Source: Aspidiotus rigidus
Taxonomy: Eukaryota > Arthropoda > Insecta > Hemiptera > Diaspididae
NCBI GenBank assembly: GCA_035079385.1
Contig: JAVHKY010000003.1
Location: forward strand, 13,185,501 to 13,249,500
Direction: 5' to 3'
DNA length: 64,000 bases
Every line of letters begins with the position of its first letter. The stretch's first letter is position 1. A program made the position numbers and the translations under genes. The notes beneath the pieces were generated by a model. That model did not search any database. It saw nothing but the letters and a program-made list of their open reading frames with translations, and was not told the origin of the DNA. Shown here piece by piece: positions 1 to 64,000 of the stretch.

Positions 1-720
1 ACTTTGAAACTGTATATAATGGGAAGGGAATTTGAAAAAAATTGATCTATGACATCATCAGATCGTGACATCACAAGGTTGACGTGTGAAGTCATCAAAG
101 TGTGATGTCACAAACCCGGACTTTATAGTTAGACATAATAGGAGAACTTGAAAAAAGCTGATGACGTCATCAGATTGTGACGTCACAGTCCCGGACTTTT
201 AAAACTGTATAATTATAATGGGAAGGGAATTGGAAAAAAATCCATCTATGACATCATCAGATTGTGACATCATAAGGTTGACGTATGAAGTCATCAAATT
301 GTGATGTCACAAACCCAGACACTGTAGATAGATATAATAGGAGAACTCAAAGAAAAGCTGATGACGTCATCAGCTTTTCTACGAGTTCTTCTCCTATTAT
401 GTCTATCTACAAAGTCCAGGTTTGTGACATTACAATTTGATGACTTCATACATCAATCTGATGATGTCATAGATCAATTTTTTTCAAGTTCCCTTCCCAT
501 TATATACAGTTTCAAAGTCCGGGACTGTGACGTCACCATTTGATGATTTTTTACGTCAACCTTGTGACGTCACAATCTGATGACGTCATCAGCTTTTTCC
601 GAGTTGCTCTCCTATTATGTATACCTACAAAGTCCTGGACTGTGACGCCACAATTTGATGACTTCACAGGTTAGCCTTGTGACGTCACAATCTACATTTT
701 TCAAATCCCATGTGCGCTAT
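1..720. repeat. Palindromic repeat rich in TGACGTCA (CRE-like) sites
   Basis: Blocks containing GATGACGTCATCAG, TTGTGACGTCAC and TATAATGGGAAGGGAA recur in the first 350 bases and return as reverse complements from about 363 to 700. The centre is the self-complementary GCTGATGACGTCATCAGC near 357-374. The arms therefore form a foldback structure of about 2 x 350 bp, and the left arm may continue beyond the window. TGACGTCA is the cAMP-response-element core, but here it is part of a repeat unit. No coding sequence is supported inside it. Confidence 0.8.
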
Positions 721-938
721 AAAACAGGTTTTGTGTCACCCCTCGTTCAACTTTGTTAAAGAACTCGTGAGTTCTTTTTTTTTCCTAGCTCGTTAACTGG
801 TTTACTTCCTAAAAAGGTCAAGTAAATGTTCAGAATTTCTTTTCAGTAGACATCCTGACTTACCTCTAGAGCTTGAGGACTGAGAAAGAACTATGCAAGT
901 ATTCCTGAATCGCGCCTAGCTACTATACGAATAACTGT

Positions 939-969
939 TTTATATAATTGCTAGTAAAAGTGCTCAGTT
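939..969 (+). promoter_or_regulatory. Core promoter: TATA box and arthropod initiator
   Basis: TATATAA at 941-947 is followed about 25 bases later by TCAGTT at 964-969, which fits the arthropod initiator TCAGTY with A+1 at 966. It lies 226 bases upstream of the phosphoesterase start codon. The start site is inferred, not measured. Confidence 0.5.
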
Positions 970-1191
970 TATTGGCATGATTCTGCTTCTCACGGTGTTT
1001 GAACGCATTGTTTACAATCCCCAGTCACGACACATGTTTACCTAATTATATTTATGAAATATTCGTCGCGGCATTTATATGTACACACACAATCATGGTC
1101 ATAATACTATTTTTGGTTTGTGCAGCGAATAGAATATCAATCTTTTCAAACCAAACGGCAGTACATCGTCAACATAAAATACAATTCCGTG

Positions 1192-2562
1192 ATGAAGGGA
1201 ACATTTGCTGCAATAATCGCTACATTACGTTTAGTGATATCTTATTGCAGTGACTGGCGGTTTACCATCATCAATACGAGTCCATTTAATTTTCTAGTTA
1301 GCAACGCTTTCGAAAAGGATATTTCCGAACGGATTCCTCCTGTTTTACGTCCGTTGACCCAACAAATCTTGGGTGTACGATTCGATGCTAAAGATAATTT
1401 ACAAATCGAATACGGTAATCGTTTAAAATTGTACTTCGCTATAGGTCCTGATCGTGTTGCCGAACTGGTGGATATTGAGCACGACGCCAGTATTACCTTC
1501 TCTTACGATCCTCAGTATCGTACTCTCGTTATTGGCGCTAATCCTAATCTTGATAAATTTTCGTTTATTGTCAGTTCTGATCCTCAACCCTACCGCTTAG
1601 ATAATGACGGAGATCCGAACGCGCAACGTTCTTTATGGTTAGAGACTACAAATCCTGTTTTCAATCGCATAGCTAAAGAAGAAACAGATGTACATCTAGT
1701 GATTGTGAATGGTGATCTTACTGAATATGGACGTACCACACAATGGAAAACATTTTTGAAGGCCATTTCTGCAATACACACTCTCATGGTGTGCGGTCTC
1801 GGAAATCATGATTATGAAAACAATGTCGGAGAATGTTCGGATATTGATCCTATAAATGGTATTGGAAAGAATTCCGTAGCAGTAGATTCACCGTCGGATG
1901 ACACATCCTCTGATTGGTTTCCATCCAGTCAATCAGAGTTGATGGGAATAAGTCTTGGGAAACTAATTGATGAGTTTAAAAAGTATGTTTACCCAGGGTA
2001 TTTGGACCGCTTGAAGAATTTATGCGCTCGTAGAATGGTTCAGCGAATGCGAGATCACGAGGGTTATTTGATGAAACTATTACCGAATTTTTCATGGGAT
2101 GAAGAGAGTTTAGCTTACGCCTGGAATTACGGCACGTTGTTACGTTTCGCCCAGCTACATAATCGTATAAATTACGAAGTCAGCTTGCGAGGTTTCTTGA
2201 CCAGTACCGTAGTTGTTAAGAGCAGTCTCGACTGGTTGATCGCCGACATGAACGAACATAAAGATCGTTCGTACATCCTGAATATACACGACGCGATGAG
2301 TCACTCGGACTTGGAAAACTTAAAACCGTATTTCGGTAGAATTAAAGCTATATTCGCAGGTCATACCCACGAGGCGGGAGTCAAATGTTTCAGAGGAGTT
2401 AAAATTTTCGATAGCGGAGCACTTTTCAAGAATGAGTTCTTGCGAGTCAACTTTTCGGAAAATGGTCGTTGCTTTGATGTGCTTCATTTTCTCAAAGACA
2501 GATATGTTTCTCCTTTGGCTACCGGTTACTGTTTCCAGTCTATACTAGAAAATCCCTGTTGA
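1192..2562 (+). CDS. Secreted calcineurin-like metallophosphoesterase
   Basis: Predicted hydrolase of phosphate esters using two metal ions; the substrate is unknown. The family signature is present in order: D130-P-Q132, G174-D175, G204-N-H-D207, H366 and G390-H-T-H393 (numbered from the ATG at 1192). The first 20 or so residues are hydrophobic and look like a signal peptide, so I chose this ATG over the upstream in-frame one at 1120. A good acceptor (polypyrimidine-rich, ending TTTGTGCAG) ends at 1124, so the 1120 ATG would straddle a splice site and the 5' leader is probably spliced. The coding part is one uninterrupted exon of 456 aa. About 110 residues precede the catalytic domain and look like a beta-rich leader domain. 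Promoter and poly(A) signal are both visible, so the gene looks live. The intronless coding region and D-P-Q first motif resemble bacterial secreted phosphoesterases, so horizontal origin is possible but unproven. Confidence 0.85.
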   Translation: MKGTFAAIIATLRLVISYCSDWRFTIINTSPFNFLVSNAFEKDISERIPPVLRPLTQQILGVRFDAKDNLQIEYGNRLKLYFAIGPDRVAELVDIEHDASITFSYDPQYRTLVIGANPNLDKFSFIVSSDPQPYRLDNDGDPNAQRSLWLETTNPVFNRIAKEETDVHLVIVNGDLTEYGRTTQWKTFLKAISAIHTLMVCGLGNHDYENNVGECSDIDPINGIGKNSVAVDSPSDDTSSDWFPSSQSELMGISLGKLIDEFKKYVYPGYLDRLKNLCARRMVQRMRDHEGYLMKLLPNFSWDEESLAYAWNYGTLLRFAQLHNRINYEVSLRGFLTSTVVVKSSLDWLIADMNEHKDRSYILNIHDAMSHSDLENLKPYFGRIKAIFAGHTHEAGVKCFRGVKIFDSGALFKNEFLRVNFSENGRCFDVLHFLKDRYVSPLATGYCFQSILENPC

Positions 2563-2651
2563 ATCTTATCATAGTCTTATAGTTTCTGGTATTTCGATGT
2601 TCCTCTCATTCAGAAAAACGTGTAAACTTGTATGATACATTTTGTAATTCT

Positions 2652-2657
2652 AATAAA
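2652..2657 (+). terminator. Poly(A) signal AATAAA of the phosphoesterase gene
   Basis: AATAAA lies 90 bases after the TGA stop. Confidence 0.65.
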
Positions 2658-2679
2658 ATATAAATGATTTCCTAGCAAT

Positions 2680-3059
2680 TTCAAAAATGGTTAGAATGAG
2701 CAGGCTCTTGGAGAAAATATGCCGAAAAATATAAAAGAGGGGCGAAGAGAAAGATGGACAAGGCAAATGAGTGAGGATGGATGTTGAACTTAACGTTGAT
2801 GGTGTCCAACGTAAAAGAATGGAACCTGTTCCATGAGGACGGAGGGGGGGATGAACATACTGGCATACCGCTGTCCGTTGTCTTCGAATACTAGCCTACC
2901 CCAATGAAGGAGTAGGAATCGATACGTTTTTGTATAAAATTACGATCATCCATAATGACGAGGATTGCTTGTGTGTCGCATGTGCAGCACCGCCCGTCAT
3001 CCATTATGGAGTAGGTGCGGGTTGCGTATGCATTTAATATAATTTCCTCCAACACCGGA
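2680..3059. other. Intergenic, nothing recognised
   Basis: No gene or clear repeat boundary seen between the phosphoesterase poly(A) signal and the 3' flank of the LINE. Confidence 0.5.
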
Positions 3060-3271
3060 ATCGACCCTTTCGGGTATAACTTCAGTGAAGGAGGAATCTC
3101 CTAGGCGAACCCCCTCTTCTACTCGGCAACTGCCAAGCTGCTTTGGCAACCGCCAAGCTGCAGTGCCCCCCTGGCACGCACAAAAAACATAAGAACACTC
3201 ACAACAACAAACACCACCACACTACACAATACAGTAGGTCACTGTTGGAGTTTCTTCATCTTCTTCTCTCT

Positions 3272-5034
3272 TCAGGGAAGGTCTTGGTCCTCTTCTTCCT
3301 GCAGATCTGGATGTTGATGGTACACAGGTGTTGAGTAGGCCATAGCGTGGTTCTGCATTTGCCTATTCCATTCCTGGTCCATCTTCCTCTTCATGATGGT
3401 GACCGCAAATGCAGACACCTGGTTCCATGCTTCTTCGGAACCTAGCATGGTGGGTACCAGGCTACTTGGGTCGAGCGCTTCATCTACCCCGATCTCTTGA
3501 AGAGACCGACTAAGCTCGTCCCGCTCACGCCTCCACGCCTCACACTCAAATAAGGTGTGTTGTGGTCCATCATCCCGCCCTTGGTTACAGTGCGAACACG
3601 TTGCCTGCTCAACTTTCCTTAACTTCTTGTGAAGGTACTTGTTGAAGCAGCCATGGCCGCTTAACACCTGCGTCAGGTGAAAGTTCAGCTGACCATAGTG
3701 TCGGTTCATCCACTCATCAAGGTCGCGTATTAGCACACGGGTTGTCCATGTAGCCAGCTCACTCTGGGCAATTCTTGCTTTCCACTTTACAAGCAAGAAG
3801 CGCCTGGCCTCCTGCTTGACCCGGAACACCACCGCTCTCTCCTCAGCAAGGAGCTCGATTGGTGGTGAACGTGCTAATACACAAAGAGCCTCCGTCGAGA
3901 CAGTGCGGTAGGCACTAACACACCTCAGCGCAGCTCTTCATTGGATCTTTACCATCTCTCTTCTTTGGTATGGTATCTTCATGCAGTCGGCCCATACTGG
4001 CGCACCATATAGGAGGATTGACAAGCCGGTGCTCATCATGATCCTTCTCCTTGCTTCTCTCGGTCCTCCTAGGTTCCTCATCAGGCGGCTTAGGTATCCA
4101 ACTACCCGGCCCGCCTTTTCCGCTGCCATCAGGAAATGGTGCCTGAAGCTCAGCGTTGAGTCAAACCAGATGCCCAGGTATTTCATTTGCTTCTTGGTTT
4201 CAATTTCCACACCTCGCAGGCAAAAGGTGGGTGGCTTGAACTTCCGACGGGTCGTGAATAAAATGGCCTCCGTCTTACTTGCTGCTAGTTCAAGTCCAAC
4301 CGACTCTATCCAACGCGTCACATCCTCTAGGGCCCGGTTTACCCTGCTCTCCACCGCTACAGTTGTTTCGGCGGTGCATACCACCAGGGTGTCATCCGCA
4401 TAGCAGATAAGCTTAACCCCCGGTGGCAGCCTCGCCTTGAAGATTCCGTTAAATGCGACGCACCACAAAAGCGGCCCAAGGACCGACCCCTGCGGCACCC
4501 CACAAGTAACAGGGCGCTTTACTGTACCAGCAGACGTCTCTGCTTGGATTTCACGGCAGCTCAGATAGCTGCCGATCATCCTGAGCAGGTATGCGGGCAC
4601 TCCCGCGTTCACAAGAGCTTCCAATATCATCTTCCATGGAATTGAATTGAACGCATTTCTTATGTCGAGGCTGACGGCTGCGCAAAACTGACGCATATCA
4701 ATTGCTGACTTGGCTATCCTCTTCAGCCGGATCCCAGCATCTGATGTGCAGCGTCTAGTTTGAAAACCGTACTGGCTATTAGAGATTATATCTCTTTCCT
4801 TCAGATAGCTCTCCAAAAGATTGGCTATCACTCTTTCTAGAAGTTTCCCAACATTGTCTAGCAGACAAAGTGGATGATAAGAGGATGGTAAACCAGGTGG
4901 TTTATCCTTCTTATCAATCAACGCTAGCCTGGCTTTCTTCCATCGCACAGGGAACAGTCCCCCAACATTTGCCGCATTGAATGTATCAACAAGCAGTGCT
5001 GGGTCAACTGAATGTATGGCGCTCCAACACGAGC
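3272..5034 (-). pseudogene. R1-like LINE ORF2, 5'-truncated, one premature stop
   Basis: Reverse transcriptase of a non-LTR retrotransposon. On the minus strand the frame is open from about 5034 to the stop at 3272 except for a TGA at 3938-3940, whose neighbours on both sides read as normal protein; it looks like a CGA-to-TGA change. Visible in order are the RT entry region (LPSSYHPLCLLDNVGK), QYGF, GVPQGSVLGPLL, the YADD catalytic box near 4391-4402, the thumb region (KYLGIWFD), and near the end a C-x2-C-H-C zinc knuckle (CSHCNQG...HTLFEC). These and the tail wording (VSAYRTVSTEA) fit the R1 clade. The endonuclease and ORF1 are missing, so the copy cannot move on its own. The 3' flank with GC-rich hairpin-like sequence continues to about 3060. 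The plus-strand open frame at 3981-4403 is only its antisense shadow. Confidence 0.88.
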
Positions 5035-5039
5035 GCTTT

Positions 5040-5399
5040 CAGCTAATCAGCCATTCTCGAAGTGTGGAAAGCAACTGAACCCAACACCAACAAGAACAAG
5101 CAACATCAAACAAAATCATGACCGAAGCTATGAGTGATCGAAATTTGAATCTTTCCCGTAGACTAATTTGATCAATCCTTCAGGAATATACCTGTTCAAA
5201 AAAATAATAATTCATTCTTTTTTTCTGGTAGACTTTTCAAATTTGTATTTTGGACAGTAAAATAAAGAATTCCCATCTACCTGTAAAGAAATATACATAA
5301 TCAAATCCCTAAAACTTGTGCTTTAGACTTTTGGTTTGAATTGTCGGCGTTTACACCATTTTTTTAATGGTCTTTTGTCATTTAACAGTAATTTTTTTT
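5040..5399. other. No gene seen
   Basis: AT-rich sequence upstream of the truncated LINE; no element ends or coding signal recognised. Confidence 0.4.
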
Positions 5400-5401
5400 A
5401 G

Positions 5402-5468
5402 GGGGCCGCGGGAAAGGAAGAAGCTATTGGAGGGGGCCGCAGCCTCCAAAAGTTTGAGAACCACTGGG
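5402..5468 (-). mobile_element. hAT-like element end (solo)
   Basis: On the minus strand it begins CAGTGGTTCTCAAACTTTTG and continues into purine/pyrimidine-biased GGCTGCGGCCCCC sequence, the style of hAT terminal repeats. No matching opposite end was found, so only one end is claimed. Confidence 0.45.
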
Positions 5469-6165
5469 ATAGAGCCTATAAAAATTTCTATAATCTAAGT
5501 GCGACAAATTCTTATAATATCCAACTTAGACAATATTTTCTTCTTTCCAATCGTACTTAATCCAGGTTGATGACGTCATAAATGCTCGAAAATATTCCAA
5601 GTTCCTTGAGATTCATCCGACAATTCCCTCCCCCTTCCCCATAAAAATATGAAACTTCTTCAAGTCCTGTAACCTACCTCGGCGTAGGTTGATGACTTCA
5701 TGAAATTTAAACGCAGATCGTTCGCGCTCGCGGATGTTTCGTAAATATGCACCCCAACAAAAAGATAGTGGATTCTCCGCTAAAAACATAGCATACAAGG
5801 TTTAGCCCGTTTTCAGGCCAAAAATTGTAGAGGTCAGGGTCTCGCATGTCTATAGTCTCCTCTAACGGTTGGAAGGAATGGAAACCAGCACAAATAAAAA
5901 ACTCTACAGCACAATCCAGCGCAATTGAATCAACTCAATCTCACTCCAAAATTTGATCTGGTGGGTTGGGGATATGGACCTGGTTGAAATCTTTCCAAAC
6001 CCCCTTATCATTTTTATAGCTCGATAGTACATAAAATTGAAGTCCTACTTCTTCATGACGAGGAAACTCAAAGGAGCAACACGAAAGAAGATATAAAGGA
6101 CCACACAAAAATTGAAAATACAAGAGGCTCAATCTTCTGGTTCACCCCCGGCTTTCTGATCTGCT
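5469..6165. other. No gene seen
   Basis: No homologous coding or element boundary recognised; short open frames here carry no family signature. Confidence 0.4.
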
Positions 6166-6169
6166 TCAT

Positions 6170-6510
6170 CAAGGTGAGTTTGATCCATTTATTCGCTCCG
6201 TTAATGATGCTTGCCGCACTTTCGAGCTTAAGTTAAGGAATAGGAAGAATTGTAAACTTGCTTCCCTCCTCAATTCTAAAGCTTTGGCTATAGTGAAAAA
6301 GATTGTATTGGTGATGGTACCATTCAGCAATTTCAGTATCACGAATTATAGTGAAACCAAATTCAATGGTGACAAATTGTCCCTCTTGGAGAAGGGTCTG
6401 AAGTTTGGGTTCCCCCTCTTGAAAATCAGGAGACTTTGGCCACCGTTGTCATTGACCTCACAGTAAAAATCAGCCCTAGCATTAATATCCAAGAAAAATG
6501 CGCCAAAATG
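6170..6510 (+). pseudogene. Penelope-like element remnant (N-terminal part)
   Basis: The translated stretch contains LSLLEKGLKFGFPLL, which matches the same region of the better PLE copy at 25.9 kb (TALLEKGVKFCLPPL), and is preceded by an arginine/lysine-rich segment (FELKLRNRKNCKLASLL). The frame breaks at the TAA near 6463. No reverse transcriptase core follows, so this is a short relic. Confidence 0.6.
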
Positions 6511-6724
6511 AAATGGGGAACATTGATATTAGAGACAAAAAAAAAAAAAAGGAGCGAATCTGTTCAAAAACTAGGATTTGCTGTAGAGAAGGAAAAATTA
6601 ATAGCTGAAGATTAAAAAGAATGAGTAATTTTTTATTAAATTGTATATTCGCATTCTTCATTAGTTCATTGCATCCTCCATTTCTACTCGATTGGACTAC
6701 CATTTTTTAAATATTTTTCAACCT

Positions 6725-6774
6725 TTTGCGGCCCCCCTGTCTACCTTTGCGGCCCTCAGTTTGAGAAGCACTGC
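6725..6774 (-). mobile_element. Second hAT-like element end (solo)
   Basis: On the minus strand it reads CAGTGCTTCTCAAACTGAGG followed by GGCCGC-rich sequence, close to the end at 5468 and in the same orientation. No partner end was found. Confidence 0.4.
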
Positions 6775-7700
6775 TCTGTCAAATTCAGAGAGAGACTTTA
6801 AGAAATATTTACTGCTCCATATCACATAGAACTGTATGTACTGAAGTATAGCACAAATAATAATCATACTAGTATATAAATATTCGCTCTTATTATACAG
6901 CTCGCGCAACTCAAGCCTCCCTTATCGCAACTTTCTTTTTCAAAGGATAAACTCATTTTATTTAAGTCTCATGTTTCCCTTCTCTTAAGGCTTCATAAAA
7001 CAATTTTAAATCAATTTTTTGCATTCGAGTGTTCCTGCACAAACCTGATATTTCTACTCATGCTTAAACACGAGGGAAACAAAGAAATGAGACTTGCGGG
7101 TTCCCTGCTGCCAATGGCCTCTAAATTTTTTCTGTATTATGCTGTTTAGTTTCTCGATTGGGAAAGGGGTTGGCTTTAGGATAAAATTGGATGGAATCGT
7201 TTGTGCTATGTTTGTTCGGGTACTCTTGTCCTCCAAACGTTATTTGTCAGCATGAATTCTTTACCCATATCATTATTTAAAAAATGTCAATAGTTTCCTT
7301 TAAAGCACATAAAACTCAATTTTTGATGGGTATTTTGCAGAGCAATGATGTAATACTAGAAAATCTGAATTTTTCATGATTTCTCCTTACTTTTACAAGT
7401 ACCTTCATTTTCAATGTACAAAAATATTAGAAACTGAAGAACATTATTGTTGTATCCTTTCAACTTCTGTCGGTGAAAAGCAGCAAATTTTGATTTTGTA
7501 AAGGCGATAAACTGTCTATACTGGTCATCAATTTTACCTTAATGAGTTTCGTTAGGTCGTCTGAATGAATTTGAAATTACTATCGCGGTAAACATCATCA
7601 CAACAGTTTAATTCGTCATATTCAAATTATTTTATGGAAATATATTCTTGATTGAAGTACGATAGGGCAATAAATTTTCATATTGTTCTATTAGAGCTCT
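6775..7700. other. No gene seen; upstream flank of the ankyrin gene
   Basis: AT-rich DNA with no coding signal. Confidence 0.4.
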
Positions 7701-7713
7701 GATGAAAATGTTT

Positions 7714-7741
7714 CTTATATACGCTATTCAAGCAGTCAGTC
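7714..7741 (+). promoter_or_regulatory. Candidate core promoter of the ankyrin gene
   Basis: TTATATA at 7715-7721 and TCAGTC at 7736-7741 resemble a TATA box and an arthropod initiator. The spacing (about 22 bases) is short of the usual 30, so the call is weak. It would give a leader of about 58 bases. Confidence 0.35.
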
Positions 7742-7795
7742 GTAAAATATAGTGAATTATAGTAGCTACAATTCTACCTATCATATTACTATAAA

Positions 7796-7856
7796 ATGGC
7801 TCTTCACAACCTAATTTACTGCGTTATTTCAATAAGTTTTCTTCGAATTTCCTGCG
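7796..7856 (+). CDS. Secreted ankyrin-repeat protein, exon 1 (signal peptide)
   Basis: The ATG at 7796 opens 20 codons reading MALHNLIYCVISISFLRISC, a typical signal peptide, followed by one extra base and a consensus donor (G|GTAAGT). The phase-1 junction fits the acceptor at 8401. This exon is too short to stand out alone; it is supported by the donor, the signal peptide and the exact phase match to two further exons. It would direct the ankyrin repeats into the secretory route, which is unusual because most ankyrin proteins are cytosolic. Confidence 0.78.
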
Positions 7857-8400
7857 GTAAGTACGACTTTATTCATTTAGAAATTCACGGAGGCTCATAA
7901 GCTGTTTGGAGAACGCATTATGCAAGCAGAATCGATTTTTTTTTCATGTATCTGGATTTTTGTCTGGAAAATTTAGCGTTTATTGGTGCGAAAGTGGATG
8001 AAATGCTGAACTTACCACCAAGAAACAGTGCTAACTTCATAACATAACCACCTTGGCCCAGATAGACAAAGCGCTCATAACTCGTATATAACTTTTTGAA
8101 ACCCAAAATCTGGTTTAATTGAACTTCTAAAGTCGGACATGGTTTGTTTGGTTCAATGCCGAAACCAATTATACCAGAGTATGATTTTTTTGATTGACGT
8201 AAGAAGAACCTAAAATGGAGGGGGGATAAGAGGTAGGTCTTATGATTTTCATGTACGTGATTAAAAAATCCCTAATTTCCTCTCACAGTAACTCTAAGGG
8301 AATTGCGACCCTCGATTCCACCTTTTTACGTCACTATCCCTCTGATAACTTAAGATTCCCGTTATAAAAATATGCTTTTATTCCATTATTTTCAATGCAG

Positions 8401-8505
8401 GGGCAATCTCAAATAGAGTTACTCGTGATGCTGGAAGTGATTTAAAATGTGAAGAATTGGAAAAACCGGACTGGTCGATTGGAAGTTTGAAAGATGTGCC
8501 ATTGG
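8401..8505 (+). CDS. Secreted ankyrin-repeat protein, exon 2
   Basis: A 105-nt exon between a polypyrimidine acceptor (TTTTCAATGCAG) and a consensus donor (G|GTAAGT). It reads in frame with exon 1 as 34 whole codons plus split glycine codons, including one cysteine (DLKCEELEKPDW). It is phase 1 on both sides. The product is the linker between signal peptide and repeats. I do not recognise a domain in it. Confidence 0.75.
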
Positions 8506-8663
8506 GTAAGTATTTAATTGTCGATATTGAACCGTTAATGTCTAAAATGTAAAAATGTTTACCTAGTCGCGTCGTTCTGTATCTAAGTATGTGTATTTAT
8601 GAGTAAATACCATTAATTTTTATTGGAACTCATATTGAATGAGTGAGTTGTAAGTAGAGCACT

Positions 8664-8795
8664 AATATTGAAAAAGTTTTCCAAGTGTACAATTCTACTT
8701 TATTAGTTGCTTTTACAAGAGTACTTTTGGGTGTCATCCCGTCATCAGTTGTACAAAGTGGAATAGTACACTTGGAAAACTTTTTCACCATTATA
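8664..8795. repeat. Hairpin repeat
   Basis: GAAAAAGTTTTCCAAGTGTA on the left and its inverted counterpart (TACACTTGGAAAACTTTTTC) on the right enclose about 80 bases. It may be a small non-autonomous element. No clear target duplication seen. Confidence 0.6.
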
Positions 8796-9059
8796 TTATG
8801 TTTCATATCTTTCCTGACTTTGCACCCGCACATCCGTTCCTTTAATATTGACCTCTTCTTGTATAATCTTATAGTAAGTTGATAGTGGACTTATTTATTA
8901 CAAATACAGTATACTAGACTAGACATGAGAGCAAACAAACAGAATGAGTGAGCCCCTGGAGCTAGTTAGCCAAACAAAGAAGGTGATTTAGACATAACTG
9001 GGTACTAAGCCTACGCCCTACACTAAGCTATAATATCGACCTTGGCTACTTTCATTATA

Positions 9060-9540
9060 CTATAGACATTCAAAAAATGTGTTGAAACGTTGAAATGTTC
9101 AAACTTTTAAACTTTCAAACATTTGAACAAATAAACATTCAAACATATAAAGTATCAAACATACATTCACATATTATACAAACATCCAAACTCACAAAAA
9201 ATATTCAAACAGACATCCAAATGTGTTGAAACATGTTGAAATGTGTTGCAACCTTTTCAAACCTGTTCAAACATGCTCAAACGTGTTGAAATGTGTTGCA
9301 ACCTATTCAAACCTGTTCAAACATGTTCAAACGTGTTGAAATGTGTTGAAACATGTTCAAACATCCAAATCTTGAAACTTTCAATCATTTGAACAAAAAA
9401 AATATTTAAACAAATAGACATTCACACATACAAAAAATCAAGCACACAAACATTTAAACATACACACATACAAACATTCAAACACACAAACATTTAAAGA
9501 TACAAACATTTGAACAAATGAACATCAAAAAATGAAAAAA
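9060..9540. repeat. Low-complexity repeats (AACATGTT / CAAACATTC units)
   Basis: Degenerate tandem units such as TGTTCAAACGTGTTGAAATG and AAACATTCAAACATACAAAC. A similar stretch returns at 9955-10070. Confidence 0.7.
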
Positions 9541-10179
9541 AAAATTTCTGGCAGAGCCAAATAAATAAAGATCATGTTTCATGTAATTTATAGATGTGAG
9601 ATTCTTTTGTTTCTCAATTTTGGCCATTTTCTTCTTTGAACGAAATATTCGCATTCTTTCTGCATTCCTTTTCTGCTGTTCCATACTGACGCCCTGGCGA
9701 GATACTCGCTTTCTTTCAGCATCCCTTTTTTGGTGTTCAAAAAAGGAGCTCTAGCGATATACTCGCGAGTAGCATTCAGCTGTCATGATTTTTCACGTTT
9801 ATTATGGATAGCCGTAACTTAGAGGAACGGATTTGTTTAAGCTTTCTCCTAATACTTGTAGTGTAAAAGAAGCCTAGATCTAGTATGAAGCTAGTATAAA
9901 GGAGGTTTGATCGCTTCTCTCTTTGTCTAGTATAATATTCTAGTACGTCAATAAAAACATGCAAGCATACAAACTTACAAACATTCAAACTTACATCCAA
10001 ACATACAATCAAACATTCAAACATACAACTATTTGAACATACAAACATTCAAACAAACAAAAAACGATGGCTTCCCTTACAAAGTTGAATGAGGAACGCA
10101 GGGAACCTGTTTTATGAGTCATATGGGATTTGGTTTTCAGAATTCAACGAACCCTAGACCTGGATGAAGCTAGTATGAA

Positions 10180-10325
10180 GAAGGCAGTATATACTCCGTT
10201 CATGTTAAGGAAGGATAGAAATATGACCTCGAGAACGGAACGCTCCGGGTAATTTTAATCTACCGTTCCGTTCTCAAGGTCATATTTCTATCCTTCCTTA
10301 ATGTGAACAGAGTATAGTATAGATC
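10180..10325. repeat. Near-perfect hairpin, arms about 50 bp
   Basis: Left arm contains AAGGAAGGATAGAAATATGA and GAGAACGGAACG; the right arm (10262-10315) is its reverse complement with a few changes. The loop is about 18 bases. It has the form of a foldback MITE. Confidence 0.7.
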
Positions 10326-11531
10326 GGGAGTCTAAATTTTTCTCGAATCTCGAGCTATATACAATAGGAGGGGGACTTGAAAAAATTCCTATCATATATG
10401 GCTCGAGAGTCCAAAGTTTTCCAAATCCCCCTCCTATCATGTATAGCCCGAGAGTCGAAATTTTCCAAGTTTTTTGTTGGACGGCGGATGGCGCACGGCA
10501 CATGGCACATTCCTCAAAAAGCCCCTCATATAACAGGTTCCCTGTTGACAAACATTCGAACATACAGAGAGAATTCCACTCATATCTTTCTAATTTTCCT
10601 TCCTCTATAATTTTGTATAGCTACTGTTCGCCTTTCTGCTGTTGGGTATTCTCAGATGGAACAATACGGTTCTGTCGATTTTTTACTGCGCGACATCCGC
10701 ACAATCTCATTGGAGCGTAAATTGCTATATCTTATACCATAGACCTCTTATTAAAGTTAGTTAGCCTAACATACACTACACTAGATTTACACTAGGTTAA
10801 GCGAATAAGCCGTGAGCCGCACTCAGCCGAACCAGGCGGAAATCTCATATGCAGAACAGTGGACATGAAACATGATCTTTTTCTGTTTGGGTCTGTCAAA
10901 AGATAATTTCAGTTCTCTTACTAAGACAATCGTTCTCTTTAGTACTCGCGGTGAGAGATTAGCTAAAGTCCTGTCTTCGATCAATGCAGGTCAATGTGCG
11001 GAAATTTTGTTTTTGCCGGACATGATACTGCGCACGACGCTTTTCTTGAAAAACCCCATAAAACAAGTTCCCTGTTAAAATTTCGGTTCGTTGTTCTGAG
11101 ACCTGTATCCTTTACCTTCACTACTCTGGGGTTGACATGCAGTATGCTAGGCTACATATTGGGCCTGACATACAATATACTAGGGCTTCATAAACTGTAC
11201 GTTCGGCTAACTAGGTCGTCCTCCCCTTTCAAATCGTCGATAACGCCATTAGTGACCTTGAGGGGCTTGGAAAAATGTAGACTAAGAATGGAGGTGAGTG
11301 AGCCCATGAGCCACTTAGCCTAACACAATAGCTTCTGAACTGTGTCAGGATTTTTTTATTTTTCAATCTTCCTTAGCTCTACTCAACATTTGTACATACT
11401 TTTTCACACTTTTAACCCAATAATTATTATCAATAACCGAAAAGATCATTCTTTGACACCCTGGAGACATGAATGAAAACTCTAGAAACCCAATTCGTCG
11501 TTTTTAATTAACGAATTATTTATATTTTTAG

Positions 11532-12928
11532 ATTCGTGGCCGTGGAAGTGCCTGGATCTACAGTACAATGAAATAACCTTAAGAGATAACATTTCGAAGA
11601 TGTGTCCCGATGTATTCGAGGCTGCCAAGAAGGGGTCAATTGGTTTCTTTCAATATTACGTCGAAAAAGCTGGGGTGGATTTAAAGGCGTACGATGATGA
11701 CGGTAACACTGTCCTGCATCGAGCGAGCCAGAATGGACATTTGCACATAGTAAAATATATCACATCGAAGGTAGACGCGGTCACCTTGAACATGGAGACT
11801 GATACTCGTAAGTCACCTTTTCTAACACCATTGATGAGTGCAGTTAGACAAGGTCAGCTAGAAATTGCGAAGTATTTTATTGACGAAATGAAACTTGATT
11901 GGTTTTACGACAGAGCTGATAAGACCCGACTAGTGCTACATGCCGTTCATGGTGGTAATCTACCTTTGATAAAGTACCTAATAGAAGATAGGAATTATAC
12001 TTTCAGTAAGGATGACCAGAGATTATTGTACAGATTAGTGGCGAGTGGAAATTGTGATGCGATAAAATATTTTATCGATGAAAAAAATCTAACAAGAATC
12101 TCCACAGCCTTCATTGGATCGCCTCTCCATGTGGCCGCTGAGTACGGAAAATTAGAGGCAGTCAAACTTTTCGTGGATCATTTTCATAACGAAATTGATT
12201 ATAAAAATTTAGTGGGTGAAACTCCTGCTTTCAAAGCTGCAGAAGGGGGCAGCCTACCTGTGCTTAGGTATTTGATCGACGAAAAAGGAAGCGATCTCAA
12301 CGTCAAAGGTTACAAGGGCGGTCGACTAATTCATCCAGCGGCATATAACGGTTACTTGGACGTCGTTAAATATCTAGTTGATGAGAAAGGTATGAGTGTT
12401 GAATTGAGAGACGATGATGAAAGAACACCTCTTCATCGAGCTGTTTCTGCAAATAAAATCAATGTCGTCAAGTACCTCGCTGACGAGAAGATGGCAGATT
12501 TGAGTGCTAAGGATAAATTCAAACGGAACCTTTTGCACAAAGCTGCTTACAATGGAAACGTTGATCAGATGAAGTATCTTGTCGATGACAAAAAAATGAC
12601 AATTCAAATTGACGAGAAGGACGAGAATGACTATACACCCGCGATGGTAGCGGCAGCTCGCGGTGAAGTGGGAGTACTGACATTCCTCGTTGATGAAAGG
12701 AAGGCTAATACGGAGGTTACAGACGAGAAAGGACGCAATATGTTGCACATCGCAGTTCGAGAGAATCGATCAGCGGTCGTTAGATACCTGGTCGAATCGA
12801 AAGGTTTCGATGTAAACTCGAAAACATCCGACGGTGAAACGGCTCTTGATTTAGCCTCACGACCTCATTCTGGGGCCGATAAATCCTTGCAGGAGTATTT
12901 ACTAGAAAAGACAAGAGACTCACGTTAG
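11532..12928 (+). CDS. Secreted ankyrin-repeat protein, exon 3 (repeat domain)
   Basis: Main exon, phase-1 acceptor TTTTTAG at 11531. The first 20 codons upstream of the internal ATG at 11600 are open and include WPWKCLDLQYNEITLRD, so translation enters from exon 2. It carries about 13 ankyrin repeats of the A-x2-G-x3-(I/V)-(V/L)-x-YL type. Clear examples are SPLHVAAEYGKLEAVKLF, LIHPAAYNGYLDVVKYLV and TPLHRAVSANKINVVKYLA. Several helices end in YLxDEK. Ankyrin repeats bind proteins and have no catalytic activity. The full model is about 520 aa: signal peptide, short cysteine-bearing linker, repeats to the C terminus, no transmembrane segment. Partner unknown. A secreted effector or extracellular scaffold is inference. 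The antisense frame 12374-12748 is a shadow. Confidence 0.85.
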
Positions 12929-13016
12929 AGTTACACATTTATGTTGTTGCTCAACTAGTATAATATAGCCCATTAGATATGCGGTGAATAAGTGTATTGA
13001 AGAACGAAAAATGTCC

Positions 13017-13022
13017 ATTAAA
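13017..13022 (+). terminator. Poly(A) signal ATTAAA of the ankyrin gene
   Basis: ATTAAA 89 bases after the TAG stop, followed by a T/G-rich stretch. Confidence 0.45.
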
Positions 13023-13029
13023 GTTTTTT

Positions 13030-14045
13030 TTGGGGGGGAGTGTTGGCCTCGTTATCTTTATTACATTAACAAAACTCATCATCCTCACCCTTGTCGGATT
13101 CCTTCTAAATGAGGTCGAGTTTGGCACTTTCTTTTAGAGCCAATACCTGACTACAAAAATGATCTACGTAAAATTTGCAAAAAATAAGTATTCTTGTGAT
13201 TCTTCTATTGCATGATACGGATGGAGATGACGCGCCGGCCAAATGATACTCGCGCAGCAGCTATTTTTATGAACATGCTGCGTAACGCAGGAAACGCGCT
13301 TTTTTCTATTTTTCTCGCGAAACGCACATCTTACAATGAAAATACCTTAACACGACCAGAACCTACGTTACAATAAGATGACAGCGTCAATTTCAGGAAT
13401 AACGAAATGCAAATATTAGCAATCCCGTACACGGGCTGTCAGAATGGTTTTTTTTTTTGTATTTTGTAGCATTTTCATATTAAGCGTCAATCTTATGACT
13501 TGTAGTTACCTTATAGGATCGCTTGGCCATTCTTCGTCGAATTTAAATGTAACAGATATGGTACCACTTAATTGCGACAGCTGTGTTCTCTTTCCAGCTC
13601 CTCTCTGTGGGTCGCAGTTCATCAATTTGTACACGTACGTCATGTGCTCAAATATTTCTCCTGTCCTTCTTCTTCTTTTAAATTTCTTTCTTCGTATTAT
13701 AGCTCTTCATATCGCCTAAATCACTATCCTCTCTTCTCTTTTTTGTCTAAGAATTTTATAATGCATTTATCCCTGATCATAATTATGAACCTGTGCCAAT
13801 ATACTATTTTTATCAGTCTCTCATTTTCTCGCACGCTACACTGTCTATTTGACTTTCTCTCTTATAACTTTTCTGTTCTCTATAAAAATACGTTAAACTT
13901 GAATAATCTTTCTGGATTCTTCAAAAACAACCGGTTTTCCTTCCTTATCTCCGTTAGAACATCAGAATATCAAACAAGCACAAATTAAATATGAGACTTT
14001 ATTAAATGTTCCCTAAAAAAATCTGAAATTGGACTCATTTAAGGG
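13030..14045. other. No gene seen
   Basis: AT-rich sequence; the open frames at 13444-13988 are low-complexity hydrophobic translations without family signatures. Confidence 0.4.
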
Positions 14046-14828
14046 GATACGACTGGGCTGACAATTTTACTGACTTTTCTATTTAGAATAGTGAGGTATT
14101 ACACCTGTAGCAAGGTTAACAGGGGGCAGGGGCAATGAACATTCTCGACGTTTTAGAGGTCCTAGATCACAACTAGCGTAAACAAAATTTCCGTTTTCCT
14201 TATATATATAGGATTTTTTTGTTCACGAAACTCCTCCGAAACTACCCGATGGATTTTTTTGTAACTTGGCCATATTGTAGTATTATATCTGAAGATGTGC
14301 ACCTGCAATTTGTTTTAGGATTGGATCAGTAGTTCTCGAGAAATTTCCAATTTTTTGAGAAATTTTTGAGTATTTCGAGTAGTTTTATACAAATAGCTGC
14401 GAGTAGCTGCTTACGTTACGAGAAGGGGATTTTCCTATCCTACGTGTATTGTGTTGAAGAACCTTTTTATTTATCATTCAACAGGTTCATTCTTGTTTCA
14501 TTCTTAACTAAGAGTTCATTGAATTTTATTTTTCATGAAATTTTATTCAAATTTAGTACACTTGTATCTCGCTTCCCACAGCCCCTAGAGCCTTGAATTT
14601 TGTTTTGTCAAATTTTATTTGTTCTGTTAAATTTGTTTTTGAACAGATAGTGGCAATGGCGAGTCGTTCATTTTATTTTTCATTATTATTAGTCATACTC
14701 GATAGTGAAAACCTTGAATTTGAATGATTAAGTACAATTTTTTAATCTTCATCAAGTGTGCCGATACGAGACTACCTTGGTGACTTCATTCTTAATTAAT
14801 TATTGATTTATACGTCATTTTTTGATGT

Positions 14829-14836
14829 ATACATAC
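14829..14836. repeat. Target-site duplication ATACATAC (left)
   Basis: Identical to 17664-17671 on the other side of the Mutator-like element. Confidence 0.85.
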
Positions 14837-15053
14837 GGGTCCCGTTCATTTGGGCGCGGCCGTTCGGGCGCGAACCCCCATATAAAGCTCAATTCAGCGC
14901 AGCGGGGAAAACTGTCATCATTAAAGAATGTAAGCTTGTTAGCGTAACCCAGAAGACACCACGTGGAGGTCAGCTTACAACGTCTTCCATCCACAAAACA
15001 TGAAGTTTTGCTTCGTCAAAATTCATTCGTAACACAAATTCATTCAGAGGCGA

Positions 15054-15352
15054 CTATGAAGGTAAATTGTGAGCTACCGCTCTCAAGTACTCTATAGGCT
15101 CCCTGTCGTCGTACTCAATAAGCAATCTATACAGGCAGTCGTCGCATCGCTGGTATTTCAACTCCTTAGGAGGTGGCTCCACACCTGCTTCCAATTGATC
15201 GTAATCGACGTCTCTCGTTTTCTGGCAGCGTCTAATTTTCTCGATGAACTTACCGACAGTAGGGTGAGAGTATCCGAAGTCACACTGCAGTCGTCGATGC
15301 CCTGCCTCAGCGTGATTATTCGTCCGCGGCCTCGTCGCCAACATGTCTTGTT
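15054..15352 (-). pseudogene. C-terminal fragment of a second MULE transposase
   Basis: Reads RTNNHAEAGHRRLQCDFG and ends EYLRAVAHNLPS. This parallels the tail of the neighbouring transposase (TNNAVEGWHRGL ... EYLRGVAHNIGY) but is clearly diverged, so it comes from another MULE lineage: the outer element. The rest of that gene is missing. Confidence 0.75.
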
Positions 15353-15545
15353 GGGTGTAGGAAAATTGATCGCGAGAAAATTGATAGCCAGAAAATTGAA
15401 AGCCGAAAATTGATAGCGGAAAATTGATATTATACGAAAATTCATAGTCACGAAAATTAATAGTTACGAAAATTGATAGTAACGAAAATTGATAGTTACG
15501 ATAATTGATAGTTAGGTAAATTAATAGATAAAAAATTCGTTGTTC
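15353..15545. repeat. Inner MULE left terminus of GAAAATTGATAG units
   Basis: Tandem degenerate units of about 14-17 bp containing GAAAATTGATAG; inverted counterpart at 17285-17450. Confidence 0.8.
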
Positions 15546-15549
15546 GCGG

Positions 15550-17037
15550 CTAATATCCAATGTTATGGGCGACACCTCGCAGATATTCAAGGCATAGGCC
15601 TTCGTCATCCATATCGTCCTCGTTGAAAGCAGACACTACTGAAAATAAGCGACTCGCTGCATCCTTGTACTTCCTCTTCTTACGAGGAGGTTCTCCGGCT
15701 ATCGCTTCTTCGTATGACGCAAGCATAAGGGTTTGTTCCTTGAGGAGGGCGTTTAATAATTTGAAAATGTTTGCGTGCGTAGTCTCAAGAGTGGTCTCAA
15801 GCCACGATGCCACCCCTCGACGGCATTATTAGTTTTCGGTATGTACTCTCCTTGACGGACTCGTAGCAGTTCCACCACTTATGAGGGAATCTGGGTTTAC
15901 GTCGTCGGCTACGATTTTGAGGACGTCCTACCCAAGTGTCTTCGAAGTAATCGATAACGCTTTGGCTTTCCTCTGGGAAAATTCCGCTAGACGTTAGGGT
16001 CTCGAAACAACTTTCGATTCTACCTACTGGTACGAAAGCAAGAGCAGCAAGGTGTCGCATTGTAAGGGCGAATTCCGCGTCGTTCTGATATCGTTCTTTC
16101 AAACCGCAAGCAGCAATTTTTCGAACCAGGCATTGGCAAAAATGGAAAAAACATCCCTGCGCGTGCACTGTAGGGAACTCAACCTGATACAGAAAGGATA
16201 CATAAAAGTTAGATGGAAATCATTTGACGTCATCTGAATAGTTTCCTCATTACTTACTGAGAAAGCTTTCACGGTTGCTACTTCAAAGTCCATCATGACG
16301 TACCGCGGACATAGATCAGGTTGTACGTTCTTGAGTTCCGCCAGTACTCGTTTGTAGGTGGTCTTTTTTTTGTCCGGAAGAAGGGCGTAGACAAGGGGGA
16401 ACGTATGTCCACGACGCATCCCGTGTATTGTAAACATTTGACAGAAATACTTAGGTGCGCACTTGAAAGTCCCATCAACGTACCAACGAGAACACGATCG
16501 CAAAATGGAGAGGTTCTTGTGAGTCCCAAACATTATAATTCGGTCTTCGTCATCAGGGCCCGAATCGAAGAGCAGAAATTCGTCATCTTCATGCGTGGTA
16601 GTACGCCCTCGAAGGTCTATTTCCCCTCTGGTCTTCGGGAGAGTGGTACAGTTTCCAGCTTTACGACGTCGATTCGTGATATTCCTTTTCAAATAGCGAA
16701 TGGGTGGTAGGCTCGACTTGGCACTTTGCGACATTGCCTCGAAGCAATTCGCAATAACCACTTTAGGAGCATCCGTGGTGCTCTCAGCTGCCTCGCGAAT
16801 AGCTGCGGAAACTTTTTCGCCCTCGATAGCCGCTGCATCGCCAACATGATTGTGTTCTTTCCATCGTGACTTTATTTCGTCGCCAATTGTTGTCACCCGC
16901 GCAACACATTTAAATTTCTTCACACATTGACATTTCCAATGCACTTTGTCACCAACTTCACGATCACGGTAATAAATGTAACCCCCCTCGCATAACTTCA
17001 AATGACCCCGTTCACTCCGTACAAACGAAACCGACAT
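15550..17037 (-). pseudogene. FLYWCH-type MULE transposase, frameshifted
   Basis: DDE-type transposase of a Mutator-like element. From the ATG at 17037 it has an N-terminal FLYWCH zinc finger (YIYYRDREVGDKVHWKCQC ... HNHVGD) and then the MULE core. The core has two catalytic Asp contexts, SRWYVDGTFKCAPKYF and PRYVMMDFEVATVKAFS, and FFHFCQCLVRKIAACGL. A 74-bp intron (16184-16257, GTAAGT...TATCAG) makes the frame continuous between the last two; without it the reading frame runs into nonsense. Later, near 15810-15850, at least two frame changes are needed to pass from CYESV to TNNAVEGWH and on to LETTHANIFK, so the copy is inactive. The C-terminus ends at 15550 beside the inner terminus. Confidence 0.85.
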
Positions 17038-17284
17038 CTTACGAGAATCTAAGCACAGTACTATTGATCGAATTCCGGTGCAATGCTGTTAAACGCTGTT
17101 CATAACCCTTATCATAATAATATTACATGTCGATACATTGGCCTACATCTGATTCACTTTTGTGTACCATACGTGCGAAAAAAAGAGGTTGAAGACATGT
17201 ATCTTCCTGTGCTTATTCTTATCTCTCTTTTCTCACACTCTCTCTCTTACGGCTTGTACAGTATTACTGTACCGTATACGTATT

Positions 17285-17450
17285 TCAATGCTATTAATTT
17301 TCGTCAGCTATGAATTTCCTCGCTATTAATTTTCGCCCGCTACGAATTTTCCAACTATCAATTTCGCGCTAACAATTTTCGCTCACTATCAGTTTTCGGC
17401 TCTCAATTTTCTGGCTATCAATTTTCTCGCGATCAATTTACGGGTCACCC
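17285..17450. repeat. Inner MULE right terminus
   Basis: Units of CTATCAATTTTC, reverse complement of the left inner terminus; ends GGGTCACCC at 17450. Confidence 0.8.
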
Positions 17451-17663
17451 AAAAAACACTACTATGTTTTGTGGATGGAAGACATTGTTCGCTAACAAGT
17501 TGCTGTGGTGTCTTCTGGGTTGCGCTAACAAGCTTTCATTCTTCAGTGATGACAGTTTTCCCAGCTGCGCCCAGTTCAGCTTTACATGGGGGTTCGCGCC
17601 CAATTGAACTCGCGCCCAGATGAACCCTGCGCCCAAATGGCCGCGCCCAAATGAACCCGTCCC

Positions 17664-17671
17664 ATACATAC
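17664..17671. repeat. Target-site duplication ATACATAC (right)
   Basis: Identical to 14829-14836. Confidence 0.85.
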
Positions 17672-18189
17672 AGTAATTGGTAATGGTTCATAGTTGATTT
17701 GAGGTGTCTTGGGAGATGGAAATACCATTTTATTCCATTTAGACTGGCTTTTTTGAGTGAGATTTGAGGTTAAACTAACGAGTGAACCAGGCTCGGGTGC
17801 TATATATTTTTACCGACTTTTCTAGATAGAAAAGTGAGGTATTTTGTTGATACGTTTGGAAATGTTGGAGCGTGAGGGAAGGAATAAGGGGTTGACTGGT
17901 GGGTGATTGGTTGCTTCTTTGGCTTCGACATTGATTTTTTTAGTTTTTCGGGATCTCCTTGTAGCTGGATTCCCAGATGAAGAATCTTGGGATGAAGTTT
18001 GCATAGAAAATAGTGATGATAGCGTGAATACAATTTATGAGTGTACCGCGAGGAATATCAGCTGGAGATAGCATTAAGAGATTCCAGGAATCGGAGGTGA
18101 TAAAGAATTGAGAAACTCAACGTAATATACAGTATACTAAACTAATACTGGCTATGAATAATGTATCGGAAAGAGTGACTGTAAAGCTC

Positions 18190-18480
18190 GTTTTTTACCG
18201 ACTTTTCTAGCTCGAAAAGTGAGGTATTACATCTGTAGCAAGGGCGACAGGGGGCCAAAGCAGTGATCTTTCTCGACGCTTTGGAGGCCCTATATTACTT
18301 TCAGCCTGAAAAGAATCAGGTTTCTTTGTACGTACAGGCCTATATTTAGGCATAAATAAATTTTTTTTGTCCGCGGATCTCCGAAAATTACTGGATGGAT
18401 TTTTATTTGTAATAGGGAACCTGTGACCATCGTCTGGCCTACTCCATGCTTTTCTCGTGACTTGTGCGTTAGACAAGTTG
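18190..18480. repeat. Repeat X, partial copy
   Basis: Starts TACCGACTTTTCTAGCTCGA and shares the first 290 or so bases of copies at 14050 and 18885, with many changes. Confidence 0.6.
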
Positions 18481-19020
18481 ACCACGTTCATGTTTTAAGT
18501 GTGTAAAAATCTCTGGGTACAATCCTCCCTTTGAAATTCATACCAACTCGTCTGGTTATTTCTCGTAAGGTGAAGTGCGCGCCTGAGTACTGCCTCTGGA
18601 TACCGATGAGGGCGTGAGTCGAGTTACCATTAGTCGCTGCTGGGAGTCGCTTCCTATTGCACGTAGCGGAGACTCTAAACGAGAAGTCCATGGTTTTAGT
18701 CGTCATTATCTATGCCAACTCTCACCAAGTTGTGTAGGCGTAGACCTTGTTTCTTAAGGAATTCTTGAAGATTACTACATCGAGGACGGACAGTCGTTGG
18801 ACGGAAGAAACGCTTGAGACCCTGCTACCAGCCGACAGGCGGATAATTAATTGAAGTATCATTATTCGAATTTGGTAACGTACGATTTTTACCGACTTTT
18901 CTAACTAGAAAAGTGAGGTATTACACCCGTAGCAAGGTCAACAGGGGGAGTGGGTAATGAACTTTCTCGACGTTTTAGGGGTCCTAGATCACAACTAGCA
19001 TAAAAAAAAAATTCAGGTTT

Positions 19021-19026
<6 letters not shown>

Positions 19027-19064
<38 letters not shown>

Positions 19065-19065
19065 T
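19027..19065. repeat. (TA)n microsatellite
   Basis: About 19 TA dinucleotides directly before the insertion at 19066. Confidence 0.9.
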
Positions 19066-19979
19066 AGCGGTTGGCGACGCGCCTCCGGCGCGCCTGACCG
19101 CTAGCTGTGTGTTGAGTAGATATCTGTGTTTTATAGGTATCTGTATCTTGTAGGTATGTATTTTTTGTAGGTATCTTGGAATTCAGATGAATTTTTAAAA
19201 AAGAAACAGTGGAAAGAGTTTTGCAAAATTCACAACTATTCAGTTCAAAAATAAGAAAATAGACACCAAAAACTGCGACTGTACTTATAAAAATATATCA
19301 AAGTTCCGAGTCGCACAAAAATAAAATCACCAAATTAAATTTTTTACACACTAATTCACTTGAGAGCTGACTTAACGCGTGAAGCCTGTATTCATCGCAG
19401 CAGAATACAGACAAATCCATTGACATTTTGCCAGTCCCTAAGAAAACACACGGACAACAGGTAAAAAAAAGGGTAATTTCCGCTAGCCCATACGCAGTGC
19501 GCACCGTGTCTAGACATTGGTTCTTGTATGAGATACCGGATGTAAAATCCTTTATGTAGGTGTTTTTAAAACTGTGAATAAAATAACTTGCTTAGTATGG
19601 AAGTACAGCGAATACTGTAGCCACAAAATTTCCTCCTAAAAATCTGGAACCGGGCTCATTGGAAAGGAAATTACAGGGGCTAAAAATTTAATTCTCTGTA
19701 ATTTTTCATAAAAATGAGTTATACTCGAGTTATCACAATAATTCAATTCTCGAAACTGCGCCACTCAACGCGCGTAGGTCTAACGTACATGGCAAGCTAC
19801 ACCACCACGTTTTTTTATAAATTACTCAGCACCTCCCCGTCAAATTTTTATTTTTATGAGTCTATGTGCTGCTCTGGGATGAGGACAATATATCCTGAAA
19901 GTTTGAAAGCGATCGGCCCAGTAGTTCTCGAGTTATAAACAGACAGGACGACAGACGGACAAACTTTCTGCTTTATATA
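19066..19979. mobile_element. Unclassified element inserted in a TA repeat
   Basis: Begins CTAGCGGTTGGCGACGCGCC, with an internal palindrome (GCGCGCCGGAGGCGCGC type), and ends with GACAGACGGACAAACTTTCT then CTTTATATATTAG. TA-rich sequence flanks both sides. Its absence from repeat X copy 1 supports insertion. Such termini are common in non-autonomous interspersed repeats; I do not assign a class. No transposase is present. Confidence 0.5.
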
Positions 19980-20691
19980 TTAGATATATATATATATTTA
20001 TATATAAGATTTTTTTGTCCGCGGAACTCCTCCGAAACTACCCAATGGATTTTTTTGTAACTTGGCCATATTGTAGTAGTATATCTGAAGATGTGCACCT
20101 GCAATTTTTTTGAGAATCGGATGAGTAGTTCTCGAGAAATTTTCAATTTGTTGAGAAATTTTGCAGTATTTCGAGTACCTTTTTGTCCGCGGAACTCCTC
20201 CGAAACTACCCGATGGATTTTTTTGTAACTTGGCCATATTGTAGTAGTATATCTGAAGATGTGCACCTGCATTTTTTTTGAGGATCGGATGAGTAGTTCT
20301 CGAGAAATTTTTACTTTTGTTGAAAATTTTTCACTATTACGAGTAGCTTCTTACGAATAGCTGCGAGTAGCTGCTTACGTTAGGAGAAGCGGATTTTCCT
20401 ATACGTTTACCACTTTCGTTATCAGTACGTGTATTGTGAAGAACCTTTCATCATTCGACAGGTTCATTCTTTGTTCATTCTTTACCAAGGGTTCATTGGA
20501 TTTTATTTCCGATGAAACCTTTTCGTTCAAATTTAGTACACTTGTATCTCGCTTCCCACAGCCCCTAGAGCGTTGAATTTTGTTTTGTCAAATTTTATTT
20601 GTTTTGTTAAATTTATTTTTGAACGGATAGTGGCAATGGCGAGTTGTTCATTTTTCTAGCTATTTTTCATTATTATTAGTCATACTCGGTA

Positions 20692-21198
20692 GTTTTTTTT
20701 TTTTTTTTTTTTTTATTATTATTATTATTTTACGAGCATTATAAACTGCAAGAGGGTTATTTGCTCGGCGTTACAATCTTATTTTAGAACATTACTTGAA
20801 TTAGGTTAAATTAGGTACGTATTGGTGGAATTGAGTGGCGATCGAACGGAATTTGTTGGTGAATTATATGAAGTTGTAGAATTGAGTGGTGCGTAAATAA
20901 GTTAGGGTTGAGTCGATGGTTTCGGAGTTGTTGTTTAGTGCTGCATTGATATTAGAAGATATATTTAGGGAGGTTCGAGTGGGTTGCAGGACGGGCATGA
21001 GAAAAAATGATCAACTGATAAATTTTCTTGGAGACAGTGAGGGCATGATGGAGGAGCGAGATTAGTGAGAAGATAAGTATGAGTAAGACGATTCGCAGCC
21101 GAGCTAAAATGACCTCCTCTTGCCTTGAATTTCGTTGGGATGAGGACCAAAATGTGGGTTCACGTTTTATTTTTCTTAATTTGTTATTCGACTGATTT
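20692..21198 (-). pseudogene. LINE 3' fragment with poly(A) tail
   Basis: On the minus strand the translation includes NRLTHTYLLTNLAPPSCPHC and then H-x4-C, the zinc-knuckle tail that follows RNase H in I/Jockey-type non-LTR elements. A TAA-rich tail then poly(A) (T-run on the plus strand, about 20694-20714) ends it. Only the last few hundred bases were copied, a usual 5'-truncated insertion. Repeat X copy 1 shows the unoccupied site (CATACTCGATAGTGAAAACC) near 14696. Confidence 0.7.
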
Positions 21199-21849
21199 TA
21201 GTGAAAACCTTGACTTTGAATGATTAAGCACAATTTTTTAATCTTCATCAAGTGTGCTGATGCGAGACTACCTGGGTGATTTCACTCTTAATTAATAATT
21301 GATTTATTTGTCATTTTTTCATGTATGGGTACATAATTAATAGTGGTTCATAGTTGATTTGAGGTGTCAAAAGAGATGGAAAGATTATTTTCAATTTGGA
21401 CTGGCTTTTTTGAGTGAGATTTGAGATTAGACTAACGAGTAAACCGGGCTTGGGTGCTATATATTTTTACCGAATTTTCTAGCTAGAAAAGTGAGGTATT
21501 TTGTTAATACGTTTGGAATGGTTGAAGCGTGAGGGAAGGAATGAGGGGTTGACTATTGGGTGATTGGTTGCTTCTTTCGTTTCGACATCGATTTTTTTAG
21601 TTTTTCGGGATCTCGTTGTAGCTGGATTCCCAGATGAAGAATTTTGGGGTGGAGTGTGCATAGAAAATGGTGATAGGATAGCGTGAAGGCAATTTATGAG
21701 TGCACGAGAGGAATAGCAGCTCGAGATAGCTTTAAGAGATTCCAGAAATCGGAAGCGATAAAGAATTGAACCACTCATCCTAATATACAGTATACTAGAC
21801 TAATAATATGCTAAGAATAAGGTATGAGAAAAAATGATTGTAGAGCTCT

Positions 21850-21990
21850 TTTTTATTAGAAACAACTGTTATAGCCTCGTAGCAGTTTGGACAGGGGGAG
21901 GGGGAGTGGTTTTTCTGGAGACGTTTTGTAGGTTTTAGATGACTCTTAGCCTAAATTATAACAAAATTCAGGTTTCCTTATTGGATTATA
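21850..21990. repeat. Repeat X, fourth short copy
   Basis: Shares the CGTAGCA...GACAGGGGGAG and CAGGTTTCCTTAT blocks with the starts of the other copies. Confidence 0.5.
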
Positions 21991-24900
21991 GGTATTTTTA
22001 CTCTGTTATCTGTTGATGTGACATCGTAGTGATAGAATTTATAAACTAAGTTTTATTGTTTATTCTACAAATGTTTGACATGATTGACAGGTCATTGGTA
22101 TTTAATTTAAAGAGAGGGAGTGACTCTCTCAATGTTTTTTGCATTGTGGGAAGAAAAGTCGTGTACTACTCACGCGAGTGCGTGAGTGTTTTTTTTTTCT
22201 TAGTCTTGCGACGTGACGTAATAAAGATGTAGTTGCTATAATTAATGTCATTTTTCATTATTTGATACTAAGCTCTCCTTCATTGAAAGAGAGTCCCCTT
22301 TTAATTATCTAGAGCGTCAGGGTGTGCTCAGCTGTCTGTTTCTTAAGATTCCATTTTTTCTCCCCTCTGCGAATCTTGTATGTAGGTGGGTTTTCTGAAT
22401 ATCGAACTTGGCTGTGGAATTACCTGGGGAGGCGGAGTCATTTCATACATTGTCCAACTTTGAGCCATTCTCATGTGAGAATGTAGGGTTTCCATCTTCT
22501 TTCTACAATAGTTTTTTCTTGTTCTCGTTTTTTTGGTTTTTCTAAATTTTCTTTTTTTTAGTTGGTCGTTGTTTTTCTTTTTTTTCTTGGATTGACCACC
22601 CACGTTCGATAGCCAGTTCTTCTCTTCTCCCCCCACTGGGATTACCGTAGGTGTGTAGATGAGAACGTAGTCTATCTCCCTACGAAGAGTCACAATGCCC
22701 ATTCGGTCGTATAAAGTTCATCCTTAGTCCAATAGTCTTGAATCAGGGACAGTTCGTTCCTTACCTAGTGAATCCGTTCTCGGCCCGTCTTGAGATTGCT
22801 CATGTTCCACCACTGCTTAGCTAGTTACGGCCAGAGGACGCCTCGAGATAGAGATATTCTCCAAGATGTGTCTAGTTCGTGTGACACTATGGTAGAAGCA
22901 GTTTTTCTTCTTTTTATTTTCGATTTCTTGTCTAAATTTACCCCCCTTAAGTGAAGTAAGAAGAAACCTCCATCTCGACGTCGGTGCTACGGGAGATCAC
23001 TCTTCTGAAAGACAGATGTAAGTCGGTTTATGTCGGACTGGACAGTAAAGGGGTACACCACAGTATACAGTAATTGATGACATCAGGAGAAGGAAAGTCA
23101 AAACTTTCTGACCCAAAGGATGGTCTTTTATGCAATGATACACGGTCAGGTTTGGCTGTGCTGCGAGTTTTAGCTTTTCTAGCTGTAACTGGTGGAAGAG
23201 TACAGATTTGAAAATAAGTTTTACTTGTACTACGATAACAAAGACGTCTTATAGAAAAACCTTCAGTCTATTATTTTTCATTTAAAATTATTGGAGTAAT
23301 TCCTCTCAGTTCATTGTTGGCTTCTTTTTTGGAATTTAACTGGGATCCGAAGTTTCTATCTTCTATAGCTACAAAGAGACTTTGACGCGGCTAAACTCTC
23401 TTCAGTGGTTTTGTAGAGCGTGCAAAGTGCTCTCTGAAAAGTTTATAAACTTGGAGAATCAATTTGTTTTTCTGTCGATAAAAAATATTGAAAAGTAAGT
23501 TGCTATGCAATTCAAGCTTTCTGCTCTTAAATTTTTCACCTCAAAATTATTAAAGATAATGCTGATTCATATTTCTGATAGGAATGCTTAGAAGAACGTG
23601 TGGAGAATCCGAGCACGTACTCGAGAAGTCGATGAAGCGAGTTTTTGTCGATCTAAAATGGAAATTACAGTTTCGACACCAGAGAATTTGTATCAAATTT
23701 GATGGTTTCGTAGACTATATGCTTGGCCTATATAACTTTTGGAACATCGTGCGCCCCATAATAATTTGGTAAACAAAGAAGTACACAAGTTTATTGCAAT
23801 TTTATATAAGATCTAGCAATTTTACGCAGTATCCTCGCTTTATACTTTTCGTAATACAGTTAATAAACAGAGTGTGTGTTGGAACACTTCAAAATTACTT
23901 TTCGCAACTTTTTTCTTGGCCTCCCTTCATCTTTCTAAGCCAACTCGACGCGACGGGATACCTGTTAGAAAAAGAGAATTTCGACGTGTAGGTTTTCACT
24001 TATGACGATGACAATCTCATAAATGTTCTTGAAACTTTCGACAAACGTGACTCTTTGAACAACGCCTTTGCAGACGACAGACTGTTGTGCCGTGTTTGTT
24101 TATGACGTGAAACAAAATCCTGCAAAGTTGATAGGAAGTGAAAGTAAGCTTAATACAATAAAAACATTGTCATTCGCTACCTAGTTCCGTATCATAGAAA
24201 TAATGTAGGAAACCTACAGTTTGGTAACTGGCGTAAGATTAAGAAAATTTATACAAATTTTCCAACTGTTGTAGAAACTCGATCATTTCTCTATGTAAAG
24301 ACCATTTTCGAAGTGGGTAGTTCTGGAAATAAAATCTTACAAACGAGAAGACAATGAAAAATAGGACATTTCTTTCGCACACAGACGCAACAGTTCTACT
24401 TTTACGTGTTTTCGTCTTCTTACCAACGAATATATTTTGTATTCTTCAACGAGAACTAACAAAAAGCGATATTCCTGTAGGTGAAGAAAGTAAATATAAA
24501 ATTCAACATTCACAGCTCATACATCAATTTTTCAAGGGTATTTAGAGTTATTTTCTGAAGATTACTCGCTGGTAACTTCTTTCTAAATTTCATTTTCTCT
24601 CTAGTAGGTTAATGATGTGTATTATTTCTTTATGTTACGAGCGTATTATTTGATCGTTTAGTGATAGCACCTCTTTATCTGTTTCATAAATTCATTTGTA
24701 TGTTTACAATGCATAGGTGAAGCGTTATGTCTCATATTACGTTTCATACGACCCAAGATAACTTGGTTAAGATACAGACAATGAGTTGATAAGCCATAAA
24801 CGTTTGTACGATAAATTTTGTTAAATATAAATATGACAGTAGGCCTATATTTCGTGATGCTCAATTCCTTTTCCAGTCAGTTTTACGTCAAATATTGCTT

Positions 24901-25890
24901 TAAGAAGCTACCAGTATGACGAGTGCGAGCAATTTTAGTTTCAGTTCTGTAATAGTTTCAATAATACGTAGTAAGTACAGTAAAAAACCCACATCCTTTC
25001 TTATTTTGACCCTCTTATGTAATTTTTTCAGTCAGTGACTTCTGGCTCTGAGGCAGAAAAGAACTCGGCGTTTCAGATTTCCAACGACAATTGAAAATTT
25101 TCAAAGGTACTCTTGTTTTTCAAAAAAATGAGGTATCGACAAGTTTCAACTAAAAATGTTACTTTTTCATACTTATGTCGGCGATGCTGTGCGAAAAAGA
25201 GGCTTCGCAAAAATTTTGGGGCCCTCAGAGACGTGACTTTTTGGAAATTAAACGATTTTCCGTCGTGCTTTTGCGCCGGTTTTTCAACCTACAATTTTAG
25301 CGACCTCTCGGGAAACCTAAAATTATGAGGCCTCATACAACCACCTACGCGATGCTGCGGTGTCAAAATTGCGGGTCGTGACTCCCCTCAAAACGAACGG
25401 AAATTGGGATGTAATATCTAGAAAAATTTCAAGTCCTGTGTAAGTCGCGAAACTTGACAAATAAAAAAACTCTAGCTCCAAATCCTGTATAAAATAGATA
25501 AAATTCTCTGAACTGTTGGGAAGTGCGATCAAGGGATTAAAGAGAAACTCTGAGAGAAAGAGAGGATGACAGCTTCAATTTCCTGAACCATGTCAAAGAG
25601 GTTCGTAGCGTCATCAATAGGAGTGCCTTCATTATCAAGAGTGCCTCCGTTAAGAGAGCCCTTCTAAATCCGAACCCTCCTCCTGTCACTGATTACTAAT
25701 TGTAATAATTGCATTAAAGTTTTTTATTATAATGATAATCCCAGAAAAATACAGTCTTCATCTCGTCGTTGATTTCCAAAGAAATATAAATAAAATTCGT
25801 TGACCTTGACCTGTCGCAGCATCGCGTACGAAAATGCTGAAGCTGTAAGAAAAATGCTGTAAGAACAATCCTGTACATGCCTAATGAAAG
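21991..25890. other. No gene seen
   Basis: About 3.9 kb of mostly AT-rich DNA. Open frames here (for example 22343-22702, 23584-23772, 25113-25328) are basic or low-complexity, have no family signature and no convincing splice context. Confidence 0.45.
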
Positions 25891-25896
25891 TCAACG

Positions 25897-26707
25897 TTGA
25901 TGTGGTTGAGGAAGGGGTCCGTGACGGTGGTGCCGTTCAGAAATTCCACCCCCCTCATAAATAATACTCAGGTAGTTTTTAATAGTGACGAAACAGCCCT
26001 CCTTGAGAAAGGCGTGAAATTCTGTCTACCTCCCCTCAAGAAGGATGAAACTTTGGCGAATGTGCTTGCGGATCTTGCTGTTAAAATTGGTCCTAGTTTT
26101 AATACCCAGAAAGTCTGTGCCGAATTAGCCCTCCTTTGCATGAATAATAAATTGGGAGGAGTGATTCAAGGTTTAAAGAGGAAGATAAAAGAGGGAGATT
26201 TAATCGTCACTAAGGCTGACAAGGGCAATGCTGTTGTGGTGAAGGAGAAATCCGCCTATTCTTCTAAGGTCCACGAAGTGCTCCAGCAGTGTGGTTCTAA
26301 AGAGAGTAAGGATTTCAGCTTCCGTAAGCATGTTAAGGAACTTAGGAGTGTCATTAACAGGAGTGAGACTATTACCAAAACTCCTGCTATGAAAAAAATC
26401 CTCCCTGTTCCTAACCCCGCGCCCCCTCTACGGGCTGCCTAAAGAGCATAAGAGCAATATCGCGGTGCGATCCGTGGTTTCATTCATCTCCTCCCCCACA
26501 TACCTCCTTGCCAAATTCCTGGACTGTTGGTTCAAACATCCATTGATTTTGAATCTCCACATTAGGTCTCGAACTCGGCCTTTTAAACTGACGTTTTGAA
26601 GGGTGTAAGTCTTCCCCCAGGAACAACCATCTGCTCGTTTGATGTTTTTGGTTTGTTCCCGAATATTCCTCAGGCTGCTACTATCCAGCGTATGGGTGTG
26701 CTACAAG
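25897..26707 (+). pseudogene. Penelope-like element reverse transcriptase, N-terminal part
   Basis: Penelope-like elements encode an unusual telomerase-related reverse transcriptase. The diagnostic block is GDLIVTKADKGNAVVVKEKS, preceded by TALLEKGVKFCLPPLKK. Near 26425 the frame shifts, and YGLPKEHKSNIAVRSVVSF then appears. Further on, after a stop, come SLPPGTTICSFDVFGLFPNIP, corresponding to the RT motif SFDVxxLFxNIP. The protein is cut off at 26707 by the foldback element and resumes at 31223, so this is one dead copy split in two. Confidence 0.8.
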
Positions 26708-27059
26708 TCCATTTCACCGACCCCCGCCCCCTTTTTAAAATTTTCAAATTTTCTTGGCAAAATGAATTGTGCTCGATTTGTGCTGCAAGAATTATGTAGG
26801 TATTGTGCTTGTACCCTTCCGAAGATATACAAAAAAGTCTTGTTGAAATTTTCAATTTTTTTTTGGTAAAATGAATTGTGCTTGATTTGTGCTGAGTTGT
26901 GCTGCAAAAATTATATTTTGTGCTTGCTCCCTTCCGAAGATATACGAAAAAATCTCTAGGGGGCTGGTGCGATGTGGCCCCCCTTTTTTGAAATTTGTAA
27001 TTTTTTCGGTCAAATGAATTGTGCTCGATTTGTGCTGAAATGTGCCGCAAATTTTATGT

Positions 27060-29400
27060 ATTGTGCTTCCTCCCCCCCTCCGGAATGGACGTAAGTTTGT
27101 CAAACAACAGACCCCACATTTTGCATTCTTGTCTCGCTAAATGAAATGTGCTCAATTAGTGTTGAAACGCGCAAATTATGTTTTGTGATTTCCCCTTTCT
27201 TTAAATACTCACAATCTTCCGTGGAGCTACTGCGAAAACAATACCCGCCCCTCACTTTTCCAAATTTTAACTGGGAACCTGTTTGTTCTATGGGACTTGG
27301 GATATTTTTGACTATCAAGCTATTTGTATGTGAAGAACCTGGGGAAATATTGATTTTCAATCTGGGGGAAAGTGACCTAACCTAATAAGGTCAGTGGAAC
27401 TTGACGAAAGTGACCAAGAAATTTAGGGTGGGAGACATGCCGACCCCCCCCCCCCCTTCACCGTAGTTCTCGGGTTTTCATCCGGAAGAGGGAATGATAC
27501 CGTCAAGCTCGACTTTTGTCATGAGCCCGTGGTTAGAGAACGATCAAGACCCCAGGTTTGACAGAATCAGGCGAATGATCCCTGGGTTCAACATAGATCG
27601 ACTGAGGCCCCGTGTATGATTGAGGCGGGTACTTCCGCAAAAACTCATATTGTTCCTTCCCAAGGAGAGAATGATACCGGCGACTTTGTTTTCCACTACA
27701 TGCTCGCGGTAAAAGATCGACTGAGGCCCCGTCTCTTCGATACAGGCGGGTGGATGCCAGAAAATTCTCGTACGTCCACGCGAGGGAGGGAGTGATACCG
27801 TGAGGCTCGTCTTTCTTTATGAGCTATCGGTGAAAAATTGAATAGGCTCCGTAATAGGACGGGCAAATTCACAAAAAATCATGTTGTTTCACGCCAAGAT
27901 GGCAAGGTTACTCTAAAGTCTGTCTTTGGTCATGAGCTTGCGGTGGGAGATCGGGTAAGGACCCCCTGTTCAATAGAGGCGGACAAACCCGAAAAATTTC
28001 CCGTTGAGAAACGCGAAGTAGGGAAGGGTATCAGGAAGAGTGTTGTCTGCCATGAGCTCGCGGTGAGAGATCAGTTGGAGCCCTGTGTTCGTTCTAATTG
28101 GATGAGTACGTGCAAATTCTTGTTGTTTCAGGCAATGGAGGAAAACATACCGCGAAGATCGCGTGCCAGTGTGACCTCGCAAGGAGAGAACTGTAACAGC
28201 CCCGTTTTATCTAAGCAGGTGAAATCAAGAAAATTCCTGTTTTGTCAGCCAGTGCAGAGGAGGATATCACGAGACCGTCGTTCGTTAAGCTTTCCATTAG
28301 AGAACGATCAAGACCCCATGTTCAATCCTTCAAGTGTCTTCACGCAAAATTTTACAGATTCACCCGCCTCAATTGACAGGAGGTCCTTCCCGATCACCCA
28401 CGAAGACAGACTTTAGAGTAACCACCTTGCCACCTTTGCGTGAAACAACGAAATTTTTGTGACTTTGCCCGTCCTATTACGAGGCCTAAATTCAATCTCA
28501 CACCGCAAGCTCATAACAAAAGACGAGGTTCACAGTATCATTCCCTTCCTCGCGTGAACGTATGAGAATTTTCTCGCATCCGCCTGCCTCTGTCGAACAA
28601 GGGGCCTTGATCGTTCTCTTACCCCGAGCATGTAATGGAAAACAAAGTCGCCGGTATCATTCTTTCCTTGGCAAGAAACAACCAGAGTTTTCGCGGAAGC
28701 ACCCGCCTCGATCATCCACGGGGCCTTAGTCGCTCTTTTACCGCGAGCTTGTAATGGAAAACAATGTCACCGTTATCATTCTCTCCTTGGCAAGGAACAA
28801 TATGAGTTTTTGCGGAAGTACCCGCCTCAATCATACACGGGGCCTCAGTCGATCTGTGTTGAACCCAGGGATCATTCGCCTGACTCTGTCAAACACGGGG
28901 TCTTGATCGTTCTCTTACCACGAGCTGATGACGAAAGTCGAGCTTGACGGTATCATTCCCTCTTCCGAATGAAAACCCGAGAACTACGGTGAAGGGGGGG
29001 TTGGCATGTCTCCCACCCTAAATTTCTTGTTCACTTTCGTCAAGTTCCACTTACCTTATTAGGTTAGGTCAGTTTCCACCAGATTGAAAAACAATATTTC
29101 TCCAAGTTCTTCACACACAAATAGCTTGATAGTCAAAAATATTCCAAGTCCCATAGAACAAACAGTTTCCCAGTTGAAATTTGGAAAAGTCAGGGGCGGG
29201 TATTGTTTTCGCAGTAGCTCCACTGAAGATTGTGAGTATTTAAAGAAAGAGGAAATCACAAAACATATAATTTGCGCATTTCAACACTAATTGAGCACAT
29301 TTTATTTAGCGAGACAAGAATGCAAAATGTGGGGTCTGTTGTTTGACAAACTTACGTCCATTCCGGAGGAGGGGAGGAAGCCCAAAACATAAAATTTGCG
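27060..29400. repeat. Inverted-repeat arms and core of the foldback element
   Basis: AACTGGGAACCTGTTTGTTC on the left returns inverted near 29165 as GAACAAACAGTTTCCCAGTT. Within each arm imperfect units of about 115-120 bp recur, marked by GAGCTCGCGGTGAGAGATC-like text and AGGCGGG. An open frame of 192 codons at 27838-28416 crosses the core. Its frame-compatible period (about 40 residues between HELAV blocks) suggests repeat translation rather than a proven gene. Confidence 0.7.
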
Positions 29401-29479
29401 GCACATATCAGCACAAATCGAGCACAATTCATTTTGACCGAAAAAATTACAAATTTCAAAAAAGGGGAGCTCCCTAGAG

Positions 29480-31180
29480 ATTATTTCGTATATCTTCGGA
29501 AGGGAGCAAACACAAAATATAATTTTTGCAGCACAATTCAGCACAAATCAAGCACAATTCATTTTACCAAAAAAACTTGAAAATCCCAAAAAGGGGGGCT
29601 ATAGTTTCACCAGCCCCCTCCACAGAGACTTTTTTGTATATATTCGGAAGGGGGCAAGCACAAAACGTAATTCTTGCAGCACAATTCAGCACAAATCGAG
29701 CACAATTCATTTTACCAAAAAAAATTGAAAATCTCAAAAAGGGGGGCTATCGTTTCACCACCCCCCAGAGACTTTTTTGTATATCTTCGGAAGGGGACAA
29801 ACACAAAATATGATTTTTGCAGCACAATTCAGCAAAAATTGAGCACAGTTCATTTTACCAAAAAAAAAAAAAAATGAAAATTTCAAAAAGGCTATCATTT
29901 CACCAGCCCCCCACCCACAGAGTCTTTTTTGTATATCTTCGGAAGGGGGCAAGCACAAAACGTAATTCTTGCAGCACAATTCAGCACAAATCGAGCACAA
30001 TTCATTTTACCAAAAAAAAAATTGAAAATCTCAAAAAGGAGGCTATCATTTCACCACCCCCCAGAGACTTTTTTGTATATCTTCGGAAGGGGACAAGCAC
30101 AAAACATGGTTTTTGCAGCACAATTCAGCAAAAATTGAGCACAATTCATTTTGCCCAAAAAAAATTGAAAATTTCAAAAAGGGGGGCTATCGTTTCACCA
30201 GCCCCCCAGAGACTTTTTTGTATATCTTCGGAAGGGGACAAGCACAAAACATGGTTTTTGCAGCACAATTCAGCAAAAATTGAGCACAATTCATTTTGCC
30301 CAAAAAAAATTGAAAATTTCAAAAAGGGGGGCTATAGTTTCACCAGCCCCCTCCACAGAGACTTTTTTGTATATATTCGGAAGGGGGCAAGCACAAAACG
30401 TAATTCTTGCAGCACAATTCAGCACAAATCGAGCACAATTCATTTTACCAAAAAAAATTGAAAATCTCAAAAAGGGGGGCTATCGTTTCACCACCCCCCA
30501 GAGACTTTTTTGTATATCTTCGGAAGGGGACAAACACAAAACATGATTTTTGAAGCACAATTCAGCAAAAATTGAGCACAGTTCATTTTACCAAAAAAAA
30601 AAAAAATGAAAATTTCAAAAAGGCTATCATTTCACCAGCCCCCCACCCACAGAGTCTTTTTTGTATATCTTCGGAAGGGGGCAAGCACAAAACGTAATTC
30701 TTGCAGCACAATTCAGCACAAATTGAGCACAATTCATTTTGCCCAAAAAAAATTGAAAATTTCAAAAAGGGGGGCTATCGTTTCACCAGCCCCCCAGAGA
30801 CTTTTTTGTATATCTTCGGAAGGGGACAAGCACAAAACATGGTTTTTGCAGCACATTTCAGCAAAAATTGAGCACAATTCATCTTGCCCAAAAAAAATTG
30901 AAAATTTCAAAAAGGGGGGCTATCGTTTCACCAGCCCCCCAGAAACTTTTTTTTATATCTTCGGAAGGGGACAAGCACAAAACATGATTTTTGCAGCACA
31001 ATTCAGCAAAAATTGAGCACAATTCATTTTGCCAAAAAAAAATTGAAAATCTTAAAAAGGGGGGCCATCGTTTCATTAGCCCCTCCTTGAGACTTTTTTG
31101 TATATCTTCGTATGGGGGCAAGCACAAAACATAATTTTTGCACAACAATTCAGCACAAATTGAGCACAATTCATTTTACC
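29480..31180. repeat. Tandem array, unit about 146 bp, about 12 copies
   Basis: Each unit carries GTATATCTTCGGAAGGGG, GCACAATTCAGCACAAAT and TTTACCAAAAAAA. The copies start near 29486, 29637, 29780, 29930, 30078, 30222, 30370, 30514, 30664, 30808, 30955 and 31100. A block of five units (29596-30328) is repeated with few changes at 30329-31050. Long open frames on both strands are by-products of this array. Confidence 0.85.
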
Positions 31181-31222
31181 AAAAAAATTTCAAAATTTCA
31201 AGAAGGGGGCCAGTGAAATGGA

Positions 31223-31440
31223 CCTGTGAGTTATTTGTCAAAGCCAACATTCCTCACAAGGAGCTTCAAGAATTTTTTGATCTCCTGAATATTTGCTGGT
31301 CTTCCAACTATTGTACATTCGAAGGGAAATTTTTCGAGTTCCCTGATGAAGTAGGGATCCCCATTGGATCACCTTTAGGCTCTCTCATCTCCGAAATTTC
31401 GATGTCCAAGTTTGAACTTGACCTCTTTTCCTCGTACTAG
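31223..31440 (+). pseudogene. Penelope-like reverse transcriptase, continuation
   Basis: Continues the PLE fragment interrupted at 26707: CELFVKANIPHKELQEFF, then CTFEGKFFEFPDEVGIPIGS and PLGSLISEISMSKFELDLF, which is the G-x-x-x-GSPL region of PLE reverse transcriptases. The frame ends at 31438-31440. The catalytic YxDD region that should follow is missing. Confidence 0.78.
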
Positions 31441-31487
31441 GTGTAATCATATTCCTTATGGGTACAGGTAGGTCCGTTGATGACGTT

Positions 31488-32402
31488 CTATGCACCTGGA
31501 CTGGTACCCCAGATCTGCATCTCCTCGTGAAGGACACCTGATTTTACGGGCAACTCGTCCATGTGTTGGATAGTAACAGCCTTAGGGATGTGAGGAAATA
31601 ATCCTACAACATCAAAGGAGCACAAGGTCCTTTCCCGAGGAAGGTTTACGTCCTTCAACCTATCCACCAAAGAGCCCAAGTTCTTTACTGAATACGGGGA
31701 GGTACATTAATCTACTCGTGATTTAAACCATCGATCAATAAATTTAGCTAATAAGTAAGTTGGTAACGAGACAAACGACACGACCGGCCGCATTGGAACA
31801 CCTTTTTGATGTCCTTTAGGTAACCCGTAGAGGAGGGAGGGGGAGGGGTACTGGGTTAGGTTCCAAAATGGCTTTCTTTGTGAGTGAGTTCACTTTTGAT
31901 AATGATTTTCCTCGCCTCTTTAACAAACTGAGGGAAACAGAAAAGGCTATTTTTCTTGGCCCCACATTATTCTAGAACATCATGAACCCCGGAATCATAG
32001 GAGGACTTTTCCATAATTACTACAGCGTTGTTTTTATCTGCCTTAGTAAGGATTAATCCTTCCTCTCTGACTTTCTTCTTTAAGCCTTTTATCACCTCAA
32101 TACAAGTATTACCCATATAAGGAAGGAGAGTACTGCCTACCATTTCAGCGCACTTTCTTTGGATGTTCACGCCAGGTCCAATCTTGATTGTCAAGTCAGC
32201 CGCAACATTAGCAAGAGTCTCTTGGTTCTTGAGAGGGGGGGAGGCTAACTTTCAACCGTTTCTCCAACAAGTTCACCCCATCTAAATTAAGCTCAACTTT
32301 ACTATAATTGATGATTCGCGGCTGGAACTGCAGGACTATTTTGTCTCCGTCAGCACAGTCTTTTTTTCTCAGCCGTAGCTTTAGAACTCTGGAGGGAGGC
32401 AA
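31488..32402 (-). pseudogene. Second Penelope-like fragment, opposite strand
   Basis: Reading from 32402 downward: VNLLEKRLKVSLPPSQE, then KKVREEGLILTKADKNNAVV, then TLCSFDVVGLFPHIPKA. These are the same three blocks as in the 25.9-kb copy, with many differences and frame breaks, so this is another old copy. It faces the first one, with only about 50 bases between them. Confidence 0.75.
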
Positions 32403-32459
32403 TTTTACGATTTTTCTTTTCTTTTAGATTCCGTTCAACGACCACCCTAATTCAATAAT

Positions 32460-33345
32460 GAAACCGGCTTTTGTGGAAGTGTGTTGGTGTGAGCAGCGTG
32501 GCAGATGTACAAGCCAACAACCATTCGTTTTTGTTATTTTAACAGAACACTCGCACTCTATAATTTTTCAAGGTAATCAATAAAAGGAGTTGATAAAATC
32601 ATAATGAAGTTTAATGAAGAAAACATAACATTAACACATTGGAGTCCATAGAAATATTTACGCAAGAAAATGCAAAAATTGAAAGTTATACATTTGATGA
32701 ACAGTCTATATCAAAGTCATACTCGTATCCTACATATACAAACAATAATTTTTGTATCCATTATTGAGCTTATCGTATGTTTACAATGAGCGACTTTCTC
32801 GATTTTTATTTCTAAAAATTTTAATTACCTACTTCGAATCTTGAACGAATATAAATAGTGTAACAGACGTGCTCTAGTAAAAATTATCTGATAATGAGGC
32901 TGCGGGTGACCGAAGAGAGACACTGATGAAAATTAGCTTTTTTAGGACGGAGTAAAGTATTCCAATCTTTTGTTTTTTTTTTTTCATTCTGAAGCCTCCG
33001 ACTGTTCAAAAATTAAGTCAGGACGAATTTTCGAAAATTATAATACCTCAGGTGTTGAGAGAAAATTCTTGATCCAAAAATTACGAATAGACCAGGAAAA
33101 AGGAATTTAAAATATTTATGGTGGATCTTCGGTTTTGTACCTCTGTCGAGGACCCAGATGATTTTTTGTTTAGAACATTAGAAAGCCTCAAAGACGTTTC
33201 AGACTTATTCATTGGATAGGTTCCCTCTGCATCTTTGATTCATATCAATTAATGAAACCACAGCCTCGAATTAAAAGCTTCTCCTATTTGAAACCAGAAT
33301 TCCAAGTTTATGGGAAAAATAACATTTAAAACAATACTCTACAGT
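32460..33345. other. No gene seen
   Basis: AT-rich flank downstream of the Osiris-type gene; nothing recognised. Confidence 0.4.
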
Positions 33346-33351
33346 TTTATT
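33346..33351 (-). terminator. Poly(A) signal after terminal exon C
   Basis: AATAAA on the minus strand, about 150 bases beyond the stop of the exon at 33504. Confidence 0.5.
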
Positions 33352-33503
33352 TTAAATAATAGAAGAATTCCTCGGACTCGTATGGGATACTTTACTTATT
33401 TCAGATGTAAAATGCAAGCGATGAAAATGATTATTGGGTGAAGTTAGATTTGAAAAAAAGAGATGTTTGGAAAATACAACAACCGATTAATTTCACTATA
33501 AAT

Positions 33504-33799
33504 TTAATAAACTCTCTTACTTGCTACCAAGTTTCTTCTTCGTTTGTAACTATTTTTACGATGCATCTGATGGAAAGCGGACTGAGGGTAGCCAGAATGG
33601 TACGAAGTTTCCGATTGGCCAACGAATCTCCTCAAACTTCCGACCAACGATATAATTAATGCTAATTTACTTATCATTAACGTCTTACCGCCTAATATTA
33701 AGAGGAATTTAAAGCTTAGTGGTATAAGTATGGAGTACAATATCATGTAAGCTCCTACAATAATGGGAAACACCCTTCGATATTGATGCCTGACTCGAC
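33504..33799 (-). CDS. Osiris-type gene, alternative terminal exon C
   Basis: Begins directly after the acceptor TAATGATTTCAG; the first two bases complete a glycine codon. The 97 residues read RVRHQYRRVFPIIVGAY, then a hydrophobic stretch, then LGGKTLMISKLALIISL, the conserved core of DUF1676/Osiris proteins (GGK-x3-ISKLAL). The tail is basic and short. The same acceptor sequence and phase are used by exons A and B, so it can splice to the exon at 42088-42215. Use of this exon would give a product of about 772 aa. It has its own downstream AATAAA. It could instead be the last exon of a separate, otherwise lost Osiris gene; no other 5' exon was found nearby. Confidence 0.72.
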
Positions 33800-33860
33800 C
33801 TGAAATCATTACGTAACAAAATTACGATATATTGATTACTAGTGCCTAATATTTCAGCAT

Positions 33861-33866
33861 TTTATT
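33861..33866 (-). terminator. Poly(A) signal after terminal exon B
   Basis: AATAAA on the minus strand between exon B (stop at 34404) and exon C (start at 33799), so a transcript ending in exon B could be cut before exon C. Confidence 0.4.
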
Positions 33867-34403
33867 TACAATTTGCACAAACTACACGTAGATTTTCACT
33901 TTTTAATTGGAAATAAATAAGAACGAAAACTCGACTGGGTCGCAATCGAGACTTTTTCGAAAAATTAATTTTAATTGGAAATTTTCTCGCGTCGTTGTTA
34001 TAATGATTTCAGGTCGCGACAAGACTAGACGAGTAGAATTTATAGGAAAAACTCGAGGCGTGGACGAAGAAATGTCAAATCTCGGTGGGAATCCTATCAG
34101 TTGGCCGCACTGTAGGCAAAAGAACGATTGTGAGCTTTCAGTACGCCTTATTTCAAGACTTAAATATTAGGAAATATTTACTACAAGACGAAGTAATCCG
34201 TGGTTTTGTCGTTGTTAGAGTGAGTCGATTCTCGCGATACCGCAAAATAAATAACGATTCGATTTTCAGTCCTGTGAGCGGCGACCCTTTTCTAATTTCA
34301 AAATATTGAAATGAAGTTCCGAACGGTAAACATTACAACTTTTAATCGACGAACAGAATCACTTAAATTGTATTTCGAACACGTCACTGTTGATCCTTTT
34401 CTT

Positions 34404-34729
34404 TCATTCGATTTCCTCCCAATGAGAATACTCCAATGGTTCGTCGTAAACGTTCGAGCTTTTTTTAAATTCTTCCCTACGCCAAGGATCGTAGTACGGA
34501 GGATACGCGTAATATGGAGGGTAGTGCACTTGCGGAGCATCATTCGAATAGCCCATATATTTTCTGATACTACCCATCATCGCGATAATCAAAGATATTT
34601 TGCTAATGAGTATGGATTTAGTACCGAGTAATGTCATAAATTTAAAACCTAAGGGTATTAACACGGTAGACAATATCATATAGGCGCCGACCATAATAGG
34701 AAACACTCTACGATAATGTCGCCGACGAC
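34404..34729 (-). CDS. Osiris-type gene, alternative terminal exon B
   Basis: Acceptor is a strong pyrimidine tract ending TTTTTCATGATTTCAG. The 107 residues start RRRHYRRVFPIMVGAYMI and include LGTKSILISKISLIIAM, matching the DUF1676 core; here the second G of GGK is T, and one residue is missing near the start compared with exons A and C. The tail is Tyr/Pro-rich (VHYPPYYAYPPYYDPW), typical of cuticle-associated Osiris tails. Same phase as A and C; product about 782 aa. Only about 600 bases separate its stop from exon C, too little for an independent gene. Confidence 0.75.
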
Positions 34730-35629
34730 CTGAAATCATGAAAAATTAAAAAGAAAAAGTAAAAATAAAATATCAAATAGAAAGTTTCTTGCAACGTGGT
34801 GCCATCTCTTATTTCATATAGTATAAAACTGTTCGACGTATCTTGGAATATTTTCGAATAGTAAGATGATGATTTTGTTTGACGATGATTTCAGATCGAC
34901 GGCGCATTATGATTCTCAAACTATGCCCCAGGAATGTACAGGGTGACCATCAAGTCTATCAAACGAACTCTAATGCTCTTTGAATAAATCCTACAGAAAA
35001 AGTAGAGCCACGTAAGGTCAGAAAAGTCCAAACTTTCTCCCACAAACACCTGAAATAAACGGAAAATAAGAAAAAATGTTGGCTACTTTTTCATTTTCTT
35101 GTCACCAAATTATGTACCCTCATCGTATTTTCGCACTTTCATGACTCGCCCCCCGCCCTGGAAAAGTCTTTCAATCATATTTAAAATATCTGAAAGGTCC
35201 AAGTAAACAATTCTACTGCTCTAGATAAGAGAACTCTTATGAGTTGGCCCATCATCAGTTGTGTCGCTACTGAAGAACAAAGCCTTAAACTTATAACATT
35301 GTGATCTTATCGGTTACAACAAATTCAAGGGGCTTGTAAAACTCTACAAAGAGAACCGCTCGATGGGGCCACTGGTTAATAGCCTCCACTCCATTTTACA
35401 AGATAGCAGATTCTTGTGAGAACATTACCAGATCGCATCTGAACAAAGCATCAGGAGCAACAGGGAGCGGATAGAGGGATTGGACGAAGAGGAAATCAAG
35501 AGCAACGATGAACTGGATCCATGTGACATACATGTTTGGTACCGTGCCAAAGGAGGATCTGATGGGAACCCTAACGGGCTGAAGTACGCAAAAATAGTTG
35601 AAGAGACCGTAGACCAGAACTACTGCTGA

Positions 35630-36125
35630 TTCAAGTTCAGGAGTAGCGATGAAATAACCGCTGTCTCCAATACTGGCCGAGATATCCGTGAATGATTTGG
35701 AAAACAAAATATTGAAAAGCAGCAAGTTGAGAATCTCGATCAAACACTAGACTAGAAGGGGCATAGATGATAATATCTTAATTGTGTGGTCAGGCACTCA
35801 TAAAAACAGGCGGACCAATTCTTTCTGGAAACGAATGCGATGAATGAGAGCATCAAGGGCATAAGGCCATTAACTATACGGACCTAACAACAGGATAGAA
35901 TACAAAATCTACATGAAGTCTACGCATACCGATACCATCATTTGAAATCACTCCTACTACCACCCCAGGCACAAGTTGGCGACAATTCAGAACTACTGCT
36001 ACCGAGCAATTTCTTTTCTGAAGAACAATGAAGAGAAGAGGAAAGAAATTGAGATATTAAAGAAGATCGCAGCAGCCAATGGCCATTCTAAAGGCATTAT
36101 TGAGGAAGTCGTTGGAAGAGAACCC
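35630..36125 (+). pseudogene. Decayed Penelope-like reverse transcriptase (C-terminal half)
   Basis: In the plus frames one reads GVAMK(stop)PLSPILAEISVNDLE, the GxxMGSPLSPxLA motif with a broken residue. About 200 bases on comes KSTHTDTII(stop)NHSYYHP, RHKLATIQNYCYRAISFL and then ILKKIAAANGHSKGIIEE. These are the KPTHTDRY, HPxxHK and NGY blocks of PLE reverse transcriptases. Several stops and frame changes show it is dead. It is a different lineage from the copies at 25.9 and 31.5 kb. It sits inside the long intron between terminal exons A and B. Confidence 0.7.
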
Positions 36126-36529
36126 ATGACAGCACAGTGAGAAATTACTAGGAGCCAGAAGTACTTTCATGGTAAAGAGGATCAGCAATGACTGAACTGG
36201 AGAGAAGGACAATGGAAACAAGCTCAGCTGCGAGCAGTCGGAGAAAGTTCAATATCTGGAGAAAGGAGCATGAAACATCGAGGGAAGTCACTGTTTGGCA
36301 AACACTACAACAAAGAACAGCCCAATGGTGAAGGAATATTTGAAGTCATAATGTAAAGAACCGCACAAATACAAGGAAACTCTAGAAAGAGATAAAGATT
36401 GCAAAAGCAAAGCGGAGAAAAACCAGCCTCTTGAACAATGTAATCACATTTGACAGGGAGAGATTATTCAGCTTGGTAGACTTGAAAAGAACAGAATTGA
36501 CCGATAATATAGCAGCAAGCCTGAGCACG

Positions 36530-36903
36530 TAAACCAATCCCGACACAGCATAGACCGATTCCCCGGTGACGTCACAGTGTTGATAACAGTGAGCGATGGT
36601 GAGTCAAAGTACCCGTGTTTGTAATCGATATTACGATTATTGGGCCAATCATGACATCGATTTCCATAAGAATACACAGGGAACGATTCGATCACATACA
36701 GATATTCAAAAACAAGATGTTCCTAATGTATTAGAGATCTCTATCTAGAATCTAGAAGTTCTCTGGAATTCAAATATGTAGCTTTTATTGCTAACGTACT
36801 TCTTGTTCTTGAATACTAGTGAATGATCGAAACGTTCCCTGTGTATTCTTATGGGATTCTAAAATGGCTGCCCCAAAGCCAGCAGCAGAGAACAAGCATT
36901 CAA
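36530..36903 (+). repeat. Repeat Z, copy 1
   Basis: Starts CCGGTGACGTCACAGTGTTG and runs through GATATTACGATTATTGGGCC, ACACAGGGAACGATTC and CCCAAAGCCAGCAGCAGAGA. Other copies: 54299-54600 (inverted), 55222-55435 and 56860-56966. No coding sequence. Confidence 0.75.
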
Positions 36904-37836
36904 TGGACTGTGTTATTGTGACGTTATTCGTTTGGCAAGAGTACTCATTCTGCAGGAAATTTATCCAATCGCAAATTTGCTCCCCATAAAAACATGGGAA
37001 GCAAATCGATCATATGGTATTATTTAAAAATGAGAAAGAATTAAGGGGAAAAAAGTTCATTTTCAGAAGTCGATTACTCACACACTATAAATGTGACCTG
37101 TCACAAGAGAACCCCCCTTAGTGTCCCAAAAATCGTTTTTCAGGTTTTCAGCGATCCCTTATAATTGAAACCCGCTCTTTCACGTGGTGGTATTGAAAAA
37201 ATTCCAAAAAATTTATTTATAGGCCTTAGGGGTCTTCAAAGTTGGGGGAAAATTTCAAATTTCTGGAAAAATTTTTGGAATTTGATGAAATTCAGTTTTA
37301 GGGGTAATTTTGGGTCGCTGAACATGAATCTGACCCATAAATTTCATTCCAATGCATATTTTTGGGTCTACGGATCAAAACATGGAGCTAAGATGCAATT
37401 TTTTAGGCGATTCTCCAGCACTTTTTTCATCAAATTCAAAATTTTAAATTATTAACGCGCAAATAATATAAAAAGCACTATTGAATTGTATTCTTGAATC
37501 ATTAATCTACAACTGATAAAATTTTCAGCCAAATTGATCGCATAATGACACGAAAAACTGATTTTGAAGTTAGAATTATCGCTCCTGTAAAATTATATTT
37601 AGGACGCTAAGGGGGGTTCTCTTGTGACAGGTCACAAATATTGTATAAACTTTTTTCCGAAAAATCCGTTTTAATTATTGATTAATTTCATACTGATCTT
37701 TGCTTCCCGTGTATTTCTTATGGGAGCAAATTTCCCATTGGATAAATTTCTTGCAGAATGAGTACTCTTGCCAAACAAATCGATATCGGTCGATATTTTT
37801 GTTATCACAAATAACACAGTCCATCAAAATCAAAGA
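36904..37836. mobile_element. Palindromic-ended element inserted in repeat Z
   Basis: The left end ATGGACTGTGTTATTGTGAC and the right end, inverted, ATGGACTGTGTTATTTGTGA match over about 100 bases (GTTTGGCAAGAGTACTCATT on the left recurs inverted near 37763). Repeat Z copy at 56955-56975 reads straight from AGCATTGA to ATCAAAATCAAAG where this element sits here, showing the empty site. The element encloses a second one at 37093-37635. Confidence 0.65.
37093..37635. mobile_element. Inner MITE-like element
   Basis: Termini GTGACCTGTCACAAGAGAAC and its inverted copy at the right; the match extends about 35 bases (ACCCCCCTTAG). Length 543 bp, no transposase. The target duplication is not clear (AAAT on both sides at best). 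The open frame 37165-37455 is low complexity. Confidence 0.65.
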
Positions 37837-37844
37837 TGTTGACG

Positions 37845-37853
37845 TCACGGGAA
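37845..37853. repeat. Target-site duplication TCACGGGAA (left)
   Basis: Identical to 39635-39643. Confidence 0.85.
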
Positions 37854-39634
37854 GCGAGTTTATTTTATGTAACCGACATGGGGCTACCGCGTTGGTTTAC
37901 TGCCATACTGGGAGTAAGAGGCAAGTAAGAGTGATGCCGCGGGACTTTGAAATATTTTTGTACTTCTTAGACTTGTATTTTCAACTGTTGGACCTTGAAA
38001 TACTTTCAACTGTGGGACTTTGAAATATTTTTAAATTGTAGGACTTTGAACAAATTGTAGGACTTTGAAATATTTTCATAAGTGGACTTGTAGTATTTTT
38101 CATTTTCAATTCTCGGACATGGAAATATTTTCAACTGTTGAACTTGGAATTATTTTCTTTAAAATATTTTTATACTTCTTGGACTTGTAAAATTTTTCAT
38201 TTTCAATTCTTGGACTTTGAATTATTTTCATAAGTGGACTTGTAAAATTTTTCATTTTCATTTCTCGGACTTGGAAATATTTTCAACTGTGGGACTTTGA
38301 AATATTTTTAAACTGTAGGACTTTGAAATATTTTCAAGTGTTGGACTTGAAAATATTTTCAAATTGTAGGACTTTGAAATATTTTCATAAGTGGACTTGT
38401 AGAATTTTTCATTTTCAATTCTCGGACTTGGAAATATTTTCAACTGTTGAACTTGGAATTATTTCCTTTAAAATATTTTTATACTTCTTGGACTTGTAAA
38501 ATTTTCTCATTTTTGGGTTGAAAATATTACGAAGTCCGACGATCAAAAATGAAAAATTTTTGCAAATCCAAGAAGTATGAAAATATTTTAAAGTCCAACA
38601 ATTGGAAAATAATTCCAAGTCCGATAGTTGAAAATATTTCAAAGAAAATAATTCCGAGTCCAACAGTTGAAAATATTTTCAAGTCCGAGAATCGAAAATG
38701 AAAAATTCTACAAGTCCACTCATGAAAATATTTCAAAGTCCCACAATTTGAAAATAATTCTAAGTTCAACAATTGAAAATATTTCCAAGTCCGAGAATTG
38801 AAAATGAAAAATTTTACAAGTCCACTTACGAAAATATTCCAAGTCCCACAATTTGAAAATAATTCCAAGTCCAACTGTTGAAAATAATTCCGAATCCAAC
38901 AGTTGAAAATAATTCCAAGTCCAACGGTTGAAAATATTTTCAAGTCCGAGAATCGAAAATGAAAAATTCTACAAGTCCACTCATGAAAATCTTTCAAAGT
39001 CCCACAATTTGAAAATAATTCCAAGTCCGAGAATTGATAATGAAAAATTTTACAAGCCCACTTATGAAAATATTTCAAGTCCCACAATTTGAAAATAATT
39101 CCAAGTCCAACAGTTGAAAATATTTCAAAGTCCAACAGTTGAAAATAATTCCGAATCCAACAGTTGAAAATATTTCAAAGAAAATAATTCCAAGTCCAAC
39201 AATTGAAAATATTTTCAAGTCCGAGAATCAAAAATGAAAAATTCTACAAGTCCACTCATGAAAATATTTCAAAGTCCCACAATTTGAAAATAATTCCAAG
39301 TTCAACAATTGAAAATATTTCCAAGTCCGAGAATTGAAAATGAAAAATTTTACTAGTCCACTTATGAAAATATTTCAAGTGCCACAATTTGAAAATAATT
39401 CCAAGTCCAACAGTTGAAAACATTTCAAAGTCTAACCGTTGAAAATAATTCCGAATCCAACAGTTGAAAATATTTCAAAGTCCAAGAATTGAAAATGAAA
39501 AATTTTACAAGTCTAAAGAAGTACAAAAATATATATTGCCAAGTCCCGCGGCATCACTCTTACTCGCCTCTTACTCCCAGTGTGGCAGTAAACCGACGCG
39601 GTAGCCCCATGTCGGTTACATAAAATAAACTTGC
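37854..39634. mobile_element. Foldback element with 9-bp target duplication
   Basis: Ends GCGAGTTTATTTTATGTAAC and inverted GCAAGTTTATTTTATGTAAC. The unique outer part of each arm is about 120 bp. The inside is two opposed arrays of degenerate units of about 35-45 bp containing GACTTTGAAATATTTTCA or AATTTTTCATTTTCAATTC, changing direction near 38520. Foldback (FB) elements known from Drosophila have this design and a 9-bp duplication, which agrees with TCACGGGAA here. No transposase is encoded; open frames on both strands are array translations. Confidence 0.82.
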
Positions 39635-39643
39635 TCACGGGAA
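39635..39643. repeat. Target-site duplication TCACGGGAA (right)
   Basis: Identical to 37845-37853. Confidence 0.85.
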
Positions 39644-39654
39644 ATCGGTCTATT

Positions 39655-39770
39655 GTTGCGTAACAGATAAGATCACAGTGGTATACTAGGAAACTGTTTA
39701 AGGCCTTGGTACTCAGTAGCGACACAACTGATGACGGGGTAACACCCGTAAGTATTCTTGTAAAGCTAAC
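39655..39770. repeat. Inverted partner of the 35230-35330 repeat
   Basis: CTCAGTAGCGACACAACTGATGA-type text is the inverse of CATCAGTTGTGTCGCTACTG near 35252. The two form a widely spaced inverted pair about 4.4 kb apart around the PLE relic and foldback elements. Confidence 0.55.
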
Positions 39771-40441
39771 TAAGGTATTTTCAACACCTCATCCTACTTG
39801 AATGACTTTCAATCATGCTACAGACCCAATAAGACCTACAGAAGGGGGGAAAAAAAAAGATTCTTATTGGCGGACTCTGAGAATGCTCGGAAGATCAAAG
39901 CCCCTAAAATAACTACCTCATATCCAACCTATGAATCTCCTCCTTCTACTCGTTTAGTCGTGCATAATAAGCGGTATGTGCACAACTTGTCCATGATTGA
40001 GATTTGAAGGAATAAATCAGAACTCAATACTTTTTATGTTCGAAAAAAACTACTTGGGAAATGTCGAAAGTGCTTTTCGGTGTTTTACCAAACAAAATCA
40101 CCTGAGTCCATAGTATCGTCATTCTTGCGGTCGGCTACTCCTGTACTTTGCAAGTACCACACCTATTACCTTACATTTTTAACCACATTCGAGACCTTCT
40201 CTACTAGGTATACAAGACGACCCTCACTGGTGTCCAAAATGACAAGTAAAAGTTTTTGATGATCCCTTTTTGAGGAGGAAGTAGGAACATGGTCTCCTCC
40301 GCCCGTCGAGAAATTTTCCCGGAAGTCCGCCAATGATGTTTTTACTACCTACGAACAACTATTATTATAATAATATTGGGTTTGAGTTCTAGATTCAGCT
40401 AAATTTTCTTACGCAAGAAAACATCAATTTTCTTAACCAAA

Positions 40442-40803
40442 TCAGTCTAGAAGAAGATAAGAGTACGTGTAATCAATTGGTATACGTTTGTAACGTTTAT
40501 CAGATTTCCGTCTAACGTGTTGGTCGTAGTGGAAAGGGTGGTAGGGTACTGGCGGTAAAGGTGGCGGCAGCGGCGGTGAATGATGGTGTTGGTGATTATT
40601 GGTGGATATGTCGACGTGCGCGCCAAAAAATTTACTGAAACTACTAAATAGCGCAAATAACAGAGCTAGTTTACTAATGATGAACGATTTGCCGCCCATC
40701 ATTGCCATAAACTGAAACACTATCGGTACTATTACGGCCGTGATTGTCATGTATATGCCGGCGACCACCGGGAAGACCCGGCGGAAACGATGGCGTCGTC
40801 GAC
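40442..40803 (-). CDS. Osiris-type gene, alternative terminal exon A
   Basis: Closest of the three terminal exons to the shared 5' part. Acceptor GTTTTTCATGATTTCAG; two bases complete the Gly codon. The 119 residues start RRRHRFRRVFPVVAGIYM, pass through a hydrophobic stretch and GGKSFIISKLALLFALF, the DUF1676 core, then a His/Pro-rich tail (HHHSPPLPPPLPP) and a basic end with YTYSYLL. With exons 1 and 2 it gives about 794 aa. Osiris proteins are secretory or endosomal membrane proteins made during cuticle formation in insects. The intron to exon 2 is 1.28 kb, so this is likely the default ending. Confidence 0.82.
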
Positions 40804-40949
40804 CTGAAATCATGAAAAACAAAATGCTAATATCGCGATTTTGTACGTCGTTTCGTTTGTCGGCGTGGCAAGCCTTTTTTTTTACGAGAGTGTATTCGAC
40901 ATTTTTATGTAATTGCTATAAAATTCTCGTTTCGGTATTCTGAAGTTCC

Positions 40950-42080
40950 TTAAAAATCGCGCGCTATAGTCAAATACAGCGCCGTAATTCCTCGTGATCG
41001 TTAAATTCGTTACTGTCGAATTAAAATCACGCATGTTTATAAGTTAAGTAGAAACTTATAAAAGTTTCACAATATTCTCGATACTTTTTAGCTGTTTCTT
41101 TTACAATGTTTTCCGACAAGTTTGATGTAACGACATAACGTTTAGGCCGAACGCCGAAAAAGAAACAAAAACTTTTTAATCTAAATAGCAGATGACTTTA
41201 TCGTTGAATTATTAAAAGAGCGTTCGAAATGCGAACAAATTTGCAATCAAAGGCTCGTATAGTTTTACTGATTTATACGTATGGTGTTGAGCCTACGTAT
41301 AAAATTTATACCTCGGTAATTGAAAACAGATATTCATATTTTTATTTTAATCAAAAAATCAATTTATTGAGTTTTAAAATTTTCGTTGTTGGGTTCGTAA
41401 ATGAGCACCACGCACTGGAGCAAAAACTTGAACGACACGGAGAGAATTCATGAATTGCAGGATTTCTAATGGTGTGCACACGACTCAACTATAAACAGCG
41501 AGACAGATCCTTTAGTTTCCATGACTAAATAGCAGTTAAGAGAGTGGCCAGCCTCTCATTCATGACTCAGATTTTCTATATATCAGACATAATTTTGTGA
41601 CAGCCTTCTCAAAAGGAAACCCATTATTATTTTTGTCTGAGATACATCCTCAAAAAATTGTCCGCGTCAGGCTAAGTGAACTTGACTTACTTTAGAAACT
41701 TTTAGTAGTGTTTAAAGGTTCCATATAGCTATGCGAGGGAGAGGGAAACAACAAACTGTATTTCCGAAGGCGACCTAATTTACGCTCGTGTCCTGTAAAA
41801 AAAGTTTTTCAAATCTTTAAGAGCTTAGCCAGCTAAACAAAATCGTCCCATTCTTTAGAAGGCTACAAAAATTTCATTCATTCAAGTAGGGGTTCTGAAT
41901 GGGAGGGAGCCATAACCTAGACTAGGGTCTGGGGAAAAAATCCAACTTTTAAGATATATAATGTGGCGTGGCCAGAGAGTTTTTGAGGGGAGTTTAAACA
42001 AAACTTTATGTAATACTAATGAAGCACTTATTCTCAACAAATTTCAAGAACCAAAATCTAATTTTACGAGATGTATTCAT
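40950..42080. other. Intron between Osiris exon 2 and terminal exon A
   Basis: AT-rich; no further exon with matching phase recognised. Confidence 0.45.
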
Positions 42081-42087
42081 TACTCAC

Positions 42088-42215
42088 CCTCTACTTGCGA
42101 ATTGCCATTTTCCAACGGATTAGCCAAATTTATTTTCAGTGAGTGCGTTGCAAAAAGTTTCTGAATCCCGCCTAATAAACTTGAAAACCAGTCTGAATCC
42201 TCATCTGTGGCAGAT
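42088..42215 (-). CDS. Osiris-type gene, exon 2
   Basis: A 128-nt exon found by phase. The acceptor TTTTACCTATCTAG supplies one base that completes the codon left open by exon 1 (AG|A), and the donor G|GTGAGT leaves one base that completes Gly with any of the three terminal exons. It encodes 42 whole codons, including DWFSSLLGGIQKLFATHSLK and INLANPLENG. The F-x-x-THSLK-(I/V)-x-L segment is the characteristic block between the two-cysteine region and DUF1676 in Osiris proteins. This exon makes the gene model continuous. It has no ATG. Confidence 0.85.
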
Positions 42216-42301
42216 CTAGATAGGTAAAATTAAACTTATTTAAGTTTATCACAAAATGTTTCTCTGTGATTGCAGTGGTAAATCGTTCAGTATTACTCGT
42301 G

Positions 42302-42500
42302 TTAGTCCATGGTCCGAAATAAAAAATAGTGGTTTTTGGTACCATTAGGGCGACGGTACAAAGCGTCGCTTCGGGATATATTAGTAGGGACGATACTTAC
42401 TAAAAAAAAAAAAAATAGTAGATATCTGAGAAGGGTAGCTATTCGAAATGGTGGCCAATCCAAAATGGCGGATTGGCTTTGTGGTAAAAGGCTAAGTCTA
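42302..42500. repeat. Dispersed repeat, related copy inverted near 48205-48345
   Basis: CCAAAATGGCGGATTGGCTT and the flanking AGAAGGGTAGCTATTC return in reverse near 48220-48260 (AAGCCAATCCGCCATTTTGA). Lies in the intron between Osiris exons 1 and 2. Confidence 0.5.
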
Positions 42501-42579
42501 GGGGTCAAATTTTCTCAATTTTTGACATGTTCCATGTCTTTTCTGATTTTGAAACTCGAGTGTACACCCCACCCCCCCC

Positions 42580-43060
42580 CCCCCTCAAGAGAAATCTCTA
42601 CCCCGTGGATGACTCAGAAATTCGCGAGTACACCCCGCGTAATAATAATAATTAATAATAAATAAATAAATAATTAAATAATTAAATAAATAAATAATTA
42701 AATAATTAATATAATTATTAATTGGAAAATCTCTACCCCGTGGGTGATTCAGAAATTTGCGAGTACACCCCGCGTGATAATAATAAATAATTAATTAATT
42801 GATAATTAAATAATTAATAATTAAATAATTAATATAATTAAATGATGAAATAAATAAATAATTAAATAATTAATATAATTAATTATTAGAAAATCTCTAC
42901 CCCGTGGGTGATTCAGAAATTCGCGAGTACACCCCGCGTAATAATAATAAATAATTAATTAATTAATTAATTAATTAATTAATTAATCAATAATTAAATA
43001 AATAAATAAATAAATAAATAATTAAATAATTAATATAATTAATAATTAGAAAATTTTCCA
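42580..43060. repeat. Conserved 45-bp block repeated in AATTA-rich DNA
   Basis: The block CTCTACCCCGTGGGTGATTC ... AATTCGCGAGTACACCCCGC occurs at about 42595, 42732 and 42896, separated by 90-110 bases made almost only of AATAA/AATTA units. The same block in reverse orientation occurs twice at 62607-62825. Confidence 0.75.
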
Positions 43061-43069
43061 AGTCCCTCT

Positions 43070-43600
43070 TCCTATCATATATGGCTGGATAGTCGAAATT
43101 TTTTCAAGTCCCCTAGACTTGAATTTTCTCATACCATTCCAATACAACAGCGAGATCGCTCGTTCGCCTCACGAAAGTTGATACCTCAAAATATAGAACA
43201 CCCACAATTACCTCAAAATATTTCTCATACAAGACTTATACGACGCCAAGATAGGTAAAGAGGTAAACGAATAATATCTCACGAACACTAAACCTAGTAC
43301 AAGAATTAATAATAAATAAATAAATAAATAAATAATATTAAATAAATAAATAATTGAATAATTAAATAATTAAATAAATGAAGGCTGGATAGTCGAAATT
43401 TTTCCAAGTCCCCTAGACTTGAATTGTCACATACCATTCCAATACAACAGCGAGACAGGGGGCGAACGAGCGGAGCGAGTTCGCGCTTCCTCGTATTTCT
43501 CATAGAAGACTTATACGACGCCATGATAGGTAAAGGGGTAAACGAATAATATCTCACGAACACTACTTGACCTAGTAGAAGCCTAGACTGAAATATTTCA
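43070..43600. repeat. Short direct duplications around an AATAA tract
   Basis: GGCTGGATAGTCGAAATTTT followed by CAAGTCCCCTAGACTTGAAT occurs at about 43083 and 43384, and GACTTATACGACGCCA occurs at about 43228 and 43508. The second copy contains an extra palindrome, GCGAACGAGCGGAGCGAGTTCGC. Confidence 0.6.
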
Positions 43601-43609
43601 AGATGACTC

Positions 43610-45320
43610 ATAAAATATAAAAGACATGGAACATGATTTTCATTTATTTGGCTATGCCAGAAAATTTTTTTTTCTCACAAGTACCACAGTTGAATTGCTA
43701 TCTTTGATCTGGGTTAGATTTGTGGGTCGACATGTGCGTCTTCAGAGAATTTTTTTATGTGAATTTTTTTTTCTGATGAAAATCAACTTTTGCATAGAAT
43801 GCGATAATTTCGAATTTTCGAAATTGTGATTTGTAGTCAAGTTTTTTCTAATGAAAGAAAATTGTGTGCCAAATAACATATTGAACTTCCCATTCCCATA
43901 TCTTTTGTGGCACGTTCTAGCCCCCAATATTAATTTTTTGCAAATATCTCGAAAAATTGAGCTCCATGTTTTACCCAAAGAATATTTTCTGTGAATTTTT
44001 TCAACTGTCATCTCTATCGGCTGTCTCCCGAAATCTCAGAAATTTTGACAAACTCTGGAAGAAAGTCCAGGTAGTCTATTTCAAAGAAAATTTCGAAAAA
44101 AAAAAATTTTCATTCGAAACTTTATTTATTGCAGCTCGATTTTTCAAAAGACCCACTATAACTCGATTTTTTCCTAAAATCGATAACTTTGGAACGTTTT
44201 TCAAACCTATAATTAGACTGACAATTGTAGCTTCACAAACTACGAAAACGGCGAAATCTGCCTCAAACACTGGCCCTAGCCAAAGAGGCGGTCCTACCGC
44301 GAGAGGGAAAATAAATCAGGGATGACATAACATTTTTTGATTTTTTTTGGAAATACGTAGAAATGCTCTAAATTAGGCCAAAAGAAATAAAATTTGTGAA
44401 TTTCCAGTCTTCGAGAGACACTATATAGTAGTCCCGGACGTAATAGTCGTCGTACAATATTTGCGCTTTTGCGGAGAGATAATGCGCGTGGTCAATAGGG
44501 ATCCAACCCACGGAATTAAACGAGGGAAGGCAGGAACCTGTTTTATGATGCACATTATGATACGAGAGGGGCTTAGAATATTTTAGAAGAACTATCCAAA
44601 TCTTATAGCGTTTGAAACGTTGCATGTCTGGCTTACTGAAGGGGCTAAATCAGTTGGTGTATGAAGTATTGCATATCTAGTTACTTGAAGGAGCTATCAT
44701 TCAGGATACATACACCGACCGATAAGCTATATATGATAGGACGGGGACTTAGAAAAGTTTCGAGCTCCAAGTTTCTCCAGCCAGGCGGCGGATGGCGAAC
44801 GTTCTTTCCACCCCCTTTGATAAACTGGTTCCCTGTTTTAAAATACATGTGTAATTTCAATCATCAGGGAAAAGGCATCAATGCAAACACATTCAGAAAA
44901 TAAAGCGAAAAAGAATGTCGAGTGACATTAACATTCCTTTCAAAATGAAAATAAAAATAGTGAAATAAAATCAAAAGTTGCCAAAATTACTCCAAAAATC
45001 CCAGGAATCATCCACCAGAGATTTTGAGGAAACCAAAAAGTAAAAAACTCAAGAGAAAGTAACCCTTTATAGAATAACTCTCAATGAGGGGAAAAATGGA
45101 TAGAGGATCGAACCCCCTATCAAGAAATGTAATAATAATGCTGACAACACGGGGCAAAAAATGACTCAATTCAGTAAAGTAAAGGTGCGCGAACTGCTAC
45201 TTAGCCCAGCCCCAAATCAGTAAGAAGAAGGCATTAGGTACAACCTAGGCGAGTAGAAAAAAAAAGGGGGAAGGCAACATTCGGCTAGAAACAGTAAATT
45301 AATAAACGTAAAATGAAGGG
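43610..45320. other. No gene seen (Osiris intron 1)
   Basis: AT-rich with scattered short repeats such as GGAACCTGTTTTATGA at 44535. No exon recognised. Confidence 0.4.
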
Positions 45321-45329
45321 GGGAAAAAT

Positions 45330-46745
45330 CTCGTTGTTTCAAGCAAAAGTGGCAAGGTGGTTACTCTAAAGTCTGTCTTCGGTCATGAGCTTACAGTGGG
45401 AGATCGGGAAGGGCCTCCTGTCAATTGAGGCGGGTGAATCTGTAAAATTTTGCGTGAAGACATTTGAAAGATTGAACAAGGGGCCTTGATCGTTCTCTAA
45501 CGGAAAGCTTAACGAACAACGGTCTCGGGATATCCTCCTCTGCACTGGCTGACAAAACAGGAATTTTCTTGATTTCACCTGCTTAGATAAAACGGGGCTG
45601 TTACAGTTCTCTCCTTGCGAGGTCACACTGGGACGCGATCTTCGCGGTATGTTTTTCTCCATTGCCTGAAACAACAAGTATTTGCACCTACTCACCCAAA
45701 TAGATTGAACACAGGGCTCCAACTGATCTCTCACCGCGAGCTTATGGCAGACAACAATCTTCCTCATACCCTTCCCTACTTCGCGTTTCTCAACGGGAAA
45801 TTTTTCGGGTTTGTCCGCCTCTATTGAACAGGGGGTCCTTACCCGATCTCCCACCGCTAGCTCATGACCAAAGACAGACTTTAGAGTAACCTTGCCACCT
45901 CGGCGTGAAACCACAAGATTTTGTGACTTTGCCCGTCCTTTTACGGGGCCTATTCAATCTTTCACCAAGAGCTCATAACGAAAGACGAGCTTCACGGTAT
46001 CACTCCCTCCCTCGCGTGGACGTACAAGAATTTTCTGGCATCCGCCTACCTCTATCGAAGAGACGGGGCCTCAGTCGATCTTTTACCGCGAGCATGTAGT
46101 GGAAAACGAAGTCGCCGGCATCATTCCCTCCTTGGCGGGAAACAACGAGAGTTTTTGCGGATGCACCCGCCTTGGTCATACACGGGGCCTCAGTCGATCT
46201 CTTACCGCGGGCATGCAATGGAAAACGATGCCGCCGGTATCATTCCCTCCTTGGCGAGTAACAATCTGTGTTTTTGCGGAAGTACCCGCCTCAATCATAC
46301 ACGGGGCCTCAGTCGATCTATGTTGAACCCAGGGATCATTCGCCTGACTCTGTCAAACACGGGGTCTCGATCGTTCTCTTACCACGAGCTGATGACGAAA
46401 GTCGAGCTTGACGGTATCATTCTCTCCTCCGGATGAAAACCCGAGAACTAAAAGCGGGGTTGGCATGTCTCCCACCCTAAATTTCTTGTTCACTTTTGTC
46501 AAGTTCCACTTACCTTATTAGGTTAGGACAGTTTCCACCAGATTGAAAGTCAATATTTCTGCAAGTTCTTCACATACAAATAGCTTGATAGTCAAAAATA
46601 TTCCAAGTCTCATAGAACAAACAGGTTCCCAGTTAAAATTTGGAAAAATGAGGGGCGGGTATTGTTTTCACAGTAGCCCCACCGAAGATTGTGAGTATTT
46701 AAAGAAAGAGGAAACCACAAAACATTTCAACACTAATTGAGCACA
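45330..46745. mobile_element. Partial foldback element (core plus one arm)
   Basis: Reverse complement of the core and left arm of the 26.7-31.2 kb element, matching 28450 down to about 27060 in order, with many small changes. The other arm is missing. The open frame at 45366-45914 (minus) is the counterpart of 27838-28416 and is intact, sharing AVGDRVRTPCSIEADKPEKF and NCNSPVLSKQVKSRKFLFCQ. Confidence 0.75.
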
Positions 46746-46749
46746 TTTC

Positions 46750-47960
46750 ATTCAGCTAGCCCCGCACACTGTTTCATGCAAGTGGGGGTTGGAACAAACA
46801 GAAATAAGGGTGGAACAAACCGGAACAAGCGTAGAACAAACGATTCACACTATTTTCAGGTCAAAATTGGAAACGGAGGGGGGCTGTCGTGTCACTAACC
46901 CCGCACACTATTTCATGGGGAGGGGGGTTGGAACAAACGGAAATAAGGGTGGAACAAACCGGAACAAGCGTAGAACAAACGATTCACACTATTTTCAGGT
47001 CAAAATTGGAAACGGAGGGGGGCTGTCGTGTCACTAACCCCGCACACTATTTCATGGGGAAGGGGGTTGGAATAAACAGAAATAAGGGTGGAACAAACCG
47101 GAACAAACGTAGAACAAATGATTTACACTATCTTGAGGTCAAAATTGGAAATGGGGGAGGGGCTGTCGTATCACTAACCCCGCACACTGTTTCATGGGGA
47201 TGGGGGTTGGAACAAACAGAAATAAGGGTGGAACAAACCGGAACAAAAGTAGAACAAACGATTCACAATATTTTCAGGTCAAAATTGGAAACGGGAGGCT
47301 GTCGTGTCACTAACCCCGCACACTATTTCATGGGGAGGGGGGTTGGAACAAACAGAAATAAGGGTGGAACAAACCGGAACAAAAGTAGAACAAACGATTC
47401 ACAATATTTTGAGGTCAAAATTGGTAACGGGGGGGGGGCTGTCGTGTCACTAACCCCGCACACTATTTCATGGAGAGGGGGGTTGGAACAAACGGAAATA
47501 AGGGTGGAACAAACCGGAGCAAAAGTAGAACGAACGATTCGCACTATTTTGAGGTCAAAATTGGAAATGGGGGTGGGGGCTGTCGTGTCACTAACCCCGC
47601 ACACTATTTGATGGGGATGGGGGTTGGAACAAACAGAAATAAGGGTGGAACAAACCGGAACAAAAGTAGAACAAACGATTCACAATATTTTGAGGTCAAA
47701 ATTGGAAACGGGGGGCTGTCGTGTCACTAACCCCGCACACTATTTCATGGGGATGGGGGTTGGAACAAACCGGAACCAAAGTAGAACAAACGATTCACAC
47801 TATTTTGAGGTCAAAATTGGGAATGGGGGGGGGGCTGTCGTGTCACGAACCCCGCACACTGTTTCATGGGGATGGGGGTTGGAACAAACAGAAATAAGGG
47901 TGGAACAAACGTAGAACAAACGATTCACACTATTTTTGGGTGAATATTCGACATTGGGGG
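46750..47960. repeat. Tandem array, unit about 139 bp, about 9 copies
   Basis: Each unit contains GTGTCACTAACCCCGCACAC, GGTGGAACAAACCGGAACAA and ACGATTCACACTATTTT. Units start near 46759, 46891, 47031, 47170, 47308, 47447, 47587, 47726 and 47844. It takes the place that the GCACAATTCAGCAC array has in the 26.7-kb element but is a different sequence. Open frames here translate the array. Confidence 0.85.
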
Positions 47961-47999
47961 GGGGATGCTGAAATCGACCTTCAACTTTTGAGAAACTCT

Positions 48000-48700
48000 T
48001 AAAGTTGACAATTTCATTTATAATAAATTTGAAAGATTTTTTTCTAGGACACAATGTTTTGGTATATTTGTAGAAATTGATTTTGTGGGCCAGAACGTGC
48101 CACAAAAAATTTAGCTCATGATATGCGGGCGGGAAGTTCAATAAAATATTTAATACATTATTTTCTCTCCTTAGAAAAGAAAAAATAGAAAATTAAACCC
48201 ATACAGCATGAGATATTTGTTACCACAAAGCCAATCCGCCATTTTGAATAGTTACTCTTCTCAGATGACTATAGTAAATATCACCGCACTAATACATCCT
48301 GAAGTGAAGCTTCATCTTCCCAAATGGTACCGCATTTTCATAGGGCTCACTGACATAACGACTTTCATTGTTCATAGGATTGGGAAACAACATATTTGTT
48401 TTTTTCGAATTATGTAGGTACATCTCTTCAAGAATTTCAAGTAAAATACCCATATGAGCTTCTGCATATAAAGTTTGCTCTCAGGACTTGAGCTTTACTT
48501 GACCCTTATTCTAAAATCAAAAGACATCGAATACCTTCATGTGTAGTTCCCGCGCCTCATAGCGGCAGGCAAGTGTACCTTCTCGCATATTGAAATTTTG
48601 TAGCTCAATAAGATACGTTAAGCGCCCCAAAAAACCGCGTTAACTAAATATAAATAACCTGTTCCTATATTTTTCAAGGAACACAAAAATTACACGATTT
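48000..48700. other. No gene seen
   Basis: Contains a repeat with GGCACGTTCT/AGAACGTGCC text shared with about 43910 and the inverted copy of the 42302 repeat. Otherwise nothing recognised. Confidence 0.4.
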
Positions 48701-48708
48701 ACACTTAC

Positions 48709-50603
48709 CTACTAGATTGCTCGACGGACGTATTATTCTCCTTCACCAAACTCACGGAATCCGTTATTTTGATGACGTCACTTTTTACCGCTCGGTCCAG
48801 TATCGTGAAAGTAATTTTTTTCAAACAGCTGAACGTGTTACCGTCTAAAATTTCAGTCTTATCGGTATCGGAAGAACATTCGACCATTAACTTTTTAACG
48901 AGAAAGATATTTGCTTTTAATGTCACGGGGATTAGGTCGGAGAATTGAATTCCAGTCATATTGAATAGAAAGTTCCAAGTATCATCATTTCCGCGAATTT
49001 TCATATTCATCGGCTTCCCCTCAACCCTGTCGATAATACGGGGGTCCTCCTTCTTTGTAGAATTTTCTGTTCGCTGCGTCTTATGAGCGCTTATTGTAGT
49101 TTGATTTGTCGCTTGGTCGTCCGCTATTTCATTGTCATTTCTTTCCACTATATCGTATATTTCGGTCGAATTTTCGAATTTCATTTCGTCGCTTCGCTGC
49201 TCCGCGTTCGTGTCCTCCGTCTCGTCATCCATTTTTCCTCCGCCTTCTTGATTATCGCCTCCAAAACTTTCGAATAAATGATTATAATATTCACCCTGCG
49301 AAGGAGTACTTTCTGATTCGGTAATCACAATAGGCTTAGAAAGATACGAGGATTTATCAGACGTTTTATAAGAAGCTTCGTTTTCAAGCATTTCAATTTG
49401 TTTTTCGGTTGTAATCCTTTTCGAATTTGGATCATCTTGGAAAGCGTGTCCGGATTTCGTCGCATTAAAAAGTCGACGATTTCTTTTGTTCGTAGTTTCT
49501 GTAGTGACGTGCTCTTCTTTTCTCGTCGATAATCGTACAGCTGAAAATCGGGGATTGTCTTTGAGTTTATCTGTCAGCGGTTTGGGCTCGGTCACTGTAC
49601 TAATTTCCTCCTCTTTATCAGTAGGATAAAACGTATTATAAAGATCATGCCAATCTTCTGTATCACCGATGGGTTCTGTCGTTGTTACAACTTCTTCATT
49701 CTTTTTCGTCGTGGTCATCGGTCTGAAGTTATCCTTATTATTGATGTCTATCACCTCGTAATTATTCCTCAAGAAATTGGGACGGGCTGTCGTGACTGCG
49801 ATGAATGAGTTTGGTGACAATGAATACACCTGGTTACTAGTGGTTGAGGGAGTCGAGTATGTGACGAACGGATCGCTGTTAGTTTCTTGCATCATCATAT
49901 CATTCTCGTAAACAATAGGGGGCTCTACTTCCGGAGCCTTCATTTTAATAAATGGTAGTACTTTGCTACTTTGATCATGTGGCTGGTAATGCATCCACAT
50001 AATATCGTCCTCTTTCATCTCTATCCGACTTTTTTTCTTCCTCTCTGGATATTGTCTAAAATACGGTCTAGAACTATCCGCGATGACTCTGTCGTTTGGA
50101 TAGGCGTTGTGTCGGACTCGAGGTGAAATATTAGTCTCGTTCGGGACCAATACTCTACGGAATGAGTGCGGTAAACTTTGACTCCTCGCGGGAGTATTGT
50201 GAAGAATTTTTGGATTATGCTTAAAATCAATGGATGTATGCTTTGGCGCCATATCCGATTTCCATTTCCGCGATATGTAGGGTTGTGGTTTATCTCTGCG
50301 GCCGCCGATTTTAACGACAGTTTCATGGTGTTGGTTTTTCAATCTGGGATCTCGATCATGGTTCATATTCTTTGACGCCGTAATTGGTCTCCATCCGTTT
50401 GAATATTGAACAGCTTTTTCCGTGGTGCTAGCTTCGTTATTTTTCTCGATCACACCGACGTTAGCCGAATTCTCGTGAAAGTTCCACTCGCCTAAATACC
50501 TCCTGGTGTGATATCGATCTGCGATATTCACCATTGAGTCTGTAGCGAGGGAAGCGCTTATGAAGCTGAAATAAAGGCCGACGAATATGATGGTTGATTG
50601 CAT
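48709..50603 (-). CDS. Osiris-type gene, exon 1 (signal peptide, long polar region, two-cysteine block)
   Basis: I start at the ATG at 50603, which opens a signal peptide (MQSTIIFVGLYFSFISAS). An acceptor (ATATTTTTCAG) ends at 50615, so an untranslated exon lies upstream; the in-frame ATG at 50684 is intronic. The exon encodes 631 residues and ends AG|GTAAGT, leaving two bases. Residues 20-550 are polar, rich in Thr, Glu, Asn and Lys, with TTTEP- and TEK-type patches. The last 90 residues hold the Osiris two-cysteine region: VTLKANIFLVKKLMVECSS ... FSCLKKITFTILDRAVKSDV ... ITDSVSLVK. Most Osiris proteins are 200-400 aa, so the polar insertion is unusual. The function is inferred: a secretory-pathway membrane protein of cuticle-forming cells. 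Confidence 0.82.
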
Positions 50604-50699
50604 TGTGAGACGGACTGAAAAATATATATAATAATGAATAACTGTCTTAATTAATAATATGGAAAGATATTTTTTGCAACACAAAACTTGTTTTATGGA

Positions 50700-52505
50700 G
50701 AGTTGAATGGGGAAAACGACCTTTCAACAAATTAAGGTTCTTACAGAGGTGGGGAGACTTTGAAATATTCTTGGATCTTGAGGTATATGAAGAGGGGGAC
50801 TCGGAAAAATTCCGATCATTAAGCCACAGAGCAAGAGAGGGAATTGAAAATTTTGAAGCATTCAGCTATGTACCCGAAAGAGGGGATTATTTATAAAGGT
50901 CAGGATGAACATATGAAAAAGGAGGACTTGTAAAAATTTCGACCACTGAGCCATACGAAATCAGGAGAAGGACATGGATATTCCAGCTATATATACGAAG
51001 GGGCAGTGGTGTGACAAGAAAATTATCGAGGCTAGTGGACAGAATTTGAACAGGAAACTTGTTTTATGTGAGGGGGTATTCTGTGGAAATATCCGCCGGG
51101 CACTGTCTGTTGTCCTTGCGGTTAGTTTTGATACATACCCGAGGGAGTGAGGTCTCCGTCCTATTTCGGAGACTTATAAAGATTTTGATCTCTATAATCA
51201 TATATGAGCAGGGGTGCCGTGAGCCCCCTAGGCCAATGAAGAACCCCCCCCCCCCTCAAACTTTGATTTCTTGTAGCTAAAAAAAAATTGAATTATAAGC
51301 CCCCCCCCCCCTAAAACGAATAGGAAGAATCATCTTCATAAAAATGGCCTCACGGCACCCCTGATGAGACTGAATAACTTCAAAGAATCTCGACCTCCAA
51401 TCCTTGCATATGGTTGTGAAACTTGGAAAAAGTGGGTTCCGAATTGTGGTTATCGATGCTCCGATCTACTTGAGGGACTCGGAAAAATTTCGTTTTTCGA
51501 TCTCTACATGTGACTTCAGGATTTGCGAAAATGTTGATTTTGGAGTTGGTATATATGAGAGGGAGACTATAATGGAAAATTCAATCTTAGGTTGTATACA
51601 TGAGGAGGGGACTAACATATTAGAGAACTTACTCTCAATGTAGTGTAAAACAAAGTTCAACAACTGCATTATTCTCAAAATAACAAAAATATGCGGAAGG
51701 TAAAGCCATACTGAATTCATGAATAAAATATTCAGATAAATTCTAAATTGAAATCGCACATCCTCATAAATAAGAAGAAGCCGCGAGCTGCGCGTTTTTT
51801 TCATGTCCCCAAGCAAATTTTTCAGGACTCGGAGGGGAAGGGGTTTGGATTTTGAACATTGGAAGTATACGTTTTTTATATCTAATGGGAGAGGACTTGA
51901 AAAAGTTTTGGTTTTCTGACTGTACAGAAGAGGGAGGGAATTTGAAAGACCAAAGAGGGAACGAAAAAAATTTTGACATTTGAGCTAATGTAAATGAGAG
52001 AAGAAAGGGATATGAACGAATCGTGATCATCGATCTAGATATAAATTAGAAAGAAACCGTGGGGAAAATTCTGTCCTTGTGATGTACACATATGTATGTG
52101 TATGTGTGAGAACGCATGCATTTTCACGATCATTTTGTATAGGTAGAGAAGCGCACTAAACTCGCAGGTATCCTAATCCGCTAAGCGTCATAGCGCTGGT
52201 GCGCATTGATTTAGCATTTTCATTGTCATGTAAACAAAGCCCCATCCGAGTTGCTTTAATATGGTGACGTAGGATGCATGACGAACATCTGAGTCCCACA
52301 TATGTTCGAACGCACGTGTTCTTGCAACCATTTTGTGTAGGTTGCGTTTGCTCTAAACTCGCAGATAGAATTATATGTTGTGGATTTCATAAGCAACCAA
52401 GCGCTCTATTGATATTGACTTAACGTTTCTGTTGCTGCGTTATCACCTCTGAGGTGCTGTTTAGCGGTGTAGGAACAAGTTTACTCGACGAACGTGCGAA
52501 ACTTA
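50700..52505. other. No gene seen
   Basis: Upstream of the Osiris gene; contains short GGGACTTGGAAAAATT-type repeats and C-runs near 51245 and 51300. An upstream untranslated Osiris exon should lie here or beyond but cannot be picked out. Confidence 0.4.
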
Positions 52506-52511
52506 CATGTA

Positions 52512-53074
52512 TACCGAGTGGACCAGAAAGATGTTACCAATAATTGAATGGGAGTTTGCACTAAATATGATCCAGAGTGAAAATGCGAAACGTTAAGCGT
52601 ATACTAATTAAAGTCTGCGAAATTTGTAGCTCAATTTTATCTTCAATTTGCGTTCCTACTCAACTCTTTTACGACTTCTTTGAGCCGAGTTATGGACCAA
52701 AAGGTGTCGAAAATTGAGCAATTTGTCCAGATTTCTGAAAAAAGAAATTGAAAATTGTCCCAACTTTTAAGCTTCATAAGGTTATTCAGGTATTTTTTCG
52801 GAATGAGCATTAAATAAGTAAAGTATGGAAGTTTAAACCATTTTTAATTTTCGATAGTTTTGGCAAATTGGTCAATTTTTGGCACATTCCGGTCCCTCAA
52901 TTGCCTCAAAAAAGTTGTGGAAAATTGTGTAGGGGCGCAAATTGCAGGTAAAATTGAGATACGAATTCTGTAGATTTGAAGCATACCCACCTTTAACGTT
53001 TCGCGTTTTTACACTGGAACAGGTTTAGTGCAAACTCCCATTTAACTGGTAACATCTTTCTGGTCCAGCCGGTA
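52512..53074. mobile_element. MITE with inverted ends and TA duplication
   Basis: Left end TACCGAGTGGACCAGAAAGA and inverted right end TACCGGCTGGACCAGAAAGA match over about 95 bp. TA dinucleotides flank both sides (52510-52511 and 53075-53076), as for Tc1/mariner-type elements. Length 563 bp; no transposase. Confidence 0.7.
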
Positions 53075-53469
53075 TAGATCAGGAGGGTGACATAGAATCC
53101 AATTCTGCAACTACCTGTGCTTTTCCTGCTTTTTTTGTGGCAATTGAGTAGCTCGTGAATAAAATGATAATATGGATCATAATTCAGAGCAGTGTTGACT
53201 ACCGTGGTACATTTATGCCACAGTTGGCATTTTTTATGGAACATTCGGTGACATGTCTCATATTTTCTGTCTTTATCACGCTGATTATAGATTTAGATAA
53301 GAACACACTGAGCAAAAAGGTCTTTTAAGAAGTGACTATCCAAGTATGCCAGTGGTAATACCATTTCTGCTGATCGGCTTCCGGCTTCAAGATGGTACTT
53401 CTGTTGATCACTTACTCTTATCAGTTAATGACGTCTCGATAAAAAGGTCCATCGGCTTTCCATCACTTC

Positions 53470-53900
53470 TAGCCAGAGGTTAAATGCTAGCTGAAAGCTG
53501 AAAGTTTAAAGCCGAAAGCCGAAGAATTTTGACTCTAAAAAGCCGAAAGTCAAAAATTGAAAACCTTCTTTTAATAGGAAACAAAAAGTCGAAAGTTTTA
53601 TTTATTTAGCTCTTTCTTTCACTTGTCTTCTGCTTGTATCAGTATTCATACTTTTTTACTCATTTCATTTTTAGTATCGACGTCAGTCCGAAAGCGGACG
53701 TTCAGCATATAATTCATTTTTTTTTTTTTTTTTTTTTTGGAGAAGTTGAAAGCTAAAAGTTTTAAGCCGGAAGCTGAAGAATTGACGGGAAAAAGCCGAA
53801 AGTCAAAAGTCGAAAAATATTTTTTGTTGGGAAGCGAAAAGCCAAAAGTTCTTCAAGTTAAAATTGTAAGCTAAAGTCAAAAACTAAAGTTTTATCTTAC
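53470..53900. repeat. AGCCGAAAGTC-type simple repeats
   Basis: Degenerate units AGCTGAAAGCTGAAAG, AGCCGAAAGCCGAAG and AAAGTCGAAAG; interrupted near 53650-53740 by unrelated sequence ending in a T-run. Confidence 0.65.
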
Positions 53901-54298
53901 AGTTTTCAACCTCTGCTTCTAGCTCAAAGGAAAGAAAATCCTACAACTACAAGATCCTATATTACAGACCAATTCCCCGTGAAGTCAACATATTCAATTT
54001 TGATTGAATGCTTGTACAATGCTGCTGGATTTGGGACAGTTATTTTAGAGTCCCATCCAAACTGGGTGTCCGCCAGGATCGCTGCGATAGATAAAAATGA
54101 TAATAAATGTAAGAGATATCAATGAGGTTTTTCGCTAGGAGTATGTGTAATGAAAGTTTGATTTTTCAGAAAAACGTTTGTGTATTGATCGCTTTGTGTG
54201 TGTATGTGTGATTATTTCCGACAAAGAAAACTTCAAACACCAGTACGGAGACTTGATTTAAACAAAATGATTTTCACCGCGACCCGGTTCTAATTAGA

Positions 54299-54600
54299 AT
54301 ACATAGAGAACGTTTCAATCATTCACTAGTATTTAAAAACAAGAAGTACGTTAGCAATCAAAGCTACATGTTTAAATTCCAAGAACTTCTAGATTCTGGA
54401 TAGAGATCTCTATAATACATAAGGAACATCTTGTTTTTGAATATCTGTATGTGATTGAATCGGTCCCTGTGTATTGTTCTGGAAATCGATATCATGATTG
54501 GCCCAATAATCGTAATATCGATTATAAATATGGGTACTTTGACTCACTATCGCTCACTGTTATCAACACTGTGGCGTCACCGGGGAATTGGTTCATTATG
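54299..54600 (-). repeat. Repeat Z, inverted copy
   Basis: Inverse of 36546-36840, including CGATATTACGATTATTGGGC and the GTGACG...GTGTTGATAACAGTGAG end. Confidence 0.75.
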
Positions 54601-55215
54601 AAACTTTACGGTTGACAATGGACGTGAGATGACTGTATGCTAGCTTGATATCACAATTCAAAACGTATATTTCCCACTAAATACCAATAAAAGAAAGGAA
54701 AAAAAAAAAAAAAGAAAAGACCATTATTTTGTTTGTTTTACAAAATACTGGTCAACCGATGATCCGAAAAATCATTTTGTACGTAAAATGACGAGTAAAA
54801 AAATATTAAAATAAGATTCTCTTCCCTAGATTCTTATTTCTATATACAAAGAAAACAATCAAGGGAAAGGTATTTCTTTGAGTTGTACAAAAGACCTAGT
54901 TTCCTTGATCGTTATCTTTCGAGATACGTCATCGGCTTAGCATGGCATTATGGCACAGAAGCACATTTGGATGGTTGAAATGTGATAAATTTTTGGCACG
55001 GATTGGCGTCGCTGGTATGTAGAAAAAAGTCTTTATCCGTCAATAATTTTTCTCTTTGTGTACTTCATTACTATTCTCTTTTTTTTTTTTTTTTTGTGGC
55101 ATGGTTCAAAAAGGGGAAAAAATGTATATCAGCATCGTTGGATAATTTTTCATTAAGCCTGTTAAAAGTCTTTTTCAAATTTTCCCTTACAAGTTAAACA
55201 AAGGATGTATGAGAA
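54600..55215. other. No gene seen
   Basis: AT-rich spacer between two inverted copies of repeat Z, with A- and T-runs. Confidence 0.4.
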
Positions 55216-55221
55216 GAAATG

Positions 55222-55435
55222 AACCAATTCCCTGGTGACGTCACAGTGTTGATAACAGTGAGCGACAGTGGATATTTTGTAATCGATATTACGATTATTG
55301 GGCCAATCATGATAATTGATTTCCATAACAATACACAGGGAACGATTCAATCACATACAGATATTCAAAAACAAGATGTTCCTCATGTATTAGAGATCTC
55401 TATCCAGAATTTAGAAGTTCTGTGGAATTAAATAT
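55222..55435 (+). repeat. Repeat Z, third copy
   Basis: Matches 36555-36775 in the same orientation. With the inverted copy at 54299-54600 it makes a large inverted pair. Confidence 0.75.
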
Positions 55436-55488
55436 GTAGTCTTCAATTGTGAAAGTAAAATGGGTCGAAAATCTTCGACTTTAGCTTC

Positions 55489-55914
55489 TAGTGGTGGGCG
55501 GTTATCGGTTATTTCAATATACCGGTTAAACGGTTTATCAAAGACCACGTAACCGGTTAATCGGTTGAAAACCTCCAAATAAACCGGTTAACCGGTCAAC
55601 TGGCAATAATTCAGATTGCTGTTAGTTCTCAAAAAATTCCGCTAGGAGCGCCAAGGTCTTTCACTTTTTTGCTCACAAAATCGCAAAAATTGAAAAAAAA
55701 GAGAAGCAATATCTCTTATGTGTTAATGATTGAAATATCTCAGTTGATAATTCCTATTTCCTCCACCTGGTGCTTCAAATTCGTCAAATTATCAATTGAA
55801 ATTCAAAATTGTTGAAAAATTTTAAATTTTGGCGGTTTAATCGGTTTATGCGCTCTTATTTTACCCAAGAATAAACCGATTAATCGGTTAATAACCGATA
55901 ACCGCCCATCACTA
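55489..55914. mobile_element. hAT-like MITE, copy 1
   Basis: TAGTGGTGGGCGGTTATCGG at the left, inverted TAGTGATGGGCGGTTATCGG at the right; internal ACCGGTTAA repeats. Flanks TTAGCTTC and TTAGCTTT form an 8-bp duplication with one mismatch. 426 bp, no gene. Confidence 0.75.
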
Positions 55915-55929
55915 TTAGCTTTGCGTGCA

Positions 55930-56855
55930 GTCTACCGGACAAAATCGCAATGTTCCTCAGCTGCAAGCTTCATTTCTTCGAGTTTGACTGTTAGCAGCTG
56001 TTAGCGCCAATTCCTGCGCGCAACTTTAAAAAACACTTAATTGGCCACTAATTTAGGAAAAAGCTTTTATTATAATAAGAAAATTCCAATATCCTCGTTT
56101 TTCTTCGACATTCTTTCGCAGTTGCCTCCGCATTCATTTCGCAGTTAATTAAATATTTTATTACTTTCCAATCCGCATTTTTTTCTGCATCCGCATTTTT
56201 TCGTAGGTAATCCCGAATTTTCCGACCGTCATTTTTCCGATCGTCACGTCGTCGTCGAATTGGCAGACAGAAACGCTCGAACAAATGGACACAAATGATA
56301 TAAGTTTATCCACGAAACCTTTTCCTTTATGTAATCCTAGAAAATTCCTTCTTAAGCTTCCTCCGTCACTTTATGGGGAATCATCTGAATTGCACCTCGA
56401 CGCTTTATTGTAGCAAGGAATAGAAATAAATTTATCGAATCACATCGGAAGCTCGTTGGTGGGGTTGCCTCAGGATTGTCTGGTAAAAAGAATTGCCTCA
56501 GTACCTTGACGCTGCGAGATTAGCTTTTGTAGATGAACTTACTCTCTTACTAGAGACTGATGGACAGCTTTTGTTTAATTTACGTCCATTAGGTGAAGAA
56601 AAGTAACCAATCGCCGACTCGCCGTCAAGCGTTACACCGCCGAATTTTGTACGGTAACTACATTGTACTTAATACAATAAATAATGAGTATGAAATTGTT
56701 GTCCACTCTATTTTTTAATAGTTAGCACGTTTCCACTTGCGCTCTCTGTATAGTAAAAACATAACTTCAAGACTACCTAAAAATTAACTACGCCCTCTCT
56801 ATAATCGTTCCCGATCCACAGCCTCAAATGGAACGAATCTCCCCATCTTTTTGAC
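55930..56855. other. No gene seen
   Basis: The minus frame 56048-56284 is biased (Arg/Lys/Asn/Ala-rich) and has no family signature. Nothing else recognised. Confidence 0.4.
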
Positions 56856-56859
56856 ATCA

Positions 56860-56966
56860 TCTTGTTTTTGAATACTATTGTATGATTGAAACGTTCCCTG
56901 TTTATTCTAATGGGATTCTAAAATGGCTGCCCCAAAGCCAGCAGCAGAGAACAAGCATTGAATCAA
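56860..56966 (+). repeat. Repeat Z, short copy with empty site
   Basis: Matches 36806-36904 (GAAACGTTCCCTGT ... CCAGCAGCAGAGAACAAGCA) and then continues into ATCAAAATCAAAG without the insert seen at 36904-37836. Confidence 0.7.
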
Positions 56967-56969
56967 AAT

Positions 56970-59470
56970 CAAAGAATCGATCTATTCGGGCATTTGATAT
57001 CTAAAAAGTAGTGATCATCGCTTAACAAGGGTGAGTAAATAACGTCTTCACTAGAAAAGTACCGTTTATGTCGAATAAAAACTGGCAGCGCCTTACTACG
57101 GAATGATCCATGACTCGAGTTTTGAATCAAAGGAAGGAAAACGCAAAAACCTCTAATGAATGAACTTAAGAAATTTTTAAAACAGTTGTAGGTCACGATC
57201 TGTAAATTTACTTTCTCTGAAAAGCGAACCAATAAATTACATGGCAACGGTCATGAGTATACACCTTTAATTACGAGGAATATGACCAACAACTACAAAA
57301 TATGAACTTGAACCTATTTCATTATAATGAGTTCTTTTCTTCATTTCCGATCAAAAAGTGCCTTAAAACATGAGTCATAGGTATCGAACGTGAAGTATTT
57401 TTTCTCGTTTTCATTTTGCACCTAGAGAATATTAACGAGCTATCATCTATCTGGTGATTTCCAAAAATGCACTCGTCTTCTACTTTTCGAACGTAAATGA
57501 AAAAAAAATCTCATATGCAACACGAATCAATTTTTCCTCCTTTTTCCATCAATGTTATTTACAAAATTTATCACATTTTTCATAAATGAAAAACTGTACC
57601 AGCAACAGAAAAGGAGATTAGGGAAACCTATTTAGCCGTCAATTTATTCCGAAGTATCCAGATGAATGTGCCTAGGAAGACTATACCCACCTCATAGTGA
57701 CACCTACGAATAATCCAAATACATAATTCGTTACTTCTGTAATCATCATAATTTTCTAATAGATATGAAAAGTGTGTACTTATTTGGAAACCTTGGAAAA
57801 AAATTACTATACTTCCTCGATTTTGGACAAAAAAGTTTTCGGTCGAAATAAATAAAGTGTATAAAACAAATTATTGAAATTTTCCTCGCGCTTCATGAAG
57901 CTACTGCGAAATGAGCCTCGGTAGTTGTATTGAGCCTTACCCATTTTTATTTCGATAACGCGAATGGGAATTTCACCTTTGTCATTTCCAACTCCGTCCA
58001 TCCTATATCCATCAAGTTTTCCCTTACGAGTTAAACTCACTTAGCTATGATGGATCTCACAAGAAAAAAATCCACGATTGAAGATAAAAAAAAGTTCAGT
58101 TTGCAAAGATTTTGGATTTATACTTAGGTATAGCAAAAAATTCCTTCGGTGGGATGAATCTGGTGGTTTCTCACATAAAAATATTTTGTCAGTGATTATT
58201 TTTTTTGCATGGAAAAGTTCTGAAATTGGGGGAAAGACTACCTATTTCGAAGAGATAAAAACTGGCCTCGATCTCGCAGATGGGGCAATTATAACACAAG
58301 ATCAAATTACCTAAGAATTTAGCTTGAAACGTACTTCTTACTTTTTTCCGCCGTGATCAAATTTGAAAACACATTCGTCGATATAACAAACTATAACTGA
58401 ACCAAAAATGAACACCGATTTGAAACACAGAAGAATATACGTAAATTAAGAAAAAGAACCATCACATTGATACAAATTTGATATGATCACTCTATAAACG
58501 ATAATCAGAAACTGTTTTCGATCTGTTGAAGGCAAAAGTGCAAGGAAGTGAATTTAAGAAAGTATAATGCTGCCGTAGAAGGGAAATTAATAATTACAGA
58601 ATCATGAACTATGAAATGATGAACTTAATTATATAGGCATGCCCACCTACCTAGTTATAGACAAGAGTGAAGTCTGCCAACGAAAATCAGTCAAGTACAC
58701 AGCTTATCAATTCCATTTCATCGACATGTTGCGAAGACCACGTGGTTTTGTACACGTCGTGCGACAGTGGCTTATAGTCGAAGCGATGCAAAATGATTAG
58801 AAAAAATTATCATTAGAAGGCTTGGGTAGTTTAATCCAGAAATATAATAATAATACAACATCACTCTATATCGCTTAAGTTCTGGGTAGTGTAAAGAAGA
58901 TGTTCACAACTTATATTCATTAGCTGGCGGGGAGGATCACAAAAAATGAAGAATGCGCATAAATTTTTGTGTTTCTGATGTCCATTGATAAGTTCCAATA
59001 CAAAGAAGTAGATATTCCTGCACTATCTTCGTATTATTTCCCCCTCGCTTACATTAAACTCAGAGTAATGTTATTTTAACTGTCAATAATAAGCACACCT
59101 ATTCCTACAATTTTTCCAAGAAGTTTCGTCTGTACTTCGCGACTCTTACACAATACATATAATATGGATGACGCTATCATGACCAAATGAGTCAACCAGT
59201 TTAGTTTTAAGGGGAAACCTGTTTTACAGAGAGTGATTTGAGAAACATCTCTGCTATCCGCTGTCTTTTCGAAAAATTGTGGTTCCGAGACATTTGTGTA
59301 GGTCCCTGCTCTGAATCACTTCGGGGCCTCGGAAAAATTCCAACCGAGAAGGAAGGCGTCTCCGCTATTTGTGATTATGCCGGTGGCGTCAACTTACAAT
59401 ATATCTCGTCTGTTGATTTCTCTATTTTAATTGAGATCAATAGAACGAAATACCTCACGGGAAAGGATAT
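56970..59470. other. No gene seen
   Basis: About 2.5 kb of AT-rich sequence. Open frames at 56969-57247, 57807-58040 and 58078-58314 lack signatures. Confidence 0.45.
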
Positions 59471-59481
59471 CTGGGATACAG

Positions 59482-59660
59482 AAGTGCCTGCATATCTGCT
59501 GAAACTGATCAGCAGTTGTCTTGGCTGTCGAGAAATACAAGCAGAGACGTCTGCTGGTACAGTAAAGCCACCAGTTACTTGTGAGGTGCCGCAGAGGTCT
59601 GTGATTGGGCCGCTCTCGTGGTGCATCGCATTTAACAGAATTTTCAAGGTACTACCATCG
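59482..59660 (+). pseudogene. R1-like LINE fragment
   Basis: VPAYLLKLISSCLGCREIQA, then PVTCEVPQRSVIGPLSWC, matches residues of the R1-type copy at 3.3-5.0 kb around GVPQGSVLGPLLWC. The catalytic context is altered (GVPQG to EVPQR). Only about 60 codons are left. Confidence 0.75.
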
Positions 59661-59671
59661 AGGCTCTTCAG

Positions 59672-59942
59672 GTGGCTTTTGACAGTGAATGGTTGACGAA
59701 TTCTTTTTGCTGCTTTCCATAGTGAGTGCTCGTTGTGCTTACTAGGTGAAAGCGAAGATAAGTAGTGCTGGAAAGACTCCGCTTTATAGTTCTTGATAAC
59801 AGTAGAAACCAGCCTGTTGAGCCGATTGAATTCAGTTTTGTCAGCAGCTGTCTTGGTTCTCTGCCAACGATGTCGTGCAGCTCTTCGCTTTTTAACATAT
59901 TCGCATATCGTCGTTGGATCGGATAAATCTCCTATGTTGTAA
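59672..59942 (-). pseudogene. LINE fragment, EN-RT linker region
   Basis: On the minus strand without a start codon: YNIGDLSDPTTICEYVKKRR, RHRWQRTKTAADKTEFNRLN, then FQHYLSSLSPSKHNEHSLWK. This pattern (RRWQRTKxxxDKxxFNRLxR ... SLWKAxK) is the linker between endonuclease and reverse transcriptase in Jockey-type LINEs. It abuts an R1 fragment on the opposite strand. Confidence 0.7.
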
Positions 59943-60049
59943 AAATGAAATTTTACAGGAGAAGCAAAAAACTGATTATTTTGTGAAGAGAAGGCTAAAA
60001 TACTTTGGAAACGTCCCAGGAAAAGCTTCTTTGATACGGTAGTAATAAA

Positions 60050-60250
60050 AAATTTTCAAAATTCTCTGAAATACGGCGGTATTGGGCGATAAATGCACGT
60101 AGGAGGAATTCCTGGCCCTAGATATTGCACATAAGAGGTTTGCTCTGCACATAGGAGGTATTCGAGACCACATTTTCTGGATGGTGCACATTGGAGGTAT
60201 TCAAAACCGCTCCTACCGGCGTAATTTTGAACTTAGCACATAGGGGATTT
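60050..60250. repeat. GCACATAGGAGGTATTC direct repeats
   Basis: Units GCACATAAGAGGT, GCACATAGGAGGTATTC, GCACATTGGAGGTATTC and GCACATAGGGGATT follow one another at 25-60 bp spacing. Confidence 0.6.
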
Positions 60251-60723
60251 TTTCAGTCGATGCGCCTTGAAATTCCGCGTCCAACCATATAAAAAAGTGC
60301 ATTTCTCAAAAAATGATACATAGGTTTTTTCCGATCCAACGATGATATATTAGTACTAACGGTTAGTGAAATGATACTGCAAAATTTAGTTATACAATGA
60401 TACTTGGTATTGTAGTAGTTATGACCGTAAAGAACATTTTCAGAAGGCGTGTCACTCAAAATTTCCCTTAGGGGGCTAGAGGGGGGCCAAAATGTCTCTC
60501 AAAAATCAGTATTTTGCTAATATCTCGAGAACGGTTGGGTATAGGGGAAATATACCTCAGTACAAAAATAACCTCCGTATAATTTTACGTAAAAAACGTT
60601 CCCTTCATTTTTTCGCTACGACTCACCGTTAAACCACAATCGACGCACCAAAATTGAAGCGCGTAAAAAAACACATAGTCGGGAGTATGTACATCGTTAC
60701 GCGCGACGCCACGCGGTGCACGG

Positions 60724-60731
60724 TTATGCCG
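60724..60731. repeat. Target-site duplication TTATGCCG (left)
   Basis: Identical to 61216-61223. Confidence 0.85.
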
Positions 60732-61215
60732 TAGTGATGGGCGGTTATCGGTTATTTCAATATACCGGTTAAACGGTTTATTGGAGATCGTTGTAACCGG
60801 TTAATCGGTTGAAAACCTTCAAATAAACCGGTTAACCGGTTAACTGGAAATCATTGGGATTGCTGTTAGTTCTCAAAAAATTCCGCTAGGAGCGCCAAGG
60901 TCTTCCACTTTTTTGCTCTCAAAATCGCAAAAATTAAAAAAGAAGAGAAGCAAGATCTCTTATGTGTTGATGATTGAGAAATATCTTAATTGATAATCTA
61001 CAATTCCCTCAGCCTCGTTCTTCAAAATTGTCAAATTATCAATTGAAATACACAATTGTTGAAAAATTTTAAATTTTGGCGGTTAATCGGTTTATGCGCT
61101 CTTATTAACCGGTTTCTCAGGTTAACTGTCAATCACAAATAAATCGGTTTTTCGGTCAATTTTACCCAAGAATAAACCGATTAATCGGTTAATAACCGAT
61201 AACCGCCCATCACTA
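60732..61215. mobile_element. hAT-like MITE, copy 2
   Basis: Same family as 55489-55914: ends TAGTGATGGGCGGTTATCGG in both orientations, internal ACCGGTTAA and CGGTTAATCGGTT repeats, 484 bp. The perfect 8-bp duplication TTATGCCG is typical of hAT transposition. Confidence 0.82.
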
Positions 61216-61223
61216 TTATGCCG
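61216..61223. repeat. Target-site duplication TTATGCCG (right)
   Basis: Identical to 60724-60731. Confidence 0.85.
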
Positions 61224-61339
61224 TGGCTCAGTTTACCAGCTACGCTACGCCATGTTACCATCGTTTTCAACATTAAAGGAGAGAAAGTACGAGATCGAAA
61301 ATTTTTCATAAAAATACCAAAAAAAAAACACTCACGCTA

Positions 61340-61852
61340 GCACACGACTTTTCTTCTTACATGAGAAAAACTGTCCCCCCGAGCGTTAGGCTTAAAGTAT
61401 ATCGAGCACTTTATGAACCCTCACTTGCTTATGGAATAGAGTGCTGGGGTGCAGCTGCCAATTACATTAATCAACCTATTCAGATCCTCCAGAAGGCAGC
61501 TATTAGGGCAGTTTCAGGGGCAGGATTCAGAGACCATACAGCCCCAATTTTTGATAAACTAAAAGTCTTATCCTTTCAGGCTCTCCACACTCGGGGCCTT
61601 CTTTCACTCATACATCGGGGGGTCATAGTCCCAGCAGAAAGACATACAGGTTCCCGAAAATTACGATCCAGCCGCTTTAAAACACCGGCCTGGAAAAATA
61701 ATAAGGCACGGATTCAGGCAACTTATTAGGCGTTAATTCATTACTCGAAATTACCAATAGACCTTCGTTTATACTCTGGACATTTTAAGAAAAAACTGAA
61801 AACTTATCTTTTGGTTCCTCCACAAACAAAAAACAATAAATAGAAGTAGGAA
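61340..61852 (+). pseudogene. LINE reverse transcriptase C-terminal fragment
   Basis: RLKVYRALYEPSLAYGIECW, then ILQKAAIRAVSGAGFRDHTA and ALHTRGLLSLIHRGV follow the thumb and C-terminal pattern of non-LTR (CR1/Jockey-like) reverse transcriptases (L-x-Y-G-I-x-x-W-G, LQKKAIR). A TAG at 61727-61729 interrupts it, after which the same frame continues with YSKLPIDLRLYSGHFKKKLK and ends at 61852, as such proteins normally do. The 5' part is missing. Confidence 0.8.
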
Positions 61853-61859
61853 ACTCAAG

Positions 61860-62600
61860 TACAAAACGGGGTGAGGGCGTCATGCGGCTATAAATAGTAA
61901 ATTTGTAATAATAATTAGTATTTATAAATTTATTTTCTATTTTTTATTTATTTATTTATTTTTATATTTTTATTTTTTATTTTATTTTATATACTTTTTT
62001 TTTTATTTTTTTTTTAAATATTTCTTCCTCTTTCTCTCTGACCTCCCCCTCCCCCCCCCCTCAGAGTGTGACCGGGTGGGACCTGCAGCGGAAAGCTCCA
62101 ACAAGTACGCCGCGGTCTCGCACTGTGTACCTTGGAGGCGGAGAGGGTCTGAAAGTTATAATGCCAGTATTATGTTATTGTTTTCGTTTTGTTTTATTTT
62201 ATTTATATTAATATATTTTTCTTTTTCCTTCTTTTTTCTCTCTCTTTTGGTTCTGGTCACCATGGTGTGCCCTGGTGGGACCTGCAGCGGGAAGCTTCGG
62301 CAAGTACGCCGCGGTCCCACACTGTTGGCCTGGGTGGCCAGGCCAGTGACAGCCTATTGTTTGTTGTTGTTGTATTTTTTATTTTTTATTTATTTATTTA
62401 TTTTTTTTTTGTAACATCCAGAAGTGTTTGTGTTTTATTTTATTTTATTTATTTATTAAATTTTTTTTTTTTTTTTTCTTTTTCTAATAATAATAATAAT
62501 CCCACCCCTCTCGCTCAAAATGTAATTATATGAGCATGGGGTGGTGATTTATAATTTTGTCAAAGTATTTCATCTGTTTCGTTTCAATAAAGATTGTTTC
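61860..62600. repeat. Low-complexity T-rich tract with a duplicated GC-rich unit
   Basis: GGTGGGACCTGCAGCGG...AAGTACGCCGCGGTC occurs at about 62074-62120 and 62274-62320, separated by TTTATTT-rich sequence. AATAAA at 62585 may be the LINE's 3' end signal. Open frames here are low complexity. Confidence 0.6.
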
Positions 62601-62606
62601 GATTAT

Positions 62607-62726
62607 TACGCGGGGTGTACTCGCGAATTTCTGAATCACCCGCGGTGTAGAGATGTGCACGGACGCACGCTTGCACGGACGCACGGTAATTAATTTAATT
62701 ATTTAATTATTTATTTATTTAATCAT

Positions 62727-62757
<31 letters not shown>

Positions 62758-63000
62758 TTATTAATTATTATTATTACGCGGGGTGTACTCGCAAATTTCT
62801 GAATCACCCGCGGGGTAGAGATGTGCACGGACGCACGCTTGCACGGTAATTAATTATTTAATTATTTATTTATTTATTTAATTATTTATTTATTTAATTA
62901 TATTAATTATTTAATTATTTATTTATTTATTTATTTAATTAATTATCTGATTATTTATTTATTTATTTAAATATTTAATTATTTAATTCAAAATCGGGGT
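62607..63000. repeat. Inverted copies of the 45-bp block in ATTTA-rich DNA
   Basis: CGCGGGGTGTACTCGCGAAT, then CTGAATCACCCGCGG, at about 62610 and 62777: reverse complement of the block at 42.6-42.9 kb, again in ATTTATTTA-type sequence. GTGCACGGACGCACGCTTGC follows each. Confidence 0.75.
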
Positions 63001-63226
63001 CCGGCGAGAGAAAAGACATGGAACATGTCAAAAAAATTTCAAGGTAAAGTTACCACCAGACATTAAGCTTATCTACAATACCAGCGGTACTCACGGGTTA
63101 TTTTTGGTGGATCACCAACATTTTCTCCAGAAATTGTAAAAATATTATTATAGGGAACCTGATCTATGGGCGCTTATTTCATGATCTTTATTTATTTGTC
63201 TATGCCAAAACACAGCTTTTATGTAC

Positions 63227-63262
<36 letters not shown>

Positions 63263-64000
63263 TCCAAAAAGGAAGTATTTTTATCTGCTTGAATATATCT
63301 GGTCCCACTGATAATTACTTAGGTATTAGAAAAGTAAATGTTCACTGTTGAGAGAAAGGGTTAATTGGAAGCTGAGCGCTTTCGATCACAGACCATTATC
63401 ACAACAAATCAGAAACAGATGTAGGTACTCCTAGTTTTATTTATTATTTATTTATCTAAAGTATTCAATGTTTCGCCTAACGGTCTTGGAGACCAATTAT
63501 AGGAGTTTTAATAAAGGTTCTCTCTTCATGCGCCATCACTCTATCTTTCAGAGTCAACGATTAATAAGTGATCCATCCGATCCGAAGTGTTTCCAGAAAG
63601 TAGGTATCTATAACGATTTTACGGTGTAAATATGACCGAGAATTCACGATTTACACTTTTACTTTCTCAAGTAAACTTCCTGAAAATAGCGAGAAACTTG
63701 AAACATCTTTGTAGATTCTAGTTTTCCTTATACCTTCATGCTACCCCAACCCAAGTATAGATACAGCATAAATAATTAGACAAAAATTTTATAAATTTCT
63801 TTACATTTTTACCTCCGAGAAAAATAAAAAAAGAACAATTATTGTATAAGATATTTGCACTCTTTATTGTCCTACTAAAAATATATTGGTTCAGGATGAG
63901 TTAGATATCTATGCCAGTGAAAATAGACAATTTCATTCTCCAATTATTGACTTAAAGACTGTTCTTAACTCATATTCGTTTTCATTTATGTCGACTAGCG
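63001..64000. other. No gene seen
   Basis: AT-rich sequence with a long T-run (about 63230-63259). Nothing recognised. Confidence 0.4.

What the first reader, a model, noticed from the sequence alone, without database searches (positions are those of the whole stretch)
33504..50603. Osiris-type gene with three in-phase alternative terminal exons
Exon 1 (48709-50603) joins in phase to exon 2 (42088-42215). The donor of exon 2 is in phase with three homologous terminal exons (40442, 34404, 33504), each starting after the same ATGATTTCAG|GTC acceptor and each encoding the DUF1676 hydrophobic core with a different tail. AATAAA signals lie after B and C. The tails differ in character: His/Pro-rich, Tyr/Pro-rich and basic. 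Osiris clusters are known as tandem whole genes; one gene choosing among three membrane-core exons would be a new arrangement. Not found: any other exon 1 or exon 2 for B and C.
Basis: partly seen in the sequence, partly recalled or inferred. Interest (0 to 1): 0.88.

Follow-up and report, generated by a model that had tools for sequence, protein, structure and literature searches.

The report
One insect gene, three alternative endings
An insect gene of the Osiris kind appears to carry three interchangeable last exons, all kept by evolution in relatives, and two short RNA elements that could fold onto their splice sites and decide which ending is used.

Summary
Exon 1 (48709-50603), exon 2 (42088-42215) and terminal exons A (40442-40803), B (34404-34729) and C (33504-33799), minus strand, join in phase. 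C-terminal parts of the three joined proteins match DUF1676 over nearly its whole length (88.7, 88.3, 91.8 bits; cut-off 24.3). No second exon 1 or 2 was seen in the window by tblastn. A, B and C are not decayed copies: 20 relatives sort into A, B and C types with type-specific tails. Only one is named, a B type from the lac insect Kerria lacca.

ATGATTTCAG, which ends the intron at all three acceptors, occurs five times in 64 kb: the acceptors and two exact reverse complements, 145 and 193 nt upstream of those of B and C. B and C fold into hairpins that bury the splice site; A does not. Each arm can pair with every acceptor. I read this as alternative last exons chosen by competing RNA pairing, a known kind (Drosophila PGRP-LC, pip, CG42235), not found in my searches for Osiris-type genes. 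No transcript evidence; conservation of the arms is untested.

The parts
48709..50603 (-). Exon 1 (coding part): hydrophobic signal-like N-terminus, long low-complexity region, two-Cys region and start of DUF1676
   Evidence: Open frame, donor AG|GTAAGT; PF07898 positions 5-46, 27.6 bits
42088..42215 (-). Exon 2, middle of DUF1676, phase-1 donor AGG|GTGAGT
   Evidence: In phase with exon 1 and A/B/C; PF07898 61-96, 15.3 bits alone, below the cut-off
40442..40803 (-). Terminal exon A: hydrophobic core plus His/Pro-rich tail
   Evidence: PF07898 27.4 bits alone, joined 88.7; relatives P0008, P0009, P0011, P0017, P0019, P0022
34404..34729 (-). Terminal exon B: hydrophobic core plus Tyr/Pro tail ending in an acidic stretch
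   Evidence: PF07898 26.8 bits alone, joined 88.3; relatives P0001-P0007
33504..33799 (-). Terminal exon C: hydrophobic core plus basic tail
   Evidence: PF07898 30.6 bits alone, joined 91.8; relatives P0010, P0012-P0016, P0018
40800..40813 (-). Acceptor motif ATGATTTCAG|GTCG of A
   Evidence: no nearby complement, local fold z +0.99
34726..34739 (-). Acceptor motif ATGATTTCAG|GTCG of B
   Evidence: buried in predicted stem
33796..33809 (-). Acceptor motif ATGATTTCAG|GTCG of C
   Evidence: buried in predicted stem
34885..34904 (-). Arm B: pairs with B acceptor 34720-34739 (18 of 20 Watson-Crick plus one G-U), 145-nt loop; can also pair with A and C acceptors
34001..34021 (-). Arm C: pairs with C acceptor 33791-33811 (19 of 21), 189-nt loop; exact complement of all 14 nt ATGATTTCAGGTCG; can also pair with A and B acceptors
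40341..40346 (-). AGTAAA, weak candidate poly(A) signal of A
   Evidence: no AATAAA/ATTAAA on this strand from A's stop until 37864
34341..34346 (-). ATTAAA, candidate poly(A) signal of B
33861..33866 (-). AATAAA, second candidate poly(A) signal of B, 61 nt before exon C
33346..33351 (-). AATAAA, candidate poly(A) signal of C

Best explanation
This is one DUF1676 (Osiris-like) gene that makes three membrane or secreted proteins sharing about 674 residues and differing in the last hydrophobic core and tail. Exon 2's single phase-1 donor is joined to one of three tandemly duplicated terminal exons, each with its own stop codon and 3' end. The choice is probably set, or at least biased, by competing RNA pairing. 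Two arms, one upstream of B and one upstream of C, can each base-pair across the acceptor of any of the three exons and bury the AG. In the local fold B and C are masked and A is free (A as default). When an arm pairs instead with an upstream acceptor, that exon is masked and the downstream one released. Shown: exon anatomy, phase, coding conservation of A/B/C types in relatives, sequence complementarity. Inferred: actual splicing, masking, and who flips the switch.
For: Phase and open frames. All three C-terminal joins give near-full-length DUF1676 matches. No other exon 1/2 by tblastn in the window. Purifying selection: codon-position pattern; 15, 0 and 0 of 5000 neutral replicates as conserved. 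20 relatives fall into A/B/C types with type-specific tails (median within-type tail z 12.4, 20.7, 7.7; between types 3.5, 2.3, 4.1); A and C branches supported 97/99 and 98/98. ATGATTTCAG is found 5 times in 64 kb, at the three acceptors and two complementary arms; expected 0.43, 0 of 100 shuffles reach 5. Hairpins at B and C have z -3.33 and -3.81, A +0.99. Among 1,724-1,725 tiles of the gene region the best-binding tile for each of A, B and C lies on an arm; the exon-2 acceptor has no such affinity. Shuffled-arm controls: 0 or 1 of 500 as low for all six acceptor-arm pairs, 152 and 267 of 500 for the exon-2 acceptor. Arm B's match to B's own first 25 exon bases is above chance (z 5.4).
Against: No transcript data. 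The motif also reads ATG-ATT-TCA in frame in all three exons, so an internal start cannot be excluded. The Kerria lacca B-type relative is listed as a free-standing 119-aa protein beginning MISGR. Searches with exon 1 and with the joined protein found no relatives, so linkage of three endings to one exon 1 is not confirmed in a second species. Conservation of the arms outside this window is untested; they could be inverted copies made by mutation. Both-sided differences between B and C stems at exon +6, +8, +9 keep pairing, but beyond the first four exon bases arm C does not match exon C above chance (first-25 test z 0.0), so covariation is weak support. B's exact inverted match (10 nt) is not unusual alone: 48 of 851 AG sites reach it. 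B is not recovered as a clade (AU p 0.178, not rejected), and on the core alone A and C supports fall to 90/100 and 86/83. Tail z ranges overlap between and within types (up to 15.1 between A and B), and types were assigned by eye. In an artificial joined fold the unconstrained optimum was A:arm C and B:arm B with C free, not the neighbour-only scheme.
Confidence: 0.57

Rival explanations
1. One gene with three alternative terminal exons, but the choice is made by polyadenylation, splice-site strength or protein factors; the inverted arms are quasi-palindromes without function.
For: Homologous alternative terminal exons selected by poly(A) site are known (PMC3228551 passages). A lacks AATAAA/ATTAAA nearby while B and C have them. 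Beyond the first 25 exon bases the arms show no exon similarity above noise (z -1.0 to 2.0), and arm C's first 25 show none to exon C (z 0.0).
Against: Two arms both centred on the acceptor motif, with strong local stems and shuffled-arm controls. A 10-nt intron end identical in three copies whose other intron sequence has largely diverged needs a reason, which pairing supplies.
Confidence: 0.24
2. B and C are ends of separate genes: either tandem Osiris duplicates whose 5' exons lie elsewhere or are too diverged to see, or short genes starting at the in-frame ATG of MISGR.
For: Osiris genes are described as duplicating as whole genes (PMC3284338). Kerria B-type is listed as a 119-aa stand-alone protein. 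The in-frame ATG occurs in all three exons, and Met in 17 of the 19 A/B/C-type relatives that reach the position, though 15 of those 17 begin at it, by gene-caller choice.
Against: No exon 1/2-like sequence seen in the 5.7 kb between A and B or the 0.6 kb between B and C (limited sensitivity). The Met is not universal (P0003 has Val, P0022 Lys). The third bases of ATT, TCA and GGT are identical in the three window exons although 32-38 of 59-60 third positions differ in the core, which fits a splice element better than a start codon. A protein starting there would lack the N-terminal hydrophobic segment, the two-Cys region and most of DUF1676.
Confidence: 0.14
3. Terminal exons B and C are joined to exon 2 by trans-splicing, as in mod(mdg4) or lola of Drosophila.
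For: Alternative 3'-terminal exons with a common 5' part occur in those genes (PMC3228551 passages).
Against: All exons are on one strand in one 17-kb unit; nothing requires two transcripts.
Confidence: 0.03
4. B and C are decaying exon copies.
For: None beyond their position downstream of a complete gene.
Against: Open frames, codon-position pattern and type-specific tails conserved in relatives.
Confidence: 0.02

Closest known systems
Osiris / DUF1676 (PF07898) insect gene family
   Same: Hydrophobic N-terminus, two-Cys region, DUF1676 and hydrophobic segments in order
   Different: Known paralogues are described as whole genes in tandem (PMC3284338); here only the last exon is triplicated. 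No AQXLAY in any tail. About 587 residues precede the DUF1676 match.
Competing RNA pairing at 3' variable regions (Drosophila PGRP-LC, pip, CG42235; Pan et al. 2018, not held, known to me from passages of PMC9013439)
   Same: Alternative 3' regions (in pip, tandem homologous terminal exons) chosen one at a time, with competing RNA structures
   Different: Here the pairing element includes the 3' splice site and exon start, with three acceptors facing two arms. Pan et al. was not read, so overlap of its elements with acceptors cannot be excluded.
Dscam1 docking-site/selector-sequence and bidirectional pairing models of mutually exclusive exons (PMC6071210, part 1 and passages)
   Same: Several mutually complementary copies that exclude one another; duplication of a stem arm as origin
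   Different: Dscam exons are internal, and pairing of a selector promotes the exon next to it; here pairing would mask the acceptor of a terminal exon
Homologous alternative 3'-terminal exons such as human CapZ-beta (PMC3228551 passages)
   Same: Homologous terminal exons with separate poly(A) sites
   Different: No RNA pairing was mentioned for it in the passages seen; different gene family

Membership tests
Osiris family (five features of Shah et al. 2012, PMC3284338) | N-terminal hydrophobic secretion signal | tested here: met
   Hydrophobic stretch at residues 3-21, 19-residue mean 1.63; hydropathy only, no signal-peptide predictor run
Osiris family (five features of Shah et al. 2012, PMC3284338) | Two-Cys region | tested here: met
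   Two Cys in exon 1 at residues 576 and 593, counted by hand from the translation, on either side of the start of the DUF1676 match at 588; not compared with a family alignment
Osiris family (five features of Shah et al. 2012, PMC3284338) | DUF1676 (PF07898) | tested here: met
   86.4 bits for full joined A; 88.7/88.3/91.8 for C-terminal joins; cut-off 24.3
Osiris family (five features of Shah et al. 2012, PMC3284338) | Hydrophobic putative transmembrane domain | tested here: met
   Maximum 19-residue hydropathy 2.16, 2.08 and 2.20 in A, B and C; no transmembrane predictor run
Osiris family (five features of Shah et al. 2012, PMC3284338) | AQXLAY motif in the C-terminal region | tested here: not met
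   No AQ.LAY in A, B or C. Shah et al. say most, not all, members have the features; hence 'Osiris-like' here
Osiris family (five features of Shah et al. 2012, PMC3284338) | Place in the syntenic Osiris cluster | tested here: inconclusive
   No other DUF1676 gene seen in the window by tblastn with this gene's exons; the wider genome could not be searched (genome search not answered)
Alternative last exons chosen by competing RNA pairing | Homologous tandem terminal exons in the same phase behind one donor | tested here: met
Alternative last exons chosen by competing RNA pairing | Mutually competing complementary elements near the alternative acceptors | tested here: met
   none near A
Alternative last exons chosen by competing RNA pairing | Elements conserved or covarying between species | not testable with these tools
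   Only proteins, no DNA, of relatives were obtained. Comparison of the B and C stems within the window is inconclusive
Alternative last exons chosen by competing RNA pairing | One terminal exon per transcript, dependent on pairing | not testable with these tools
   No RNA data or bench work

The most novel reading that the evidence does not exclude
An RNA 'musical chairs' switch: three acceptors and two interchangeable masking arms in the order A, arm B, B, arm C, C. If each arm occupies one acceptor, exactly one terminal exon is left open, so mutual exclusion follows from counting alone. With neighbour pairing, A-free is arm B on B and arm C on C; B-free is arm B on A and arm C on C; C-free is arm B on A and arm C on B. 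The duplex energies lie close together (-35.4 to -40.0 kcal/mol), as a switch would need.
Probability: 0.25. Interest if true: 0.78.

Novelty: new variant of a known kind. Interest (0 to 1): 0.62.

Why it matters
Osiris-type genes are described as diversifying by whole-gene duplication in a strikingly conserved cluster. Here the same kind of diversity in membrane core and tail seems to be packed into one gene by triplicating its last exon, long enough ago for the three types to recur in several relatives (inferred to be scale insects). If the arms work as read, this is a compact three-way RNA switch, small enough to test in one minigene, in which the masked site is the splice acceptor itself. 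It would test the idea (Ivanov and Pervouchine, PMC6071210) that duplicating an exon with half of a stem creates mutually exclusive splicing. It also warns annotators: the Kerria B-type exon is listed as a separate small protein.

Tried and rejected
Pseudogene exons: rejected. Second exon 1/2 in the window: not found by tblastn; the profile scan covered 33504-42087 of the minus strand only. Arms as part of a longer inverted exon copy: exon-side similarity beyond 25 nt is at noise (z -1.0 to 2.0). Within the first 25 nt arm B matches exon B (z 5.4) but arm C does not match exon C (z 0.0); weak intron-side similarity of arm C to the C intron (z 3.2) and B intron (z 2.4) was not pursued. These z-scores use mononucleotide shuffles. 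A local hairpin at A: none. Longest exact inverted match over 851 AG sites of the gene region: C scores 16, reached elsewhere only in the repeat array near 38.4 kb or at an AG beside C; B scores 10 (48 of 851 sites reach 10 or more), A 7, exon 2 6. So arm B rests on carrying the same motif and on its 20-nt stem, not on that count.

Relatives by DNA: one scan each of genome contigs and viral contigs gave none. Relatives of exon 1 and of the joined protein: none. Osiris splicing in print: listings, word searches of two papers (PMC3284338, PMC12825958), passages of PMC3755909 and three of four parts of PMC3284338 showed no alternative terminal exons in an Osiris gene. That covers only the held open-licence library, and the other listed papers were not opened.

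Unanswered: the genome search 'own' was tried 10 times and never reached, so the rest of the genome is unexamined.
Full report
WHAT IS THERE. On the minus strand, exon 1 (48709-50603, 1895 nt from the ATG) ends in AG|GTAAGT. Exon 2 (42088-42215, 128 nt) has acceptor CTATCTAG| and donor AGG|GTGAGT. Three exons follow: A (40442-40803), B (34404-34729) and C (33504-33799), each after ATGATTTCAG|GTCG. All three joins are in phase and open to a stop. The joined A protein (794 aa) matches DUF1676, PF07898, with 86.4 bits, E 3.1e-24. C-terminal joins with A, B and C (256, 244, 234 aa) score 88.7, 88.3 and 91.8 bits over profile positions 4-170 (C: 4-168). Single pieces cover parts of the profile: exon 1 positions 5-46, exon 2 61-96, terminal exons about 118-170. 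So the terminal exons supply the part that exons 1 and 2 lack.

NO OTHER 5' EXONS SEEN. tblastn with exon 1, exon 2, A, B and C against the whole window found only the known places with convincing scores (best other exon-2 hit E 0.28). A DUF1676 profile scan of 33504-42087 in three minus-strand frames, stops as X, gave two stretches in one frame (the better at C, profile 110-168; the place of the other is not printed, but B lies in that frame), one at A in another frame (105-170), and none in the third. Exon 2 alone scores only 15.3 bits, so a diverged exon 2 could be missed.

A, B AND C ARE REAL CODING EXONS. Between them the cores keep 28 of 59 (A-B), 27 of 60 (A-C) and 37 of 59 (B-C) residues. 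Mismatches at codon positions 1/2/3 are 27/7/32, 28/10/38 and 22/6/34. NG86 dN is 0.37, 0.42 and 0.27; dS is 1.54, 4.15 and not computable. Random substitution of the same load is as conservative in 15, 0 and 0 of 5000 replicates and creates a stop in 80-85%.

RELATIVES. A profile of A, B and C against the public protein set gave 24 proteins at E up to 1 among 820 candidates (sequences). Two (P0023, P0024) are other DUF1676 ends; two (P0020, P0021) form a pair of which P0021 is named Macrosiphum euphorbiae, an aphid. I sorted the other 20 by eye into A type (6), B type (7) and C type (7), each with its own tail. Only P0006, a B type, carries a name: Kerria lacca, a scale insect. That the window and most relatives are scale insects is therefore inferred. 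In the tree of 27 rows A and C are each one side of a branch with support 97/99 and 98/98; B is not, but a B clade is not rejected (AU p 0.178). On the core alone A and C stay together at 90/100 and 86/83 and B is again not one group. The program warned that the aphid pair and A meet by long branches. Tails resemble each other within types (median z 12.4, 20.7, 7.7) more than between types (3.5, 2.3, 4.1), but the ranges overlap (A-B up to 15.1; C-C from 5.1), the shuffles do not model low-complexity runs, and the types were assigned partly from the tails. P0022, whose tail looks frame-shifted, was left out of that tail count. P0009 (A type) and P0010 (C type) both list a contig of 6,939 bases, which suggests, without proving, that they are neighbours in another species. 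Exon 1 and the joined protein found no relatives, so a second species with one shared exon 1 has not been seen.

THE ACCEPTOR MOTIF AND ITS COMPLEMENTS. Upstream of the exons little aligns among the three copies, except that the last 10 intron bases and first 4 exon bases are identical in all three (A and B share six more). ATGATTTCAG occurs five times in 64 kb, expectation 0.43, 0 of 100 shuffles with five. Three are the acceptors; the other two are reverse complements at 34885-34894 and 34003-34012, upstream of B and C on the transcript. The inverted pairs are 20 nt at 90% (B: 34720-34739 with 34885-34904, 145 nt apart) and 21 nt at 90% (C: 33791-33811 with 34001-34021, 189 nt apart). Arm C complements all 14 bases ATGATTTCAGGTCG exactly; arm B has one change, which gives a G-U pair.

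FOLDING. B region: -48 kcal/mol, z -3.33, 1 of 200 shuffles as low. C region: -58.1, z -3.81, 0 of 200. In both the acceptor AG and exon start lie in a stem with the arm. A region: z +0.99, 166 of 200 as low, no such stem. In duplex scans against 1,724 or 1,725 tiles of the gene region, the best tile for each of the A, B and C acceptors lies on an arm; for A, one low-complexity tile near 42530 ranks third. The exon-2 acceptor shows no affinity for the arms. With 80-nt acceptor windows the six acceptor-arm energies are -35.4 to -40.0 kcal/mol, with 0 or 1 of 500 shuffled arms as low; for the exon-2 acceptor 152 and 267 of 500. B and C stems differ by changes on both sides at exon +6, +8 and +9 that keep pairing (read), but stem C also has mismatches at +5 and +7, and in a separate test arm C's first 25 bases beyond the motif do not match exon C above chance (z 0.0) while arm B's match exon B (z 5.4). 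So covariation is suggestive for B at best, and independent inverted copying is not excluded. In a folded construct with an artificial linker the three one-exon-free states were -310.8 (A), -307.5 (B) and -313.9 (C), no arm pairing -295.9, and the unconstrained optimum -318.7 was A:arm C and B:arm B with C free. These numbers ignore the 5.9 kb between A and arm B and co-transcriptional order.

MECHANISM. Most likely (0.57): alternative last exons chosen, or biased, by competing RNA pairing. Shown: anatomy, phase, coding conservation, complementarity. Inferred: that the joins occur, that pairing masks the acceptors, that A is the default because it has no local mask and B and C do, and that long-range pairing of an arm with an upstream acceptor releases a downstream exon. 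The in-frame ATG (MISGR) is the main awkward fact. Met is present in 17 of the 19 A/B/C-type relatives that reach that position, but 15 of those 17 begin there, by gene-caller choice, and P0003 and P0022 lack it. All 19 keep Ile-Ser before the splice point, as expected if the nucleotides ATTTCAG are what is conserved; the DNA of these relatives was not seen.

COMPARISON. Osiris: four of the five features of Shah et al. (PMC3284338, parts 1-3 of 4 read) are met, two of them by hydropathy and one by eye; AQXLAY is not. Osiris paralogues there are whole genes. RNA-pairing control of 3' variable regions is described for PGRP-LC, CG42235 and pip in passages of PMC9013439 citing Pan et al. 2018, which is not held. 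Competing structures made by duplicating a stem arm are proposed in PMC6071210 (part 1 and passages). So the principle is known. What I did not find in print (listings and abstract starts) is its use in an Osiris-type gene, or a layout in which the competing element is the acceptor itself with two masks for three exons; without Pan et al. the second point is open.

VERDICT. Observation confirmed; interpretation supported by anatomy and evolution but not by transcripts; new variant of a known kind; interest 0.62.

Noticed in passing
window 1186-2562 (+): Long open frame with a calcineurin-like phosphoesterase match (PF00149, 33.5 bits).
   Followed up: partly
window 11486-12928 (+): 480-residue open frame made almost wholly of ankyrin repeats (PF12796, 221.1 bits).
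   Followed up: partly
window 3941-5038 (-): Reverse transcriptase domain (PF00078, 128.4 bits).
   Followed up: partly
window 16102-17088 (-): FLYWCH zinc finger plus MULE transposase domain (PF04500, PF10551), apparently part of a transposon.
   Followed up: partly
window 29468-31209, 37976-39496 and 46756-47910: Three large tandem-repeat arrays. The middle one, with opposite-strand repeats, lies between exons A and B and accounts for part of that long gap.
   Followed up: partly
window 40793-40840 and 34857-34905: The A acceptor region and the arm B region are inverted copies at 75.5% over 49 nt, so arm B may derive from, or be tuned to, A.
   Followed up: partly
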